This document shows, one piece after another, positions 1 to 64,000 of a stretch of 64,000 nucleotides of DNA. The notes beneath the pieces are model-generated. The model worked only from the letters and a program-made list of their open reading frames with translations, had not been told where the DNA came from and made no database searches. Made by a program: the position numbers and the translations under genes. Positions within the stretch are counted from its first letter, which is position 1; every line of letters begins with the position of its first letter. Origin of the DNA: Amyelois transitella (lineage: Eukaryota > Arthropoda > Insecta > Lepidoptera > Pyralidae); the NCBI RefSeq assembly GCF_032362555.1, contig NC_083532.1:4477001-4541000 (forward strand). The letters run 5' to 3'.

Positions 1-1960
1 AAAAAATTTCATCATCATTTTTTTTATAAAAGAGGACTGACTGACTGCTTTTAGAGATAATTATTTAGAGGTTTGAATTTTATTATGTAGGTTCCTAATT
101 TGACTTAGGAGTGAACTAAAGTAATCCTCAAATTCCCATGGTGACGGAAATTTGTGTGGTTTTTCGTTTCACTCAAATAGTCGTAAGAAATTCCAAAATC
201 AAACCAAAATGCGCTAATTGTATACCAATCCTTAAAAAATAATGCAACTCAAATTAGTCACTTTTCCCTAAACATTAAAGTTCATCTTCCTATACATCCC
301 ACTGGTATCCCGTTTCATGTAATCGAAGATAAGTGGATTATAAACAGAATGCGCGCGCAACTACGACGCTGAGACAAGATGGCGGCGGGTTCTTTATCGG
401 GGCGAATACGGACTAGGTATTTTGGAACAATTGCCGAATATTAAATCAGTATCAGGTACGATTCCCATTGAAAAATTATAATGAAAAAATGTGTTCAACT
501 GAAGTATTTTTTTTTGTTACGTATCATTTCAGCTTCAGTATAAGGTATGTATTTCCTTTGATAGATTAAAATAATAAAATGTTATTTTGCTTTATTTAAG
601 CTTTGAAAAATGTAAACTACCAAATTTTGCGCGGGTCTTTGGGAATTTCTAAAAAAATAAAGTATCCTTTGTTTCTAATAAGGCTTTTGTCTGTCTCTGT
701 ACAAAACATAATTAATATTTTTAAAATGAGTCTTCGCTGCTTTAAAGGAATGCTTATAACAAGGACTATGGATTCGATAAGTCAGATTTTAACATGCAAC
801 TTAGCCCTTTTAAACTTCGCAACCTTTACAGGTGTTATCCTATATTGGATTATGGTTACACATACAATACTCGAATGTGCAGGCTTCCTCGTGATGTTTT
901 CCCACACCGCAAGAGAATCGGAATAAAATAAACAGCTAGAATTATTTTAAGTCAATGTGCAGTACAAATTTAAAAAATAAATGAATAGAACTCAATCTGA
1001 TGATAACTCAGATAAGAGTGACTGGTAGGTACATGGCCTAGTTAGGGTTTGACCCTGTGCCTCCATTAGGAATTTTAATCGACACTTTACACAGCGCAAG
1101 TATCATTGATACTGACATATCAGTATTTGAGTATTTAAAAAAAATACCGGTTCCATAATGCTGATAATAAAACACCCATCCCAGTGTTTTGCGGACACCC
1201 AATAGATCCGCTCTTTTATATCTAAAAAAAATATATATTTTACCAAATAAACCTAATCAAATTCCACTATTTTGTACCCGAAAGTTTTCTTATTATGTAT
1301 TTTTGAGATTGCCTTATTAAAACTTGAAATTTTTGTGGTACTATTACGAATTTTGTACTGTGTAACTTTATATATTCGTACATTCGTCGTATCTTTTCAT
1401 TTCACTGCGCTGTTTTTTGGAGTCTTTTGAGGTATGTAATTCAATTATTTCAATCAGTTTTATGTTAATGTGGTTGGTAAGTGTTTAATAATTTTTCAGT
1501 GATACTTTCTACTTATATGAATGATACTTACAGATAAGTTAAATAGAGAATTACAGATATTAATTATCTAGATATTAAATTACTACAAATCAGTAAAAAA
1601 CCTTATTATTTTTTCTATTTATTTTTCTTCCTGTTCATTATCACGTTACTTAGACATAGTTCTGTTTTCGACAGAACGCGTTAAAAATACAGTCAATAAC
1701 ATGAGTGTATCGGATTAAATAAATATAACATAGACATATTATATATTTCTATGAATTGCCCTCTTTTTAACCGCCTTAAAATAAGGTGGTTCTCAGTTCG
1801 ACCTACATGTTTGACCGCGATTATCTCGCGTTTAGCTAAACCGATTGTGATGCGGTTTACAAGTGTTTATTATACTTAAGACAATGTATAAGAATTTAAC
1901 CGACTTCAAAAAAGGAGGATATCGATTGGCGGCTAATCTCTTTTTACGAAAGTTTTACCG
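1..1960. other. Upstream non-coding stretch
   Basis: AT-rich DNA before the first recognisable coding exon. Open frames here (for example 603-926, plus strand) have no recognisable domain, an AT-driven composition and no flanking splice context that I can defend. Apart from the candidate 5' exon near 380 I recognise nothing. Confidence 0.5.
352..415 (+). promoter_or_regulatory. Candidate promoter / 5' exon with YY1-PHO-like motif
   Basis: A short GC-rich island in AT-rich DNA contains CAAGATGGCGGC, which matches the YY1/PHO-type core often found just downstream of animal transcription starts. An ATG in the motif opens a short frame that meets a possible donor (ACTAG|GTATTT) at about 415. Joining it to the 2181 exon would not keep the frame, so it would be a leader exon or uORF. 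Link to the protein A gene is inference. Confidence 0.25.
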
Positions 1961-1967
1961 TACCGTA

Positions 1968-2127
1968 GTTACCGCTTCTTCTGCACTGACGCCTTGGAAG
2001 CGGCAGTAAACTTAGTTTTAAGTAATTTATTTGACGTCAACCAATGTTGTTAAACCATACGTTTTGACAATTATTAAGCGATATATGAAGTATCCTATAA
2101 TAATGAATAAAAATTTTGAATTTTGAA
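1968..2127 (+). repeat. Retroposon 3'-end repeat (family C)
   Basis: Contains CCGCTTCTTCTGCACTGACG, then a segment with GACGTCAACCAATGTTGT and a tail with AATAATGAATAAAAATTTTG. Related copies lie near 5.4, 16.2, 35.9, 44.9, 51.4 and 60.8 kb in both orientations. The A-rich, TTGAATTT-like tail suggests a non-LTR 3' end. This copy ends about 55 bases before the first coding exon of the protein A gene. Confidence 0.55.
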
Positions 2128-2180
2128 TGTTAATTTTTTAGATTTATTGTATATTGACTTTTTATATTTTTCATCTTTAG

Positions 2181-5100
2181 ATGGCCCCAGTAAAATTTGG
2201 GCTTTTCAAAGCTCGTAGCCGGGATCAGGAGCAGCCGTCTACAGAAAACCTGTTAATCAGCGACAGTAAGTTTCTACATACATATAGTCACGTCTATATT
2301 CCTTGCGGGGTAGATAGAGCCAACAGTCTTGAAAAGACTGATAGGCCACACTCAACTATTTGGCTTAATGATAGAATTGTGATTTAAACAGTGAAAGGTT
2401 GCTAGCCCGTCTACTAAAAAAGAATTCCGAGTTTGTAAGCCTATCCCTTAGTCGCCTTTTACGACATCCATGGGAAAGAGACGGAGTGGTCCTATTCTTT
2501 TATGTACTGGTGCCGGGAACCACACGGCACTAGGTTTCTACACCTACATTAGTTTGACTGCTAACCGATGCTATTGCTGTGACGAACTTGCACATTCAGG
2601 ACCTACCATCAAAAAGCAACGAATTTAGCGCCATCTTCAAAAGAATACAATTTTTCGGAAATTCCACGGGTGTTATAGTTTTTACCGGGATAAAAAGTAC
2701 CATTTATCTTTCTCTTTATACGAGTATATAAGTTCGCAAAATTACAAGAAGATTCAGTTGTTTCAGTATTTTATTTCCTTCCGAAAACTATGTCAAAGTT
2801 TCGCTTTGATTATGAAATCCGATATGCTCTTCATTGGATTCCATTAATTTTGCAATAGTACATATTTATATCATCCTACTAATATTATAAATGCGAAAAT
2901 TTGTGAGTATGTCAGGTTGTCAGTATGGATGTTTGTTACTCTTTCACGCAAAAACCACTGAACCGATTACGATGAAATTTGGTATGAAGGTAGCTGAAGA
3001 CCAAAATAATATATAGGCTACTTTTTATCCCGGAGTTCCCGCGGGATTGATATTGTTTCCATGCGAACGAAGTCGCGGGCGGCTCTAGTTTATTATAAAT
3101 GGAGGATATAAAAAAAAATATTTTTATAAATAGATACCTATTCTTTTTTCGATTGGTGCTGGGAACCACACAGCACATAAGTAATATATATATTTTGTTA
3201 GAAAACATAGAAATGTTAATAGCGTGTTTTAGAACTAGACATCAATCACAGTGTGTAAAAACTACTTAAATATATCTTATATATAAAATTCTCGTGTCAC
3301 AATGTTTGTCTCCGTACTCCTCCGAAACGGCTTTACCGATTTTAACCAAATTTTGCATGCATATTCAGTAGGTCTGAGAATCGGCTAACATCTATTTTTC
3401 ATACCCCTAAGTGTTAAGGTTTGTCCACCCTTAACATTTTTTTTTAACTAGAAATTACTTAAAATTTCTTTATATGGCAATACAACGTTTGCCGGGACAG
3501 CTAGTAATTTATAATGTCATACCCACAGCCACCCCCAGCTCGCCTGTCCCCACTACCAGCAAAGGTCTGATGGAGGACCTGACCCCCGCAGACATAGCTG
3601 ACTTGCACATTGATAGCGACGATGACGAGGTAAGATAACACATTATATATGTATATATATAAGATTCTCCTACTCTGCAGTAGCAAATTATAATTACATA
3701 CATACATATATGTAATGCCGTGTGGTTCCCGGCACCAAGTACGGAACAAAGTATTTATACAAGCTGAAAGTAATTCTTTTAGTCACGCCTATATCCCCTG
3801 CGGGGTGGACAGAGCCAACAACAACAGTCTGGAAAACACTGAAAGGTCACGTTTTTCAAATTGAGATTCAAATAGTGACAGGTTGCCAGCCCATCGCCTA
3901 AAAGAAGAATCCCAAGTATGCCTACCCCTACCCAAAGTTACAGAGTAGGTAGAAACATAGAGAAAGTTAGGCTGTTATAGTTTTGAAACGATATCCAGTG
4001 TGTTAATTAAGTTTCCTATTAAACTTGTGTAATTATCTATCGGCTGGCTTCAAGAACAGCTTTATATTTATACTAGTTATTGCCCTCGGCTCCGCCCAGG
4101 TTTAGGTCGCGTTTTGCGTAATCTGTGATCACAATTATCCAAACCTATATACCTATATAACTTAAAGATAATTCTGTAGTATTAAAACAAAGTAGAATTC
4201 TAGTTTTATCCAAATTAAATATCTACGTATAATTTATCCAAATTAAGCCAAATAGCTGAACGTGGCCATTCAGGCTTTTCAAGACTGTTGGCTCTGTCTA
4301 CCCTGCAAGGAATATAGACGTGACCAAATGTATGTATGTATGTATAATTTATTCATCAAAAGAATCTTTACTTTCCACTTCTTCGTTGACGGAAGACGTA
4401 GTGGTATATACGAATTTGTTGCCTGAGATTACTCGTTAATCGTGGAAAAAACTCCAGGAGAATTCAAATAAATTCAAAATACAAATCTTTTAAATATAAT
4501 GGGACACTTCAACTGTACAATTATCCGAACTTAGATTATAAATGTGGACGAGAGAATACGATGTTGTGATAATATGTGTCCTATACGAAATATAAATAAA
4601 AAAAATTATGGATTGATTTGATTGAATGATGTTGTTAATAATTTACTGACGGCCTCTGTGGCGCAGCGGTAGTATGCTTGTATGTGACACCGGAGGTCCC
4701 AGGTTCGAATCCCGGTCAGGGCATGACGAGAAAATAACTTTTTTTCTGATTGGCCTGGGTCTTGGATGTTTATCTATATAAGTATTTATTATAAAATATA
4801 GTATCGTTGAGTTAGTATCTCGTAACACAAGTCTCGAACTTACTTCGAGGCTAACTCAATCTGTGTAATTTGTCCCGTATATATTTATAATTTATTTAAT
4901 AAGTAATTTTCGTTGCAGATTTCCGAAAAACCAACATCGACTCGGAGAATCAGTGACTGCAGTCGGTTAGAAGATAATCAGGTTAAATTCTACTCAAGAA
5001 CTATGTTGAGCCTTGAAGGCATAAACACACGATACTTAAATACATATAATCACGTGTATATCCCTTGCGGGGTAGACAGAGCCAACAATGAGGCAGGCCA

Positions 5101-7157
5101 CGTTCAGCTATTTGGCTTTAATATAGAATTGAGATTCAAATAGTGACAGGTTGCTAGCCCATCGCCTAAAAGAAGAATCCCAAGTTTATAAGCCTACCCC
5201 TTAGTCGCCTTTTACGACATCCATGGGAGAGAGAAAAGAATTGACCGTTGACCCAAAATGGTATATTAAATTGAAGGTTTCCTTAGCGAAGCTCTAGGTC
5301 ATTAAGTAAACAGACAAATTTTGGGCCAAATTTGAATTAAAACTTTTTATTCATTATTATGATACATTTCAATATCACTTTATAATTGTCATTATGTTTT
5401 GGTTTCACAACATTGGTTGACGTCAAATAAATTACCTACTTAAAACTAAATTGCCGCTTGCAAAGCGTCAGTGCAGTAGAAGCGGAATCAAACCGCACTG
5501 CAGCATTTTCTTCGATAACGTTAACTTCACAATTATCTTGTTCTTCACTATTATATTTGTGTATAGTTGATTGTTGAACAGCCGAACGTGGCCTATCAGT
5601 ATTTTCAAGATTGTTGGCTCTGTCTACCCCGCGAGGGATAAAACGTGACTATATGTATTGCATTAGCGATAAGTCCGCTTTTGTACCATCTCATCATCAT
5701 CATCATGTCTGTTTTGTGCTGTTTTGTATGTTTTACTCTTATGGTAAGAGTTTTATCTACGTATGTACCTATGTAGTTGATGGCCCATAATGTCATTCCC
5801 TTCACCACAGATGAACTACCACCCCCTACAAAATCAAACATCTACCGACGCCACATCAGTCTCCACTCTCCAAGATTTAGACGAAAACTTCTTCGACAAC
5901 ACTGACGATCTAATTGATGACGGGGCGACATCATGCGATGCTTACTCCATACAGTTTGACGAAAGCTCATTGGCTGCCAGCGAGGATCTGTCAGTGTACT
6001 GTGGCACGCTTAAGAAGCCTAAGAAGAGTAGGAGTAAAGAGGAACAACAGATGAGGGATATTGATATGTGGAGGGCGAGCAATGTGGAAGTTATGCAGGT
6101 GAGTTGAGTTGAGGTCTTTTCAGAGTTAAATGCATTAATTTTAATGCCACTCTTGCGATTAAGGGAGACATCCAAGTTTTGTTTGGTTTGTTGCGTTTTG
6201 GACTGTAGGGCAGTCCAAAACGCAGAGTTGGACAATAAAAAGACGATGTTTTATGGTGTGCGTAAACCCTAAATGGCTTAAAAATCTTGTAAAAGCTTAT
6301 TTTTCTTTCTTCATAACTTCTCGTTTATAGCTCTTGTTTAGTGTCCATCTTGGGTGTGTGATTTATCTCACGTATGTTTATGTAGGTTTATAATATTTGT
6401 AACATAATGTAGATATATTGACAATAGTATAGGCTTTAAGTTAACTTAGCGCCACTTGCTAATTTTTTATCTGGGTGAAGTTTTATACGCAATTTACAAG
6501 TTACTTCATCAATCCATACAGCTGAACTATTGTTCACTGCTTGGCCTAGGTCGCTTTCCGGGCACGTTTGGCTTTATAATATTATTTTATAACTATTTCA
6601 ATCTCAATTCTAAGGGATATAAATGTGAATATATGTATGTATGTACCATGTATCACCTTCTCTCTCCAGAACCTTCTAAGCAGAAGTGGCACCCTTGACG
6701 AGCAGATCAAGTGGGAGGCCATCGCGACCGCCCGGGGTCTCTGCACATTGACTGACAGCTGCACATGCGGAGACTGTACTAGGGCGAAATATTTAGCAGG
6801 TATCTTACTATCATCCAAATACCCTTTACCAAACATTGAAAATTGTGTGTTACTAGAGGAAGCAGCTCCACCCGCGATGTTCAATAAATACCGTTTATTC
6901 CTGTTCCCGCGGGAATTTTGGTAAATCTGCTTTAAGTGCTCCCTTAGTCTCCCTAAGGAACCTTCATACTAATTTCTACTTTCTACGCTCAGAAGTATCA
7001 GCTAAGCGTTGTCCGTCTCTTATTAACGGGAGAGTTTTATTATATTGATACATTCTTATCAATCTATATATTTTTTTCAGGAGTCACAGATGGCGATGGC
7101 GGTCTTGGAGCAGCCCCGCTATTCAACGCTATCAGCGTAGGCTGTCAAATACAATGA
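2181..7157 (+). CDS. Uncharacterised Cys-motif protein A (six exons, 247 aa)
   Basis: I do not recognise this gene by name. Coding exons: 2181-2265, 3529-3629, 4919-4981, 5811-6098, 6670-6799 and 7081-7157 (744 nt). Phases agree at every junction (1,0,0,0,1), acceptors are AG and donors GT; the exon 3 donor (CAG|GTTAAA) is weak and the least certain junction. The ATG follows an AG directly, so a non-coding 5' exon is probable. The protein is hydrophilic with no signal peptide or membrane segment. It has an acidic DSDDDE segment near residues 57-62, a Ser/Thr/Asp-rich middle, a KKPKKSRSK basic patch near 153-161, and a cysteine motif C204-x5-C210-x-C212-x2-C215 followed by Tyr220. It ends in CQIQ, which fits a CaaX prenylation box. 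Protein B in this window has the same Cys spacing and ends in CSIQ. From memory, unverified, vertebrate FAM219 proteins end in a similar C-x-I-Q. Function unknown. Confidence 0.75.
2279..2533 (-). mobile_element. SINE-A copy, nearly full length, at exon 1 donor
   Basis: SINE-A is my name for the commonest repeat here. Its 5' end reads TGTGGTTCCCGGCACC and its 3' end reads GGATATAGACGTGA followed by (TATG)n. This copy is in reverse orientation. It is flanked by GTTTCTACA at 2270-2278 and 2534-2542, a 9-bp target-site duplication whose first copy overlaps the last bases of the exon 1 donor GTAAGT. Confidence 0.75.
2872..3089 (+). mobile_element. Helitron-like repeat
   Basis: Starts with TCCTACTAATATTATAAATG, contains ACTGAACCGATTACGATGAA, and ends with GAAGTCGCGGGC and CTCTAGT. 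The TC start and CTAG-T end fit lepidopteran Helitron-like elements; no transposase is present. Confidence 0.6.
3273..3506 (+). mobile_element. Second Helitron-like family copy
   Basis: Begins with TATAAAATTCTCGTGTCACA and ends with GCCGGGACAGCTAGT, a common insect Helitron-type arrangement. It ends only about 22 bases before coding exon 2 of the protein A gene. Confidence 0.55.
3717..3950 (-). mobile_element. Fragmented SINE-A
   Basis: A plus-oriented 5'-end scrap (TGCCGTGTGGTTCCCGGCAC, 3717-3737) is followed by a reverse-oriented body from 3778 (CACGCCTATATCCCCTGCGG) to about 3940. This looks like two independent partial copies. Confidence 0.55.
4249..4348 (+). mobile_element. SINE-A 3' portion
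   Basis: The 3' half only, ending TAGACGTGACCAAATG then (TATG)n. Preceding DNA is unrecognised. Confidence 0.6.
4648..4880 (+). mobile_element. tRNA-derived SINE (SINE-B)
   Basis: The tRNA-like head has an A-box-like CTGTGGCGCAGCGGTAG and a B-box GGTTCGAATCC. The body has GGCCTGGGTCTTGGATG and the tail TAACTCAATCTGTGTAATTTG. It ends about 38 bases before the exon 3 acceptor at 4918. The tRNA-unrelated body and multiple copies show it is a SINE, not a tRNA gene. Confidence 0.8.
5044..5227 (-). mobile_element. SINE-A partial copy
   Basis: Reverse orientation, from CACGTGTATATCCCTTGCGG to ACGACATCCATGGGA; the 5' end of the element is missing. It begins about 60 bases after the proposed exon 3 donor. 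Confidence 0.65.
5395..5525 (-). repeat. Family C repeat, reverse copy
   Basis: Reverse complement of the 1968-2127 type: GGTTGACGTCAAATAAATTA then GCGTCAGTGCAGTAGAAGCG and the CACTGCAGCATTTTC segment. Confidence 0.55.
5577..5757 (+). mobile_element. SINE-A 3' end followed by LINE 3'-end fragment
   Basis: 5577-5662 is a SINE-A 3' portion. 5664-5757 (GCGATAAGTCCGCTTTTGTA to TTTTACTCTTATGG) is the reverse complement of the 3' region of the LINE fragment at 43.2-44.2 kb, so it is a separate truncated insertion of that family. The next coding exon starts at 5811. Confidence 0.5.
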
Positions 7158-9100
7158 ATTTACTTGGATGACATCCTAGTTTTCATTCTTCGAATCGCGA
7201 TTCAATCCTTATTATCGCGTTTTAATGGATTGCTGAAACCAAATATCATCTCATTAATTGTTTATTTATTAATTTTGTTATGAAGTAGAGGGGAAAAGAT
7301 GCAAAATTTGGTCGACCTCGATTTGATGGTAAGCTGTGGTGATGTCCATCTTGGTCATAATTTCTTTAAAGTTGAGATGTTTTATGAGAAGCTAAACGGC
7401 GTTGTTGTAAATGGAATGAGACTGCTTATACAGTGACTGAATGGTAATTGTCTTGTAAGAACTCTGTTTAAAGTAAATACGATGTAATGTATGTAGTAAT
7501 TTTGTATGACGGTAAATTATCTTAAATGTAAAAATCCTCTTTGACAAAATGTCCTTGATACGCATCAAGTTCGGAGATATTTCATATTATTTGGATACAG
7601 ATTTGACTGAATTATTGAAATGAATATAGAAAAGAGGAGAGAAGAAAAATTTTATCCATAACTAGTTGCGAATTAACGGCGAAATCCGGAGAATGCGTTA
7701 AAGAAATTTCTTGATCTTAATTTTATCTAATTGAGAAATATTTATTTGTGCCATATTCAATAAAAAGGTTCCTCTATCTTTCTTCCAGCTTACTCGTTAT
7801 TGCTGATTATTATTTTATAAGTTTTCTAGCTGTTAGAGAAAGTAAGTAATTGTTATTTTAAGAAACCAACGCATATTTCGTTACTTTTAGGTGCTATCAA
7901 TATCAAATACAATTCAATTTCGTTGAAGTAAGAAATGATTTTGTGTTAAGTGTTTTAGCCACCTTTTAGCTTTGTTATCATTAAAAAAGAGGCACTTTTT
8001 AATTACGAATAAAATTAATGCGTGTTATTTTAATACTTAGTCACTTTTTAGACACGAGGTTTAATGTACTTAAACGTTCACTTTGAAACAAGTGGTTTCA
8101 TTCACGAATATTGAAAAAAAAGTATCTTATAACTTTTCTCTTTCTAACTCTGAGTTTAACCAAACAGGTAGAATAAGAGAGAAGATAAAACTTGTTAATG
8201 TTCGTATTAGACATTCAAGTAGGTATCATGGCCTCAAACTCCGCGTAAGACTGATGTTTGTCTCTTTTATGTGTAAGCCTAGTCCTAAACTAAAATACCT
8301 ACCTATTTTTTATTCGTCAATTGATTCCGTCTTGGTGTCTAGTTACTTTGTGGTGTGAACTTACACCACACTTTGCCTTTGCCTTATAAACCAACTATTG
8401 TAACTTTGAAGCTATAATTATCTTACGGATACATTTTAGACTACCCGAAACCGATGAGCTTTCATGAAAAGAATTATGAAATATGCGGGGATCGTCTTAT
8501 TATCGCGTTTTAATGGATTGTCGAAACCAAATATCATCTAATTAACTGTTTATTTATTACTTTTTTTGTGAAGAAGAGAGAAAAAGATGGAAAATTTAGT
8601 CGACGTCGATTTGATGGTAAGCTTTGGGTCGATCGTAAGTGGACAATCTGCCTACCTCTCCAGAAAAGAGGCATGATTTTGAGTATGTATGGCCAAATAA
8701 TACAACATAAAACCTGGATAGGCTTTGCATTCGCAATTAATCCCGACTTCACACGGCGACCCAGCCAGTAACACCTCCAGCACTGACTCAGGCGCATTGC
8801 GTACATCACAATTTAACTCTGCCATTTCGCAAATTCGTGTTTTTTTTTTACTTTAAGCACAAAAAGATACAGTGACATATTCAAACTTTCACATAACTGA
8901 ACTAGTTAATATAAATGGAACATCCGCGGATGACTATGAAATTAGGATCAAGATCTGTGTTATTTATCGAATTTACAGATGATTCTGACACCAGTGTTAA
9001 TCAAATATTTCGTTTCCAGTATAATGAATATATTCTTTATACTTTTTCCATATGTAATCAAAAATAAGTCAATTTGGTATTATTATTCTTAGTTAATTAA
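7158..9100. other. 3' flank of protein A gene
   Basis: AT-rich DNA after the TGA at 7155-7157, presumably including the 3' UTR. AATAAA-type signals occur near 7760 (CAATAAAAAGG), among others; I cannot tell which is used. 7190-7345 and 8490-8640 share a segment (TTATCGCGTTTTAATGGATT, then TTAGTCGAC/TTGGTCGAC and GATTTGATGGTAAGCT), so they are two copies of one repeat. No convincing gene. Confidence 0.4.
8574..8705 (+). mobile_element. Diverged RTE 3'-end fragment
   Basis: GATCGTAAGTGGACAATCTG, CTACCTCTCCAGAAAAGAGG and CATGATTTTGAGTATGTATG align with the RTE 3' end found intact at 60517-60776. It is diverged and carries no usable frame. Confidence 0.45.
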
Positions 9101-9114
9101 TGGGAAAATTTGGA

Positions 9115-9300
9115 AACAGGCAATTGGATTAACCGTGATCGATCCAATACGGGTTAGGTTCCCCTGAAAAGGTTGCGGAGGTCAGACGGGAGTCGCTTCG
9201 TGTAAAAACCTGACTCACCCAATCCAGGATCCACGGTCAAAGGCACACCCTAGGCCAGAGTGGTTAGGATACAACCGGGACTATAGGCAGGAGAAAGAAT
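9115..9300 (+). repeat. Interspersed repeat (family D)
   Basis: Contains CGGAGGTCAGACGGGAGTCG, CTTCGTGTAAAAACCTGACT and CACCCAATCCAGGATCCACG. Related pieces lie at 9.86, 26.4, 28.1, 28.5 and 63.6 kb. Element class unknown. Confidence 0.5.
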
Positions 9301-12229
9301 TGATGGGAAATTTTGTATATTAATGTATGTAGTACCTTGACTGAAACATTTTGTACCTAATTCCTGCAGATCTCGTTGTAATTGTATGTTTGTACCTGAG
9401 GTTTATACTCATTTTTCTGTTTATCAATTTTTTTACCTTTATCTGTGCCTGATTTTGGAATGAATAAAATAAATGATGCCATGAAAATAAAAGTGTCAAG
9501 TGTGTTTCTAATTAAGATAGCTATTAGTGAACTTATGTGTACTTAGATATAAAATGTGTGTTAAATCAATCTTTTCTTATTTGTATTTTAAAGCCTATAA
9601 AGTTTTTTTTAATGCATACTGTAATTATAACCGATAAGTCGCCTTTGACAGCAGGATAGAACGATTATATATATGGGGTTGGAGTGATAGGAACGGGAAT
9701 AAATGATTGTCAGTTCTTACGACTTTTTAAAACGGTCGTGTTATATTTAGCAGTTTTACAAATTAGGTAATTATTAACCGACTTTTTTTATTTGTTATTA
9801 CTTATTTGACTGCCTTTGTCTACAATTTAGAAATACTCATTACTGTCTGTTTTTATACGAAACGACTCTCTATTGACCTGCAACCTTTACAAGGGAACTA
9901 TTCCCTGCCTTGATGATCATTACACATTCTGAATGTGCAAGTTTCAAGATATTTTGTAGTGAAAATTGAATAAATCATTCAATGAAGTGGCTGATTAATT
10001 ATTTAACCGTATAATTATTTTTTTACCTCGATAATGACCACTTTGTGCAAAATATTGTGTAGGCAGTATTACTTTCTAGTCAACTAGTGTAAATGCAATT
10101 AATTATTCTCTTGTAAATTCGATGTGTAAGTAACTATGTAAATTTAAAACTTTGTGGTCTTTGAACTTGAAGAGAGATACTCATAATCATATATGATAAT
10201 ACATAAAATGTTAGACGTAAAATTATTTAGAAATAAAATTTATCTGGACCATGAAATTGTCAAAAAATTTACATTCTTACATGTAAAGATGGATGTTAAT
10301 TAAATACTTACGTAGTAATGACAACCCTTTTAAATAAAAAACATTTTTTCCATTAATTTGAAACATGTCAAAATTGAATTACTTATCTATCAACATTGAA
10401 TTTATACAAACCTATTGTTAATTTATATATCTGTAGACTTTAGTATTCTACATTTTACTGTAAAAATAAAACCATTGTATCATGTTTAGACATAGCTTTT
10501 TTCTATTTAAGGCAGGTAGGTAAACGGTCAACATAATTTTCCATCATAATATTTGCTATCTCGCTCTCATATTGTGCGAGTGATATAAAGCAATTTCATG
10601 ATACCCGTTTATTTACCTGCCTGTGAAAAATAACTTAGTGTAGATAATAATAAAAATAATACCTTATTAGGTATTATAATTTCGTACTGTGTTTTATACT
10701 AAGTATAAATTTATACATTATGATGTTATATGCCATAGTTATACGCCTTTTCGCAGTTCCTATATGCTAACGCTATTTCTATTGCATTTAATCATACGAA
10801 CTAAAGAATAATGAGATTAAGATCCACTGCAGGTCAAATTAGATCATTCTAAAAGCCACAAAATAAATGGGTACATTTAAAAAAAACATAAAAACTGTAG
10901 TGACTTTTTAGAATGAGCGAAGGTTTTTGCTAATTATCTTAATTAAAAAGTTATTATTTTTTAGGTACATAAAATTACGACATAATTTACGGCTTGTGAA
11001 TTCCATAATCTCATTCTTGTTTAGTTCGTATAGTACTTAATCTACCTATTTAATGTATTTTCGTGAACTACAAGAATCTATTTATTTCTAGTGCACCATG
11101 CACTGTGTTTGCACATGGTTTGTACCTATGTTTCTAAATAAATGATTTCTTTTGTTTTTGCCCGCCATAAAATTTGCTACGTACTCCGGAGTACCTAACA
11201 GCGGTAGACTTTTAAAAAAATATATATAATCTTACCTCGTAGAACAACATTAAAAAGGTCCGCAAGCTAAGACCGCATGGTTATTGTTTTTTAATACTTT
11301 CTGTGCATGTCCCTTTTAAAAAAAAAACAAAAGTAAATTTTTCTTGGAGCCTTAAATACAAAATAAACATAACTTAAAATCTTATTCTAAATTATTTGCT
11401 ACCAAATAGGTTCTACTCGTTTTTAATTGTAAAAAACAATGTTTTAGAGGAACTGACATCAATGAAAACAAAAATTTTGTTAAAATTGCATGCTGTTAGA
11501 TGTATTTGTTATTTTGTTTAAAATAGCAATTCGTGTCTATCGGTGTTAGTTAAAATATTATTCGCATAAACTGTTTGTGTTCTAATAAATTATTGTGATG
11601 TAATGCGGTGGTTTGATTTTATTTTTTAATTGTGGTCAATTATTTTCCTTTACGTTTCTTATTAGGTCAGGCATAACCAGTTTTCTTAAGCATAACTACT
11701 TGTCAGCGGCTTTGTCCCCGTGTAAAATACTCAATGTCTTTCATACTTCACACTTTATGCATCTATGCAGAATTTTAAAGGAGTTTGTTTCAGTAGTTGT
11801 AACGTAAAGTAAGGACGAACAAGCTCACTTTCATATTATTTATATTGTTAGTTTGGATGTACTCTGATCGTGATCTCTTCAGAAAGACATTAGTTTAAAT
11901 TGTCAACGTTCATGAATAAGATCTGATAGGGGTGAACGTCTGTTGACAACTTTTTTTGTAAAAATAAGTTTTGAACCAAAAAGTTATTAATTATATTATA
12001 ATGAAACTCGATAATTTATTTGGCATAAAAAATAACACATTTTTAACAACACAGTGTTCCTACAAAAAAAATATAATTCGCAAAATAGAAATGTCAATGT
12101 CACACTTAACCTATCACGTCACTGTCATTATCCACAGGGTACGCTACTACTCTGCGAAACAAAAACATTAACTTTTTTTTCACAAAATTCTTATAAAATA
12201 AGCTCAATTATTAGAATTAAGTCTTCGCA
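9301..12229. other. Intergenic DNA before BAP55
   Basis: AT-rich, with several AATAAA-like strings (for example GAATGAATAAAATAAATGAT near 9460) that could terminate the upstream gene. 9855-9965 contains a reverse family D fragment. I recognise no gene. The last 100-200 bases before 12230 must include the BAP55 promoter and leader, but no TATA box or known motif stands out. Confidence 0.4.
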
Positions 12230-15200
12230 ATGAGTGCGCCTAATGGGATGCTGTATGGCGGTGATGAAATCGGCGCGCTAGTATTCGATCCTGGCCACCA
12301 TACCTTAAGAGTTGGATATGCCCAAGAAGACACGCCAAAAGCCGATATTCCCGCGGTCGTTGGCGTGGGACCAGCCACACATATCCCAGAACCTGAGGAG
12401 AAGGTCCCAGATGGAAATGTCACACAGAGCGGTAAGTAATATAAAGTTTTTAAGATATTGTACCTAGCTAATACAAAATATTTTGGTCATGCAAAGATGC
12501 TTGTTTTTAATTTGGACTATAGTTCTTACACTTTCTCACAGTTTCTTTAGCATGGATTCAATTCCAGTGCTATACAAATTACTTCTTAAATATCCAAATT
12601 GGTACCTTATTTATGTTTAACCTAAAAAGCTAGGAATGAACTAGTTAATTCACTGGTAATTTTCTCCTATTGCAGTAATGCGATTCTTACTTACCTTGAA
12701 AGTTGAGGTCTGTTAGCTTGAATCATGATTGTTGCATTAGAAATAAGGTTTTGTATATCTGTGGCGCAGTGGTGGTGCGCTTGTCTGTGACACCGGAGGT
12801 CCCAGGTTCGAATCCTGGCCAGATCATGATAAGAACTTTCCCTAATTGTCCTGGGTCTTGCTTGCATTTCTATATAATTTTTTATTATAAAATATACTAC
12901 TGCCGAATAAGTATCTCGTAAGACAAGTGTTGAACTTACTTCGAGGCTAACTCATCAGCATAATCTGTTCCTCATATATTTATATTTATTCATTCAAATG
13001 TTTATTTCAAAATCGCCTCTTACTTTATCCCAAGAAAAGAAATAAAGAGTGCTCCTCTTTCTTAAGGATTAAAACTCATAAGAACGTAAAGGGATCCAAA
13101 AAAATAATTAAAAACATTCAACTCAACAGGCACCAAAGCAGGCGGAGAGCTCCGACACTACATAGACGTGACAGAGCTGCACGTGCCGAGACCGAACATG
13201 GAGATACAGACGTACATGAAAGACGGACAGGTGGACAACTGGGAGCTGTTCGAGAAGATGCTGGACTATTGTTACGCTAAAGTATGTGATGTGTTACATC
13301 GCCAGGCATTCTCCAGACTCGTTACATACATACATACATATATATAGTCCGTGTGGCCACTCCATCTCTATCCCGTGGATGTCGTAAAAGGCGACTAAGG
13401 GATAGGCTAACAAACTTGGGATTCTCTTTTAGGCGATGGGCTAGCAACCCGTCACTATTTGAATCTCAATCCTATCATTAAGCCAAACAGCTGAACGTGG
13501 CCTATCAGTCTTTTGAAGACTGTTGGCTCTGTCTACCCCATAAGGGATAAAGACGTGATCATATGTATGTATGTAAGTATGTGGTATACAACATCGCCAG
13601 GCATTCTCCAGACTCGTTACATACAGACATACATATATATAGTCCGTCTATATCCCTTACGGGGTAGACAGAGCAAATAGTCCCGAAAAGACTGAATGGC
13701 CACGTTCAGCTACTCGGCTTAATGATGGTATTGAGATCCAAATAGTGACAGGTTGCTAGCACATTGCCTAAAAAAAGGATCGCAATTTTATAGGCCTATC
13801 CCTTAGTCGCCTTTTACGACATCCATGGGAAAGAGATGGAGTGGTCCTATTCTTTTTTGTATTAGTGCCGGGAACCACACGGCACAGACTCGTTAATTAT
13901 ATGTATCTATGCAAAATTTCAAGAAGATTGAGTCAATAGATAGCTTTTGACAACAAATAAACTAACATAATTTTACATTTATAAATGTTGGGTTATAATA
14001 ATTACTTCTACTACATCTCTTTCCCATGGATGTCGTAAAACGCGACTAAGGGTTAGGCTTATATACTTGGGATTCGTCTTTTAGGCGATGCTAGCTGGGC
14101 TAGCAACCTGTCACTGTTTGAATCTCAATTCTATCGTTAACTTTCAGTCTTTTGATGACTGTTGGCTCTGCCTACCCCACTGAGGATATAGACGTGATTA
14201 TCTGTTGTTTATGTTACAATAATTACTCTTCTTTGCCAGTCCCAAATGAGAATGCTATAAAATACCGAGTTCATTACGCAGATTTTTTCCTATATTATAC
14301 TTTATTATATATTAATAATATACTATTATCAGGTCATACGCTCCCCATCAGAACACCACCCGGCCCTCTTCACAGAAGCGGTGTGGACCACACGGCCAGC
14401 GCGGGAGAAGCTGGCTGAGCTGCTGTTCGAGAAGTACCAGGCACCGGCGTTCTTCCTGGTGAAGAATGCTGTAGTGGCCGCGTTCGCTAGTGGAAAGTCC
14501 ACGGCCCTGGTGGTGGATGCTGGCGCGAGCCACACCTCAGCTGTACCGGTTATAGATGGGTGAGTTTGTAGATTAAGACATCACGTCTTTTTCCCTTACG
14601 GGGTAGACAGAGCAAATTGCCTTCCCTAGGACGTCGCGCTATTCAAGCCTATGTACAACTGCACGGTTTAATGATGGAATTGAGATTCAAAACACACGTT
14701 GCTAGCCCGCAGCCTTTTTCCTCAAGGAAAAACCTCGTACACATGTTTATTCGCATAGCTGAATTGAGATTCAAATAGTGACAGGCTTCTAGCCCATCGT
14801 CTGTAAAAAGAATCCCATAGCCTTAGTCGCCTTTTGCGACATCACTGCGAAAAAGATGGAATGGTCTTATTCTAAAGTGTCGAAAACCACACGGCACTAT
14901 ATAACACCCCTACATAAACATAAGTCTGGAACAATCAGCCGTAGCGTAATTATTTTCAGGAAAATCCCACCGCTGCCCCCTGCAAAAGTCAGTGTTGCGC
15001 GCCGTCAATTTTGGCGTTGGCGTTTTGTACTTGTAAAATTTGACAATTGCCATTATTTCTCTTCCTCATCCGAATATACATCAGCACGCAGTACACATTC
15101 TTTTATTTATATTCCAATATAAACGGTCCAGTAGAAGCGTGTGGTTCCCGGCACCAATACAAAAAAAGAATAGGACCACTCCATCTCTTTCCCATGGATG

Positions 15201-18200
15201 TCGTAAAAGGCGACTAAGGGATGGGCTTACAAACTTGGGATTCTTTTTTAGGCGATGGTCTAGCAACCTGTCACTATTTGAATCTCAATTCTATCATTAA
15301 GCCAAATAGCTGAACGTGGTCATTCAGTCTTTTCAAGACTGTTGGCTCTGTCTACCCCGCAAGGGACTTAGACGTGACCATATGTATGTATGCAGTAGAA
15401 GCGTAGACAGTTAGAGTAACTATATAAAATTTGATGTATGTTTGTTGTAGTTACGCTCTGGTCAGCGCGGCGGTGAGGTCTCCACTGGGCGGCGACCACC
15501 TCGCGGCACAAGCTAAAATCATGCTGAACAACATGCATATACAGATGTTGCCTATATATAGTATACAGGTAAGATTTTTTTTTTTGTGGAGAGGATGAAT
15601 GAAAACAGGTTGACTAAGCAGATGTACAAGGAGAGTGTGGAGGGAAAGGTCGGAGTGGGAAGACCTAGACGAACGTATCTTGATCAAATTTAGGACGTCC
15701 TGGTAAAGGGTCAGGTCAAGAGTACCCGAAACCGCTGAGCTTGCATGAAGAGAGTTATGAATGTGGATGAAGCGAAGGAAGTATGCAGAGATCGTGGCAA
15801 GTGGAAAAAGGTAGTCTCTGCCTACCCCTCCGGGAAAGAGGCGTGATTTTATGTATGTATGTAAGATTTTCATCCTTTTAGTTCGTTTTTTATTTTGTTT
15901 TCTCCCTCCTGGGTTTAGTCCCGGTGATGATACACATCATCACTCTGAAGAGGAGCCCAGGTTTCATCAAAAACCGTCCACTAGTTCCGGAGAAAGTACA
16001 AATAAAAGAACAGACAGATTTTTATTTTTTTGTCAATCTGGGCCGCGTTTGTGTGGGTAATATTTATATTCCGCTTAAATCAATTCACCACAATAATGAA
16101 TTCTCTTGTCCCACATTTCTAATCCAAGTTCGGCTATTTGTGAAGTTGACGTTATTGAAAACAATGCCGCAGTGCAGTCTGTTACCGCTTCTTCTGCACT
16201 GACGCTTTGGAAGCGTCAGTAAACTTTCGTTTTAAGTAATTAATTTGACGTCAACCAATGTTGTGAAAGCAAAAAATATGACAATTATTAAGTGTAGTTG
16301 GAATTTCCCATAATAATGAAAAAAAAAGAAATTCAATTTACATTTGAACTTAACCGTTCTTATATGAGCGACAAGCTGTGCCCGCTACTTCGTCCGCGTA
16401 GAAAGTTATTTTGGGCATCATTGAAGCCCTCAAGGACGAATAATTTTCGCCGTTTTTTTTTCACATTTTCCATTATTTCTTTGCACCTTGTAGTCGCAGC
16501 GTGATGTTATATATAGCCAAAAGCCTTTCTCGATAAATGGTCTATTCAACGCATAAAGAATTTTTCAATTCGAACCACTAGCTCCTGAGATTAGCGCGTT
16601 AAACAAACAAACTCTTCAGCTTTATACATAATATTAGTATAGATGGAACGAATTATAACTAACTAGCAATCCGCCCCGGCTTCGCACGGGTGCAAAATTA
16701 TAAATGTTATTATACATAAAAACCTTCCTCTTGAATCAATCTACCTGTTACAAAAAACCGCATCAAAATCCGTTGCGTAATTTTAAAGATTTAAGCATAC
16801 AGACAAACAGACTAAAATAGAGACTTAGACCTAGGCTGTTTTATACTATGTAGTGATAGCATTACAATTTGTCCACAGAGTAAAGAGGTTATAAGGGAAC
16901 GCGAGCGCGCCAGATACACCCTCAAGCCGCTTCCCGCCGGCTTGACACACTCCTGGCAGCAGTACATGCTGAAGAGACAGTACGAGGACTTCTGCCACTG
17001 TGTTGCGCATGTAAGATGACATTTTATTTTTTTTTATTTTTTTTCTATCTGTAGTCATATGAACATAGAGGCAGAAGAGAAAAATGGAACGAACCTGCGT
17101 AACAAAGTTAAGATTCACGAGTCTTAAGTTTGCATAGCGTACTCGAGCCTGGTGTCAAAGTTAAGTCTCACAAGTCTTAATTTGATAGAGTACACTCGAG
17201 ATTGGTGCCATAGTTAAGACTCACGAGTCCTTTAATTTAACATGTATACTCGATATATTGAATATTACCGACGACATCTGAAATACTGAATATTATATAT
17301 AACCTCACAATTCCGCTGATAAACTAACCGAAATAAATTCGTTAATTGATTGTCTGTTTTCGACGGACGAAGTTACGTACAACAGCTAGTCTAGTATACA
17401 TATAGTTCGTTTAGCAGATCGAAATTTCAAACTCTATTCTATCATTAAGTCAAACAGCTGAACGTGGCCTATCAGACTTTTCAACATTGTCGGCTCTGTC
17501 TACCCCGCAAGGTGTATACACTTGATTAATTGATTACATGTATGTATGCAAATTTCAAACAAATTAAAGTCCTTCTGTCTTATGTATGTATGTTTGTTCA
17601 CCCAGGTATCAGAAAGTCAATACGACGAGCGAACTGCCGCTTCGGTGCCGGGCACGCATTACGAGTTCCCCGGCGGTTACCACCAGGACTTCGGCCCGGA
17701 GAGGTTCAAGCTGACCGAGTGCTTGTTCGAACAGGCATTGGGTGCGCCGCATATTGGTAAGAAAATACATACACACACACACATATGGTCACGTCTATAT
17801 CCCTTGCGGGGTAGACAGAGTTAACAGTCTTGAAAAGACTGACAGGCTAAGTTCAGCTGTTTAGCTTAATGATAGAAATGAGGGAAAAGAAAAGGGTATG
17901 TTGAGATGGTTCGGTCATGTGGAGAGGATGAATGAAAACAGGTTGACTAAGCAGATATACAAGGAGAGTGTGGAGGGTCAAAAGTACCCGAAACCGCCGA
18001 GCTTGTACTCTCGACCTGACCCTTTGCCAGGACGTCCTTAATTTGATCAAGATACGTTCGTCTAGGTCTTCCCACTCCGACCTTTCCCTCCACACTCTCC
18101 TTGTATTTCTGCTATATCCTAGGATAATGAATAAAAATTTTGAATTTGAATTTGAATATGTATGTGTGTGCGCGTGCGCATGTGTCAGTGTGCGCGGCGG

Positions 18201-21200
18201 CGAGCGCGTGCGACGCGGACGCGCGGCCCGCGCTGTGGGGCGGCGTGCTGTGCGTGGGCGGCGGCGCCTGCCTGCCCGGCTGGAGCGACCGCCTCGCCAA
18301 GGAGCTGGCCAGCAGGGCGCCCTCCTCGCACAGGTATTGCTTGTTACATACATACAGACATACATAGTGCATACATATGGCCAGCAGGGCGCCTTCCTCG
18401 CACAGGTATTGCTTGTTACATACATACAGACATACATAGGTACATCATACATACATATGGCCAGCAGGGCGCCCTCCTCACACAGGTACTACTACTTCTT
18501 GTTACATACATACAGACATACATAGGTACATCATACATACATATGGCCAGCAGGGCGCCCTCCTCACACAGGTACTACTACTTCTTGTTACATACATACA
18601 GACATAGGTACATCATACATACATATGGCCAGCAGGGCGCCCTCCTCGCACAGGTACTACTACTTCTTGTTACATACAGACATACATAGGTACATCATAC
18701 ATACATATGGCCAGCAGGGCGCCCTCCTCGCACAGGTACTACTACTTCTTGTTACATACATACAGACATAGGTACATCATACATACATATGGCCAGCAGG
18801 GCGCCCTCCTCACACAGGTACTACTACTTCTTGTTACATACATACAGACATACATAGGTACATCATACATACATATGGCCAGCAGGGCGCCCTCCTCACA
18901 CAGGTACTACTACTTCTTGTTACATACATACAGACATACATAGGTACATCATACATACATATGGCCAGCAGGGCGCCCTCCTCACACAGGTACTACTACT
19001 TCTTGTTACATACATACAGACATACATAGGTACATCATACATACATATGGCCAGCAGGGCGCCCTCCTCACACAGGTACTACTACTTCTTGTTACATACA
19101 TACAGACATAGGTACATCATACATACATATGGCCAGCAGGGCGCCCTCCTCACACAGGTACTACTACTTCTTGTTACATACATACAGACATACATAGGTA
19201 CATCATACATACATATGGCCAGCAGGGCGCCCTCCTCACACAGGTACTACTACTTCTTGTTACATACATACAGACATACATAGGTACATCATACATACAT
19301 ATGGCCAGCAGGGCGCCCTCCTCGCACAGGTACTACTACTTCTTGTTACATACATACAGACATAGGTACATCATACATACATATGGCCAGCAGGGCGCCC
19401 TCCTCACACAGGTACTACTACTTCTTGTTACATACATACAGACATACATAGGTACATCATACATACATATGGCCAGCAGGGCGCCCTCCTCACACAGGTA
19501 CTACTACTTCTTGTTACATACATACAGACATACATAGGTACATCATACATACATATGGCCAGCAGGGCGCCCTCCTCACACAGGTACTACTACTTCTTGT
19601 TACATACATACAGACATACATAGGTACATCATACATACATATGGCCAGCAGGGCGCCCTCCTCACACAGGTACTACTACTTCTTGTTACATACATACAGA
19701 CATACATAGGTACATCATACATACATATGGCCAGCAGGGCGCCCTCCTCACACAGGTACTACTACTTCTTGTTACATACATACAGACATAGGTACATCAT
19801 ACATACATATGGCCAGCAGGGCGCCCTCCTCACACAGGTACTACTACTTCTTGTTACATACATACAGACATACATAGGTACATCATACATACATATGGCC
19901 AGCAGGGCGCCCTCCTCACACAGGTACTACTACTTCTTGTTACATACATACAGACATACATAGGTACATCATACATACATATGGCCAGCAGGGCGCCCTC
20001 CTCACACAGGTACTACTACTTCTTGTTACATACATACAGACATACATAGGTACATCATACATACATATGGCCAGCAGGGCGCCCTCCTCACACAGGTACT
20101 ACTACTTCTTGTTACATACATACAGACATACATAGGTACATCATACATACATATGGCCAGCAGGGCGCCCTCCTCACACAGGTACTACTACTTCTTGTTA
20201 CATACATACAGACATACATAGGTACATCATACATACATATGGCCAGCAGGGCGCCCTCCTCGCACAGGTACTACTACTTCTTGTTACATACATACAGACA
20301 TAGGTACATCATACATACATATGGCCAGCAGGGCGCCCTCCTCACACAGGTACTACTACTTCTTGTTACATACATACAGACATACATAGGTACATCATAC
20401 ATACATATGGCCAGCAGGGCGCCCTCCTCACACAGGTACTACTACTTCTTGTTACATACAGACATACATAGGTACATCATACATACATATGGCCAGCAGG
20501 GCGCCCTCCTCGCACAGGTACTACTACTTCTTGTTACATACATACAGACATAGGTACATCATACATACATATGGCCAGCAGGGCGCCCTCCTCACACAGG
20601 TACTACTACTTCTTGTTACATACATACAGACATAGGTACATCATACATACATATGGCCAGCAGGGCGCCCTCCTCACACAGGTACTACTACTTCTTGTTA
20701 CATACATACAGACATAGGTACATCATACATACATATGGCCAGCAGGGCGCCCTCCTCACACAGGTACTACTACTTCTTGTTACATACATACAGACATACA
20801 TAGGTACATCATACATACATATGGCCAGCAGGGCGCCCTCCTCGCACAGGTACTACTACTTCTTGTTACATACATACAGACATAGGTACATCATACATAC
20901 ATATGGCCAGCAGGGCGCCCTCCTCACACAGGTACTACTACTTCTTGTTACATACAGACATACATAGGTACATCATACATACATATGGCCAGCAGGGCGC
21001 CCTCCTCACACAGGTACTACTACTTCTTGTTACATACATACAGACATAGGTACATCATACATACATATGGCCAGCAGGGCGCCCTCCTCGCACAGGTACT
21101 ACTACTTCTTGTTACATACATACAGACATAGGTACATCATACATACATATGGCCAGCAGGGCGCCCTCCTCACACAGGTACTACTACTTCTTGTTACATA

Positions 21201-24200
21201 CATACAGACATAGGTACATCATACATACATATGGCCAGCAGGGCGCCCTCCTCACACAGGTACTACTACTTCTTGTTACATACATACAGACATACATAGG
21301 TACATCATACATACATATGGCCAGCAGGGCGCCCTCCTCACACAGGTACTACTACTTCTTGTTACATACATACAGACATAGGTACATCATACATACATAT
21401 GGCCAGCAGGGCGCCCTCCTCACACAGGTACTACTACTTCTTGTTACATACATACAGACATAGGTACATCATACATACATATGGCCAGCAGGGCGCCCTC
21501 CTCACACAGGTACTACTACTTCTTGTTACATACATACAGACATACATAGGTACATCATACATACATATGGCCAGCAGGGCGCCCTCCTCGCACAGGTACT
21601 ACTACTTCTTGTTACATACATACAGACATAGGTACATCATACATACATATGGCCAGCAGGGCGCCCTCCTCACACAGGTACTACTACTTCTTGTTACATA
21701 CATACAGACATAGGTACATCATACATACATATGGCCAGCAGGGCGCCCTCCTCACACAGGTACTACTACTTCTTGTTACATACATACAGACATAGGTACA
21801 TCATACATACATATGGCCAGCAGGGCGCCCTCCTCACACAGGTACTACTACTTCTTGTTACATACATACAGACATACATAGGTACATCATACATACATAT
21901 GGCCAGCAGGGCGCCCTCCTCACACAGGTACTACTACTTCTTGTTACATACAGACATACATAGGTACATCATACATACATATGGCCAGCAGGGCGCCCTC
22001 CTCACACAGGTACTACTACTTCTTGTTACATACATACAGACATACATAGGTACATCATACATACATATGGCCAGCAGGGCGCCCTCCTCACACAGGTACT
22101 ACTACTTCTTGTTACATACATACAGACATAGGTACATCATACATACATATGGCCAGCAGGGCGCCCTCCTCACACAGGTACTACTACTTCTTGTTACATA
22201 CATACAGACATAGGTACATCATACATACATATGGCCAGCAGGGCGCCCTCCTCACACAGGTACTACTACTTCTTGTTACATACATACAGACATACATAGG
22301 TACATCATACATACATATGGCCAGCAGGGCGCCCTCCTCACACAGGTACTACTACTTCTTGTTACATACATACAGACATACATAGGTACATCATACATAC
22401 ATATGGCCAGCAGGGCGCCCTCCTCACACAGGTACTACTACTTCTTGTTACATACATACAGACATACATAGGTACATCATACATACATATGGCCAGCAGG
22501 GCGCCCTCCTCGCACAGGTACTACTACTTCTTGTTACATACATACAGACATAGGTACATCATACATACATATGGCCAGCAGGGCGCCCTCCTCACACAGG
22601 TACTACTACTTCTTGTTACATACATACAGACATACATAGGTACATCATACATACATATGGCCAGCAGGGCGCCCTCCTCACACAGGTACTACTACTTCTT
22701 GTTACATACATACAGACATACATAGGTACATCATACATACATATGGCCAGCAGGGCGCCCTCCTCACACAGGTACTACTACTTCTTGTTACATACAGACA
22801 TACATAGGTACATCATACATACATATGGCCAGCAGGGCGCCCTCCTCACACAGGTACTACTACTTCTTGTTACATACATACAGACATACATAGGTACATC
22901 ATACATACATATGGCCAGCAGGGCGCCCTCCTCACACAGGTACTACTACTTCTTGTTACATACATACAGACATACATAGGTACATCATACATACATATGG
23001 CCAGCAGGGCGCCCTCCTCACACAGGTACTACTACTTCTTGTTACATACATACAGACATACATAGGTACATCATACATACATATGGCCAGCAGGGCGCCC
23101 TCCTCACACAGGTACTACTACTTCTTGTTACATACAGACATACATAGGTACATCATACATACATATGGCCAGCAGGGCGCCCTCCTCACACAGGTACTAC
23201 TACTTCTTGTTACATACATACAGACATAGGTACATCATACATACATATGGCCAGCAGGGCGCCCTCCTCACACAGGTACTACTACTTCTTGTTACATACA
23301 TACAGACATAGGTACATCATACATACATATGGCCAGCAGGGCGCCCTCCTCACACAGGTACTACTACTTCTTGTTACATACATACAGACATACATAGGTA
23401 CATCATACATACATATGGCCAGCAGGGCGCCCTCCTCACACAGGTACTACTACTTCTTGTTACATACATACAGACATACATAGGTACATCATACATACAT
23501 ATGGCCAGCAGGGCGCCCTCCTCACACAGGTACTACTACTTCTTGTTACATACATACAGACATACATAGGTACATCATACATACATATGGCCAGCAGGGC
23601 GCCCTCCTCACACAGGTACTACTACTTCTTGTTACATACATACAGACATACATAGGTACATCATACATACATATGGCCAGCAGGGCGCCCTCCTCACACA
23701 GGTACTACTACTTCTTGTTACATACAGACATACATAGGTACATCATACATACATATGGCCAGCAGGGCGCCCTCCTCACACAGGTACTACTACTTCTTGT
23801 TACATACATACAGACATACATAGGTACATCATACATACATATGGCCAGCAGGGCGCCCTCCTCACACAGGTACTACTACTTCTTGTTACATACATACAGA
23901 CATAGGTACATCATACATACATATGGCCAGCAGGGCGCCCTCCTCACACAGGTACTACTACTTCTTGTTACATACAGACATACATAGGTACATCATACAT
24001 ACATATGGCCAGCAGGGCGCCCTCCTCGCACAGGTACTACTACTTCTTGTTACATACATACAGACATACATAGGTACATCATACATACATATGGCCAGCA
24101 GGGCGCCCTCCTCACACAGGTACTACTACTTCTTGTTACATACAGACATACATAGGTACATCATACATACATATGGCCAGCAGGGCGCCCTCCTCACACA

Positions 24201-26906
24201 GGTACTACTACTTCTTGTTACATACATACAGACATAGGTACATCATACATACATATGGCCAGCAGGGCGCCCTCCTCGCACAGGTACTACTACTTCTTGT
24301 TACATACATACAGACATACATAGGTACATCATACATACATATGGCCAGCAGGGCGCCCTCCTCACACAGGTACTACTACTTCTTGTTACATACATACAGA
24401 CATAGGTACATCATACATACATATGGCCAGCAGGGCGCCCTCCTCGCACAGGTACTACTACTTCTTGTTACATACATACAGACATACATAGGTACATCAT
24501 ACATACATATGGCCAGCAGGGCGCCCTCCTCACACAGGTACTACTACTTCTTGTTACATACATACAGACATACATAGGTACATCATACATACATATGGCC
24601 AGCAGGGCGCCCTCCTCACACAGGTACTACTACTTCTTGTTACATACATACAGACATACATAGGTACATCATACATACATATGGCCAGCAGGGCGCCCTC
24701 CTCGCACAGGTACTACTACTTCTTGTTACATACAGACATACATAGGTACATCATACATACATATGGCCAGCAGGGCGCCCTCCTCGCACAGGTACTACTA
24801 CTTCTTGTTACATACATACAGACATAGGTACATCATACATACATATGGCCAGCAGGGCGCCCTCCTCACACAGGTACTACTACTTCTTGTTACATACATA
24901 CAGACATACATAGGTACATCATACATACATATGGCCAGCAGGGCGCCCTCCTCGCACAGGTACTACTACTTCTTGTTACATACATACAGACATACATAGG
25001 TACATCATACATACATATGGCCAGCAGGGCGCCCTCCTCGCACAGGTACTACTACTTCTTGTTACATACAGACATACATAGGTACATCATACATACATAT
25101 GGCCAGCAGGGCGCCCTCCTCACACAGGTACTACTACTTCTTGTTACATACAGACATACATAGGTACATCATACATACATATGGCCAGCAGGGCGCCCTC
25201 CTCACACAGGTACTACTACTTCTTGTTACATACAGACATACATAGGTACATCATACATACATATGGCCAGCAGGGCGCCCTCCTCGCACAGGTACTACTA
25301 CTTCTTGTTACATACAGACATACATAGGTACATCATACATACATATGGCCAGCAGGGCGCCCTCCTCGCACAGGTACTACTACTTCTTGTTACATACATA
25401 CAGACATACATAGGTACATCATACATACATATGGCCAGCAGGGCGCCTTCCTCGCACAGGTACTACTTGTTACATACATACAGACATACATAGGTACATC
25501 ATACATACATATGGCCAGCAGGGCGCCCTCCTCGCACAGGTATTGCTTGTTACATACATACAGACATACATCGTGCATGCATACATCGTGCATACATGCA
25601 TCGTGCATACATACATCGTGCTTACATACATCGTGCATACATACATAGTGCATGCATACATCGTGCATGCATACATCGTGCATACATGCATCGTGCATAC
25701 ATACATCGTGCTTACATACATCGTGCATATATACATAGTGCATACATACATCGTGCATGCATACATCGTGCATGCATTAATATATACGGAACAAATTACA
25801 CAGATTGAGTTAGCCTCGAAGTAAGTTCGAGACTTGTGTTACGAGATACTAACTCAACGATACTATATTTTATAATAAAATACTTATAATACCCAGGTCA
25901 ATCAGAGAAAGTTCGTTTCTCATCATGCCCTGGCCGGGATTCGAACCCGGGACCTACTGTGTCACAGACAAGCGCACAACCGCTGCGCCACAGAGGCCGT
26001 CTTAAACGTTAAAAGTGGTATAAAAAAAAAGGGACTGTTTTTTTATATTGAGATTAACAGATTTTATTTTTACGGCGGACGAAGTCGCCGGCAACAGTCA
26101 GTGGTGAATATCAGGCAAGGCCGATTACTTTAATTATAATGTTAAACTGAATATAATTAAAAAAATTACAGGCTAAAGAGTCACACAGCGCCGTCTCATA
26201 ATGAAAGAAGATTCGCCGCTTGGATCGGTAAGTTATACATTTATTATTCTTCTCCAACCGTGTAACAATTTCTGAAGCTCGAGGTGCGTCCATTTTTCAT
26301 TTATTCATATAATCACGTCTATATCTCTTGCGGGATAGACAGAGCCAGCAGTCTTGATAGGTCACGTTCAGCTGTTAGGCTTAATGATAGATATAAATGA
26401 TAGCTTTTGTCCGCTATATCCTGGATTGGGTGAGTCAGGCTTTTTACACGAAGCGACTTTGGTAATGACCTCCGAAACCATTGCACGGGAACCTTATCTG
26501 TATTAATAATAATAAAAGTTTATTTATTTTCTCCACAATAAACAAAGTATTAACCTAGTTACAGTAAATAATATATATTGTTGTAAATAATATTTATTAT
26601 TGTTGCGGTATTGAATTATGATTGAAGCTGCACTACATGTCTGATCCCTTAGTCGCCTTTTACAATATCAATGGGAAAGCTAAGTGGTCCAATTCCGGGA
26701 GCCACACGGCACATCTGATTTTTTATTATTTATTTTGTGATAGTTGTCTGTTGAGGTCAATAGATGGCGCTTGCAATTTTAACGCTTGTTTTTTATTTTC
26801 AGGCGGTTCAATCCTCGCGTCCATAGGATCGTTCCAGCAAATGTGGATTTCATCCCAAGAGTATGACGAAGGCGGCAAGGGGCAACTAGAAAGGAAATGC
26901 CCTTAA
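12230..26906 (+). CDS. Bap55: BAP55 / ACTL6A, actin-related BAF-complex subunit (nine exons, 428 aa)
   Basis: Nuclear actin-related protein; in the family it pairs with actin on the HSA helix of Brahma/BRG1-type remodellers and related complexes. Exons: 12230-12431, 13130-13281, 14333-14559, 15451-15568, 16879-17010, 17606-17756, 18189-18333, 26172-26227 and 26803-26906 (1287 nt). All junctions are GT-AG and phases agree; the length equals that of human ACTL6A to within one residue. Hallmarks are [12 protein letters not shown] near the start, the [18 protein letters not shown] and [16 protein letters not shown] actin-fold segments (exon 3), [12 protein letters not shown] (exon 6), [20 protein letters not shown] (exons 8-9) and the conserved LERKCP end. 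Exon 7 is extremely GC-rich and has diverged most from the usual family sequence. Intron 7 is 7838 bp and mostly a minisatellite built from the end of exon 7. Reading past the exon 7 donor meets a stop after 12 codons, so that intron must be removed from the first donor. Confidence 0.95.
12755..12990 (+). mobile_element. SINE-B copy in BAP55 intron 1
   Basis: Degenerate tRNA-like head (CTGTGGCGCAGTGGTGGTG, B-box GGTTCGAATCC) with the body and tail in the same order as at 4648. The body is more diverged than in other copies. Confidence 0.75.
13282..13624 (+). repeat. Bap55: Duplicated donor-adjacent intron segment after BAP55 exon 2
   Basis: The first about 48 intron bases (13282-13329: GTATGTGATG, then CATCGCCAGGCATTCTCCAG and ACTCGTTACATAC) recur at 13578-13624 with a few changes, including the GTATGTG donor hexamer. 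A SINE-A lies between the copies. A third scrap (AGACTCGTTA) follows the next SINE-A at 13887. Confidence 0.75.
13347..13577 (+). mobile_element. SINE-A copy
   Basis: Plus orientation from CCGTGTGGCCACTCCATCTC to the (TATG)n tail. The ACCGGCACC part of the 5' end is deleted. It sits between the duplicated donor-adjacent segments. Confidence 0.7.
13645..13886 (-). mobile_element. SINE-A copy
   Basis: Reverse orientation, complete to GGTGCCGGGAACCACACGGC-type end (13866-13886). Together with the previous copy it forms an inverted pair. Confidence 0.75.
14010..14205 (+). mobile_element. SINE-A, 5'-truncated
   Basis: Starts at CTACATCTCTTTCCCATGGA and ends at TATAGACGTGATTATCTG. It has a short internal duplication around GGCGATGCTAGCTGGGCTAG. 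Confidence 0.65.
14575..14900 (-). mobile_element. Rearranged SINE-A copies after BAP55 exon 3
   Basis: A reverse-oriented 3' part begins only about 18 bases after the exon 3 donor (CACGTCTTTTTCCCTTACGG) and is joined to a second partial copy from about 14758 ending at ACCACACGGCAC. The internal CTCAAGGAAAAACCTCGTAC stretch resembles family D. Confidence 0.6.
15141..15391 (+). mobile_element. Full-length SINE-A with target-site duplication
   Basis: Runs from TGTGGTTCCCGGCACC to the TATGTATG tail. It is flanked by CAGTAGAAGCG at 15130-15140 and 15392-15402. The 11-bp duplication and simple-repeat tail indicate target-primed reverse transcription. This copy best defines the element ends (about 250 bp). 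Confidence 0.8.
15586..15868 (+). mobile_element. RTE-type LINE 3' end
   Basis: The C-terminal part of an RTE-like endonuclease-reverse transcriptase frame: [15 protein letters not shown] and [13 protein letters not shown] coding segments, then CCGGGAAAGAGGCGTGA and (TATG)n. An in-frame stop replaces a Lys codon (TTTAGGACG). It begins about 18 bases after the BAP55 exon 4 donor. Confidence 0.75.
16150..16325 (+). repeat. Family C repeat
   Basis: GCAGTGCAGTCTGTTACCGC, GACGTCAACCAATGTTGTG and an AATAATGAAAAAAAAAG tail, in BAP55 intron 4. Confidence 0.55.
16365..16858 (-). mobile_element. Two Helitron-like repeats
   Basis: 16365-16640 (GCCCGCTACTTCGTCCGCG through TTATACATAATATTAGTAT) and 16655-16858 (AACTAGCAATCCGCCCCGGC through TATACTATGTAGTGATA) are reverse-oriented and adjacent. 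The second ends about 20 bases before BAP55 exon 5. Confidence 0.55.
17420..17550 (+). mobile_element. SINE-A 3' half
   Basis: ATTAAGTCAAACAGCTGAAC through CACTTGATTAATTG and ATGTATGTATG, in BAP55 intron 5. Exon 6 starts at 17606 and is preceded by more TATG tract. Confidence 0.6.
17784..17880 (-). mobile_element. SINE-A fragment after BAP55 exon 6
   Basis: Its CATA-rich tail (ATACATACACACACACACAT) starts eight bases after the exon 6 donor at 17757, followed by CACGTCTATATCCCTTGCGG. It is truncated at about 17880 by an RTE fragment. Confidence 0.65.
17881..18112. mobile_element. Inverted pair of RTE fragments
   Basis: 17890-17985 reads in plus orientation (TGGAGAGGATGAATGAAAAC, CAAGGAGAGTGTGGAGG). 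From about 17997 the sequence turns over and reads the reverse strand (GACCCTTTGCCAGGACGTCC to CACACTCTCCTTGTATTTCT). The arms share the AAGGAGAGTGTGGAGGG region and could fold as a hairpin about 75 bases before exon 7. Confidence 0.65.
18307..25556 (+). repeat. Bap55: Exon-junction minisatellite: 86 tandem copies of the BAP55 exon 7 3' end and donor
   Basis: The last bases of exon 7 (GCCAGCAGGGCGCCCTCCTC, then GCACAG) plus the donor GT recur in tandem. I located 86 downstream units, each starting ATGGCCAGCAGG, from 18377 to 25511, besides the parental copy at about 18307-18333. Unit lengths are 86 or 82 bp, except for the first and the last-but-one units (80 bp). The 82-bp units come in two kinds, each lacking one ACAT or TACA step of the CATA-rich part. 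Internal units have CAG|GTACTA and usually CTCACACAG; the first unit and the last unit keep the parental GTATTGCTTG. Units are otherwise almost identical. Because 86 and 82 are 2 and 1 modulo 3, adjacent units can give 78-160-codon open frames by chance; these are not genes. Confidence 0.95.
25557..25775 (+). repeat. Short-period tandem repeat at array end
   Basis: About 14 imperfect units of 12-16 bases around CATCGTGCATACATA, grading from the CATA-rich part of the last array unit. Open frames on both strands here are low complexity. Confidence 0.85.
25783..26004 (-). mobile_element. SINE-B copy, reverse
   Basis: Tail first (ACAAATTACACAGATTGAGT) and tRNA-like head last (GGATTCGAACCCGGGACC, CCGCTGCGCCACAGAGGCCG). 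It lies between the short-period repeat and BAP55 exon 8. Confidence 0.8.
26311..26713 (-). mobile_element. Split SINE-A pieces in BAP55 intron 8
   Basis: A 3' part at 26311-26395 (CACGTCTATATCTCTTGCGG) and a 5' part at 26640-26713 (CCCTTAGTCGCCTTTTACAA to GAGCCACACGGCAC), separated by a family D fragment (26404-26503) and AT-rich DNA. Confidence 0.5.
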
Positions 26907-27219
26907 ATTAATCAAAAAAGAAATAATTTAGCTTTATATAAAGCGTGTAAGGAACTACCATGTTTATCGCCTCGATAATATTTGAGGGCGCAGAATATCA
27001 TAGCAACTTTATGCCAAATCAAACTAAATAACGATCTTATTAGAAGTGTATTAAATTTAAAATCTAAAAACAAAATGTCTACTGCTATCTCGCTCGTTAT
27101 AGCGGACAGTTCAGTTCGCGGGGTCGATAAAAACATCTTTTTTTTAAATACTTACATATATGTGTTGTATAAAAGGACAGTGTCGCGTTTACTTTGTATG
27201 TGTATCGTATGAATGAGAA

Positions 27220-27225
27220 AATAAA
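27220..27225 (+). terminator. Bap55: Candidate BAP55 polyadenylation signal
   Basis: AATAAA about 314 bases after the stop codon, followed by T-rich DNA; a second candidate is GCAATAAATATTTTG near 27446. Assigned by position only. Confidence 0.4.
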
Positions 27226-27239
27226 TTTTAATTTTAATC

Positions 27240-28910
27240 CATTGTGAATAATTGATTTATTTTGAATTTTTTTTTTCAGGCGTATTAATAAATCCATATT
27301 AGTATTTATAAATGCGAAGTCTATCTGTCTGTTATATGCTCAAACCATAGCCGTTGTTTCATATTATTTTAAAATTGCGATACCCAACAGGGTTCATATT
27401 GTACCTATTTATTAGAAGTAACTGTAATTCAACATTATTATATGCAATAAATATTTTGAATTGAATTGAATAGATCGATAGATACTAAATCGATTTTAAA
27501 TGCTATGCATATGCTGATTTATACTGAAATTTTCCACGGGTATGGATGAAAAACTTTAGTATATCTTAAGACCGCTGGGTCTAGCTAGACATGAAATTTG
27601 GCGTTCAGTTTCTCCTACATATATATATATATATACTTATAATCACGTCTATATTCCTTGCGGGGTAGACAGAGCCAACAGTCTTGAAAAGACTTATTGA
27701 TAGAATTAGTTTCTTATAGAAGTGCACTAAGAGTGGATTTCCCAAAATTCCCAAGGGAATGGGAATTATTGTGATTTTTCGTTTTACGCGAGCGGCGTAC
27801 TTCCTCTAGTAAAACCATTTCCTTTTTCAATAGACACTTTATTAAGTAAAATCTTATGAATAAAATCACATATCTTATGCAACTTAAGTCTTACTCTCGT
27901 AAAGCTATACACATTATGCACTTATTTTCAGTTTGGTGATCCAAAAATACACGATATTGATCCGTAAAATTCACACTTTTTGTGATAAATTTCTATCGAA
28001 ACCAAACTCTCCTTTATATCGTGGTTAAAAGCGGCCTCTGGGGTAACAGTGATTATGTTTTCAACTCTCTTCTAGTAGCCCTGAGTGCGCCTTTAAAAGT
28101 GTGTTTTAAAGTCCTGAAGTAGGATTTTTACACGAAACGACTCCCGTCTGACCTCCGCAACTTTTGCAGGGGAACCTAACACATTGGAACATATTAACAC
28201 ATCCAGTTGCCTGAATGTGCTGATTTTTATTCACACGAGGTTTTTCCTCGTCAGAGCATTAGTTATAGCTATCAAAATAATGTATAATTCCAATTTATGC
28301 TTTTCAACCACAGTCCAATGTTAAGGTTCCAAAGGGAAAGGCTTATAAACTTGGAATTCTACTTTTAGGCGATGAGCTAGCAACCTGTCACCATATGAAT
28401 CTCAATTCTATCATTAAACAGCTGAGCGTGGCCTATTAGTCTTTTCAAGACTTGTGGCTCTGTCTACCCCTCTAGGGATATAGACGTGATCATATGTATG
28501 TATGTAATTTCCAAAGTTTGCGGAAGTCAGACGGGAATCGCTTCGTGTAAAAACCTGACTCACCCAATCCAGGGTCCATGGTCAAAGGCGCACCCCGGGC
28601 TCCTCTCCAGAGTGGTGAGGATGTGACCGTGACTAAAGCTAAGATGATGAAGACAGACTCTTCTATAAATAATTCTTCTTCTTCATGTATTTCATTCCCG
28701 AAAAAGCATTGCTGCTGTAAATTCCAGGTTTCGAAAATTTCCTATCACAAATTCGATTTAAAATTTTTATGTGAAAGCTAAAATACTTTGATGACACACT
28801 AAGCTGTTGTCTGTGACTTCCATCCATCTTAAAACTGTATAAATTTTAACATATCATGTTATTCCAATGTCTAAAAAAAAAGATTTCGATTTATTCATCT
28901 CTTTAGCAAT
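27240..28910. other. Convergent intergenic region
   Basis: Separates BAP55 (plus) from the zinc-finger gene (minus). It holds a SINE-A fragment (27645-27705), family D pieces (28112-28270 and 28508-28640), a SINE-A 3' portion (28325-28507) and probably both 3' UTRs. No gene recognised. Confidence 0.45.
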
Positions 28911-31900
28911 TCAAATGCTGACGGCATTCGCTCCGTGTTCATCTTTAATATGTTTCTTGAACTCCATTTTTGTGGAACACTCGAAACCGCACGCTCCGCA
29001 GACTAACACATGAGCCTCGTCCACTTCCTTGCTATCCAAACCGCTAATTGATACCACCGCTGTAATAAAAATTATATTTTATTAGCCAACCGCCTTGAAA
29101 AGATTTAAAACGTCTTGTTCAGCTGTATGGTAATGTATAATTAGATGAACTAAAGTACAAAAAATATTCCGTACATGGTCCTTCGGGCCGGATTTCTTAT
29201 GGTCCTTCGCGCGAGCCGGATTTCCAATATGGTCCTTCGAGACGGATTTATAACTTGTCAATTTCTTAGATTTTAAGAGATACTTACTGTCGGTCTGTTT
29301 GTGTAGATGTCTCTCCTGCACATGTTTCATGAGCTGTGAGTGTGTGTTCGCCTTGTACGGGCACTTGGCGCATTGTAGCGGCGCTCCGGCCCTACCGGCG
29401 CGAACTCGGGCGCCCGACGAGTGCTCCTCTGCCTGTGAGGGCACAATTAGCTTTGTATAATATCAATAACTTTTTCTGATTGGGCTGGGTCTTGGATGTA
29501 TTATAAAATATAGTATCGTTGAGTTAGTATCTCGTAACGCAAGTCTCGAATTTACTACGGGGCTAACTCAATCAGTGTAATTTGTCAATAAAAAAAAAAA
29601 AAAAAACTGCCGACTTCTTACAAAGAAGGAGCTATGAATGCGGATGAAGCGAAATTATTCAGGGCTCATGAGCATGACAAGTGGGAAGAATTCTCTACCT
29701 ACCCCTCTGGGAAAGAGGCGTGTTTTTTTGTATGTTCTGTCGCTTTTCGCTGTTTATCCTATACAAATCGGAATCATACTTAATGATAGTAGAAATTCCA
29801 TAATAACCACTAGCTTTTGCATGGGGCTTCAATGATGGAATTTAAGGTTCAAATACATACATACATATCACGTGTTCCCTTACGGGGTAGGCGGAGCCGA
29901 CAATCTTTCAAAAAACTGAAACGCCCAATCCAGGTTCATCTGTATAGTTTTTATGATGTAATTGAGATTCAAATAGTTTGCTAGCCCATCGCCTACAAGA
30001 GGAATCTCAAGTTTACAATCCCTACCCCTTAATCACCACGACATCCATGGAAAACAGATGGGGAGTGGTCCTATTCATTTTTTTTTATCTATGCCGGGAA
30101 CCACACGGCACGAACGAACGAATGAATGAACGAATGAATATTTGCACTCACCTTGTGCGCGGTCATTTCTTTGACGGCGTTACATTTGAAATGACACATC
30201 TTGCACGAGTATAGGAACAGTTTGAAATTGGGCGAAGCGAGCAACTCGTGCGGCGGTGGAAATTCCGCTTTCCTCTTCCGCCCATGTTTCTTAGACAGAT
30301 TCGTAGTTTGAGTTAATTCAGCACTGTAACAAATTGTCAACCAATCAATACATACATATAATGCGGGGTGGACAGAGCCAACAGTCTTAAAATTACTGAT
30401 AGTTAACCAGTTTGGCTTACTGATTGAATTGAGATTCATATAAAATGACAGGTTGCTAGCCCGTCGCTTAAAAGAAGAATCTAAAGTTTATAAGCCTATT
30501 TCTCAGTCGACTTTTACGTCATCCATGGGAAAGAAGTGTCGTAATATTCACCACCGGACTTGTTACAAAGACATACTCATTTAAACGTCTCGGCCATTAA
30601 AAATCGATATGTATATCTATAACTTTGCAAAAGTCATCATTTCGGAACACTTTTGCAGAATTGTTCGTGAATGCCCTACAGTTAGTGACGTATAATGCTA
30701 TCAATACGTTATTTGAAAATTTCATCGCGTCAGCACTTGCTCGCAATTAATACCAGGCATGACATGTCTGAGCATGTTAAGTGAAAAAGAAATATTAATA
30801 AACACGCTGTGCCCGCGACTTCGTCCGCGTGGAACAGTTATTTTTGGGCATCATTGAAGCCCTCAAGGATGAATAATTTTCCCCGTTTTTTTTCACATTT
30901 TCTTTTATTTTATTAATAAATTAGCTGTGCCCGCGACTTCGTCCGCGTGGAACAGTTATTTTTGGGCATCATTGAAGCCGTCAAGGATGAATAATTTTCC
31001 CGTTTTTTTTCACATTTACTTTTATTTTATTTATAAACTAGCCGTTCCCGCGACTTCGTCCGCGTGGAATAGTTATTTTTGGGCATCATTGAAGCCCTCA
31101 AGGATGAATAATTTTCCCCGTTTTTTTTTTCACATTTTTTATTAATTTATTTGCTCCTCATAGTTGCAGCGTGATGTTATATAGCCTAACTAGCGACCCG
31201 CCCCGGCTTCGCACGGGTGCAAAATTATAAATTTTATTATACATAAAAACCTTCCTCTTGAATCACTCTACCTGTTACAAAAAACCGCATCAAAATCCGT
31301 TGCGTAATTTTAAAGATTGAAGCATACAGACAAACAGACTAAAATAGCGACTTTGTTTTATACTATGTAGTGATGCAGATCCATACAAATTCGCGATTGA
31401 GAAAAAAACTGTAAATTTAGAAAATAAAGAAATCATCTTACCTTCTCTTCAAAGCTTTCGCTCTTTCTAATATATCTGCAGGACTGAGCTTTTCATTCTG
31501 AAACAAAAAAACAAACAAAATATTAAACAAACGAATGATGAGAAACTAATATTTTCTAATTGCCCTGAGTCTTGAATGTTCATACATACATACATACATA
31601 AAATCACGCCTCTTTCCCGGAGCGGTAGGCAGAGACTACCTCTTTCCACTTGCCACGATCTCTGCATACTTCCTTCGCTTCATCCACATTCATAACTCTC
31701 TTCCTGCAAGCTCGGCGGTTTCGGGTACTCTTGACCTGACCCTTTACCAGGACAGTCTTTTCGAGACTGTCACCTCCGTCTACCCCGCAAGGGATAAATA
31801 CCTGATAACAATTATGTATGTTGGCTCACTCACCCTAACGGGCAGTCAAGACTGTCAGCTCTGTCTACCCCGCAATGGATAAATACATACATACATACAT

Positions 31901-34900
31901 ATAATTACGTCTATATCCCTTGCGGGGTAGACAGAGCTAACAGTCTTGTAGACTGATAGGCTACGTTCAGCTATTTGGCTTTAAGATAGAATTGAGATTC
32001 TAATAGTGACGGGTTGCTAGCCCATCGCCTAAAAGGAGAATTTCAAGTTTATAAGTCTATAGATAAATACCTGATAACAATTATGTATGTATGCACTCAC
32101 TCTAACGGGCAGTCAAGACTGTCAGCTCTGTCTACCCCGCAAGGGACAAGGACGTGATTATAATCATGTCACTTACTTGACGGCCTCTGTGGCGCAGCGG
32201 TAGTGCGCTTGTCTGTGACACCGGAGGTCCCGTGTTCGAATCCCGGCCAGGGCATGATGAGAAACGAACTTTTTCTAATTGGCCTGGGTCTTGGATGTTT
32301 ATCTATATAAGTATTTATTATAAAATATAGTATCGTTGAGTTAGTATCTCGTAACACAAGTCTCGAACTTACTTCGAGGCTAACTCGATCTGTGTAATTT
32401 GTCCCGTATATATTTATACTCACTCTAACGGGCAGCTCCTCCCGTTTGACCTGAACGGTGTCCTCTGCACCAGACTGCAGGAACAGCAGAGGGCCCTGCT
32501 GGCCGTCCATCACCACGAACGTTTCTTGGTTTTCAGGATCTGGGTAACAATTAATAGACATACATCCTACTACTATTATAAAGGCGAAAGTTTGTATGGA
32601 TGTTTGTTACTCTTTCACGCAAAAACTACTGAACCGATTACCATGAAATTTGGTATGCAGGTAGCTGAATACCCAGAATAACACATAGGCTACTTTTTAT
32701 CCCAGAGTTCCCGCGGGATTGATAGGGTTTCCATGCGGACGAAGTCGCGGGCGGCCTCTAGTACATACATATTGCAAGTGCCTTTTTAACAAGACACTCT
32801 CTGACCTATACTTATTACTTACTAACTTAGGATAAGTGTATTGTTACTAACAAAAATGAGTCAATGGTCACTTGAATAAATAAATTTATTATTATTATTA
32901 TGTTTATCCTCTTGGATTTCACGGGTCTATACATACACCCCGGATTTTTGAGAGGCTTGCGTGGGGATATGAATGCAACACGTAGAGGCCCTTTGGAGAA
33001 GTTGATGTTATGTTGTTCTCCTTCCAAAACCCGTTCCCTTATTATTATTATACTAAAATTATAAAGCTGAAGAGTTTGTTTCTTCATTTGAACGAGCTAA
33101 TATCAGGAACTTCTGGTTCGAATTGAAAAATTCTTTTTGCGTTGAATAGACCATTTATCGAGAAAGGCTTTAGGCTATATAACATCACGCTGCAACTATA
33201 AGGAGCGAAGGAATAATGGAGAATTTGAAAAAAAAAACGGGGAGAATTATTCACCCTTGAGGGCTTCAATGATGCTCAAAATAACTATTCCACGCGGGCG
33301 GAGTCGCGGTCGCGGACACAGCTAGTATCAAAATATTAGCTCGTTCAATGTATTCAAGAGACAATAAGCCGAGCACATAATCTCAATTTACTGAACTTTT
33401 GCAGTTATAGGGTAGGCTTATAAACTTGGGATTCTTCTTTTAGGCGATGGGTTAGCAACCTGTCACTATTTGAATCTCAATTCTATCATTGAGCCAAACA
33501 GCTGAACGTGGCCTACCAGTCTCATCAAGACTGTTCGGCTCTGTCTACCCCGCAAGGGATGTAGACGTGACCATATGTATGTATGTAAATCCCGTGGAAT
33601 TTACGAAAAACCCTCTTATTAAGACTGCCGGCTCTGTCCACCTCGCAAGGGATATGAGACGTGATTATAAAAAAATCACTACATAGTATAAAACAAAGTC
33701 ACCATTTTAGCCTGTTTGTCTGTATGCTTAAATCTTAAAAATTACGCAACGGATTTTGATGCGGTTTTTTTTTTGTAACAGGTAGAGTGATTCAAGAGGA
33801 AGGTTTAAAGCTCAAATTGACTGTACGCATTAGTTAGAAAACGTTTGTATGGGATAAAGAAAACGACTGTTTTTAAGGTTTTTCAGGCAATTATTTGGTA
33901 TTTTTTCGGCGTAAAAACCATCCTTGAACTTCGACGAATATTAAAAAAAAAGAATTGGCCAAATTGGTCCAGGCGTTCTTGAGTTATGCGCTTACCAACA
34001 CATTTAGCGATTCATTTTTATATTATCTATACTAATATTATAAAGCTGAAGAGTTTGTTTTGTTTGTTTGTTTGTTTAAACGCGCTAATCTCAGAAACTT
34101 CTGAACCGATTTGAATAATTCTTTCACTGTTAGATAGTCTATTTATCGAGGAAGGCTATAGGCTACATTTTATCCCGGATTTCCTACGGGAAAGCCGAGG
34201 AGGATGTTTGCAAAAATAAGTATGATGCCCAAAATAATTATTCCACGCGGACGAAGTCGCGGGCACAGCTAGTATAAGATAAGATAACATTTATAATTTT
34301 GCAACCGTGTGCGAAGCCGGGGCGGGTCGCTAGTAAATGATAAATTAATCGAGACTCTGTCATACCCTCCTGATCGCTAGACTGCAGTACACACGCTACA
34401 GTGTCCTGGGTGACCTCGCTCCCTGTGTCGGCGTTTGCGACCAGCTTGTAGGTCGTGTCAGGGCCGTCCTCACATCTGAAACGTGAGAAGAAAAAATAAA
34501 AATCCAAAGTCCCACTTCTAACAACAATTCGAACAATCTGAACAATGTATTGTCCACATTCTACTGCAAGTTTCGATAATAGGGATGTGGACTATTTTTG
34601 GGAAAGTGTTTAAAACCATGCATAAGTACCAAATATAACCCAAACTATTTATTATTATTTTTTTATTTCAAGTAATTCCTTTAAAATAATTTATTTAAAA
34701 TTCCATTTAAAATATCGCGCCAAAACGCGGATACCTGTCAAACGGCCGCTGTGACGTCACGCGTTATAAAATATTGTCGAAGTTGTATGTATGTAATAGT
34801 TATTTCGTAGTTGTGTGATAATATGAATTCAAAATTTTATAAATATTGTGCAATGTCGCAGTGTAAAAGTACAACTATTAAAACATCTGAAAACTGTTTA

Positions 34901-37900
34901 TTCACGTTCCACGTACAAAAACGATGCGGAAAAAGTGGCTTCAATTAGCCCGTCGGGATCCGGCACTTGTGTCTACACAAAGTAAAATGTATTTCTGTGA
35001 GAATCATTTTGATGTAAGTTTGATAATATTTGTTACATTTACTTGTACATATTAAAATAATTTTTCTCTTCAAGTTTTCAAAGACGAAAACTCGAATTTT
35101 TAGGTTAGAAATAATGTAAACAATGTTTCGTTCTTTCATTATAGTTGGCCAATGATATGGCAAAATCATATTATTTCGTTTTTACCTTATAATTTAAAAA
35201 TACCTACTATTGCTATAATAATGTATCTTGAGTATATTACTTACATGGATGTCTTCACATTTCTAAATTCAGCAGAGCAGAAGTTACTATTTGTTGCGAA
35301 GAAATTAGCCACCGTAAAGCAATCAATTCTTGGCAAATTTGAACTATCTGCCTTAATATATCCACTTTCCATTATGGGAAAGCAAAATTTATTCAAAAAG
35401 ATAATCGAACGGAAATCACGGTAATAATATGATCCAAATATCAACAAACACCATAATACTTGACAGCGAAAATTCTTGTATTGCAACGCGTGACATCACG
35501 CGTTTTGATTGGTGTTCATTGTCACGTGACTTGAGGGTGAAATATTTGATTACATTTTATTAAATAAAAAAATAATCCCTTGTTTATTGAGGAAAATATT
35601 GTGTTTTTTATTATTTTTACTATAGGAAAATATTGTGTTTTTTATTATTTTTACTATAGAAAAGTAAAAATAATAAAAAACACAATATTTTCCTCAATAA
35701 ACAAGGGATTATTTTTTTATTTAATAAAATGTAATCAAATTTCACCCTCAAGTCACGTGACAATGAACACCAATCAAAACGCGTGATGTCATACCTTTTC
35801 GTGGTAAAATTTTATACTTATTTGAGTACAGTCCACATCCCTATTGTGAAAATGACGTTGTTGAAGAAAATGCTGCAGTGCAGTTTGTTGCCGCTTCTTC
35901 TGCACTGACGCCTCGGAAGCGGCAGTAAACTAAGTTTTAAGTAATTTTATTTGACGTCAACCAATGTTGTTAAACCATACGCTTTGACAATTATTAAGCG
36001 ATATGAAGTATCCTATAATAATAATAATGAATAATAATTTTGAATTTGAATACATATACATATATTTATTCATATATGCGATAACCAATGCGATAAACTT
36101 AGTATCTTAAACAATGCCATCCTTGTGAACTTACTTGCTGAACATACATACATACATATGATCACGTCTATATCCCGTGCGGGGTAGACAGAGCCAACAG
36201 TCTTGAAAAGACTGATAGGCCACATTCAGCTGTATGGCTTTACGAAGATTCAGTGACAGGTTGCTAGCCCATCGCTTAAAAGAAGAATCGCAAGTATATA
36301 AGCTTATCCCTTAGTCGCCTTTATTTACTCCAGGCTTGATGAGACAAGAGCTTTCTCTGATTGGCCTGGGTCTTGGATGTTTATGTTTATAAGTTTAAGT
36401 TATTTATTATAAAATATAGTATCGTTCAGTTAGTATCTCGTAACGCAAGTCTCGAACTTGCTTCGAGGATAACTCCATCAGTGTAATTTGTCCCGTATAT
36501 ATTTATTTATCCTATTCTAAAAGTGCCGGAAAACACACGGCACATACTGTATGTATTAAGAGTAGAAGTAAGAAATAAAATTAAATCCGCCCTTGAGTAC
36601 ATAGTTATTTTTAACTAGAGGCCGCCCGCGACTTCGTCCGCATGGAAACCCTATCAATCCCGCGGGAACTCTGGGATAAAAAGTAGCCTATGTGTTATTC
36701 TGGGTCTTCAGCTACCTACATACCAAATTTCATGGTAATCGGTTCAGTAGTTTTTGCGTGAATGAGTAACAAACATCCATACAAACTTTCGCCTTTATAA
36801 TAGTATAAGTAAGTACAGTAAAAGCTCCCTATTCGCGCTTCCGTCATTCGCGTTTTCACTATTCGCGGTTTAAAAAAATGCAACCCAATTTCTTTATTCG
36901 CGGCAAAAAATTTCTTTATTCGCGGATCTAAAATTTCATACAAAATTCCAGTAGGTGTTTAAGGCAATATCTTTTGCAAGTGCCGTCAAATGGTACCACC
37001 GAGCACTTTGACCTAAGCCGCCTTTGTCGCATTTGCCTTAAACACCGCGGTTGGCGTTTTTGAAAATGTAAACAAACAGAAGAAAGCCACCTTATTTCTG
37101 AAAAAATAAAGTATATTTTTAAATGTTGATGATCCGTTATTTGGTAAAAGGCGCTTTGCCTATTTTTTTGTTTTATCTTTCACATTCGTTACAATAATTG
37201 TGCTCGAGTAACACGTCTCTACTGCTCTCTTCGTTCTTCGTAATTAATAATGTCAACTAAAAAAATTGAGAAACGCGTTTCTACACAAAAAAAATCTGTG
37301 TTACCGCTTAAAGTGAAAATAGAATTATGCTTGATCGTTTACGCCTTGGAGAGTATCTAGGAACGTATCCCCATAAACCCATATAAATTACCATTCTGTA
37401 TTCACGGTTTCTGTATTCGCGGCATATTTATGGAACGTATACCCCGCGAATAAAGAGATTTTACTGTATAGTAGGATGTCTTTTTATGTATTCATTCATT
37501 CATTCATATGGTCACGTTTATATCCCTTGCGGGGTAGACAGAGCCAACAGTCTTGAAAAGACTGAATGGCCACATTCAGCTATTTGGCTTAATGATAGAA
37601 TTGAGATTGAAATAGTGACAGGGTGCTAGCCCATCGCCTAAAAGAAGAATCCCAAGTTGTAAGCCTATCCCTCAGTCGCCTTTTACGACATCCATGAGAG
37701 AGAGATGGAGTGGTCCTATTCTTTTTTTGTATTGATGCCGGGAACCACACGGCAGATCTTTTTATGTTACTACTAAAAAATTTGTTGTGCACAACAATAA
37801 AGTATTCACAAACAAACAAACAAACTTAAATTACCAACATACTGACCTGACTAAAGTCATATTGAGCAGGTCCAGCTGAACAACGGACTTGTCCGAGTTG

Positions 37901-39318
37901 AGCACTTGCACGTATCTGGTCTCCGGGATCTCGTCCGTGTCCAAATCCGGAAGGATCTGAGTTTCCGTTGACTGAAACAAGGTGAATGGTATTTATTTTA
38001 TTTATTTATTTATTTATGTACACAAAATTATATACAGAAGCATTTATAACAGTAATACTAGTACAAAGGTGCTACTTATTTCAAAAGAAATCTCTTCCAG
38101 TAGACCCATGAGAGGAGAGATTAATTTTGGAGCGGTATGGCATGTGCATAAATGTAGAGTTAAATATGTTAGTGTTGTTTAGATTCTTTTGAGGCGATGG
38201 GCTAGCAACCTGTCACTATTTGAATCTCAATTCTATCATTAAGCCAAATAGTTGTACGTGGCCATTCAGTCTTTTCAACACTGTTGGCTCTGTGTACCCC
38301 GCAAGGGATATAGTTGTGAGTCGTGACCATATATATGTATGTAGTGTTGCCTATTGATAGACCACTATTGATACATACATAAAATCACGCCTCTTTCCCA
38401 GAGGGGTAGGCAGTGACTACATCTTTCCACTTGCCACGATCACTGCACAATTTCTTATCTATACATACATACACATAATCACCTCTATATCCCTTGCGGG
38501 GTAAACAGTGCCAACAGTAATCAAAGGCTAAGAGGCCACGTTCAGCTGTTTGGCTTAATGATAGAATTGAGATTCAAATAGTGACAGGTTGCTGGCACAT
38601 CACCTAAAAAGAATGCCAAGTTTGTAAGCCTATCCCTCAGTCGCCTTTACATCCATGGGAAAGTGATGGAGTGGTCCTATTCTTTTTTGTATTGGTGCCG
38701 GGAACCACACGGCAAATAAACAAAATTAAAAATAACAATAAAACTCACCTGGCCCTGTCTATAATTGCTGCGTGACATTTCCACAATTTGTAATTGTCCT
38801 GTAAAAAGAATTATATAGTTTTAAAATCGCCTACTAATATTGTGAATGCGGAAGTAACTCATAAACCACTGTTCTGATCTTGATATTACACCCACATCAT
38901 GATTATTTACAAGAGGCCGCCCTCGACTTCATCGGAATGGAAACCCTATAAACCCGCGGGAACTCCGGAATAAAAATAGCATATATGTTATTCTGGGGTC
39001 TTCAGCTACCAACATACCAAATTTAATTGTCATCAGTTCAGTAGTTTTTGCGTGAAAGCATAACAAACATCCATACTGACATACTCACAGACTTTCACAT
39101 TTATAATGTTAGTAGGATGTCTACATCCCTTGTTATATATATATTGCTCATTTTATAGTAAAACATAGCATGTTATAGTTATTTCATATTATATTATACA
39201 GATTAAAACAGAGGAAACATATTTTAAAAAAAATTTTTTCTTATATCTCACCATCTCTGAATTCCGTTGTGAGCAGCGAGTCGGTGGCCACCTGCACAGA
39301 GCCTTCTTCGTCAGACAT
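28911..39318 (-). CDS. C2H2 zinc-finger protein (nine exons, 329 aa)
   Basis: Exons in transcript order: 39252-39318, 38749-38798, 37847-37971, 34366-34475, 32424-32539, 31442-31497, 30152-30323, 29288-29432 and 28911-29059 (990 nt). All are GT-AG with consistent phases. The N-terminal 150 residues are acidic and Gln/Ser/Thr-rich (starting MSDEEGSVQVATDSLL, then YVQVLNSDKSVVQLDLLNM and FVVMDGQQGPLLFLQSG), like an activation or protein-binding region. A basic KKHGRKRK patch lies in exon 7 and may be a nuclear signal. Three zinc-finger-like units follow: residues 213-236 (YSCKMC with AHKAEEH), 251-274 (C253, C256, H269, H274) and 299-322 (C301, C304, H317, H322). Linkers are long and not of the TGEKP type. 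It probably binds DNA or chromatin; I do not recognise the orthologue. Introns are packed with retroposons, and the exon 5 donor has two further copies downstream. Confidence 0.85.
29468..29586 (+). mobile_element. SINE-B, 5'-truncated
   Basis: Only the body and tail remain, from CTTTTTCTGATTGGG to CAGTGTAATTTGTC, followed by an A-run. It lies 36 bases upstream of the exon 8 acceptor of the zinc-finger gene, antisense to it. Confidence 0.65.
29626..29735 (+). mobile_element. RTE 3'-end scrap
   Basis: AGCTATGAATGCGGATGAAG, ACAAGTGGGAAGAATTCTCT and CTCTGGGAAAGAGGCGTG match the RTE end; the middle is shortened. Confidence 0.5.
29862..30112 (-). mobile_element. SINE-A copy near zinc-finger exon 7 donor
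   Basis: Reverse orientation from CATACATACATATCACG to GCCGGGAACCACACGGCACG. An (AACG/AATG)n tract separates it from the exon 7 donor, about 40 bases away. Confidence 0.7.
30355..30535 (-). mobile_element. SINE-A partial copy
   Basis: ATACATATAATGCGGGGTGG through CTTTTACGTCATCCATGGG. It starts about 30 bases upstream of the exon 7 acceptor. Confidence 0.6.
30805..31190 (-). mobile_element. Three tandem Helitron-like 3' ends
   Basis: The segment GCCCGCGACTTCGTCCGCGT to GATGAATAATTTTCCC recurs at 30810, 30928 and 31046 (about 118-bp spacing), each followed by TTTTTTTTCACATTTT. The first two copies lack the rest of the element; the third runs on to GCAGCGTGATGTTATATAGC. Confidence 0.65.
31187..31376 (-). 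mobile_element. Helitron-like repeat, second type
   Basis: AACTAGCGACCCGCCCCGGC to TTTTATACTATGTAGTGATG, nearly identical to 16655-16858. It ends about 65 bases before zinc-finger exon 6. Confidence 0.55.
31590..31755 (-). mobile_element. RTE 3' end, reverse
   Basis: CATACATAAAATCACGCCTC, CTTGCCACGATCTCTGCATA and GCTCGGCGGTTTCGGGTACT, truncated after CTTTACCAGGACAG, where a SINE-A 3' piece (to 31800) is joined. Confidence 0.7.
31900..32062 (-). mobile_element. SINE-A partial copy
   Basis: ATAATTACGTCTATATCCCT through TTTCAAGTTTATAAGTC, between the two extra donor copies. Short plus-oriented SINE-A 3' pieces adjoin both donor copies (31845-31890 and 32113-32160). Confidence 0.6.
32179..32413 (+). 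mobile_element. SINE-B copy beside zinc-finger exon 5
   Basis: Complete head (GACGGCCTCTGTGGCGCAGC, GTTCGAATCCCGGCCAGG), body and tail. Its tail ends about 10 bases from the exon 5 donor, antisense to the gene. Confidence 0.85.
32562..32762 (+). mobile_element. Helitron-like repeat
   Basis: TCCTACTACTATTATAAAGG to GAAGTCGCGGGCGGCCTCTA, ending CTAGT, 89% or so like 2872-3089 by eye. It ends facing zinc-finger exon 5, about 23 bases from its acceptor. Confidence 0.6.
33045..33328 (+). mobile_element. Helitron-like repeat
   Basis: TATACTAAAATTATAAAGCT to GCGGACACAGCTAGT, with the CTTGAGGGCTTCAATGATGC core, in the opposite orientation to the copies at 30.8 kb. Confidence 0.55.
33405..33665 (+). 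mobile_element. SINE-A, 5'-truncated, plus extra tail piece
   Basis: GGGTAGGCTTATAAACTTGG to ACCATATGTATGTATG (33590), then a second short 3' piece (GACTGCCGGCTCTGTCCACC to GAGACGTGATTATA). Confidence 0.6.
33675..34340 (+). mobile_element. Helitron-like fragments
   Basis: 33675-33815 matches the reverse complement of the 31187-31376 type, with an extended tail containing a further conserved segment. 34028-34275 is another TATTATAAAGCTGAAGAGTT to ACAGCTAGT copy. 34290-34340 is a scrap of the first type. The last ends about 25 bases from the exon 4 donor. Confidence 0.5.
34576..35842 (+). mobile_element. Non-autonomous DNA transposon with THAP-domain remnant (P-like)
   Basis: Bounded by inverted repeats ATAGGGATGTGGACT and AGTCCACATCCCTAT. 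Inside, 34822-35014 encodes a THAP-type zinc domain: C-x4-C early, then after a frame shift near 34922 a KKWLQLARRDP segment and FCENHF, followed by a possible donor. A later frame at 35245-35424 may be a leftover exon. THAP domains are typical of P-element-type transposases. No catalytic core is present and I could not find a clean target-site duplication, so the superfamily is a guess. It lies in intron 3 of the zinc-finger gene. Confidence 0.6.
35491..35792. repeat. Long inverted repeat (fold-back)
   Basis: The left arm, from TGACATCACGCGTTTTGATT to about 35614, is matched by the right arm from about 35665 to AATCAAAACGCGTGATGTCA. The arms are about 125 bases and nearly perfect. The short loop contains a second copy of TATAGGAAAATATTGTG and the following T-rich bases. 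It is the right part of the THAP-containing element. Confidence 0.85.
35846..36050 (+). repeat. Family C repeat
   Basis: GTGAAAATGACGTTGTTGAA, CCGCTTCTTCTGCACTGACG, GACGTCAACCAATGTTGTTA and an (AAT)n/GAATTTGAATA tail. It is one of the more complete copies and abuts the end of the THAP element. Confidence 0.6.
36150..36335 (-). mobile_element. SINE-A partial copy
   Basis: CATATGATCACGTCTATATC through CCCTTAGTCGCC; the 5'-end scrap GCCGGAAAACACACGGCACA appears after the following SINE-B (36522-36542), so the SINE-B probably inserted into it. Confidence 0.6.
36335..36510 (+). mobile_element. SINE-B, 5'-truncated, inside SINE-A
   Basis: GCTTGATGAGACAAGAGCTT, body and tail to GTGTAATTTGTCCCGTATAT. 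The tRNA-like head is absent. Confidence 0.6.
36612..36813 (-). mobile_element. Helitron-like repeat
   Basis: AACTAGAGGCCGCCCGCGAC to CGCCTTTATAATAGTA. Its expected end (TAGTAGGATG) reappears at 37469 after a pogo-type element, so the latter interrupted it. Confidence 0.6.
36814..37468 (+). mobile_element. pogo/Tigger-like MITE
   Basis: Inverted ends TACAGTAAAAGCTCCCTATT and AATAAAGAGATTTTACTGTA, flanked by TA, with internal ATTCGCGG motifs near both ends. These are typical of the Tc1-mariner pogo group. A start codon near 37251 opens a Lys-rich N-terminus (MSTKKIEKRVSTQKKS) like Tigger transposases, but it stops after about 36 codons. It is a deletion derivative. Confidence 0.7.
37497..37754 (-). 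mobile_element. SINE-A copy, full length
   Basis: Flanked by CTTTTTATGT (about 37480 and 37758), a plausible target-site duplication, with an (ATTC)n tract beside the 3' end. It runs to GCCGGGAACCACACGGCAG. It lies about 90 bases from zinc-finger exon 3. Confidence 0.75.
38030..38160 (+). repeat. Possible LINE 3'-end fragment
   Basis: AAAAGAAATCTCTTCCAGTA and GACCCATGAGAGGAGAG resemble the 3' region of the LINE fragment near 43310. Short and diverged. Confidence 0.3.
38186..38345 (+). mobile_element. SINE-A, 5'-truncated
   Basis: TTCTTTTGAGGCGATGGGCT to ATATATGTATGTAG. An extra TGAGTCG is inserted in the GTCGTGAC region. Confidence 0.6.
38375..38455 (-). mobile_element. RTE 3'-end fragment, reverse
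   Basis: ACATAAAATCACGCCTCTTT to CTTGCCACGATCACTGCA. Confidence 0.65.
38466..38714 (-). mobile_element. SINE-A copy
   Basis: ACATACATACACATAATCAC to GGTGCCGGGAACCACACGGC; the SINE 5' end lies about 35 bases from the donor of zinc-finger exon 2. Confidence 0.7.
38900..39118 (-). mobile_element. Helitron-like repeat, diverged
   Basis: AGAGGCCGCCCTCGACTTCA to ATTTATAATGTTAGTAGGAT. Confidence 0.5.
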
Positions 39319-39493
39319 GATTTAGTGCTGAAATTATATTTTATTTTATTGGTAAGACCAATGATTACAATATGCGATAAAAATAGTATGAGATTCATAA
39401 TACATAATTCAATTAATTATTTACAATATATATCAATTTTGTTTACTTATATTTCTTTATTTATACATATATACATATAGTCACATCTATATT

Positions 39494-39728
39494 GACGGCC
39501 TCTGTGGCGCAGCGGTAGTGCGCTTGTCTGTGTCACCGGAGGTCCCGGGTTCGAATCCCGGCGGGGGCATGATGAGAAACGAACTTTCTCTGATTGGCCT
39601 GGGTCTTGGATGTGCATCTATATACGTATTTATTATAAAATATAGTATCGTTGAGTCAGTATCTCGTAACACAAGTTTCGAACTTACTTCGAGGTTAACT
39701 CAATCTGTGTAATTTGTCACGTATATAC
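39494..39728 (+). mobile_element. SINE-B copy
   Basis: GACGGCCTCTGTGGCGCAGC, GTTCGAATCCCGGCGGGGGC, body and AACTCAATCTGTGTAATTTG tail. It lies upstream of the zinc-finger start codon, inserted into a SINE-A scrap (GTCACATCTATATT before, TATATATTCCTTGCGGGGTA after). Confidence 0.85.
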
Positions 39729-39739
39729 CATATATATAT

Positions 39740-41560
39740 TCCTTGCGGGGTAGACCAAATTTTCATAGGACTCTCACATAACCTACAAAATTAACCCAGG
39801 TACACAAATTCTCATGGGAACGCAGGTAAATAAAGCTCTAAAAATATTCTGCTAGTGAAATGCCTGTAATATTTACTCACTGTAAAAATTTGCATAGGTT
39901 ATGTTGGTAAATTACATTATGGTAACTACAATGACCACTTGCCATTTTGAGTCGTGGTCATTTAAAGATATCACAATATTTGAGAAATTCGAATGCAGTA
40001 AATATTTCGTAAACAAACACAAAACAAAACGTCAAAATATATTTTGTCCATTTTTCTTGCAACACCATTATAGCGAGTGTTTCTATTTAATCCGTGATAT
40101 ATTCAATTTTATTATTGCAACAATACTCACGATTTAATGGCAACAATAACTTTTGTATAAACACTGACAAATAGTTTCAATTTAAGTAGAATGGTTCAAA
40201 TATAAATGACGATTCAGATGTTATCACACAGAATTGTTGAACTATTAATTTCTATGAAATCTTGAGAGACGATTTCTTTTTTTGTAGTTCATTCTCATTC
40301 ATGTATTGTACCAACCAAAGTAACAAAAATGTTGCCAGAAACAATAAAATACCCCACAACCACAACCCAGACTCAGCCACATTAAAATGTAAATAAATTA
40401 TTCATAAAACATATATATTTTATTTAATAATGTTTTTTCCCGTAATTACTTTTTTAATATATAAATTTAAATCATCATACAAGTTTGATACAGAAAAAGA
40501 TGTACCAGTGTATGTGATTATCGGGTTCTCTTTCTAACACACATAATCTACACTAACTCTGTCTCCCTCTAATAATCACTAAAATGTAGAGCCAGCCACG
40601 CGAATTTCAACCGAGCTACAAACATTATGAAAGTCTGTAACAAAGTAGTTCCTAATAAAATTATGCATAACGTTGTCTCTTTCGCTCTTAGGTAAACGCC
40701 GTAAACGACTTACAAAATAAGAAAACCGTGTTATTCTTTAAATAGATTACAATTTCACTGTAAATAAAATTTCAACTATAAAGAAAAAATGATTCTGCTG
40801 AGATTTATTACATCGAAACTTGATTAAATAGCGCAGTTTGATTGTAATAAATTCATGAAAATTGTATTCTAAAACGCGATATCAAAGTTTTCACGTTTGC
40901 TTGATATAAAAGAACGGCTGATAGATTAGCAGGCGGGAGGTCCGTGGCTACTACGTAGGGCGGTGCTGGCAGGGAGCCGCTCTAATTCCTTGCCATCAGA
41001 TATGTTGACGCGTAAGCAATCATATATGGTAAAATAATGTCAAATATGTCAAGAAAATGATAAAGAGAGACTTCGGTCTCAACCACACGCTTAGTAGCTA
41101 ATTTGACTTCCTTTTGCAAAATTTTAGAATGTTACATAAATTTTTTTATTATAATTTATAGAAGAAAATTTTAATAACACCTTTGATGAATATAGCCTAC
41201 ATATCTATCTACTGTTTTTTATTTCGCATAAACATTGATATACAGAATTAGGTGTACGTATAAATTATAACAAAAGTATTGTAGAGTCGAGACAGCTCAT
41301 TACTAATGAATCATCATATTTTATTGAACACGTCAACAAGTGGTAAAAATCCAATTAAATATTGTAATTAGTCAAAAAATAAAGACTGTTGGCTCTGTCT
41401 ACCTCGTGTGGAATTTAGACGTGCAAAGTGAAGTACCTACCTAAGAAGGCAGAACTTTAATGAACATTACTCACGCTAACGCTACGAAATTAACGTTTGT
41501 TTATTAGATGGAGTAAAATTAGCATACATAATAAGACATTATATAAAAACTTAAAACGAC
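39740..41560. other. AT-rich intergenic stretch
   Basis: No recognisable coding sequence or repeat except a short SINE-A 3' scrap near 41383-41425. A GC-richer island near 40925-40985 (GCGGGAGGTCCGTGGC region) could be a promoter or non-coding exon. The upstream region and leader of the zinc-finger gene should begin here. Confidence 0.35.
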
Positions 41561-41574
41561 ATTAACTATTCCTA

Positions 41575-42030
41575 GCCATGTGGTTCACAGTTCTTAAGAA
41601 TAGGATTCTCCACTCTATTTTTTACTAGTGTGTAAAAGGCGACTAAGGGAAAAACGGAATTATCTAGTGCAAGTTTCCATGCTGGACCAATGCTTCCCGC
41701 GCAGATAGAAAAGTCACACAACGTAGAGACTTATAAACTTGGGTTTCTTAGGCGACGAACTATTAATATTTAATAGCCCTTAATCTCATTAAGTCATCCA
41801 GGTAAACGAATGCTTTGAATCTTATGATTATTGACTCTGTCTACTCCGTTTAAGGATATAGACCAATCTAGATCTAGATTCAAAAAGGCGTTAAACAAAT
41901 TATTATAAAAAAATATACATACATACATATGGTCACGTCTATATCCCTTGCGGGATTGACAGAGCCAACAGTCTTGCAAAAGACTGAATGACCACGTTCA
42001 GCTATTTGGCTTTATGATAGAATTGAGAGA
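41575..42030. mobile_element. Diverged and partial SINE-A copies
   Basis: 41575-41880 is an old plus-oriented copy (CATGTGGTTCACAGTTCTTA, GGCGACTAAGGG, GACTCTGTCTACTCCG). 41920-42030 is a younger reverse 3' part (CATATGGTCACGTCTATATC). Confidence 0.5.
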
Positions 42031-42294
42031 TACCTATATAAAAAAAATTAATTACGAGATATTAGTTAACAATTTTACATTAAAAATAATGTTAAATTGT
42101 AATTAATAATTTGCTTGTGTGATGGGACCAAGGGGTCCAAAAGTAAATAACATTTTTTTTTAATTTGTAGTTTAGGTTTTTTTTTTAAATAAGGTAGATT
42201 TATTATTATTTAGTTTAGGAATTATAATACTTAATCACAATTAAAAAAAATAAAGCACAAAAGAATTAAAACAAAAAAAAATTTTGTTACATAC

Positions 42295-42535
42295 ATAAAA
42301 TCACGCCTCTTTCCCGGAGGGGTAGGCAGAGACTACCTCTTTCCACTTGCCACGATCTCTGCATACTTCTTTCGCTTCGTCCACATTCATAACTCTCTTC
42401 ATACAAGCTCGGCGGTTTCGGGTACTTTTGACCTGACCCTTTACCAGGACGTCCTTAATTTGATCAAGATACGTTCGTCTAGGTCTTCCCACTCCGACCT
42501 TTCCCTCCACACTCTCCTTGTATATCTGTAAAAAT
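42295..42535 (-). mobile_element. RTE 3' end, reverse, open frame
   Basis: A good copy of the RTE C-terminal coding end: on the minus strand it reads [19 protein letters not shown], then the [17 protein letters not shown] segment and a stop, preceded on the plus strand by CATACATA. Confidence 0.8.
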
Positions 42536-43200
42536 TATGTTCGTTCTTAAAAATTCAAAAAGAGAGTCAATTGACTACAGCGGTATTGTGTATCTTGGTT
42601 GAAGATCTCATCAGAACATGTTTGTTTAACTTTCAAATCAAATGTTTAAATCATACGTGACGGCTTAAAGACGACAAATACGGGCGGGAGTTTAGACCGG
42701 CCTCCCGCCAGTACCGGCTCACCGTGTAGTTAGGGACTCCCCAGTACACAATTCCAGCGATTTGTATTTATACAACGAGACGAGAAAACATTAAAAGCGA
42801 GATTCAGTCCGGACGCTCCTATTGGTTGTTGGCGTGACGCAGGGGAACTCGAATGGAAAGCAATAATGTGGACGGCTTTATGCGAACGAAAGCAATTGTG
42901 AAACAAGTTTTTATAAAATTCATGTACAATAAAAATTGTATGAAGGGTTCGAGACGTGATGCAAAATTATTGTGTACTGGAGTTGTTGATTCGGTAATAA
43001 ATTACATTGTTGTAGTATTATACTGCATTGTAATTCTTCATTGCATGATGCTTATTAAGGAGTAGAGATGATAAGTCAATTTAATTATACGGGTCATAAA
43101 ATTTGACTCATTCATGAGAGTAAACAATCTCTGTATGTAAATTTTATATATATATATAGATATATAAAAATTAGTAAGTATGTTTATTATCCTTTATTTA
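42536..43200. other. Intergenic, with a GC-richer island
   Basis: 42680-42860 is GC-richer than its surroundings and contains CCTATTGGTTG (an inverted CCAAT context). It could be a promoter or first exon of an unidentified transcript, perhaps the protein B gene. The short frame after 42853 is not recognisable. Confidence 0.25.
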
Positions 43201-43209
43201 TTATCACCC

Positions 43210-44170
43210 ACACAAAGGTTAGATAGATAAAACTCTTTATTGCACCATAAGAGTAAAACATACAAAACAACTCAAAGCAGATATAGATGGTACAAAGGCG
43301 GACTTATCGCTAAAGCAATCTCTTCCAGTCAACCTTTGGGTGGAAGGAAATCAAACAGGAGATTGGCGTTGGCGCAGAGCAAGATAAATAAATGTTTGAA
43401 CATAATAAAATACATACATAATATATATCTATATATAATACATATAAATACATACAAATACGCATAAATACAGATAAAAACATAATAATAACATATACTT
43501 AGGATAGAGTAGAAAGATAGTGAGACCTAACGAGATTTTTGAAACTATTAATAGTCTGGGCTTTCCTGATATCGACAGGAAGAGCATTCCATAGACGGAC
43601 AGCTTGTACAGTAAAAGAGTGGGAGTAAAAATTGGTGTTGGATGTCGGTAGTCTTAGTCGTAGGGTAACCGTGCTACGCAGACTGCGGGTGGCGCCTTGG
43701 GCATCGCTATAAAAATTGAAGCGCTCCTTTAAATAAGATGGAGAAAACGGATTAAATAAGACCGAATAGAGCATTGTCACAATATGCAAATTGCGACGGA
43801 GTCGGATAGGAAGCCACTTCAGCTGCGAACGGAAAGAAGAAACGTGATCATATTTGCGAAGCCCAAATATGAAACGTATAGAAAGATTTTGAAGACGCTC
43901 GAGTTTGTTTAACTGTTCCTCAGTGACGTCGAGATAAGCAGTATCAGCGTAATCAAGGAGAGGGAGAAGAAGAGATTGTGTCAGCGCAATTTTAGTATCA
44001 ATAGGTAGGAAATTACGTAACCTTCTAAGCGAGCTGAATGCTAAGAACATTTTCCTGCTCACGTCATTAATATGATGCGACCATGACAAAGTTTTGTCGA
44101 ATATTAAACCCAAATTTTTTACCTTGTCACTAAAAGGAATTACCACATTATCAAAATTAAGAGGAGGCAC
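43210..44170 (-). pseudogene. 5'-truncated LINE: C-terminal reverse-transcriptase ORF plus 3' region
   Basis: 43499-44170 is an open frame of 223 codons with the post-catalytic part of a Jockey/CR1-group reverse transcriptase: a KNLGLIFDKTLSW segment, SLLLPLLDYADTAYLD, a LERLQNLSIRFIFGL segment and VRLWNALPVDIR near the end. The catalytic palm (F/Y-ADD) and endonuclease are absent, so it cannot move by itself. 43210-43498 on the same strand looks like its 3' UTR, matching the piece at 5664-5757. The frame is intact, suggesting a fairly recent insertion. The exact clade is not certain. Confidence 0.8.
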
Positions 44171-44516
44171 TTATCTCCAATCAATACGAGAAACAAAATA
44201 ATGTTAAGGTTCTTTGTTAACCCAATGGTATACAGGTGCAATTTTTGTGCAATAAATTTTTAAATAAATAAATAAACCGCGTTGCATTTTTTCCGCATTA
44301 GTAAGTAAAGTCAATTACGTATCTTAATACTGATAGTTATCAGTATCATTTTATTTCAAGCAATTATGTACTCGACTTAAACTATTGAGTGTGCCGTCTC
44401 GCATAGACCTCTCGAATGAGGCGATGGAGTGGGCGAGCGGGCAAGCGCAGTAGTCTCAACTCAACCAGGCAATTCTGACGTCACCATTAGCCATACCGTC
44501 TCACGCACCTAGGTCA

Positions 44517-44773
44517 TCCATACATACATATAATCACGTCTATATCCCTTGCGGGGTAAACAGAGCCGACAGTCTTAAAAAGACTGATAGGCGACGTTCA
44601 GCTGTTTGGCTTAATGAAAGAATATTGCGATTCAAATAACGACAGGTTGCTAGCCTGTCGCCTAAAAGAAGAATCTCAAGTTTATAAGCCTATCCCCTAG
44701 TCGCCTTTTACTACATCCACGGGGAAAGAGATGGAGTGATCCTGTTCTTTTTCCTATTGGTGCCACACGGCAC
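44517..44773 (-). mobile_element. SINE-A copy, nearly full length
   Basis: CATACATACATATAATCACG to GGTGCCACACGGCAC (GGGAAC deleted near the end). Confidence 0.7.
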
Positions 44774-44867
44774 ACATAGCTCACAGGACACAAGATGCAA
44801 CTATTTCACTATATGCATTAACTGCGTATTCCTGTGGCCATCAGATAGTGTAATGCTTTTTGTAGGA

Positions 44868-45018
44868 CTTACATCAGCCTTGGAAGCGGCAATAAACTAA
44901 GTTTTAAGTTATTTATTTGACGTCAACCAATGTTGTCAAACCAAACGTTTTGACAATTATTAAGCAATATGAAGTATCCTATAATAATGAATAAAAATTT
45001 CGAATTTGAATTTTGATT
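44868..45018 (+). repeat. Family C repeat
   Basis: ACATCAGCCTTGGAAGCGGC, GACGTCAACCAATGTTGTCA and an AATAATGAATAAAAATTTCG tail. Confidence 0.55.
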
Positions 45019-45157
45019 TAAATCTTATAAAATAAAATACGTACATAAAAATTTGTACAAATATGAAAAAAATGGATTTGCGGAATGCAGCATGTTCTTT
45101 TGGCATGATGTCAAGAATGACCTTACTTCCTAAAATTATGATTCCAATTATAGATGG

Positions 45158-45390
45158 CCGGCCTCTGTGGCGCAGCGGTAGTACGCTTCTCTGTGACACC
45201 GGTGGTCCCGGGTTCGAATCCCGGCCAGGGCATGATGAGAAAAGAACTTTTCTGATTGGCCTGGGTCTTGGATGTGCATCTATACAAGAATTTATTATAA
45301 AATATAGTATCTTCGAGTTAGTATCTCGTAACACAAGTCTCGAACTTACTTCGAGGCTAACTCAGTCTGTGTAATTTGTCACATATATAT
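45158..45390 (+). mobile_element. SINE-B copy
   Basis: CGGCCTCTGTGGCGCAGCGG, GGTTCGAATCCCGGCCAGGG, body and tail. The sequence CTTCCTAAAATTATGATTCC occurs on both sides (45128-45147 and 45407-45426), together with GACC(T/A)TAC before it, so this is a long target-site duplication of 25 bases or so. Confidence 0.85.
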
Positions 45391-45399
45391 TTATTTAAT

Positions 45400-46135
45400 G
45401 ACCATACTTCCTAAAATTATGATTCCAATCTTAACACCGACCTACTAATGTAATGTTTTATTGTGCCGTGAAGAGTATTATTAATAGTATTCATTTATTT
45501 GCAAGTCACATACGCAAGGTGGAAAATGAATTCTGCTCCTTTTTTAAGATCGACCATAAAGATTTATATTTCTATCACTAAGCTTAACAGCTGAATGTGG
45601 CCTATCATGACTATCATTTTGATTTTGATTTTAAATTTTGATTGCGATTTGATTTTTAATTTGATATTGATTTAATTTTGTCTATTTGATTTTATTGAAA
45701 ATTGTATATGGATCTTTGTTGTCTGAAATAATTGAATTTTTTTTATGCCCTTTACGTCCATTATTCTGAATTGGTTTGATAACGACATTGTATCGAATTT
45801 AATTTAGTCTATACCTAATAGTAATGAAATTAATTCTATGGCTCTACCTGTTGACTTTATACCACAGAACTACTAATAAACATATGAAAAAGATTTATTT
45901 TATATGAGAGCTAGGTTTTCATGGTGGCATTTCTGTTTATCCTCATTTTTTTTAACAAAAAGCCACTTAATAATTTTGTTGTTCTTTTATGCGATGGGCT
46001 AGCAAAGTGTCACTATTTGAATCTCAAATAAATCACTTAGTTTAGTTTAGTTACCATGATGATTGTAGCCTTCTGTCTTTCGATACTATTAGCTCTGTCC
46101 ACCCAACAAGTGATAGAGACGAGACTCTATATATA
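45400..46135. other. AT-rich intergenic stretch
   Basis: Contains a (TTGATTTTGAT)-like low-complexity run near 45610-45690 and small SINE-A scraps near 45580 and 45990-46135. Nothing else recognised. Confidence 0.4.
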
Positions 46136-46137
46136 TT

Positions 46138-46515
46138 ACTAGCTGTGCCCGCGACTTCGTCCGCATGGAATAGTTATTTTGAGCATCATTGAAGCCCTCA
46201 AGGATGAATAGCTTTCCCCGTTTTTTTTTCACATTTTCCATTATTTCTTCGCTATAATAGTTGCAGCGTGATGTTAAATAGCCTAAAGCCTTTCTCGATA
46301 AATGGTATGGTACACAAAAATAATTTTTCAATTCGAACCAAAAGTTCCTGGGATTAGCGCGTTCAAACAAACAAACAAAGAGGGAAAAGTCCGCCATTGC
46401 AAGTGATTTGTTTCTTTTATAACTATGTACTTAGTATTTTCTTGTTACTGTGTAAATTTCTATGCAATAAAGATATTACAAACAAACTCTTCAGCTTTAT
46501 AATATTAGCATAGAT
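46138..46515 (-). mobile_element. Helitron-like repeat with internal insertion
   Basis: ACTAGCTGTGCCCGCGACTT to TTCAGCTTTATAATATTAGC. Between AACAAACAAACAAAG (46380) and ACAAACTCTTCAGC (46485) lies about 100 bp of foreign sequence ending TGCAATAAAGATATTACAAA. Confidence 0.55.
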
Positions 46516-47152
46516 AGTTTAGAGTACGTAATACAAGTGTAAAGTTATAACAAGGCAAGTTCAAAGTAACCATAACAAACGTATGAAGATTAAAATCTTC
46601 ATAGGTATAGTTGCGTTTAAAAATTACACTACTGAGCTCCACTGAGGCATATTTAAAGTAGTCTGCGAAGAAAGATAAGCATTTGATACGGGTCTAGCTC
46701 TCCAACTGACAGCGGCTGCATTGCAACGGAACAAAATAACAGAAATAAGCAAAACGCGCCAGCAGCATTATGTTCTGCTCTGCTGAACTTAAGGCGAAGT
46801 GATTATATTTACTTAAGCTTTGGAGAAAGAAATATTATGACAATTTATTTAAACGCGATATTATTGGATGTCTGTGTCACGACATAACATATGTATGTCT
46901 AAAGCTCTAATTAATAATGCTAATAATTTTCAGCTTTTAGCTACAAAGATCGGGATCAGTTAGGAAAAATAGCAATGGACGTGGTCAAAGCGTAAATAGA
47001 AAACAATCAAAGAAACAAATTTGACAAATATTAATTGAGACTGGGACGGGATGAAATAAGCAGCTAGCATTCTAGAAGACTTCATTCATTTCTTCAATTA
47101 ATTTTAATCCAATCCAAATGTCAATTGCTATACTTTTTATGACTTGCCGTGC

Positions 47153-47415
47153 AGTGCCGTGTAGTTCCCAGCACCAATAATAAACAAGAAAAGGATCACT
47201 CCATCTCGTACCCACTGATGTTGTAAAAGGCGACTAAGGGAAAGGCTTATAAACTTGTGATTCTTCTTTCAGGCGATGAGCTAGCAACCTGTCACTATTT
47301 GAATCTCAATTCTATCATTAAGCCAAACAGCTGATTGTGGCCTGCCAGTCTTTTCAAGGCTATTGGCTCTGTTTACACCGCAAGAGACATAGACGTGATT
47401 ATTTGTATGTATAAG
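47153..47415 (+). mobile_element. SINE-A copy, older
   Basis: AGTGCCGTGTAGTTCCCAGC to CATAGACGTGATTATTTG, with scattered substitutions. Confidence 0.65.
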
Positions 47416-47469
47416 TACACTTTTTATAGTTTAATGATCGACGAAACACAAAAACATACAAAAGAGAAT

Positions 47470-47652
47470 ATTTTTGACAAATTACACAGATTGAGTTAGC
47501 GTCGAAGTAAGTTCGAAACTGGTGTTACGACATAAACTAGAGACCCGGGCTAATCTGAACAAGTTTTCCATCATAACCTGGCCTGGAATTGAACCCAGGA
47601 TCTTTTCATTCAGAGGCAAGAATCTGACAAATGTGCCAAACGGCCGCCGATA
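47470..47652 (-). mobile_element. SINE-B, degenerate, reverse
   Basis: GACAAATTACACAGATTGAG tail, then CTGGAATTGAACCCAGGATC (B-box region) and GTGCCAAACGGCCGCC head. It is more diverged than the other copies and may be a subfamily. Confidence 0.55.
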
Positions 47653-47659
47653 TAATATT

Positions 47660-49110
47660 ATAATGAAGAGAATTAGAATATTAATTTTGTCAACATAGAA
47701 TAATCTTGATTTCTCTTTGTACATCGAATCTTTAGAAAACAGTGCTCTCCCTTAACAACTGTCTGCATTGAAGAAACCAGATTCCCCCCTTTTATGAGCA
47801 CGATGCAGAGACGCAACATACAGATCTCTACATTAAACGGATTTTGATTTTTTTTAAAGCTGTCTATACAATTCATTAAAATTGGTCGCAATATGAAAGC
47901 ATGTTTTTTTTTTTTGGTTTGATTAAAGTTAAGTAAATTCAAATTTGGAATAACTGTAACCATTTTCTTGTCAATGTACCTATGAAATCTTTTTTTTTTT
48001 GTTGCCACGGTATCGTACTGACTACCCTCTTTTTAAATTCTCTCTCTTCATCTTTCAGGTTAGTAGTTTTGCGGAATAAGAGAAATAAAAAAATTTAACA
48101 TTTGCCCTATAAAAATTCGTGAATAGAGCCCATGTTATGTCTTATTGTGTATGAGTGCATGAAGTTAATGCATTTATCGATAAACTCATATGCTTTGATA
48201 ATACTTACTTATAATGCAGAAAGTTTTAAGTTTTCATTATTTCAATAATAAAAATTAATTTTATTTGCAATCTTTGCAGAAAGTTTTTGTTGTTTCAATA
48301 AGACTGCAGGGCATTGGTATTGACATACATCGAGTTTGAGTTCTTTCCCAAAATAAATTTTCAATTTGATGACTCTGTTTCTCTCAGTAAACTATACGGC
48401 TGAATCGCGCTATCAGAGTTTCCAGTGCAGTAAATACTTAAAGTTAACTTCGTCAGATTCGCACAGGGAGTCCGTAGCCACACGGTACAGTGGTTCTGTG
48501 CAGCCACTACAATCAAGTGCACCACACACCCAACTTTAGACCTTATTCATGTCGCATAAGAACAAAACTTCAACATTTGCCATTCTGTCGACTAGAAGAA
48601 ATTGCTAGACTGTATTTGGATACCCGCGACACTTTAGAATGACGAATGCTTGAACTTGATAATGACTGCATACAGCACCGCTGTGGTAGAATTGACTCCT
48701 TTTTGTAAAAAAAAAAATCAAATCATTTTACTTTATCTAGGCCAAGATTCTTTTCATTTTTTATACATTTATAATAAGAAAGATAACAAGAAGTTCATAT
48801 GTTTACAATCAATTAATAAAATTTTTGTTTCAAATTTCCACTTTTATGCAATAACGCCATCTACTGACAACTTTACTGAAGGCTAAGTAAGTTGTCTCTA
48901 AGTAAACTGCGATGCTAGAATGCAAGTACTAACGTGTAACATAAGTAAACTAAAATTGAAAGAACAACTTAACTTGCTTTTGTACCCTAAAACTGTAACA
49001 ATTATTTCACAATTAAGACGCTGTATTGAGTTGATAACATAAACTACTTTTCTTTCACAAAACATATTTAACGCTAAACTAGTAGTAACAAGTATTTATA
49101 GAAAGACTAG
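47660..49110. other. Intergenic DNA
   Basis: AT-rich. A less AT-rich patch at 48400-48560 is unassigned. Short Helitron-like scraps occur at 49110-49190. No gene recognised. Confidence 0.35.
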
Positions 49111-49196
49111 CGGCCCGCATCAGTTTCGTCCGTGGTACATTTTTTGTAAAACCCGCAACTAGTTTTACCCAATTTTTTATGGTCGGTTTAGTATTT

Positions 49197-49366
49197 ACAT
49201 ACATACATACATATAATCACGTCTATATCCCTTGCGGGGTGGACAGAGCTAACAGTCTTGTAAAGACTGATAGGCCACGTTCATCTATTTTCAACTATTT
49301 GGCTTTAAGATAGAATTGAGATTCTAATAGTGACGGGTTGCCAGCTCATCGCCTAAAAGAATAAGA
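49197..49366 (-). mobile_element. SINE-A partial copy
   Basis: (CATA)n then TAATCACGTCTATATCCCTT through GCCAGCTCATCGCC. Very like 31900-32062, including GATTCTAATAGTGACGGGTT, so these two form a subfamily. Confidence 0.65.
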
Positions 49367-50331
49367 CTAAGGTTTAGTATTTCCGACGATTAATTCTTAG
49401 AAACTAAAACAATCAAAGTTACAAACTTTATAATGTCAGTTAATATATAGATAAAGGTAAAGAAAAGTGCCATAAAGCACCTTTACTATGATGCATGTCT
49501 CGTACCTACACCACAGACATTAATATATAAACCTACACATTGGGCTGTATGTTTTTGTTAAATTATCTAAATCAATATAATTTTCAAAGTAATGGGTGCA
49601 CAAAAATTATTGATTATGAAAGTGTAATTATAGTTATGGAAATACTTCACCCCAATTTCACAAACAGAAATTTAATTTCTTTTTTTTTTTATGTTGAAAA
49701 ATATAAGATATATAATTGTAGAACTCTACATACAAATAACTGACTTTAATTGTTTTCTGTAACTCATAGTCGTTCAACCCAGGCTGATAAACTTCTGTAC
49801 TCTATCTTAAAATCAGTAAAAATCTTTTGAAAATGTTTTTAAATAATATTATATTTATATTTCCCAACTAAAGGGGTAAAATTGCTCGGGACATATAGCA
49901 ACCCCTACACAAAATCGTTCTGCGCAGGTCAATTCAGCGTCAATTTTCCTAAAAAGTCAAGTGCTAAACCAACAAAACAACACCAAATGGAAATGGCATA
50001 AATAATATTAATATTACGTAAAACACGATCAGAATAAAATAAACGGGAAGAATTATAAATACACAGGTACAATTTTCGTGGCTTTTATTTTCTAAGGAAT
50101 ATAAAAATCCACGAAAACATATTTTATTTTCCCAATAATTTTGTATAATATTTTAAATGATGAATATAAAATGTTTATTTCTTATTTCCAATAAGTTAAG
50201 ATTTTAAAATAAGAGAACAGAAAAGAACAATTATCAACTTACCAATAAAATCATATAACTGCCCCGATGTTTTGATTACATATTTTTCTTCCGAAAATTA
50301 TATTTTTGTTTATTTTTCAGCACAGACCAAA

Positions 50332-53300
50332 ATGGCCTCAGGAGGCTCAGGCGCTGTTTTTTTCCTCGGTACACGGGCTCACTATCAGGTACAATCATTA
50401 TTAAAAAAAATGTTGATGTTTATTATAATTTTTAAGAAATATGTAAGTATGTATCGATATGCTTCGATCAAGTATAAAAAATTTTAAATCGATTGCCGTT
50501 ATTATTTTTTTAATCAGCTGATAAAGTGACAGCACGACTTGTTTAAAAAAAGAATTATGGTGTAGGATTCAGGGATGCGATTAATTTTTTCTCCAGGAAG
50601 GCTAAAAATATTTTTTTTCTTGCGATTAATTTATTTATATATTTTGATTTTTTTTATTACGTATGTAGGTAACTACGTTGATGTACCTACTTCAAAATGT
50701 TATCTATAAGTTATTTATATTGTTTCGCATAAATGATTTAGCGGTAGGTTCAGGTAACCCAAGGACGAAGGCAATAAATTAGATATAAAAATAATTAATT
50801 TGATAGATGCCTAACTCTGAGTTATTTAATATGTGATTCCCAGCATTTAAAAAGACCACTTTATCACTTTTCCGTGGATGTCGTAGAATGAAGCTTAGGG
50901 AACAAGCACATTTAGTCAGTACAAGCTTCCTGCTGGAATAGTAGTTAAGCGTACCAGCTGATTTTCTTCCCACGCGAATTGCAAAAGTCAGTCAAAGGGC
51001 TGCCATCATTAATTATCCTGTAAAGATGTAGACGAGATATGTTTTATTCCACCATTAAGCTAAATGTGGCATTAAGACTTCTAACTATTTGTCGTAAAAT
51101 AAAAAAAAAACGTGGATTTATTAAAAAAAACTCTTTTCCTTCCAAGGTTCTCCAACAGCCAGAGAGGTCCTACGACGCTGAGAATGGCAATGCGTCAACC
51201 GAGACGATCTACCAGAACCCATCGGTCCGCGAGACATGGACGGACAACGCTCAGAGCGACAACGCCAGCTACGTTAGCGACCGGACCAGTTTTAGCTATT
51301 GCGATGACGTCTCGGGTAAGAAAAGAATGAATGAAAACATATAACGTCCGATGAAAATGCTGCAGTGTAGTTTGTTCCGCCGCTTCTTCTACACATGCGC
51401 TTTGGAAGCGGTAGTAGTTATAATTAGATTTAAGTTATGTGACATCAATAAGTGATACCTTGTATCCAATTTTGAAAATAAATCTATTTATTCTATTCTA
51501 TATACATACATAAAATACGCCTTTTCCCGGAGGGGTAGGCAGAGACTACATCTTTCCACTTGCCACACATCTTTCCACTTGCCACGATCTCTGCATACCT
51601 CTTTCGCTCTATCCATATTCATTACTTTCTTCATGCAAGCTCGGCGGTTTCGGGTACTTTTAACCCGACCTTTTCATATGATGTATTGCAATGCAAATAG
51701 CAGTACTAATATTGCGACTGAGTTTAGATCAGTTTTGAAAATTTATTTTAACTAAATTCTCTAAAGGGTTAATTAGGGGTTGCAAATTATTATGAAAATT
51801 AGTTTTTTTTGGAGTAAGAGACATTACATATGAAATAGATTCGGCATGTAACTATGTTCTTTTAGACAGTATAGGGATCAGTTTTTTCACAAGAGCGGGA
51901 AACCGTGTTATTTATAATGGAATTGTGCATACCGAATCCCAGATAAAAGCTATGTAAAGCCGTTATAAAAATCTACTGAACCTATTTGTTAACCTAAGTA
52001 ATTATAAGGCTCTAGAAGCGATTAATAAGGGTACCTTTCATCCCCAAAGAAGACATTTTCCCAAAGGATTTACGATGGACGATAATGTGTGAGAGGGAAA
52101 CAGGCAAACAACTATTTTCCTTTTTTTTCAATACCCACCGGCTGCCGTCTGTTTGTGCTATAAACATGCTGTAGGTAGCGGGAGCGATGATTCGGGCTCA
52201 ACTGCCACAAAGGGAAGATCTTCCGCCAGGCTGGTGTGATGCCTGGGGAACCGCGCGACAGACGATATTGTGTTGGGGGTTGTATATCTATATGCTTCAA
52301 TTCGTGGAATCTTTGCTTGCGCGATTTAGACTCTTCGCTGTTATTGGCTGATAGCGTCGCGTGATTGGCTGATGTGACTTGTGGCGTGGAGATGTCGCTA
52401 CAATGCAATGCACATACTTAGGTAAACTTACGTGCCTCGAACTAAGTATATCTATGACCAAATTTGTTTCAGATGACAATAGATTGGAAATTGGTAGCGG
52501 TGTCAAAAGAAGGAACAAAAGACGCCCGAGCGAGACGACGCTATGTGAGCGGGACAACGAAATGAAACCAGCTCTTTTGAATTCCCTAGATAGGTAAGTA
52601 CTTAAATAGGTACTGACTTTATTCTTCTTCTTCTTAATATTATTATAGGTTTTCCGGCGTTTGTCCCAGTCAAAAGTGCCGTGTGATTACCGGAATATTA
52701 GAATAGGACCACTCCATATCTTTACCATGGTTGTCGTTAAAGGCGACTAACCTAGGCGGCTAGCAACCTGTCAGTATTTGACTCTCAGCTCCATCATTTA
52801 GCCATACAGCTGAACTTGGCCTTTCAGTCTTTGTAAGACTGTTGGCTTTGCCTATTCCGCAAGGCATATAGACGTGACCATATGTATGTCCCAGTCAGAT
52901 CTAGCTTGTGAGATTATCTAAGCACATTTCTGACGTACTATGTTGCTACCATCATATATGTTCCGGAGTCTTGATCTTTTACCTAAAAGTATAAATCTAT
53001 TTTTCTTTTATTTACAGAGCAACCTAATTGAGTCGCTAAAATAGATTTCTTACAAAAGTCGTGGCTGCAACAGGAATTGAACTCCCTTGTCAGCTTATTG
53101 CAAGTCTGATCTTGTCCCTCGAAGTAAACATGCATTAATTATGTTCTGTCGCAATATGCTTATAAACTTGGGATTCTTCATTTAGGCGATGGGCTAGCGA
53201 CCTGTCACTATTTGAATCTCAATTCTATCAAAAGCCATGGCTGTAGAAGGAACCGAACTCATGGCCAGCTCATTGCAAATCTGATCTTGTCCCTAAAAGT

Positions 53301-56300
53301 ATAATATTTTATATTTTTACATGCATTATTTATGTCCCTAACTCTTGATCTCTTGTCCCTAAAAGTATTTTTTTTATCGATTAACATGAAAAAATAGCCT
53401 AAATCTTGCATCAGGGGCACTCCAGTGAGGATGTCGTTGCGCCGCCTCTCCCCCCTGAGCCTGCTCTCGTCGCTCGGCCGCCGCAAGCGCCGCCACTCGG
53501 GCCACACGCTGCAGCACATCGAGAGCGCGCTCACTGTCTGCTCGTACAGAGAGTCGTGTCTTTTACTAACAGCGCAACCTTATTGAGTCGCTTGAAGTGA
53601 TGTCTTACAAAAGTCGTAGCTGCAGCAGGAATTGGAACTCCCTGGCCAGCATATTACAAGTCTGATATTGTCCATCAAAGTATTCATCCATTATTTTATT
53701 TATGTCCCTAACTCTTGTCCCTAAAAGTATTTTTTTATCAATTAACATGAAGAAAAATGCCTAAATCATGAATCAGGGGCACTCCAGTGAGGATGTCGTT
53801 GCGTCGCCTCTCCCCCCTGAGCCTGCTCTCGTCGCTCGGCCGCCGCAAGCGCCGCCACTCGGGCCACACGCTGCAGCACATCGAGAGCGCGCTCACTGTC
53901 TGCTCATATAGAGAGTCGTGTCTTTTACTAACAGCGCAACCTTATTGAGTCGCTTGAAGTGATGTCTTACAAAAGTCGTGGCTGCAGCAGAATTGAATAC
54001 CTGGCCAGCTTATTACAAGTCTGATCTTGTCCCTCGAAGTAAACATGCATTATTTATGTCCCGAACTCTGATCCTGTCCCTAAAAGTATTTCTTTTATCG
54101 ATTAACATGAAAAACATAGCCTAAATCTTGCATCAGGGGCACTCCAGTGAGGATGTCGTTGCGTCGCCTCTCCCCCCTGAGCCTGCTCTCGTCGCTCGGC
54201 CGCCGCAAGCGCCGCCACTCGGGCCACACGCTGCAGCACATCGAGAGCGCGCTCACTGTCTGCTCGTACAGAGAGTCGTGTCGGTGTCTCGACTGCCAGG
54301 TGAGTAGTGAAACTGTTTATTACTAGCTGTTCCGGCCGGCGATTTCATCCGCGTGGTGTTCTTTTTTTTCTGCTGTCAAAAGTAGTTTATGTTCTCGTCA
54401 AGGTCAACACTATCTCTTTATCAAATTTTTGTGTCGTTTCCGGCATCAAGAGAAAAAAGAATAGGACCAATTCATCTCTTTCCTATGGGTGTCATAAAGG
54501 TGGCTAAGGTTTAGGCTTATAAACTTGGGCTTCTTCCTTTAGGCGACGGGCTAGTGACCTGACACTATTTGAATCTCATTCCAATCATTAAGCCAAACAG
54601 CTGAATGTGCCTATCAGTCTTTTCTACCCCCCAAGGGATATAAACGTGAGTATATACATGTATGTATGTACCAACCTGCTTTCGAAATTATGCACACACA
54701 AAATTAAGTTCTTAAAGGGTTTTCATCAATGGAATTTTCGATAGGCGACTATGATGTGCGTGCGATGCCGCCGGTAAAACTAGTGGAGAATAAAATAAAA
54801 AGAGTCAAAATGATTCACGGTATATTTTTCTTATCACAAGAATAACGTCAACAGCAAATACAATGCGAGCGAATGCTATAGTATACATATTACGCTAATT
54901 AAACAATTGAAAAGTCACGAGTCACTTTGTTACCAGCCAGAATAATTTTAGTATGTAGGATGAAAAAAACTTATGATCGTAATTATTTATTTTCCACAAT
55001 ACATTTGATAACGGGTAACAATTTTCAAGTGGAAATTTAAAAAAGATGTCGTCTCTGTCTACCACTCTGGAAAAGAGGCGTGATTTATACATACATTTAG
55101 TCTCGTCTATATCCCTTGCGGGGTAGACAGAGCCAACTGCCTTGTAATTACTGAAGGGCTACGTTCAGTTGTATAGTTTTTTTGTGTGTACAATTTTCTA
55201 ATTTAATTTATATGTATAAGTAACTTTAAATTGTTAGTTTCTCTACAAAGTGAAATTTACATAATAACACATTAAAATAATGCAACAAAATGTTCATTGA
55301 TGTCGTTAACTAAACTAACTCAGAAACATCAGCCGGAGACTCTAACTACATTTAAATTAACTTATTAGCACACAATGAATAATGCAACGAAATGATTATC
55401 AATGTTTTTAACTGAACTTGCTCAGAAAAAATATTTCATTATATTTTTTTAAACCATAGTACTAAACGTGGCCTTTCAGTCTTTTAGCTCAAGACTAAGC
55501 TCTGTCTACGCCGTAATGGATAAAGACGTAATACATGCTTGTATGTATGTAATGTAGTACCTATGTAATCTATTTATGCTTTTTTTACTCAAAAATTTAA
55601 TTAGTTAATCATTATTTCATTACCATTAATTAATTTATTATTAAGTATAATTATCCTTAATCCGTCTCTGTTGTTTGAAATGAGAAAAAATATAACGATA
55701 GGAAATGTGGGAATCTCAAAGCATGGAGCATATTTTACAGCATGTAAACTATACATATATAAATATCTAAACTATATAGGTTAACAGCCTAGATCCCAAG
55801 TTTTGTTTGTCTATCCCTAAGTCATCTTTTACGACATCCACGGAAAAGAGAAGATATCGTAATCTAAAATGCCGGTAATAATTAATATTTGACTGGCATT
55901 ACTTTTAGATTAAGATTAGGTAGTTTTGATAAAAATATTGACAAAAACCTAGCAGTCTATACAATCTTCACTCGTGTAGAAATCTGAAGCCCTTGTAGCT
56001 TAAAATGTTTGACATCCATTCAATAGTTTTTAAGTGAAAGAGAAACAAACGTACAAATATATATATACAAATTTCGTAATCTATGTTAGAAAGATAATAA
56101 TATAGGTAGAGATTAAAGCTTTTTATTATGAACTAGCTGTGCCCGCGACTTCGTCCGAGTGGATTAGTTATTTTGGGCGTCATTGATCAAATTAAGGACG
56201 TCCTGGTGAAGGGTCAGGTCAAAAGTGCCCGAAACCGCCGAGCTTGCATGAAGAGAGTTATGAATGTGGATGAAGCAAAGGAAGTATGCAGGGATCGTGG

Positions 56301-59300
56301 CAAGTGGAAAGAGGTAGTCTCTGCCTACCCCTCCGGGAAAGAGGCGTGAGTTTATGTATGTATGTTGAAGCCCTCAAGGATGAATAATTTTCCTCGTTTC
56401 TTTTTCACATTTTCAATATTTCTTTGCTGTTATGTTGTGTGTTATATAGCCTAAAGCCGTCCTCGATAAATGGTCTATTCGACGCAAAAAGAATTTTTCA
56501 ATTCGAACCAGTAGTTCATTAGATTCAAGCAAACAAACTCTTCAGCATATTAACATTAGTATAGATAAATTTTTATTGCTATTAACAGCACCTTTGCTAT
56601 ATTATTTACATTACAAAAATATTATGAAGAACGGACTTAATTATTGTTCCTTGTTTTTTGTCAGCAGTAATGTTCCATCTAGTTATTAAAAAAATATATC
56701 TGTCAAATGTTATAAAATACCAACCAATAATTTAAAAGTCAACTTTTATTTATATTTATTGAGTCCATAGCTTATAAACTAATAAAAAAATCAACATGCA
56801 TCATTGATCATTTAGTAACAAAATGGTATACAATGTCAAAATATTAAACTTAATACGAAAGTTATTCTAATATGTACCAAAATTTAGAAGCCCTTGGATT
56901 TAATCTTGAAGAATAATGAGTTACATTTTAACATTTTTTTCCTTAAACTTAATAAGCTTTGAATGTACTTAGACATGATTTATTCACTTAGTAATCCAGC
57001 TCAAATATAAAATACCTATTAAATAAAAACAATTTAAAAATCAAGGCATCTTATTTATGGTTCATACAATTTTTAATTACAATGTCAAACTATCACATAT
57101 ATGGCGTCACAAATAAATATTAAAATCATTCAACAAACTTGTCTATGTCATATTCTAAATTTGAATCAGTCACATCTTCAACTTTTTTCTTTCTCTCCTC
57201 TAGCCTAATGCATTTTAAGCATTTCTGCCCTTTTCGTAACCAACAACCCCTATGGCAAACTGAATTACATTTTTCGCACATTATAGCTCCGTTATCAAAC
57301 GGGTATATAACCTCGTTATTGTTGCAAATTTCACAAATGTACCCTTTTCCAGAGCAAAGAGCGCAGTTTGTTATGTGTGAGCGACACTGTTCTGTTAATT
57401 CGGTCAGTTCAGACTCTAATGATCCATCGTTTATCGCTTGTAAGTGAGCCATGCTGTATTGGTTGTTCACATCACCTAGTTGTACGAATAACGGAGACAA
57501 TAACAATGTGCCTTCAGCACACGCGCAGAGGTAACGCCTCATCCATTCTAAATCCCTCCTCATTTTATGCACCCATTCCAATTCCGCAATAAAGTTGAAC
57601 AATTTAGAATTTATACTCTCGACATCTATGTATGGTCGTGACCACGATAATGTCAGCATTTGATATGCGATTCGTGAAACATATCGCTTTTCCCAATCCC
57701 AATTGTGTACCACTCTAGCGGGGATTGCGAATAAATCATTCCAATGGCACGTTGTGCAGAAATACAGGCCCGTGTAATCACATAAACGTGGTTCGTTCCA
57801 TGTATCCTTAAAGGTTAAAGTTGTCTGACACTCCGCACACTTGTAATCTTGAGCTGCCAAGCCCCTTTCCGGACATATATTCATTTCAAAATGACCACTT
57901 TCTGTCATAACCACATGGGCACACACTCTGCATATGTGATCAACACATTTATAATGACACAAATAGCCACAATCGTTGCAAATGTACGAAGCTTGCACTA
58001 TACTCCATATTACACCACTACAGTGGTCACAATACTGTTTCCTGGTACTAGAACTGGCTTGGCGCTCGAAATGATGCCCTTTTATGGACACTAGCTGCCT
58101 TGGTTGTCCATCATTGTCCTTCAAATCTTCTAAACGAATACGCAACTCAACTAAATACCTCACGAACCATTTACGTTCGTCGGAACATTGAGGACTGTTT
58201 AAAACAAGTTCTTTACACTGAATTATAGCTTTCTCTATCTCTTCTCGCGTCGCTGTGCTGTGAATCTTCAGTTTCTTGTTGGCTATGGTCTTTGGGATGT
58301 TCGAGTCGTAACTTTCGTCAGCAGAAACGCACCCGGAAGTAGATGATGAGGATGGACTCCCGGAGGCGACTTCCACGCTTCTAGGGCTGCAGCATATCAG
58401 GCTGTTGCGATATTTCGGAGAATCATTAGCTAACGCAGCAGCCATCGTCGCAATTACGTCGGAATTGAACGCGGGGTTTTCACGCAAAATTTGAGGCACT
58501 CGTCACAAAGTGTTATTTCATTTTCGTCAGCAATTTATGTAAATAAATTGTTTGGAATGGTGTAGCAGGTGAGAAACGCAGTTAGTCACTGATTACGCCT
58601 CATTTATTGTCATCATTTCCTTTGTTTTGATGAAAGAGAAGTAGGTTCTTCAATGTTAAATTTGTTCCGTCATTTTTGACACAGATTTTTATTTGACAGC
58701 ACAATTGACTTTGACATTTCCGCATTACGTTCCTTTCCCACTTGTAATATTTAATTGATTGTTTTAGTATTTATATAACTTTCAAAGTAACATCTAGCTA
58801 TATAGGTACTTTATTATTAGATAGGCAGACAAAATAATGAACGAATTATACTCTTTATATAATTCTGTCAATTCATTTAAATCAATCAATAGTTAAACAA
58901 AATCATCAAAATCTTTGGTGGATTGGAACGTAGCACTTTCCGTAGGCGTAGTAGGCGTACCAACTTAACAATAACATGCTTTTCGTTTCTTCTTGTTTTC
59001 TTCCAATTTTAACTCATAATAGACAAACGAAACTAAATTTAACGAAAACTAACTAATCTTCAATCAAAAACATAAAAATAAATTTGTATTAACATTACAT
59101 ATTTTTTTATTAAAACAATATTATGCGATGTCGGCGATAAAATTATGCAAAACAAACAACAGCTGATTTTTTGCATGCAACACCGCCGTGTGTGAGTAAA
59201 GATAGCAATATTGTGCAAGTGAGAGGTCATAATTTTTAGATTGTTTATAACAAAATAGTATTCCAATATAGGAATTAAGATGACATCATAGTCTTGTGTT

Positions 59301-61210
59301 TAATAATTTTCATCATAATGGTCTAGTTAACTGACCTAGAACCTTACACGTGCACAAATTATCATTCTAATTTGTAAATACAAACTCCTTTGTTCGTGAC
59401 CTATTAGCATAAACTAAATATTATTAGCCGATAAACATGATCATAAAATTAATGTAGGTACCTATGTACATTCGATTTGAGAAGATAATAAAATCAGGCA
59501 CAGAGCAAATAAGCTCAAAACTCGATAAGTTGGGCTGCAATGCTTACTTGGTAAAGAAGAGAAAATATTTTTACTTAAACGCCTCTTTCCCGGAGGGATA
59601 GGCAGAGACTAGATCTTTCCGCTTGCCACGGACCCTAAATACTTCTTTCGCATCCACATTCACAACTGTTCATGCGAGCGGTTTCAGGACTTTTCTTTTA
59701 AGCGATGGGCCACCAACCTGTCACTATTTGAATCTAAATTCTATCTTAAAGCCAAATAGCTGAACGGGGCCTGTCAGACTTTACAACACTGTTGGCTCTG
59801 TCTACCACGCAAGGGATATAGACGTGATTATATGTATGTATGTATGTTCGTATTACAGAGTCGTTATTTCGAGTGTGACGACAGGCTCTGTCTACCCCGC
59901 AAGGGATATAGACGTGATAATTTGTATGTATGTATGTTCGTATTACAGAGTCGTTATTTCGAGTGTGACGACAAGCTCTGTCTACCCCGCAAGGGATATA
60001 GACGTGATAATTTGTATGTATGTATGTTCGTATTACAGAGTCGTTATTTCGAGTGTGACGACAGTGAGGGCTATACTTCGGATGACAGTGATTTCACTCC
60101 GAGGTATGCGAGCAATGTTTCCCGCCCACGAGACTTGGAGTACGGTTATATGCAAGACGGTGATGATGAGGTAAGTAACATGTTCAAATTCAAAAATATT
60201 TATATATTATCTTTATTGTCCACTAGCTGTGCCCGCGACTTCGTCCGCGTGGAATAGTTATTTTGGTCATCATTGTAGCCCTCAAAGATGAATCGATGTC
60301 GATGGGCTAGTAACCTGTCACTATTTGAATCTCAATTCCATCATAAAGCCATACAGCTGAACTGACATGTCAAGACTGTTGGCTCTGTTTACCCCGCAAG
60401 GGTTATAGACGTGACCATATATATTTATAGATGATTTTATTGATTAAAAGACATTTCGAGATTGGTTACCTTTATTTCAGTGGGTACTTACTTAACTACT
60501 AAAGAAATGAACTAACTTTAATAGAACGGTTGACTAAGCAGATATACAAAGAGAGTGTGGAGGGGAAGGTCGGAGTGGGAAGACCTAGACGAACTTATCT
60601 TGATCAAATTAAGGATGTCCTGGTAAAGGGTCAGGTCAAAAGTACCCGAAACCGCCGAGCTTGCATGAAGAGAGTTATGAATGTGGATGAAGCGAAGGAA
60701 GTGTGCAGAGATCGTGGCAAGTGGAAAGAGGTAGTCTCTGCCTACTACTCCGGGAAAGAGGCGTGATTTTATGTATGTTATTTTGGTTTTGCAACATTGG
60801 TTGACGTCGAATAAATTAATTAAAACTTAAGTTTACTGCCGCTTCCAAAGCGTCAGTGCAGTAGAAGCGGTAACATGTTATGTCTTTTTAAGACTGTTGG
60901 CTCTGTCTAACCCGCAAGGGATATAGACGTGATTATATGTATGTATGTATGTTAATAGTACTGTAAGTAATATTAACTAATGTCGTCTTCAACGACATGT
61001 TGGTATCAACTTACATTCCGGCCATTTTAGGTATTCACAGACACAGCGCCCGACGACAGTACATCCACAGACATGCTCATAGACAAGAAGATGTCCGTTT
61101 CCTCTGCATCATCAGAGGATCCGGAGACAATGCAGCTGGAGGTGGCAGCCGGAACACCGGTTTTGTTAAACTATCTGCTTACACACCCTATCACTTGCAG
61201 CATTCAATAG
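50332..61210 (+). CDS. Uncharacterised Cys-motif protein B (six exons, 273 aa)
   Basis: Coding exons: 50332-50388, 51147-51315, 52473-52593, 54137-54299, 60039-60170 and 61031-61210 (822 nt). All junctions are GT-AG with matching phases. The first ATG lies 12 bases after an AG acceptor, so an upstream leader exon is likely but not found. The protein is hydrophilic: a Gly/Ser start, an Asn/Asp/Ser-rich region, a basic block (KRRNKRRPS near 100 and GRRKRRHS near 137-144), the cysteine motif C158-x5-C164-x-C166-x2-C169 crossing the exon 4-5 junction, an acidic Ser/Asp stretch (GYTSDDSDFTP), then a more hydrophobic tail ending CSIQ, a possible farnesylation box. The Cys spacing equals that of protein A. 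Exon 4 has two extra upstream copies and the exon 5 acceptor two extra upstream copies, so alternative products are possible. Def8 lies in intron 4 on the other strand. Function unknown; related to protein A by inference. Confidence 0.75.
51345..51490 (+). repeat. Family C repeat
   Basis: AATGCTGCAGTGTAGTTTGT, CCGCTTCTTCTACACATGCG, then a shortened tail. It starts about 30 bases after the exon 2 donor of the protein B gene. Confidence 0.5.
51507..51675 (-). mobile_element. RTE 3' end, reverse
   Basis: ACATACATAAAATACGCCTT, with an internal duplication of ATCTTTCCACTTGCCAC, to GCTCGGCGGTTTCGGGTACT. Confidence 0.7.
52160..52330 (+). repeat. Repeat E (copy 1)
   Basis: GCGGGAGCGATGATTCGGGC, GGGAAGATCTTCCGCCAGGC, GGGGAACCGCGCGACAGACG and GGTTGTATAT. 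The same order recurs at 61455-61600 in the 3' flank of the same gene. Class unknown. Confidence 0.6.
52673..52890 (+). mobile_element. SINE-A copy
   Basis: AAAGTGCCGTGTGATTACCG to TAGACGTGACCATATG; deletion around ACTAACCTAGGCGG. Confidence 0.65.
53018..54299 (+). repeat. Triplicated exon 4 region of protein B gene
   Basis: The exon starting GGGCACTCCAGTGAGGATG occurs at 53415, 53777 and 54137 (spacing 362 and 360 bp) with its acceptor (TGCATCAG or TGAATCAG). Copies 1 and 2 match exon 4 for 146 bases up to GAGAGTCGTGTC and then switch to CTTTTACTAACAGCGCAACC; they lack the last 17 exon bases and the donor. The segment before each copy (GCAACCTTATTGAGTCGC, AAAAGTCGTGGCTGCAGCAG, TGATCTTGTCCCT) is repeated too and first appears at 53018. 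Exonic differences between the copies (CGC/CGT, TCG/TCA, TAC/TAT) are silent. In copies 1 and 2 the exon frame runs into TGA 11 codons or fewer after the switch. 53150-53235 contains a SINE-A piece. Confidence 0.9.
54432..54667 (+). mobile_element. SINE-A copy
   Basis: GTGTCGTTTCCGGCATCAAG to TATAAACGTGAGTATATAC and ATGTATGTATG. A diverged 5' end and several deletions. Confidence 0.6.
55030..55185. mobile_element. RTE scrap followed by reverse SINE-A piece
   Basis: 55038-55085 (GATGTCGTCTCTGTCTACCA, CTCTGGAAAAGAGGCGTGAT) is the very end of an RTE in plus orientation. 55098-55185 (AGTCTCGTCTATATCCCTTG) is a reverse SINE-A 3' part. They meet at their tails. Confidence 0.5.
56133..56572. mobile_element. 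RTE 3' end inserted into a Helitron-like repeat
   Basis: The reverse Helitron-like copy (ACTAGCTGTGCCCGCGACTT) is broken at GGGCGTCATTGA (56184) and resumes at TGAAGCCCTCAAGGATGA (56368). Between them sits an RTE 3' end (GATCAAATTAAGGACGTCCT to AGGCGTGAGTTTATG and a TATG tail). The RTE copy is therefore younger than the host repeat. Confidence 0.75.
56573..57125 (-). other. 3' flank of Def8
   Basis: AT-rich. A candidate AATAAA on the minus strand lies at 56979-56984. It is also inside intron 4 of the protein B gene. No repeats recognised. Confidence 0.4.
57126..58499 (-). CDS. Def8: Def8 homologue (differentially expressed in FDCP 8), 457 aa, intronless
   Basis: One uninterrupted frame. The Ser-rich N-terminal 60 residues are followed by a helical region (about 85-130), a C1-type zinc domain at 142-193 (H142, then C157/C160, C174/C177, H182, C185, C190/C193), and a Rubicon-homology (DUF4206-type) region at about 205-430. 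The latter carries Cys pairs 221/224, 248/251, 379/382, 389/392, 408/411 and 427/430, with the HNWD segment at 265-268. Family members act at endosomes and lysosomes; DEF8 in vertebrates is linked with PLEKHM1 and peripheral lysosome positioning. Here I infer a similar role. The start codon is the first Met and there is an in-frame context of complete domains, so it is not a truncated copy. It lies antisense in intron 4 of the protein B gene. Lack of introns could mean an old retrocopy or an ancestrally intronless gene; no poly(A) tract or target-site duplication is obvious. Confidence 0.93.
   Translation of the reverse strand: MPQILRENPAFNSDVIATMAAALANDSPKYRNSLICCSPRSVEVASGSPSSSSTSGCVSADESYDSNIPKTIANKKLKIHSTATREEIEKAIIQCKELVLNSPQCSDERKWFVRYLVELRIRLEDLKDNDGQPRQLVSIKGHHFERQASSSTRKQYCDHCSGVIWSIVQASYICNDCGYLCHYKCVDHICRVCAHVVMTESGHFEMNICPERGLAAQDYKCAECQTTLTFKDTWNEPRLCDYTGLYFCTTCHWNDLFAIPARVVHNWDWEKRYVSRIAYQMLTLSWSRPYIDVESINSKLFNFIAELEWVHKMRRDLEWMRRYLCACAEGTLLLSPLFVQLGDVNNQYSMAHLQAINDGSLESELTELTEQCRSHITNCALCSGKGYICEICNNNEVIYPFDNGAIMCEKCNSVCHRGCWLRKGQKCLKCIRLEERKKKVEDVTDSNLEYDIDKFVE
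58500..59575. other. Def8 upstream region
   Basis: Should contain the Def8 promoter and leader on the minus strand. AT-rich with no TATA-like or repeat motif I can assign. The short minus-strand frame at 59060-59266 is not recognisable. Confidence 0.35.
59580..59858. mobile_element. RTE fragment (reverse) joined to SINE-A (forward)
   Basis: 59580-59695 is a degenerate reverse RTE end (GCCTCTTTCCCGGAGGGATA, CTTGCCACGGACC). From 59697 a forward SINE-A 3' part (GCGATGGGCCACCAACCTGT) runs to TAGACGTGATTATATG and (TATG)n. The tail ends about 14 bases before the first acceptor copy of exon 5. Confidence 0.65.
59859..60063 (+). repeat. Triplicated exon 5 acceptor of protein B gene (90-bp units)
   Basis: TTCGTATTACAG followed by exon bases AGTCGTTATTTCGAGTGTGA and CGACA occurs with exon starts at 59859, 59949 and 60039, exactly 90 bases apart. 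Between copies lies the SINE-A 3' end (GCTCTGTCTACCCCGCAAGG, GATATAGACGTGATAATTTG, TATG repeats). The exon frame stays open through both upstream units, so use of the first or second acceptor would add 60 or 30 residues. Only the third copy continues into the rest of exon 5. Confidence 0.9.
60223..60430. mobile_element. Helitron-like scrap and SINE-A 3' half
   Basis: 60223-60290 (ACTAGCTGTGCCCGCGACTT, reverse type) is broken after CTCAAAGATGAATCGATG, where a forward SINE-A 3' half begins (60297-60430). Both are in intron 5 of the protein B gene. Confidence 0.55.
60517..60776 (+). mobile_element. RTE 3' end, best copy
   Basis: A 78-codon open frame: [19 protein letters not shown] at the start, [38 protein letters not shown], and a stop within GGCGTGATTTTATGTATGT. 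This is the extreme C-terminus of an RTE-clade reverse transcriptase frame; catalytic parts are absent. Confidence 0.8.
60784..60955. repeat. Reverse family C repeat, then SINE-A 3' end
   Basis: 60784-60876 (TTTTGCAACATTGGTTGACG to GTCAGTGCAGTAGAAGCGG) is reverse family C. 60893-60955 is a forward SINE-A 3' end with a (TATG)n tail, ending about 75 bases before exon 6. Confidence 0.6.
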
Positions 61211-61211
61211 G

Positions 61212-61425
61212 TGCCGTGTGGTTCCCGGCAGTGCCGTGTGGTTCCCGGTGTTCACCGATACGAAAAAAGAATAGGACCACTCCGTCTCTTTCCCCCATGG
61301 ACGTCGTATAAGGCGACTAAGGGATAGGTAGACAAAATAGCTGAACGTGGACATTCAGTGTTTTCAACACTGTTGGCTCTGTCTACCCCGCAAGGGATAT
61401 AGACGTGACCATATGTATGTATGCG
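61212..61425 (+). mobile_element. SINE-A in the 3' flank of the protein B gene
   Basis: Starts two bases after the stop codon. The 5' terminus is duplicated (GTGCCGTGTGGTTCCCGG at 61212 and again at 61231). Part of the middle is deleted. It ends ACCATATGTATGTATG. Confidence 0.75.
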
Positions 61426-61454
61426 TTTAATAGGTTCAATGAACCTGTTTGATG

Positions 61455-61600
61455 ATGTAGCGGGAGCGATGATTCGGCTCGACCGCCACCAAAGGGAAGA
61501 TCTTCCTGTAGGCTGGTGTGACGCCTGGGGAACCGCGCGACAGACGATGTTGTGTCGGAGGTTGTATATATGCTGCGATCCGTGAAATCTATCAAAGATT
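61455..61600 (+). repeat. Repeat E (copy 2)
   Basis: GTAGCGGGAGCGATGATTCG, AAGGGAAGATCTTCCTGTAG, GGGGAACCGCGCGACAGACG, as at 52160. It probably lies in the 3' UTR. AATAAAATAAACATG near 61670 is a candidate poly(A) signal for the protein B gene. Confidence 0.55.
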
Positions 61601-61887
61601 TCTTCTTTTGGAGAAAAATACTAACGTTTTTTCGCTAAGTTGTAAGTTATAAATTAATAATTACCTAATGAATAAAATAAACATGTTAATTTGAAATCAA
61701 ATTGATATAGGTATTACAACCTATATTGAAACCTTAATTTGTGTACTTATAATAAAAAGCATGGCCTAATGTTAGTATTGACATACATAATTGGGTCTCA
61801 TAATTTTTGTAAGTACCTAAATCTACATCATAGTTTCAATAACATAATTTGTAAAATTTATTTGCATATTTTATTGGATGGATGAAA

Positions 61888-62113
61888 TTAGGTTGACTAA
61901 GCAAATATACAAGGAGAGTGTGGAGGGAAAGGTCGGAGTGGGAAGGCCTAGACGAACGTATCTCGATCAAATTAAGGACGTCCTGGCAAAGGGTCAGGTC
62001 AAGAGTACCCGAAAAATGAAATGAAAGAAGTATACTTACAGAGATTGTGGCAAGTAGAAAGATGTAGTCTCTGTCTACCCCTCCGGGAAAAAGGCGTGAT
62101 TTTATGTATGTAA
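61888..62113 (+). mobile_element. RTE 3' end with internal deletion
   Basis: ATTAGGTTGACTAAGCAAAT to AAGGCGTGATTTTATGTATG. About 40 bases around the ACCGCCGAGCTTGCATGAAG region are missing. Confidence 0.75.
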
Positions 62114-64000
62114 TTTCTTCAACGTAGGTACCTATTAATCTGACTTTTCACGCGTGAATTGTTATGCGTTAATGGAAAAGTTTTTAAATTATGCTATTAG
62201 AAGTTATGAAAACCAATGTTAATAAACTAGTTAAAAATAAAACTGCCCGAAAATTTGTGAAAAAGAGTGAGATAGCGATATAATATGATACTTAAATCTA
62301 TGTAACTATTTATTTAGAATAATAGATATAAAATCCAGTTATTATAGTTTTAGTCTTAAGCGCATTTAAGATTATTGATTACTATAATAATTATATTATA
62401 TATTTACTATAATAATTATTTGCTATTAAATGCTATATTGTGTAAAATGACACGAATTTTGCTTTGCACGGACGCCATTTTGAAAATATTGTTATTAATA
62501 ATTTAGAAGTAAACACATAATTTAAGTGCTTTTAGGTAAAAACATGATGAATTAATGTGTTTATTAGCAAAATCAGCACGGTTGTAACACTGAATTATTA
62601 ATAATTCTCACATTAAAAATAATAAATGAAGAAGTCAAAAATTTCGAATACGTGGGTATCAATTAATGTGTTTTACATTTCATTGATATCGTAAAAAGTC
62701 TACGGCTATCACCGGACCATTATTAATTGAACTATGATAAATAGAAAGATCAGGATGGAGCGATAATTGTATCATAAGTGCGAAAGAGATAGGTAGATCG
62801 TAATAAGAAAAGTCTTATAGATTGATCTATGCACAGCTATTTATAAGAACTTACAATTTATCAAGAATTTCGTCCAATTAGCTTGCAATGCAAATGTATA
62901 GATTAATATTGTATTGAGTAGACTGCTTTTAATCCTAAAACCTAATAATTGTAATAAAATAAGCGATGAATTAAATATTATACTGTATTCTAGACTAAGT
63001 GATGAAGTTACCAATTAACCGATCGTTGTAAGTAAGATCTGACACAAATGTTGTGGTATTAAAATTATCGGTACGCGGAAATGTATCGCTGTTTCGCTTT
63101 TTATGAATACATGAAACGGGGCAGCTATAGTTTTCCGCGCGATAATAACGGCGTCGCTCGTGCCGTGGTAGAGAGCAGGATCTAACATTAGAAAAATGTT
63201 TGCACTGATTAAAAAGTATGTCAAAAATGCGTGTTTCAGTTTTCATCCAATCTCCCAAGAAAGGTTCGTAGTTAAAAAAAAATATCGTAGAATTATGAAT
63301 GAAGCGATCGTGGCAAATGGAAAATGTCATGTCTGCCTATCCCTCTGGAAAAGAGGCGTGGTTTTATATATTTCTATTAGTTTATACATATGTACATGCA
63401 TTTATTATTTATACATACATTATATATGTACCTATGAACTAATAGAAAAATTCTGCTTCTTGCTTTCTGCTCCCCAGCATTCTAAAAAAGGAGGTAAATA
63501 CAATAATCTTACCGAATGGAAGCTATGATCATGATCCAAATAGTTTATTACTCAAAGTGACCTCTCGTCTGACCTCTGTGACCACGAAAAAAATATGCAA
63601 TTGTTGTAAAGTCTCGGCTTAAAAAAACCCAGTTCAGGCGTTAAGGACAAAAACAAACACAGTTTAATTCCAAATTATGTATTCAGTATCTTCACCGAAG
63701 AATATTACACAATATAATAAATTTTAGCGTTTAACTATCATAATGTTATTACATAATAGTACTTTTGTCCAAACCGAAAAACAATTACATACTAAATACA
63801 CGAAAAAATATTTACATCATACGCTAAATCTATTTTTAAAATTAAATATTTCAATTTTTTTTATATATTGAAATACTAGCTTGTACATGCCAACCGCTTA
63901 TTAAAAAAAATTATTTTGTCTATGGGCTTAACCTACTTACTAGCGGCATCCTATGAGAAGCGGCAGTCTTATGTTTATAATGACTGTTTAAACATTTGAA
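62114..64000. other. Right-end non-coding stretch
   Basis: AT-rich. It contains an RTE scrap at 63295-63375 (GAAGCGATCGTGGCAAATGG, CTCTGGAAAAGAGGCGTGGT) and a family D piece near 63550-63610. Short frames (for example 62995-63330, minus) show no domain. No gene recognised. Confidence 0.4.

Follow-up and report, generated by a model that had tools for sequence, protein, structure and literature searches.

A minisatellite of exon 7 ends and 5′ splice sites within intron 7 of BAP55/ACTL6A

How can an intron come to hold 86 further copies of the exon end and 5′ splice site (donor) at which it begins, and how would a conserved gene continue to be spliced across them? The question is raised by intron 7 of BAP55/ACTL6A, which was examined in a window of 64,000 nucleotides (C28:4477001-4541000, the whole stretch of DNA that was analyzed) from a 327-Mb assembly of 33 contigs. 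The explanation that we prefer, with a probability of about 0.6, is that a young minisatellite was founded by chance across the exon-intron boundary and that it is tolerated as a passenger and is not a device kept by selection.

The gene and its exons

BAP55/ACTL6A comprises nine exons on the + strand between positions 12230 and 26906, and joining them yields an intact open frame of 428 amino acids from which the exon boundaries were taken. Exon 1 (12230-12431, with the ATG at 12230) is followed by exons 2 (13130-13281), 3 (14333-14559), 4 (15451-15568), 5 (16879-17010) and 6 (17606-17756); translated exon 6 has matches in the PDB to chains of human Actin-like protein 6A. Exon 7 (18189-18333, 145 nt) ends in TGGCCAGCAGGGCGCCCTCCTCGCACAG|GTATTG, and its true donor, CAG|GTATTG, is at 18334. 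By the gene model, intron 7 occupies positions 18334-26171 and is 7838 bp long, versus 432-1310 bp for the remaining seven introns. Exon 8 (26172-26227) provides the acceptor common to all 87 donors, and exon 9 (26803-26906) carries the stop codon. The GC content of exon 7 is 80.7%, and that of the other eight exons is between 50% and 61%.

The gene had been named BAP55 in an earlier inspection of the letters alone (the “sequence-only reading”), and this identification was borne out. A database search in which 8000 candidates were scored gave 89% identity to actin-like protein 6A of Leptidea sinapis, and the 428-aa protein contains a single Pfam Actin domain. The first eleven proteins among the best 120 of 1202 matches were 86-89% identical to it, and among the matches listed this actin-fold protein is nearest to ACTL6A. 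We identify the gene as a lepidopteran BAP55/ACTL6A. When the genome was searched with the protein, all matches above 52% identity (of 23 in total) were BAP55 itself and the others, at 25-52%, lay elsewhere, which leaves no candidate for a further copy by which constraint on BAP55 might be relaxed. This same-genome search scores the best candidates only; as far as it sees, BAP55/ACTL6A is single copy. Across the join of exons 7 and 8 (RAPSSHR|LK) the protein is continuous, with no inserted residues in nine aligned homologues. Bap55, a chromatin gene, is essential. Because the gene appears to be single copy and its protein is intact and conserved, a functional mRNA must cross intron 7, provided that the assembly is right.

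Elsewhere in the window, a 458-aa open frame on the − strand (57126-58502), presumably a DEF8-like neighbour gene, carries a Rubicon Homology domain plus a C1 domain just under the cut-off. A 223-aa open frame, also on the − strand (43499-44170), resembles by eye the C-terminal part of a non-LTR reverse transcriptase and has no Pfam match at E 0.001. Tandem arrays occur at 53319-54282 (362-bp unit, 2.7 copies, 90% matches by TRF) and at 59794-60064 (90-bp unit, three copies, 97% matches). The latter is built on ‘GGCTCTGTCTACCCCGCAAGGG’-like sequence, near copies of which are seen by eye to occur singly at other places in the window.

Anatomy and growth of the array

Minisatellites are head-to-tail arrays of units of roughly 10-100 bp whose copy number is polymorphic between individuals. 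Intron 7 holds one array by TRF (18345-25586), in which 86.3 head-to-tail copies recur with an 86-bp period and 96% matches. An exact search for the exon tail placed 87 anchors, from 18306 to 25512, all head-to-tail and all followed by CACAG|GT. The first of these tails is the real end of exon 7, and 86 further copies lie behind it. Both numbers had been given by the sequence-only reading, which described 86 tandem exon-derived units behind the genuine exon and 87 near-identical donors, and both were reproduced. Its account of each unit as an exon tail with a GT donor is also correct, but the exon part is 28 nt long rather than 26 nt.

Unit 1 (18306-18377, + strand; delimited from the exact anchors and the sequence) is the putative founder and consists of the 28-nt exon 7 tail and 44 nt of intron, 72 bp in all. 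Units 2 to 87 (18378-25586, + strand; TRF and exact anchors) are the 86 additional copies of exon tail and donor. Units 2 and 86 are 80 bp long and units 3 to 85 are either 82 bp or 86 bp, while unit 87 merges into a flanking repeat. Adjoining the array on the + strand is a 15-bp repeat, ACATACATCGTGCAT (25564-25777, 14.3 copies by TRF), that resembles the intronic half of the unit by eye. Judged from sequence, such flanking simple repeats would be a ready substrate for expansion.

The first bases of the donor are GTACTACTA in 83 units, GTATTGCTT in three (units 1, 2 and 87) and GTACTACTT in one (unit 86). There are ten unit types overall and six among the 83 interior units, where they are formed by a single A/G site (A in 65 units, G in 18) together with two 4-bp deletions that occur as alternatives. 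Not one private substitution is present in the 6974 bp of the interior units, and a C/T change is restricted to units 2 and 86. The two variable sites within the exon tail are both synonymous in the frame of exon 7 (TCG/TCA and CCC/CCT); selection on the exon tail within the array was considered, but two sites decide nothing. A second AGGT (TAGGTACATC), with weaker U1 pairing (−5.5), occurs 85 times in the array (18345-25586), and AGGT totals there are 172 on the + strand and none on the − strand.

Throughout the 327-Mb assembly, the exact exon-tail pattern was found 87 times on the + strand and never on the − strand, always within the array. The 86-bp unit gave 88 matches, of which 87 are in the array and one is a 37-bp partial match, on contig C31, covering the TACA-rich part of the unit. 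CAGGTA occurs 87 times on the + strand of the 7.3-kb array and not at all on its − strand, versus 14 (+) and 9 (−) occurrences in the other 56.7 kb of the window, so chance is excluded. A sample of 20 stretches of 10 kb, one from each of contigs C1 to C20 and only 200 kb in total, contained a single array with a period of at least 10 and a span of at least 300 bp. Since that array has six copies, the one in intron 7 looks like an outlier against this sample. The viral contigs contained no match to the array, and when a 141-aa frame of the array was compared to a protein database none of 2090 candidates reached E ≤ 10.

Because unit 1 is made of 28 + 44 bases, and because unduplicated TACA-rich intron lies past the start of unit 87 (followed by the 15-bp repeat), the founding event would most simply have been a tandem duplication of 72 bp across the exon-intron edge. 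The segment would have comprised 28 nt of the end of exon 7, the donor, and 44 nt of the TACA-rich start of the intron. Its copies would then have changed to the 82- or 86-bp unit with donor GTACTA, a form that now fills the 83 interior copies and leaves other forms at both edges. The donor forms are GTATTGCTTG in units 2 and 87, GTACTACTTG in unit 86, and GTACTACTACTTCTTG in the interior; our own reading of these sequences is that the interior units are derived and the edge units old. A short, founder-like unit 1 and the apparently early donor forms kept by units 2, 86 and 87 support the view that the array is a passenger.

Toward either end of the array, the A/G site is more often a G. The order of the interior types is close to a shuffled one (longest repeated block of 6 units, versus a shuffled mean of 5.7; runs tests, p of 0.37 and 0.38), and no sign of a higher-order repeat or of block duplication was found in it. 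In a small simulation, which is weak evidence, patterns like the observed one arose when tandem blocks could reach 10 units or when conversion operated. With a maximum of 3 units per block the arrays were clustered, with 0 of 6 usable runs as unclustered as the real one, and the usable runs for single-unit steps were too few to judge. The butterfly mutation rate is ∼3e-9 per site and generation. At this rate, the lack of private substitutions in 6974 bases would put the last copying of a typical interior unit within the past ∼1.5e5 generations. We read the array as either young or strongly homogenised.

The putative 72-bp founder is a duplicated segment that bears an AGGT (CACAGGT), as in intron gain by AGGT tandem duplication. 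With respect to the gain of a new intron, the array sits within intron 7 by the gene model and nine homologues are without insert at the join; intron 7 would presumably predate the array.

Donor choice and rival explanations

That donor 1 is made first and is the only donor to join the full 145-nt exon is the most likely reason why the array is tolerated. Correct splicing would be kept by exon definition, in which donor 1 alone adjoins a complete exon with an acceptor 145 nt upstream, and the later donors, which AT-rich spacers precede, would be at least 217 nt from the exon 7 acceptor. Later donors are probably used in a minority of transcripts, which would end at codon 387 and be subject to nonsense-mediated decay.

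Exon extensions to the 87 donors split 30:29:28 over the three frames. All 86 later donors nevertheless meet an identical premature stop at codon 387, because every extension passes through the same first 34 intron bases in unit 1. The 86 later donors thus share one stop and do not have 86 independent ones. This in-frame TAG (18365-18367, + strand; sequence and translation) is reached if donor 1 is not used and is the 12th codon of the retained intron when the split junction codon is included, in agreement with the earlier statement that retention runs into a stop after 12 codons.

Simple measures (U1 pairing, accessibility and intron length) do not favour donor 1 and count against the view that the array is a passenger. 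Donor 1 is predicted to pair with the 5′ end of U1 at −7.2 kcal/mol, 84 of the copies at −7.1 kcal/mol and the other two at −7.2 kcal/mol; only 3 of 361 other GTs in the introns of the gene pair as well. Donor 1 is the only one of the eight donors of the gene without G at +5, and five of the seven others pair better with U1 than it does. By these predictions donor 1 is not privileged by its sequence. Occlusion of the array donors by RNA structure was considered and rejected, since they are predicted to be more open than donor 1 (mean accessibility of 0.52, versus 0.31 and 0.33 for donor 1 with two window sizes; 0 and 1 of 86 less accessible, respectively). With donor 1 the exon is 145 nt and the intron 7838 nt long, with donor 2 the exon would be 217 nt, and with donor 87 the intron would be 632 nt, which is inside the usual 432-1310 range of the gene. 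Note also that selection would perhaps act against an array that leaks strongly.

Other exons that the units could supply were considered. In-frame microexons, starting from AGs 18 and 21 nt before the donor and adding 6 or 7 residues (RAPSSH repeats in an open frame), have a next to negligible probability, as the two AGs are preceded by 7 and 6 pyrimidines of 14 (background mean, 6.7), no strict branch motif is found, and no insert is present in the 9 aligned homologues. A 56-nt pseudo-exon, from TACAG to the donor, is possible in 55 of 82 units examined; in the one unit that was read it contains a stop.

A first alternative to a tolerated passenger is that each unit is a dual-specific, or recursive, site. 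The CCCTCCTCRCACAG|GTACTA of every unit would serve as an acceptor and then as a regenerated donor, so that the 7.8-kb intron is removed stepwise whatever the number of units and the array cancels itself, leaving the coding sequence unchanged. The exon tail does end in CCCTCCTCRCACAG, and AG|GT is present at all 87 sites, at a fixed place in every unit (CACAG|GT in 87 of 87), as in described dual-specific arrays. By sequence, if donor 1 were joined to CACAG in any of the units, exactly exon 7 plus GT would be restored. The sequence-only reading had held that accurate use of the first donor is required; the stop beyond donor 1 stands, but “required” is too strong, since a path from donor 1 to a later CACAG and onward would give the same mRNA. 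Two reports describe comparable sites, namely fly recursive sites that juxtapose 3′ and 5′ motifs around AG/GT (PMC6110457) and a tandem array of dual-specific sites that is in use in UBC (PMC10809524).

Ten of 14 positions are pyrimidines in the tracts of the array sites, ahead of CAG|GTA, a number reached by 11% of 344 other intron AGs and by 1 of 8 real acceptors. However, AGs lie 18 and 21 nt upstream and would be met first by a scanning spliceosome; the nearest AG is 19-66 nt away in the real acceptors (n = 8). In addition, a strict yTnAy branch point 15-60 nt upstream is absent in 83 of 83 interior units, although this test is blunt, in that 5 of 8 real acceptors have the strict motif without an intervening AG, two have it only across AGs, and one has none. 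Among other intron AGs, 35 of 307 have the strict motif without an intervening AG. The length of the interior units, 82 or 86 bp, is not a multiple of three, as unit length is in UBC and in 45 of 77 introns in the same survey (PMC10809524). Judged on its acceptor features, removal through dual-specific sites is not favoured, and we consider it unlikely. If true, it would account for the 86-fold multiplication of an exon edge in a single-copy conserved gene, repeat expansion would leave no trace in the mRNA as the spliceosome moves stepwise across the array, and minisatellite growth would be a route to long introns.

It is likewise improbable that the array acts as a dosage rheostat, in which later donors compete with donor 1, transcripts stopping at codon 387 decay, and repeat number tunes the output of BAP55. 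The identical premature stop behind 86 of 86 later donors and the equal U1 pairing would suit this, and human intronic VNTRs (in ABCA7 and TERT) are reported to affect splicing. A single shared stop codon is nonetheless what almost any retained intron would be expected to give.

Near-identical units without private substitutions also resemble consensus errors in repeats, and copy number could be inflated or otherwise wrong in the assembly. We think this rather improbable. The contigs are of chromosome scale (33 for 327 Mb, the twenty examined measuring 9.5-13.9 Mb), and the array has six unit types in an aperiodic order, with graded edges. Because the window contains no N and the order holds no repeated block beyond that of a shuffled one, nothing seen points to an assembler loop. 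A length of 7.2 kb is below that of ordinary long reads, which bears on the array only if the assembly is long-read based.

U1 is known to shield transcripts against premature polyadenylation (telescripting). Very improbably, the array might be a landing site in which 87 U1-complementary sites hold U1 snRNP and shield intron 7 from premature polyadenylation, or keep unspliced transcripts nuclear. The restriction of CAGGTA to the sense strand and the presence of one AATAAA at 25874 and one ATTAAA at 26156, just downstream in intron 7, would fit, but the former follows from the same anatomy and is not evidence of function.

Comparison with known systems

A literature search over titles and the starts of abstracts, with subscription papers mostly outside its range, returned no minisatellite built from an exon end and donor. 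We know of no comparably large array in which an exon end is repeated together with its own donor; the nearest described cases are UBC arrays and AGGT duplications. Studies of how a donor is selected when its competitors are equal have used designed duplications of a few sites. A single-copy conserved gene in which one transcript carries 87 donors of equal predicted U1 pairing, in fixed order and with few sequence differences, would constitute a natural competition set. If the assembly is right, RNA of the animal holds the answer, which may be use of donor 1 only (exon definition or first-come), use of the last donor (intron definition), a ladder (stochastic choice), or stepwise removal. The array also suggests that intron growth can multiply splice signals while leaving the coding sequence untouched.

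Long tandem arrays within an intron of a working gene are described for the intronic VNTRs of ABCA7 and TERT and for the 10-19 kb intron repeat of an earthworm metallothionein gene (PMC12783039). In these respects they are like the array here; in the text available for them, none is described as consisting of the end of an exon together with the 5′ splice site of that exon.

Recursive sites of Drosophila likewise juxtapose an acceptor and a donor around AG/GT inside a long intron. They have strong motifs and are described from introns of great length (PMC6110457, PMC8605326), and no single unit is repeated to make them. The sites here, by contrast, lie in an intron of 7.8 kb, repeat in tandem and lack a strict branch motif.

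In the Rogers model of intron gain by AGGT duplication (ATP2A1, 24-bp units in fission yeast, and potato RdRp), the duplicated segment supplies GT and AG and the peptide can stay the same, as could be the case here. In those cases (PMC4974935), a new intron arises from one to a few duplicates, whereas here an existing exon-intron edge was apparently duplicated and the intron enlarged by 86 copies.

The human UBC polyubiquitin gene resembles the array in that every unit of its tandem repeat has an AG|GT at the same position, so that one repeat provides many near-identical sites. Its 9 coding units are separated by dual-specific sites and its mRNAs differ in how many monomers they contain; introns of this kind are reported to be in 8.4-fold excess in human tandem repeats (PMC10809524). 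UBC differs in that its units are coding and 228 nt long, so that inclusion alters the protein. The array in BAP55 has 86 units within an existing intron, of 82 or 86 bp and hence not multiples of three, with 28 exon bases each, and use of these units in splicing is putative. Among the cases compared, human UBC is the nearest described one, and intron gain by AGGT duplication (PMC4974935) would be the nearest evolutionary account.
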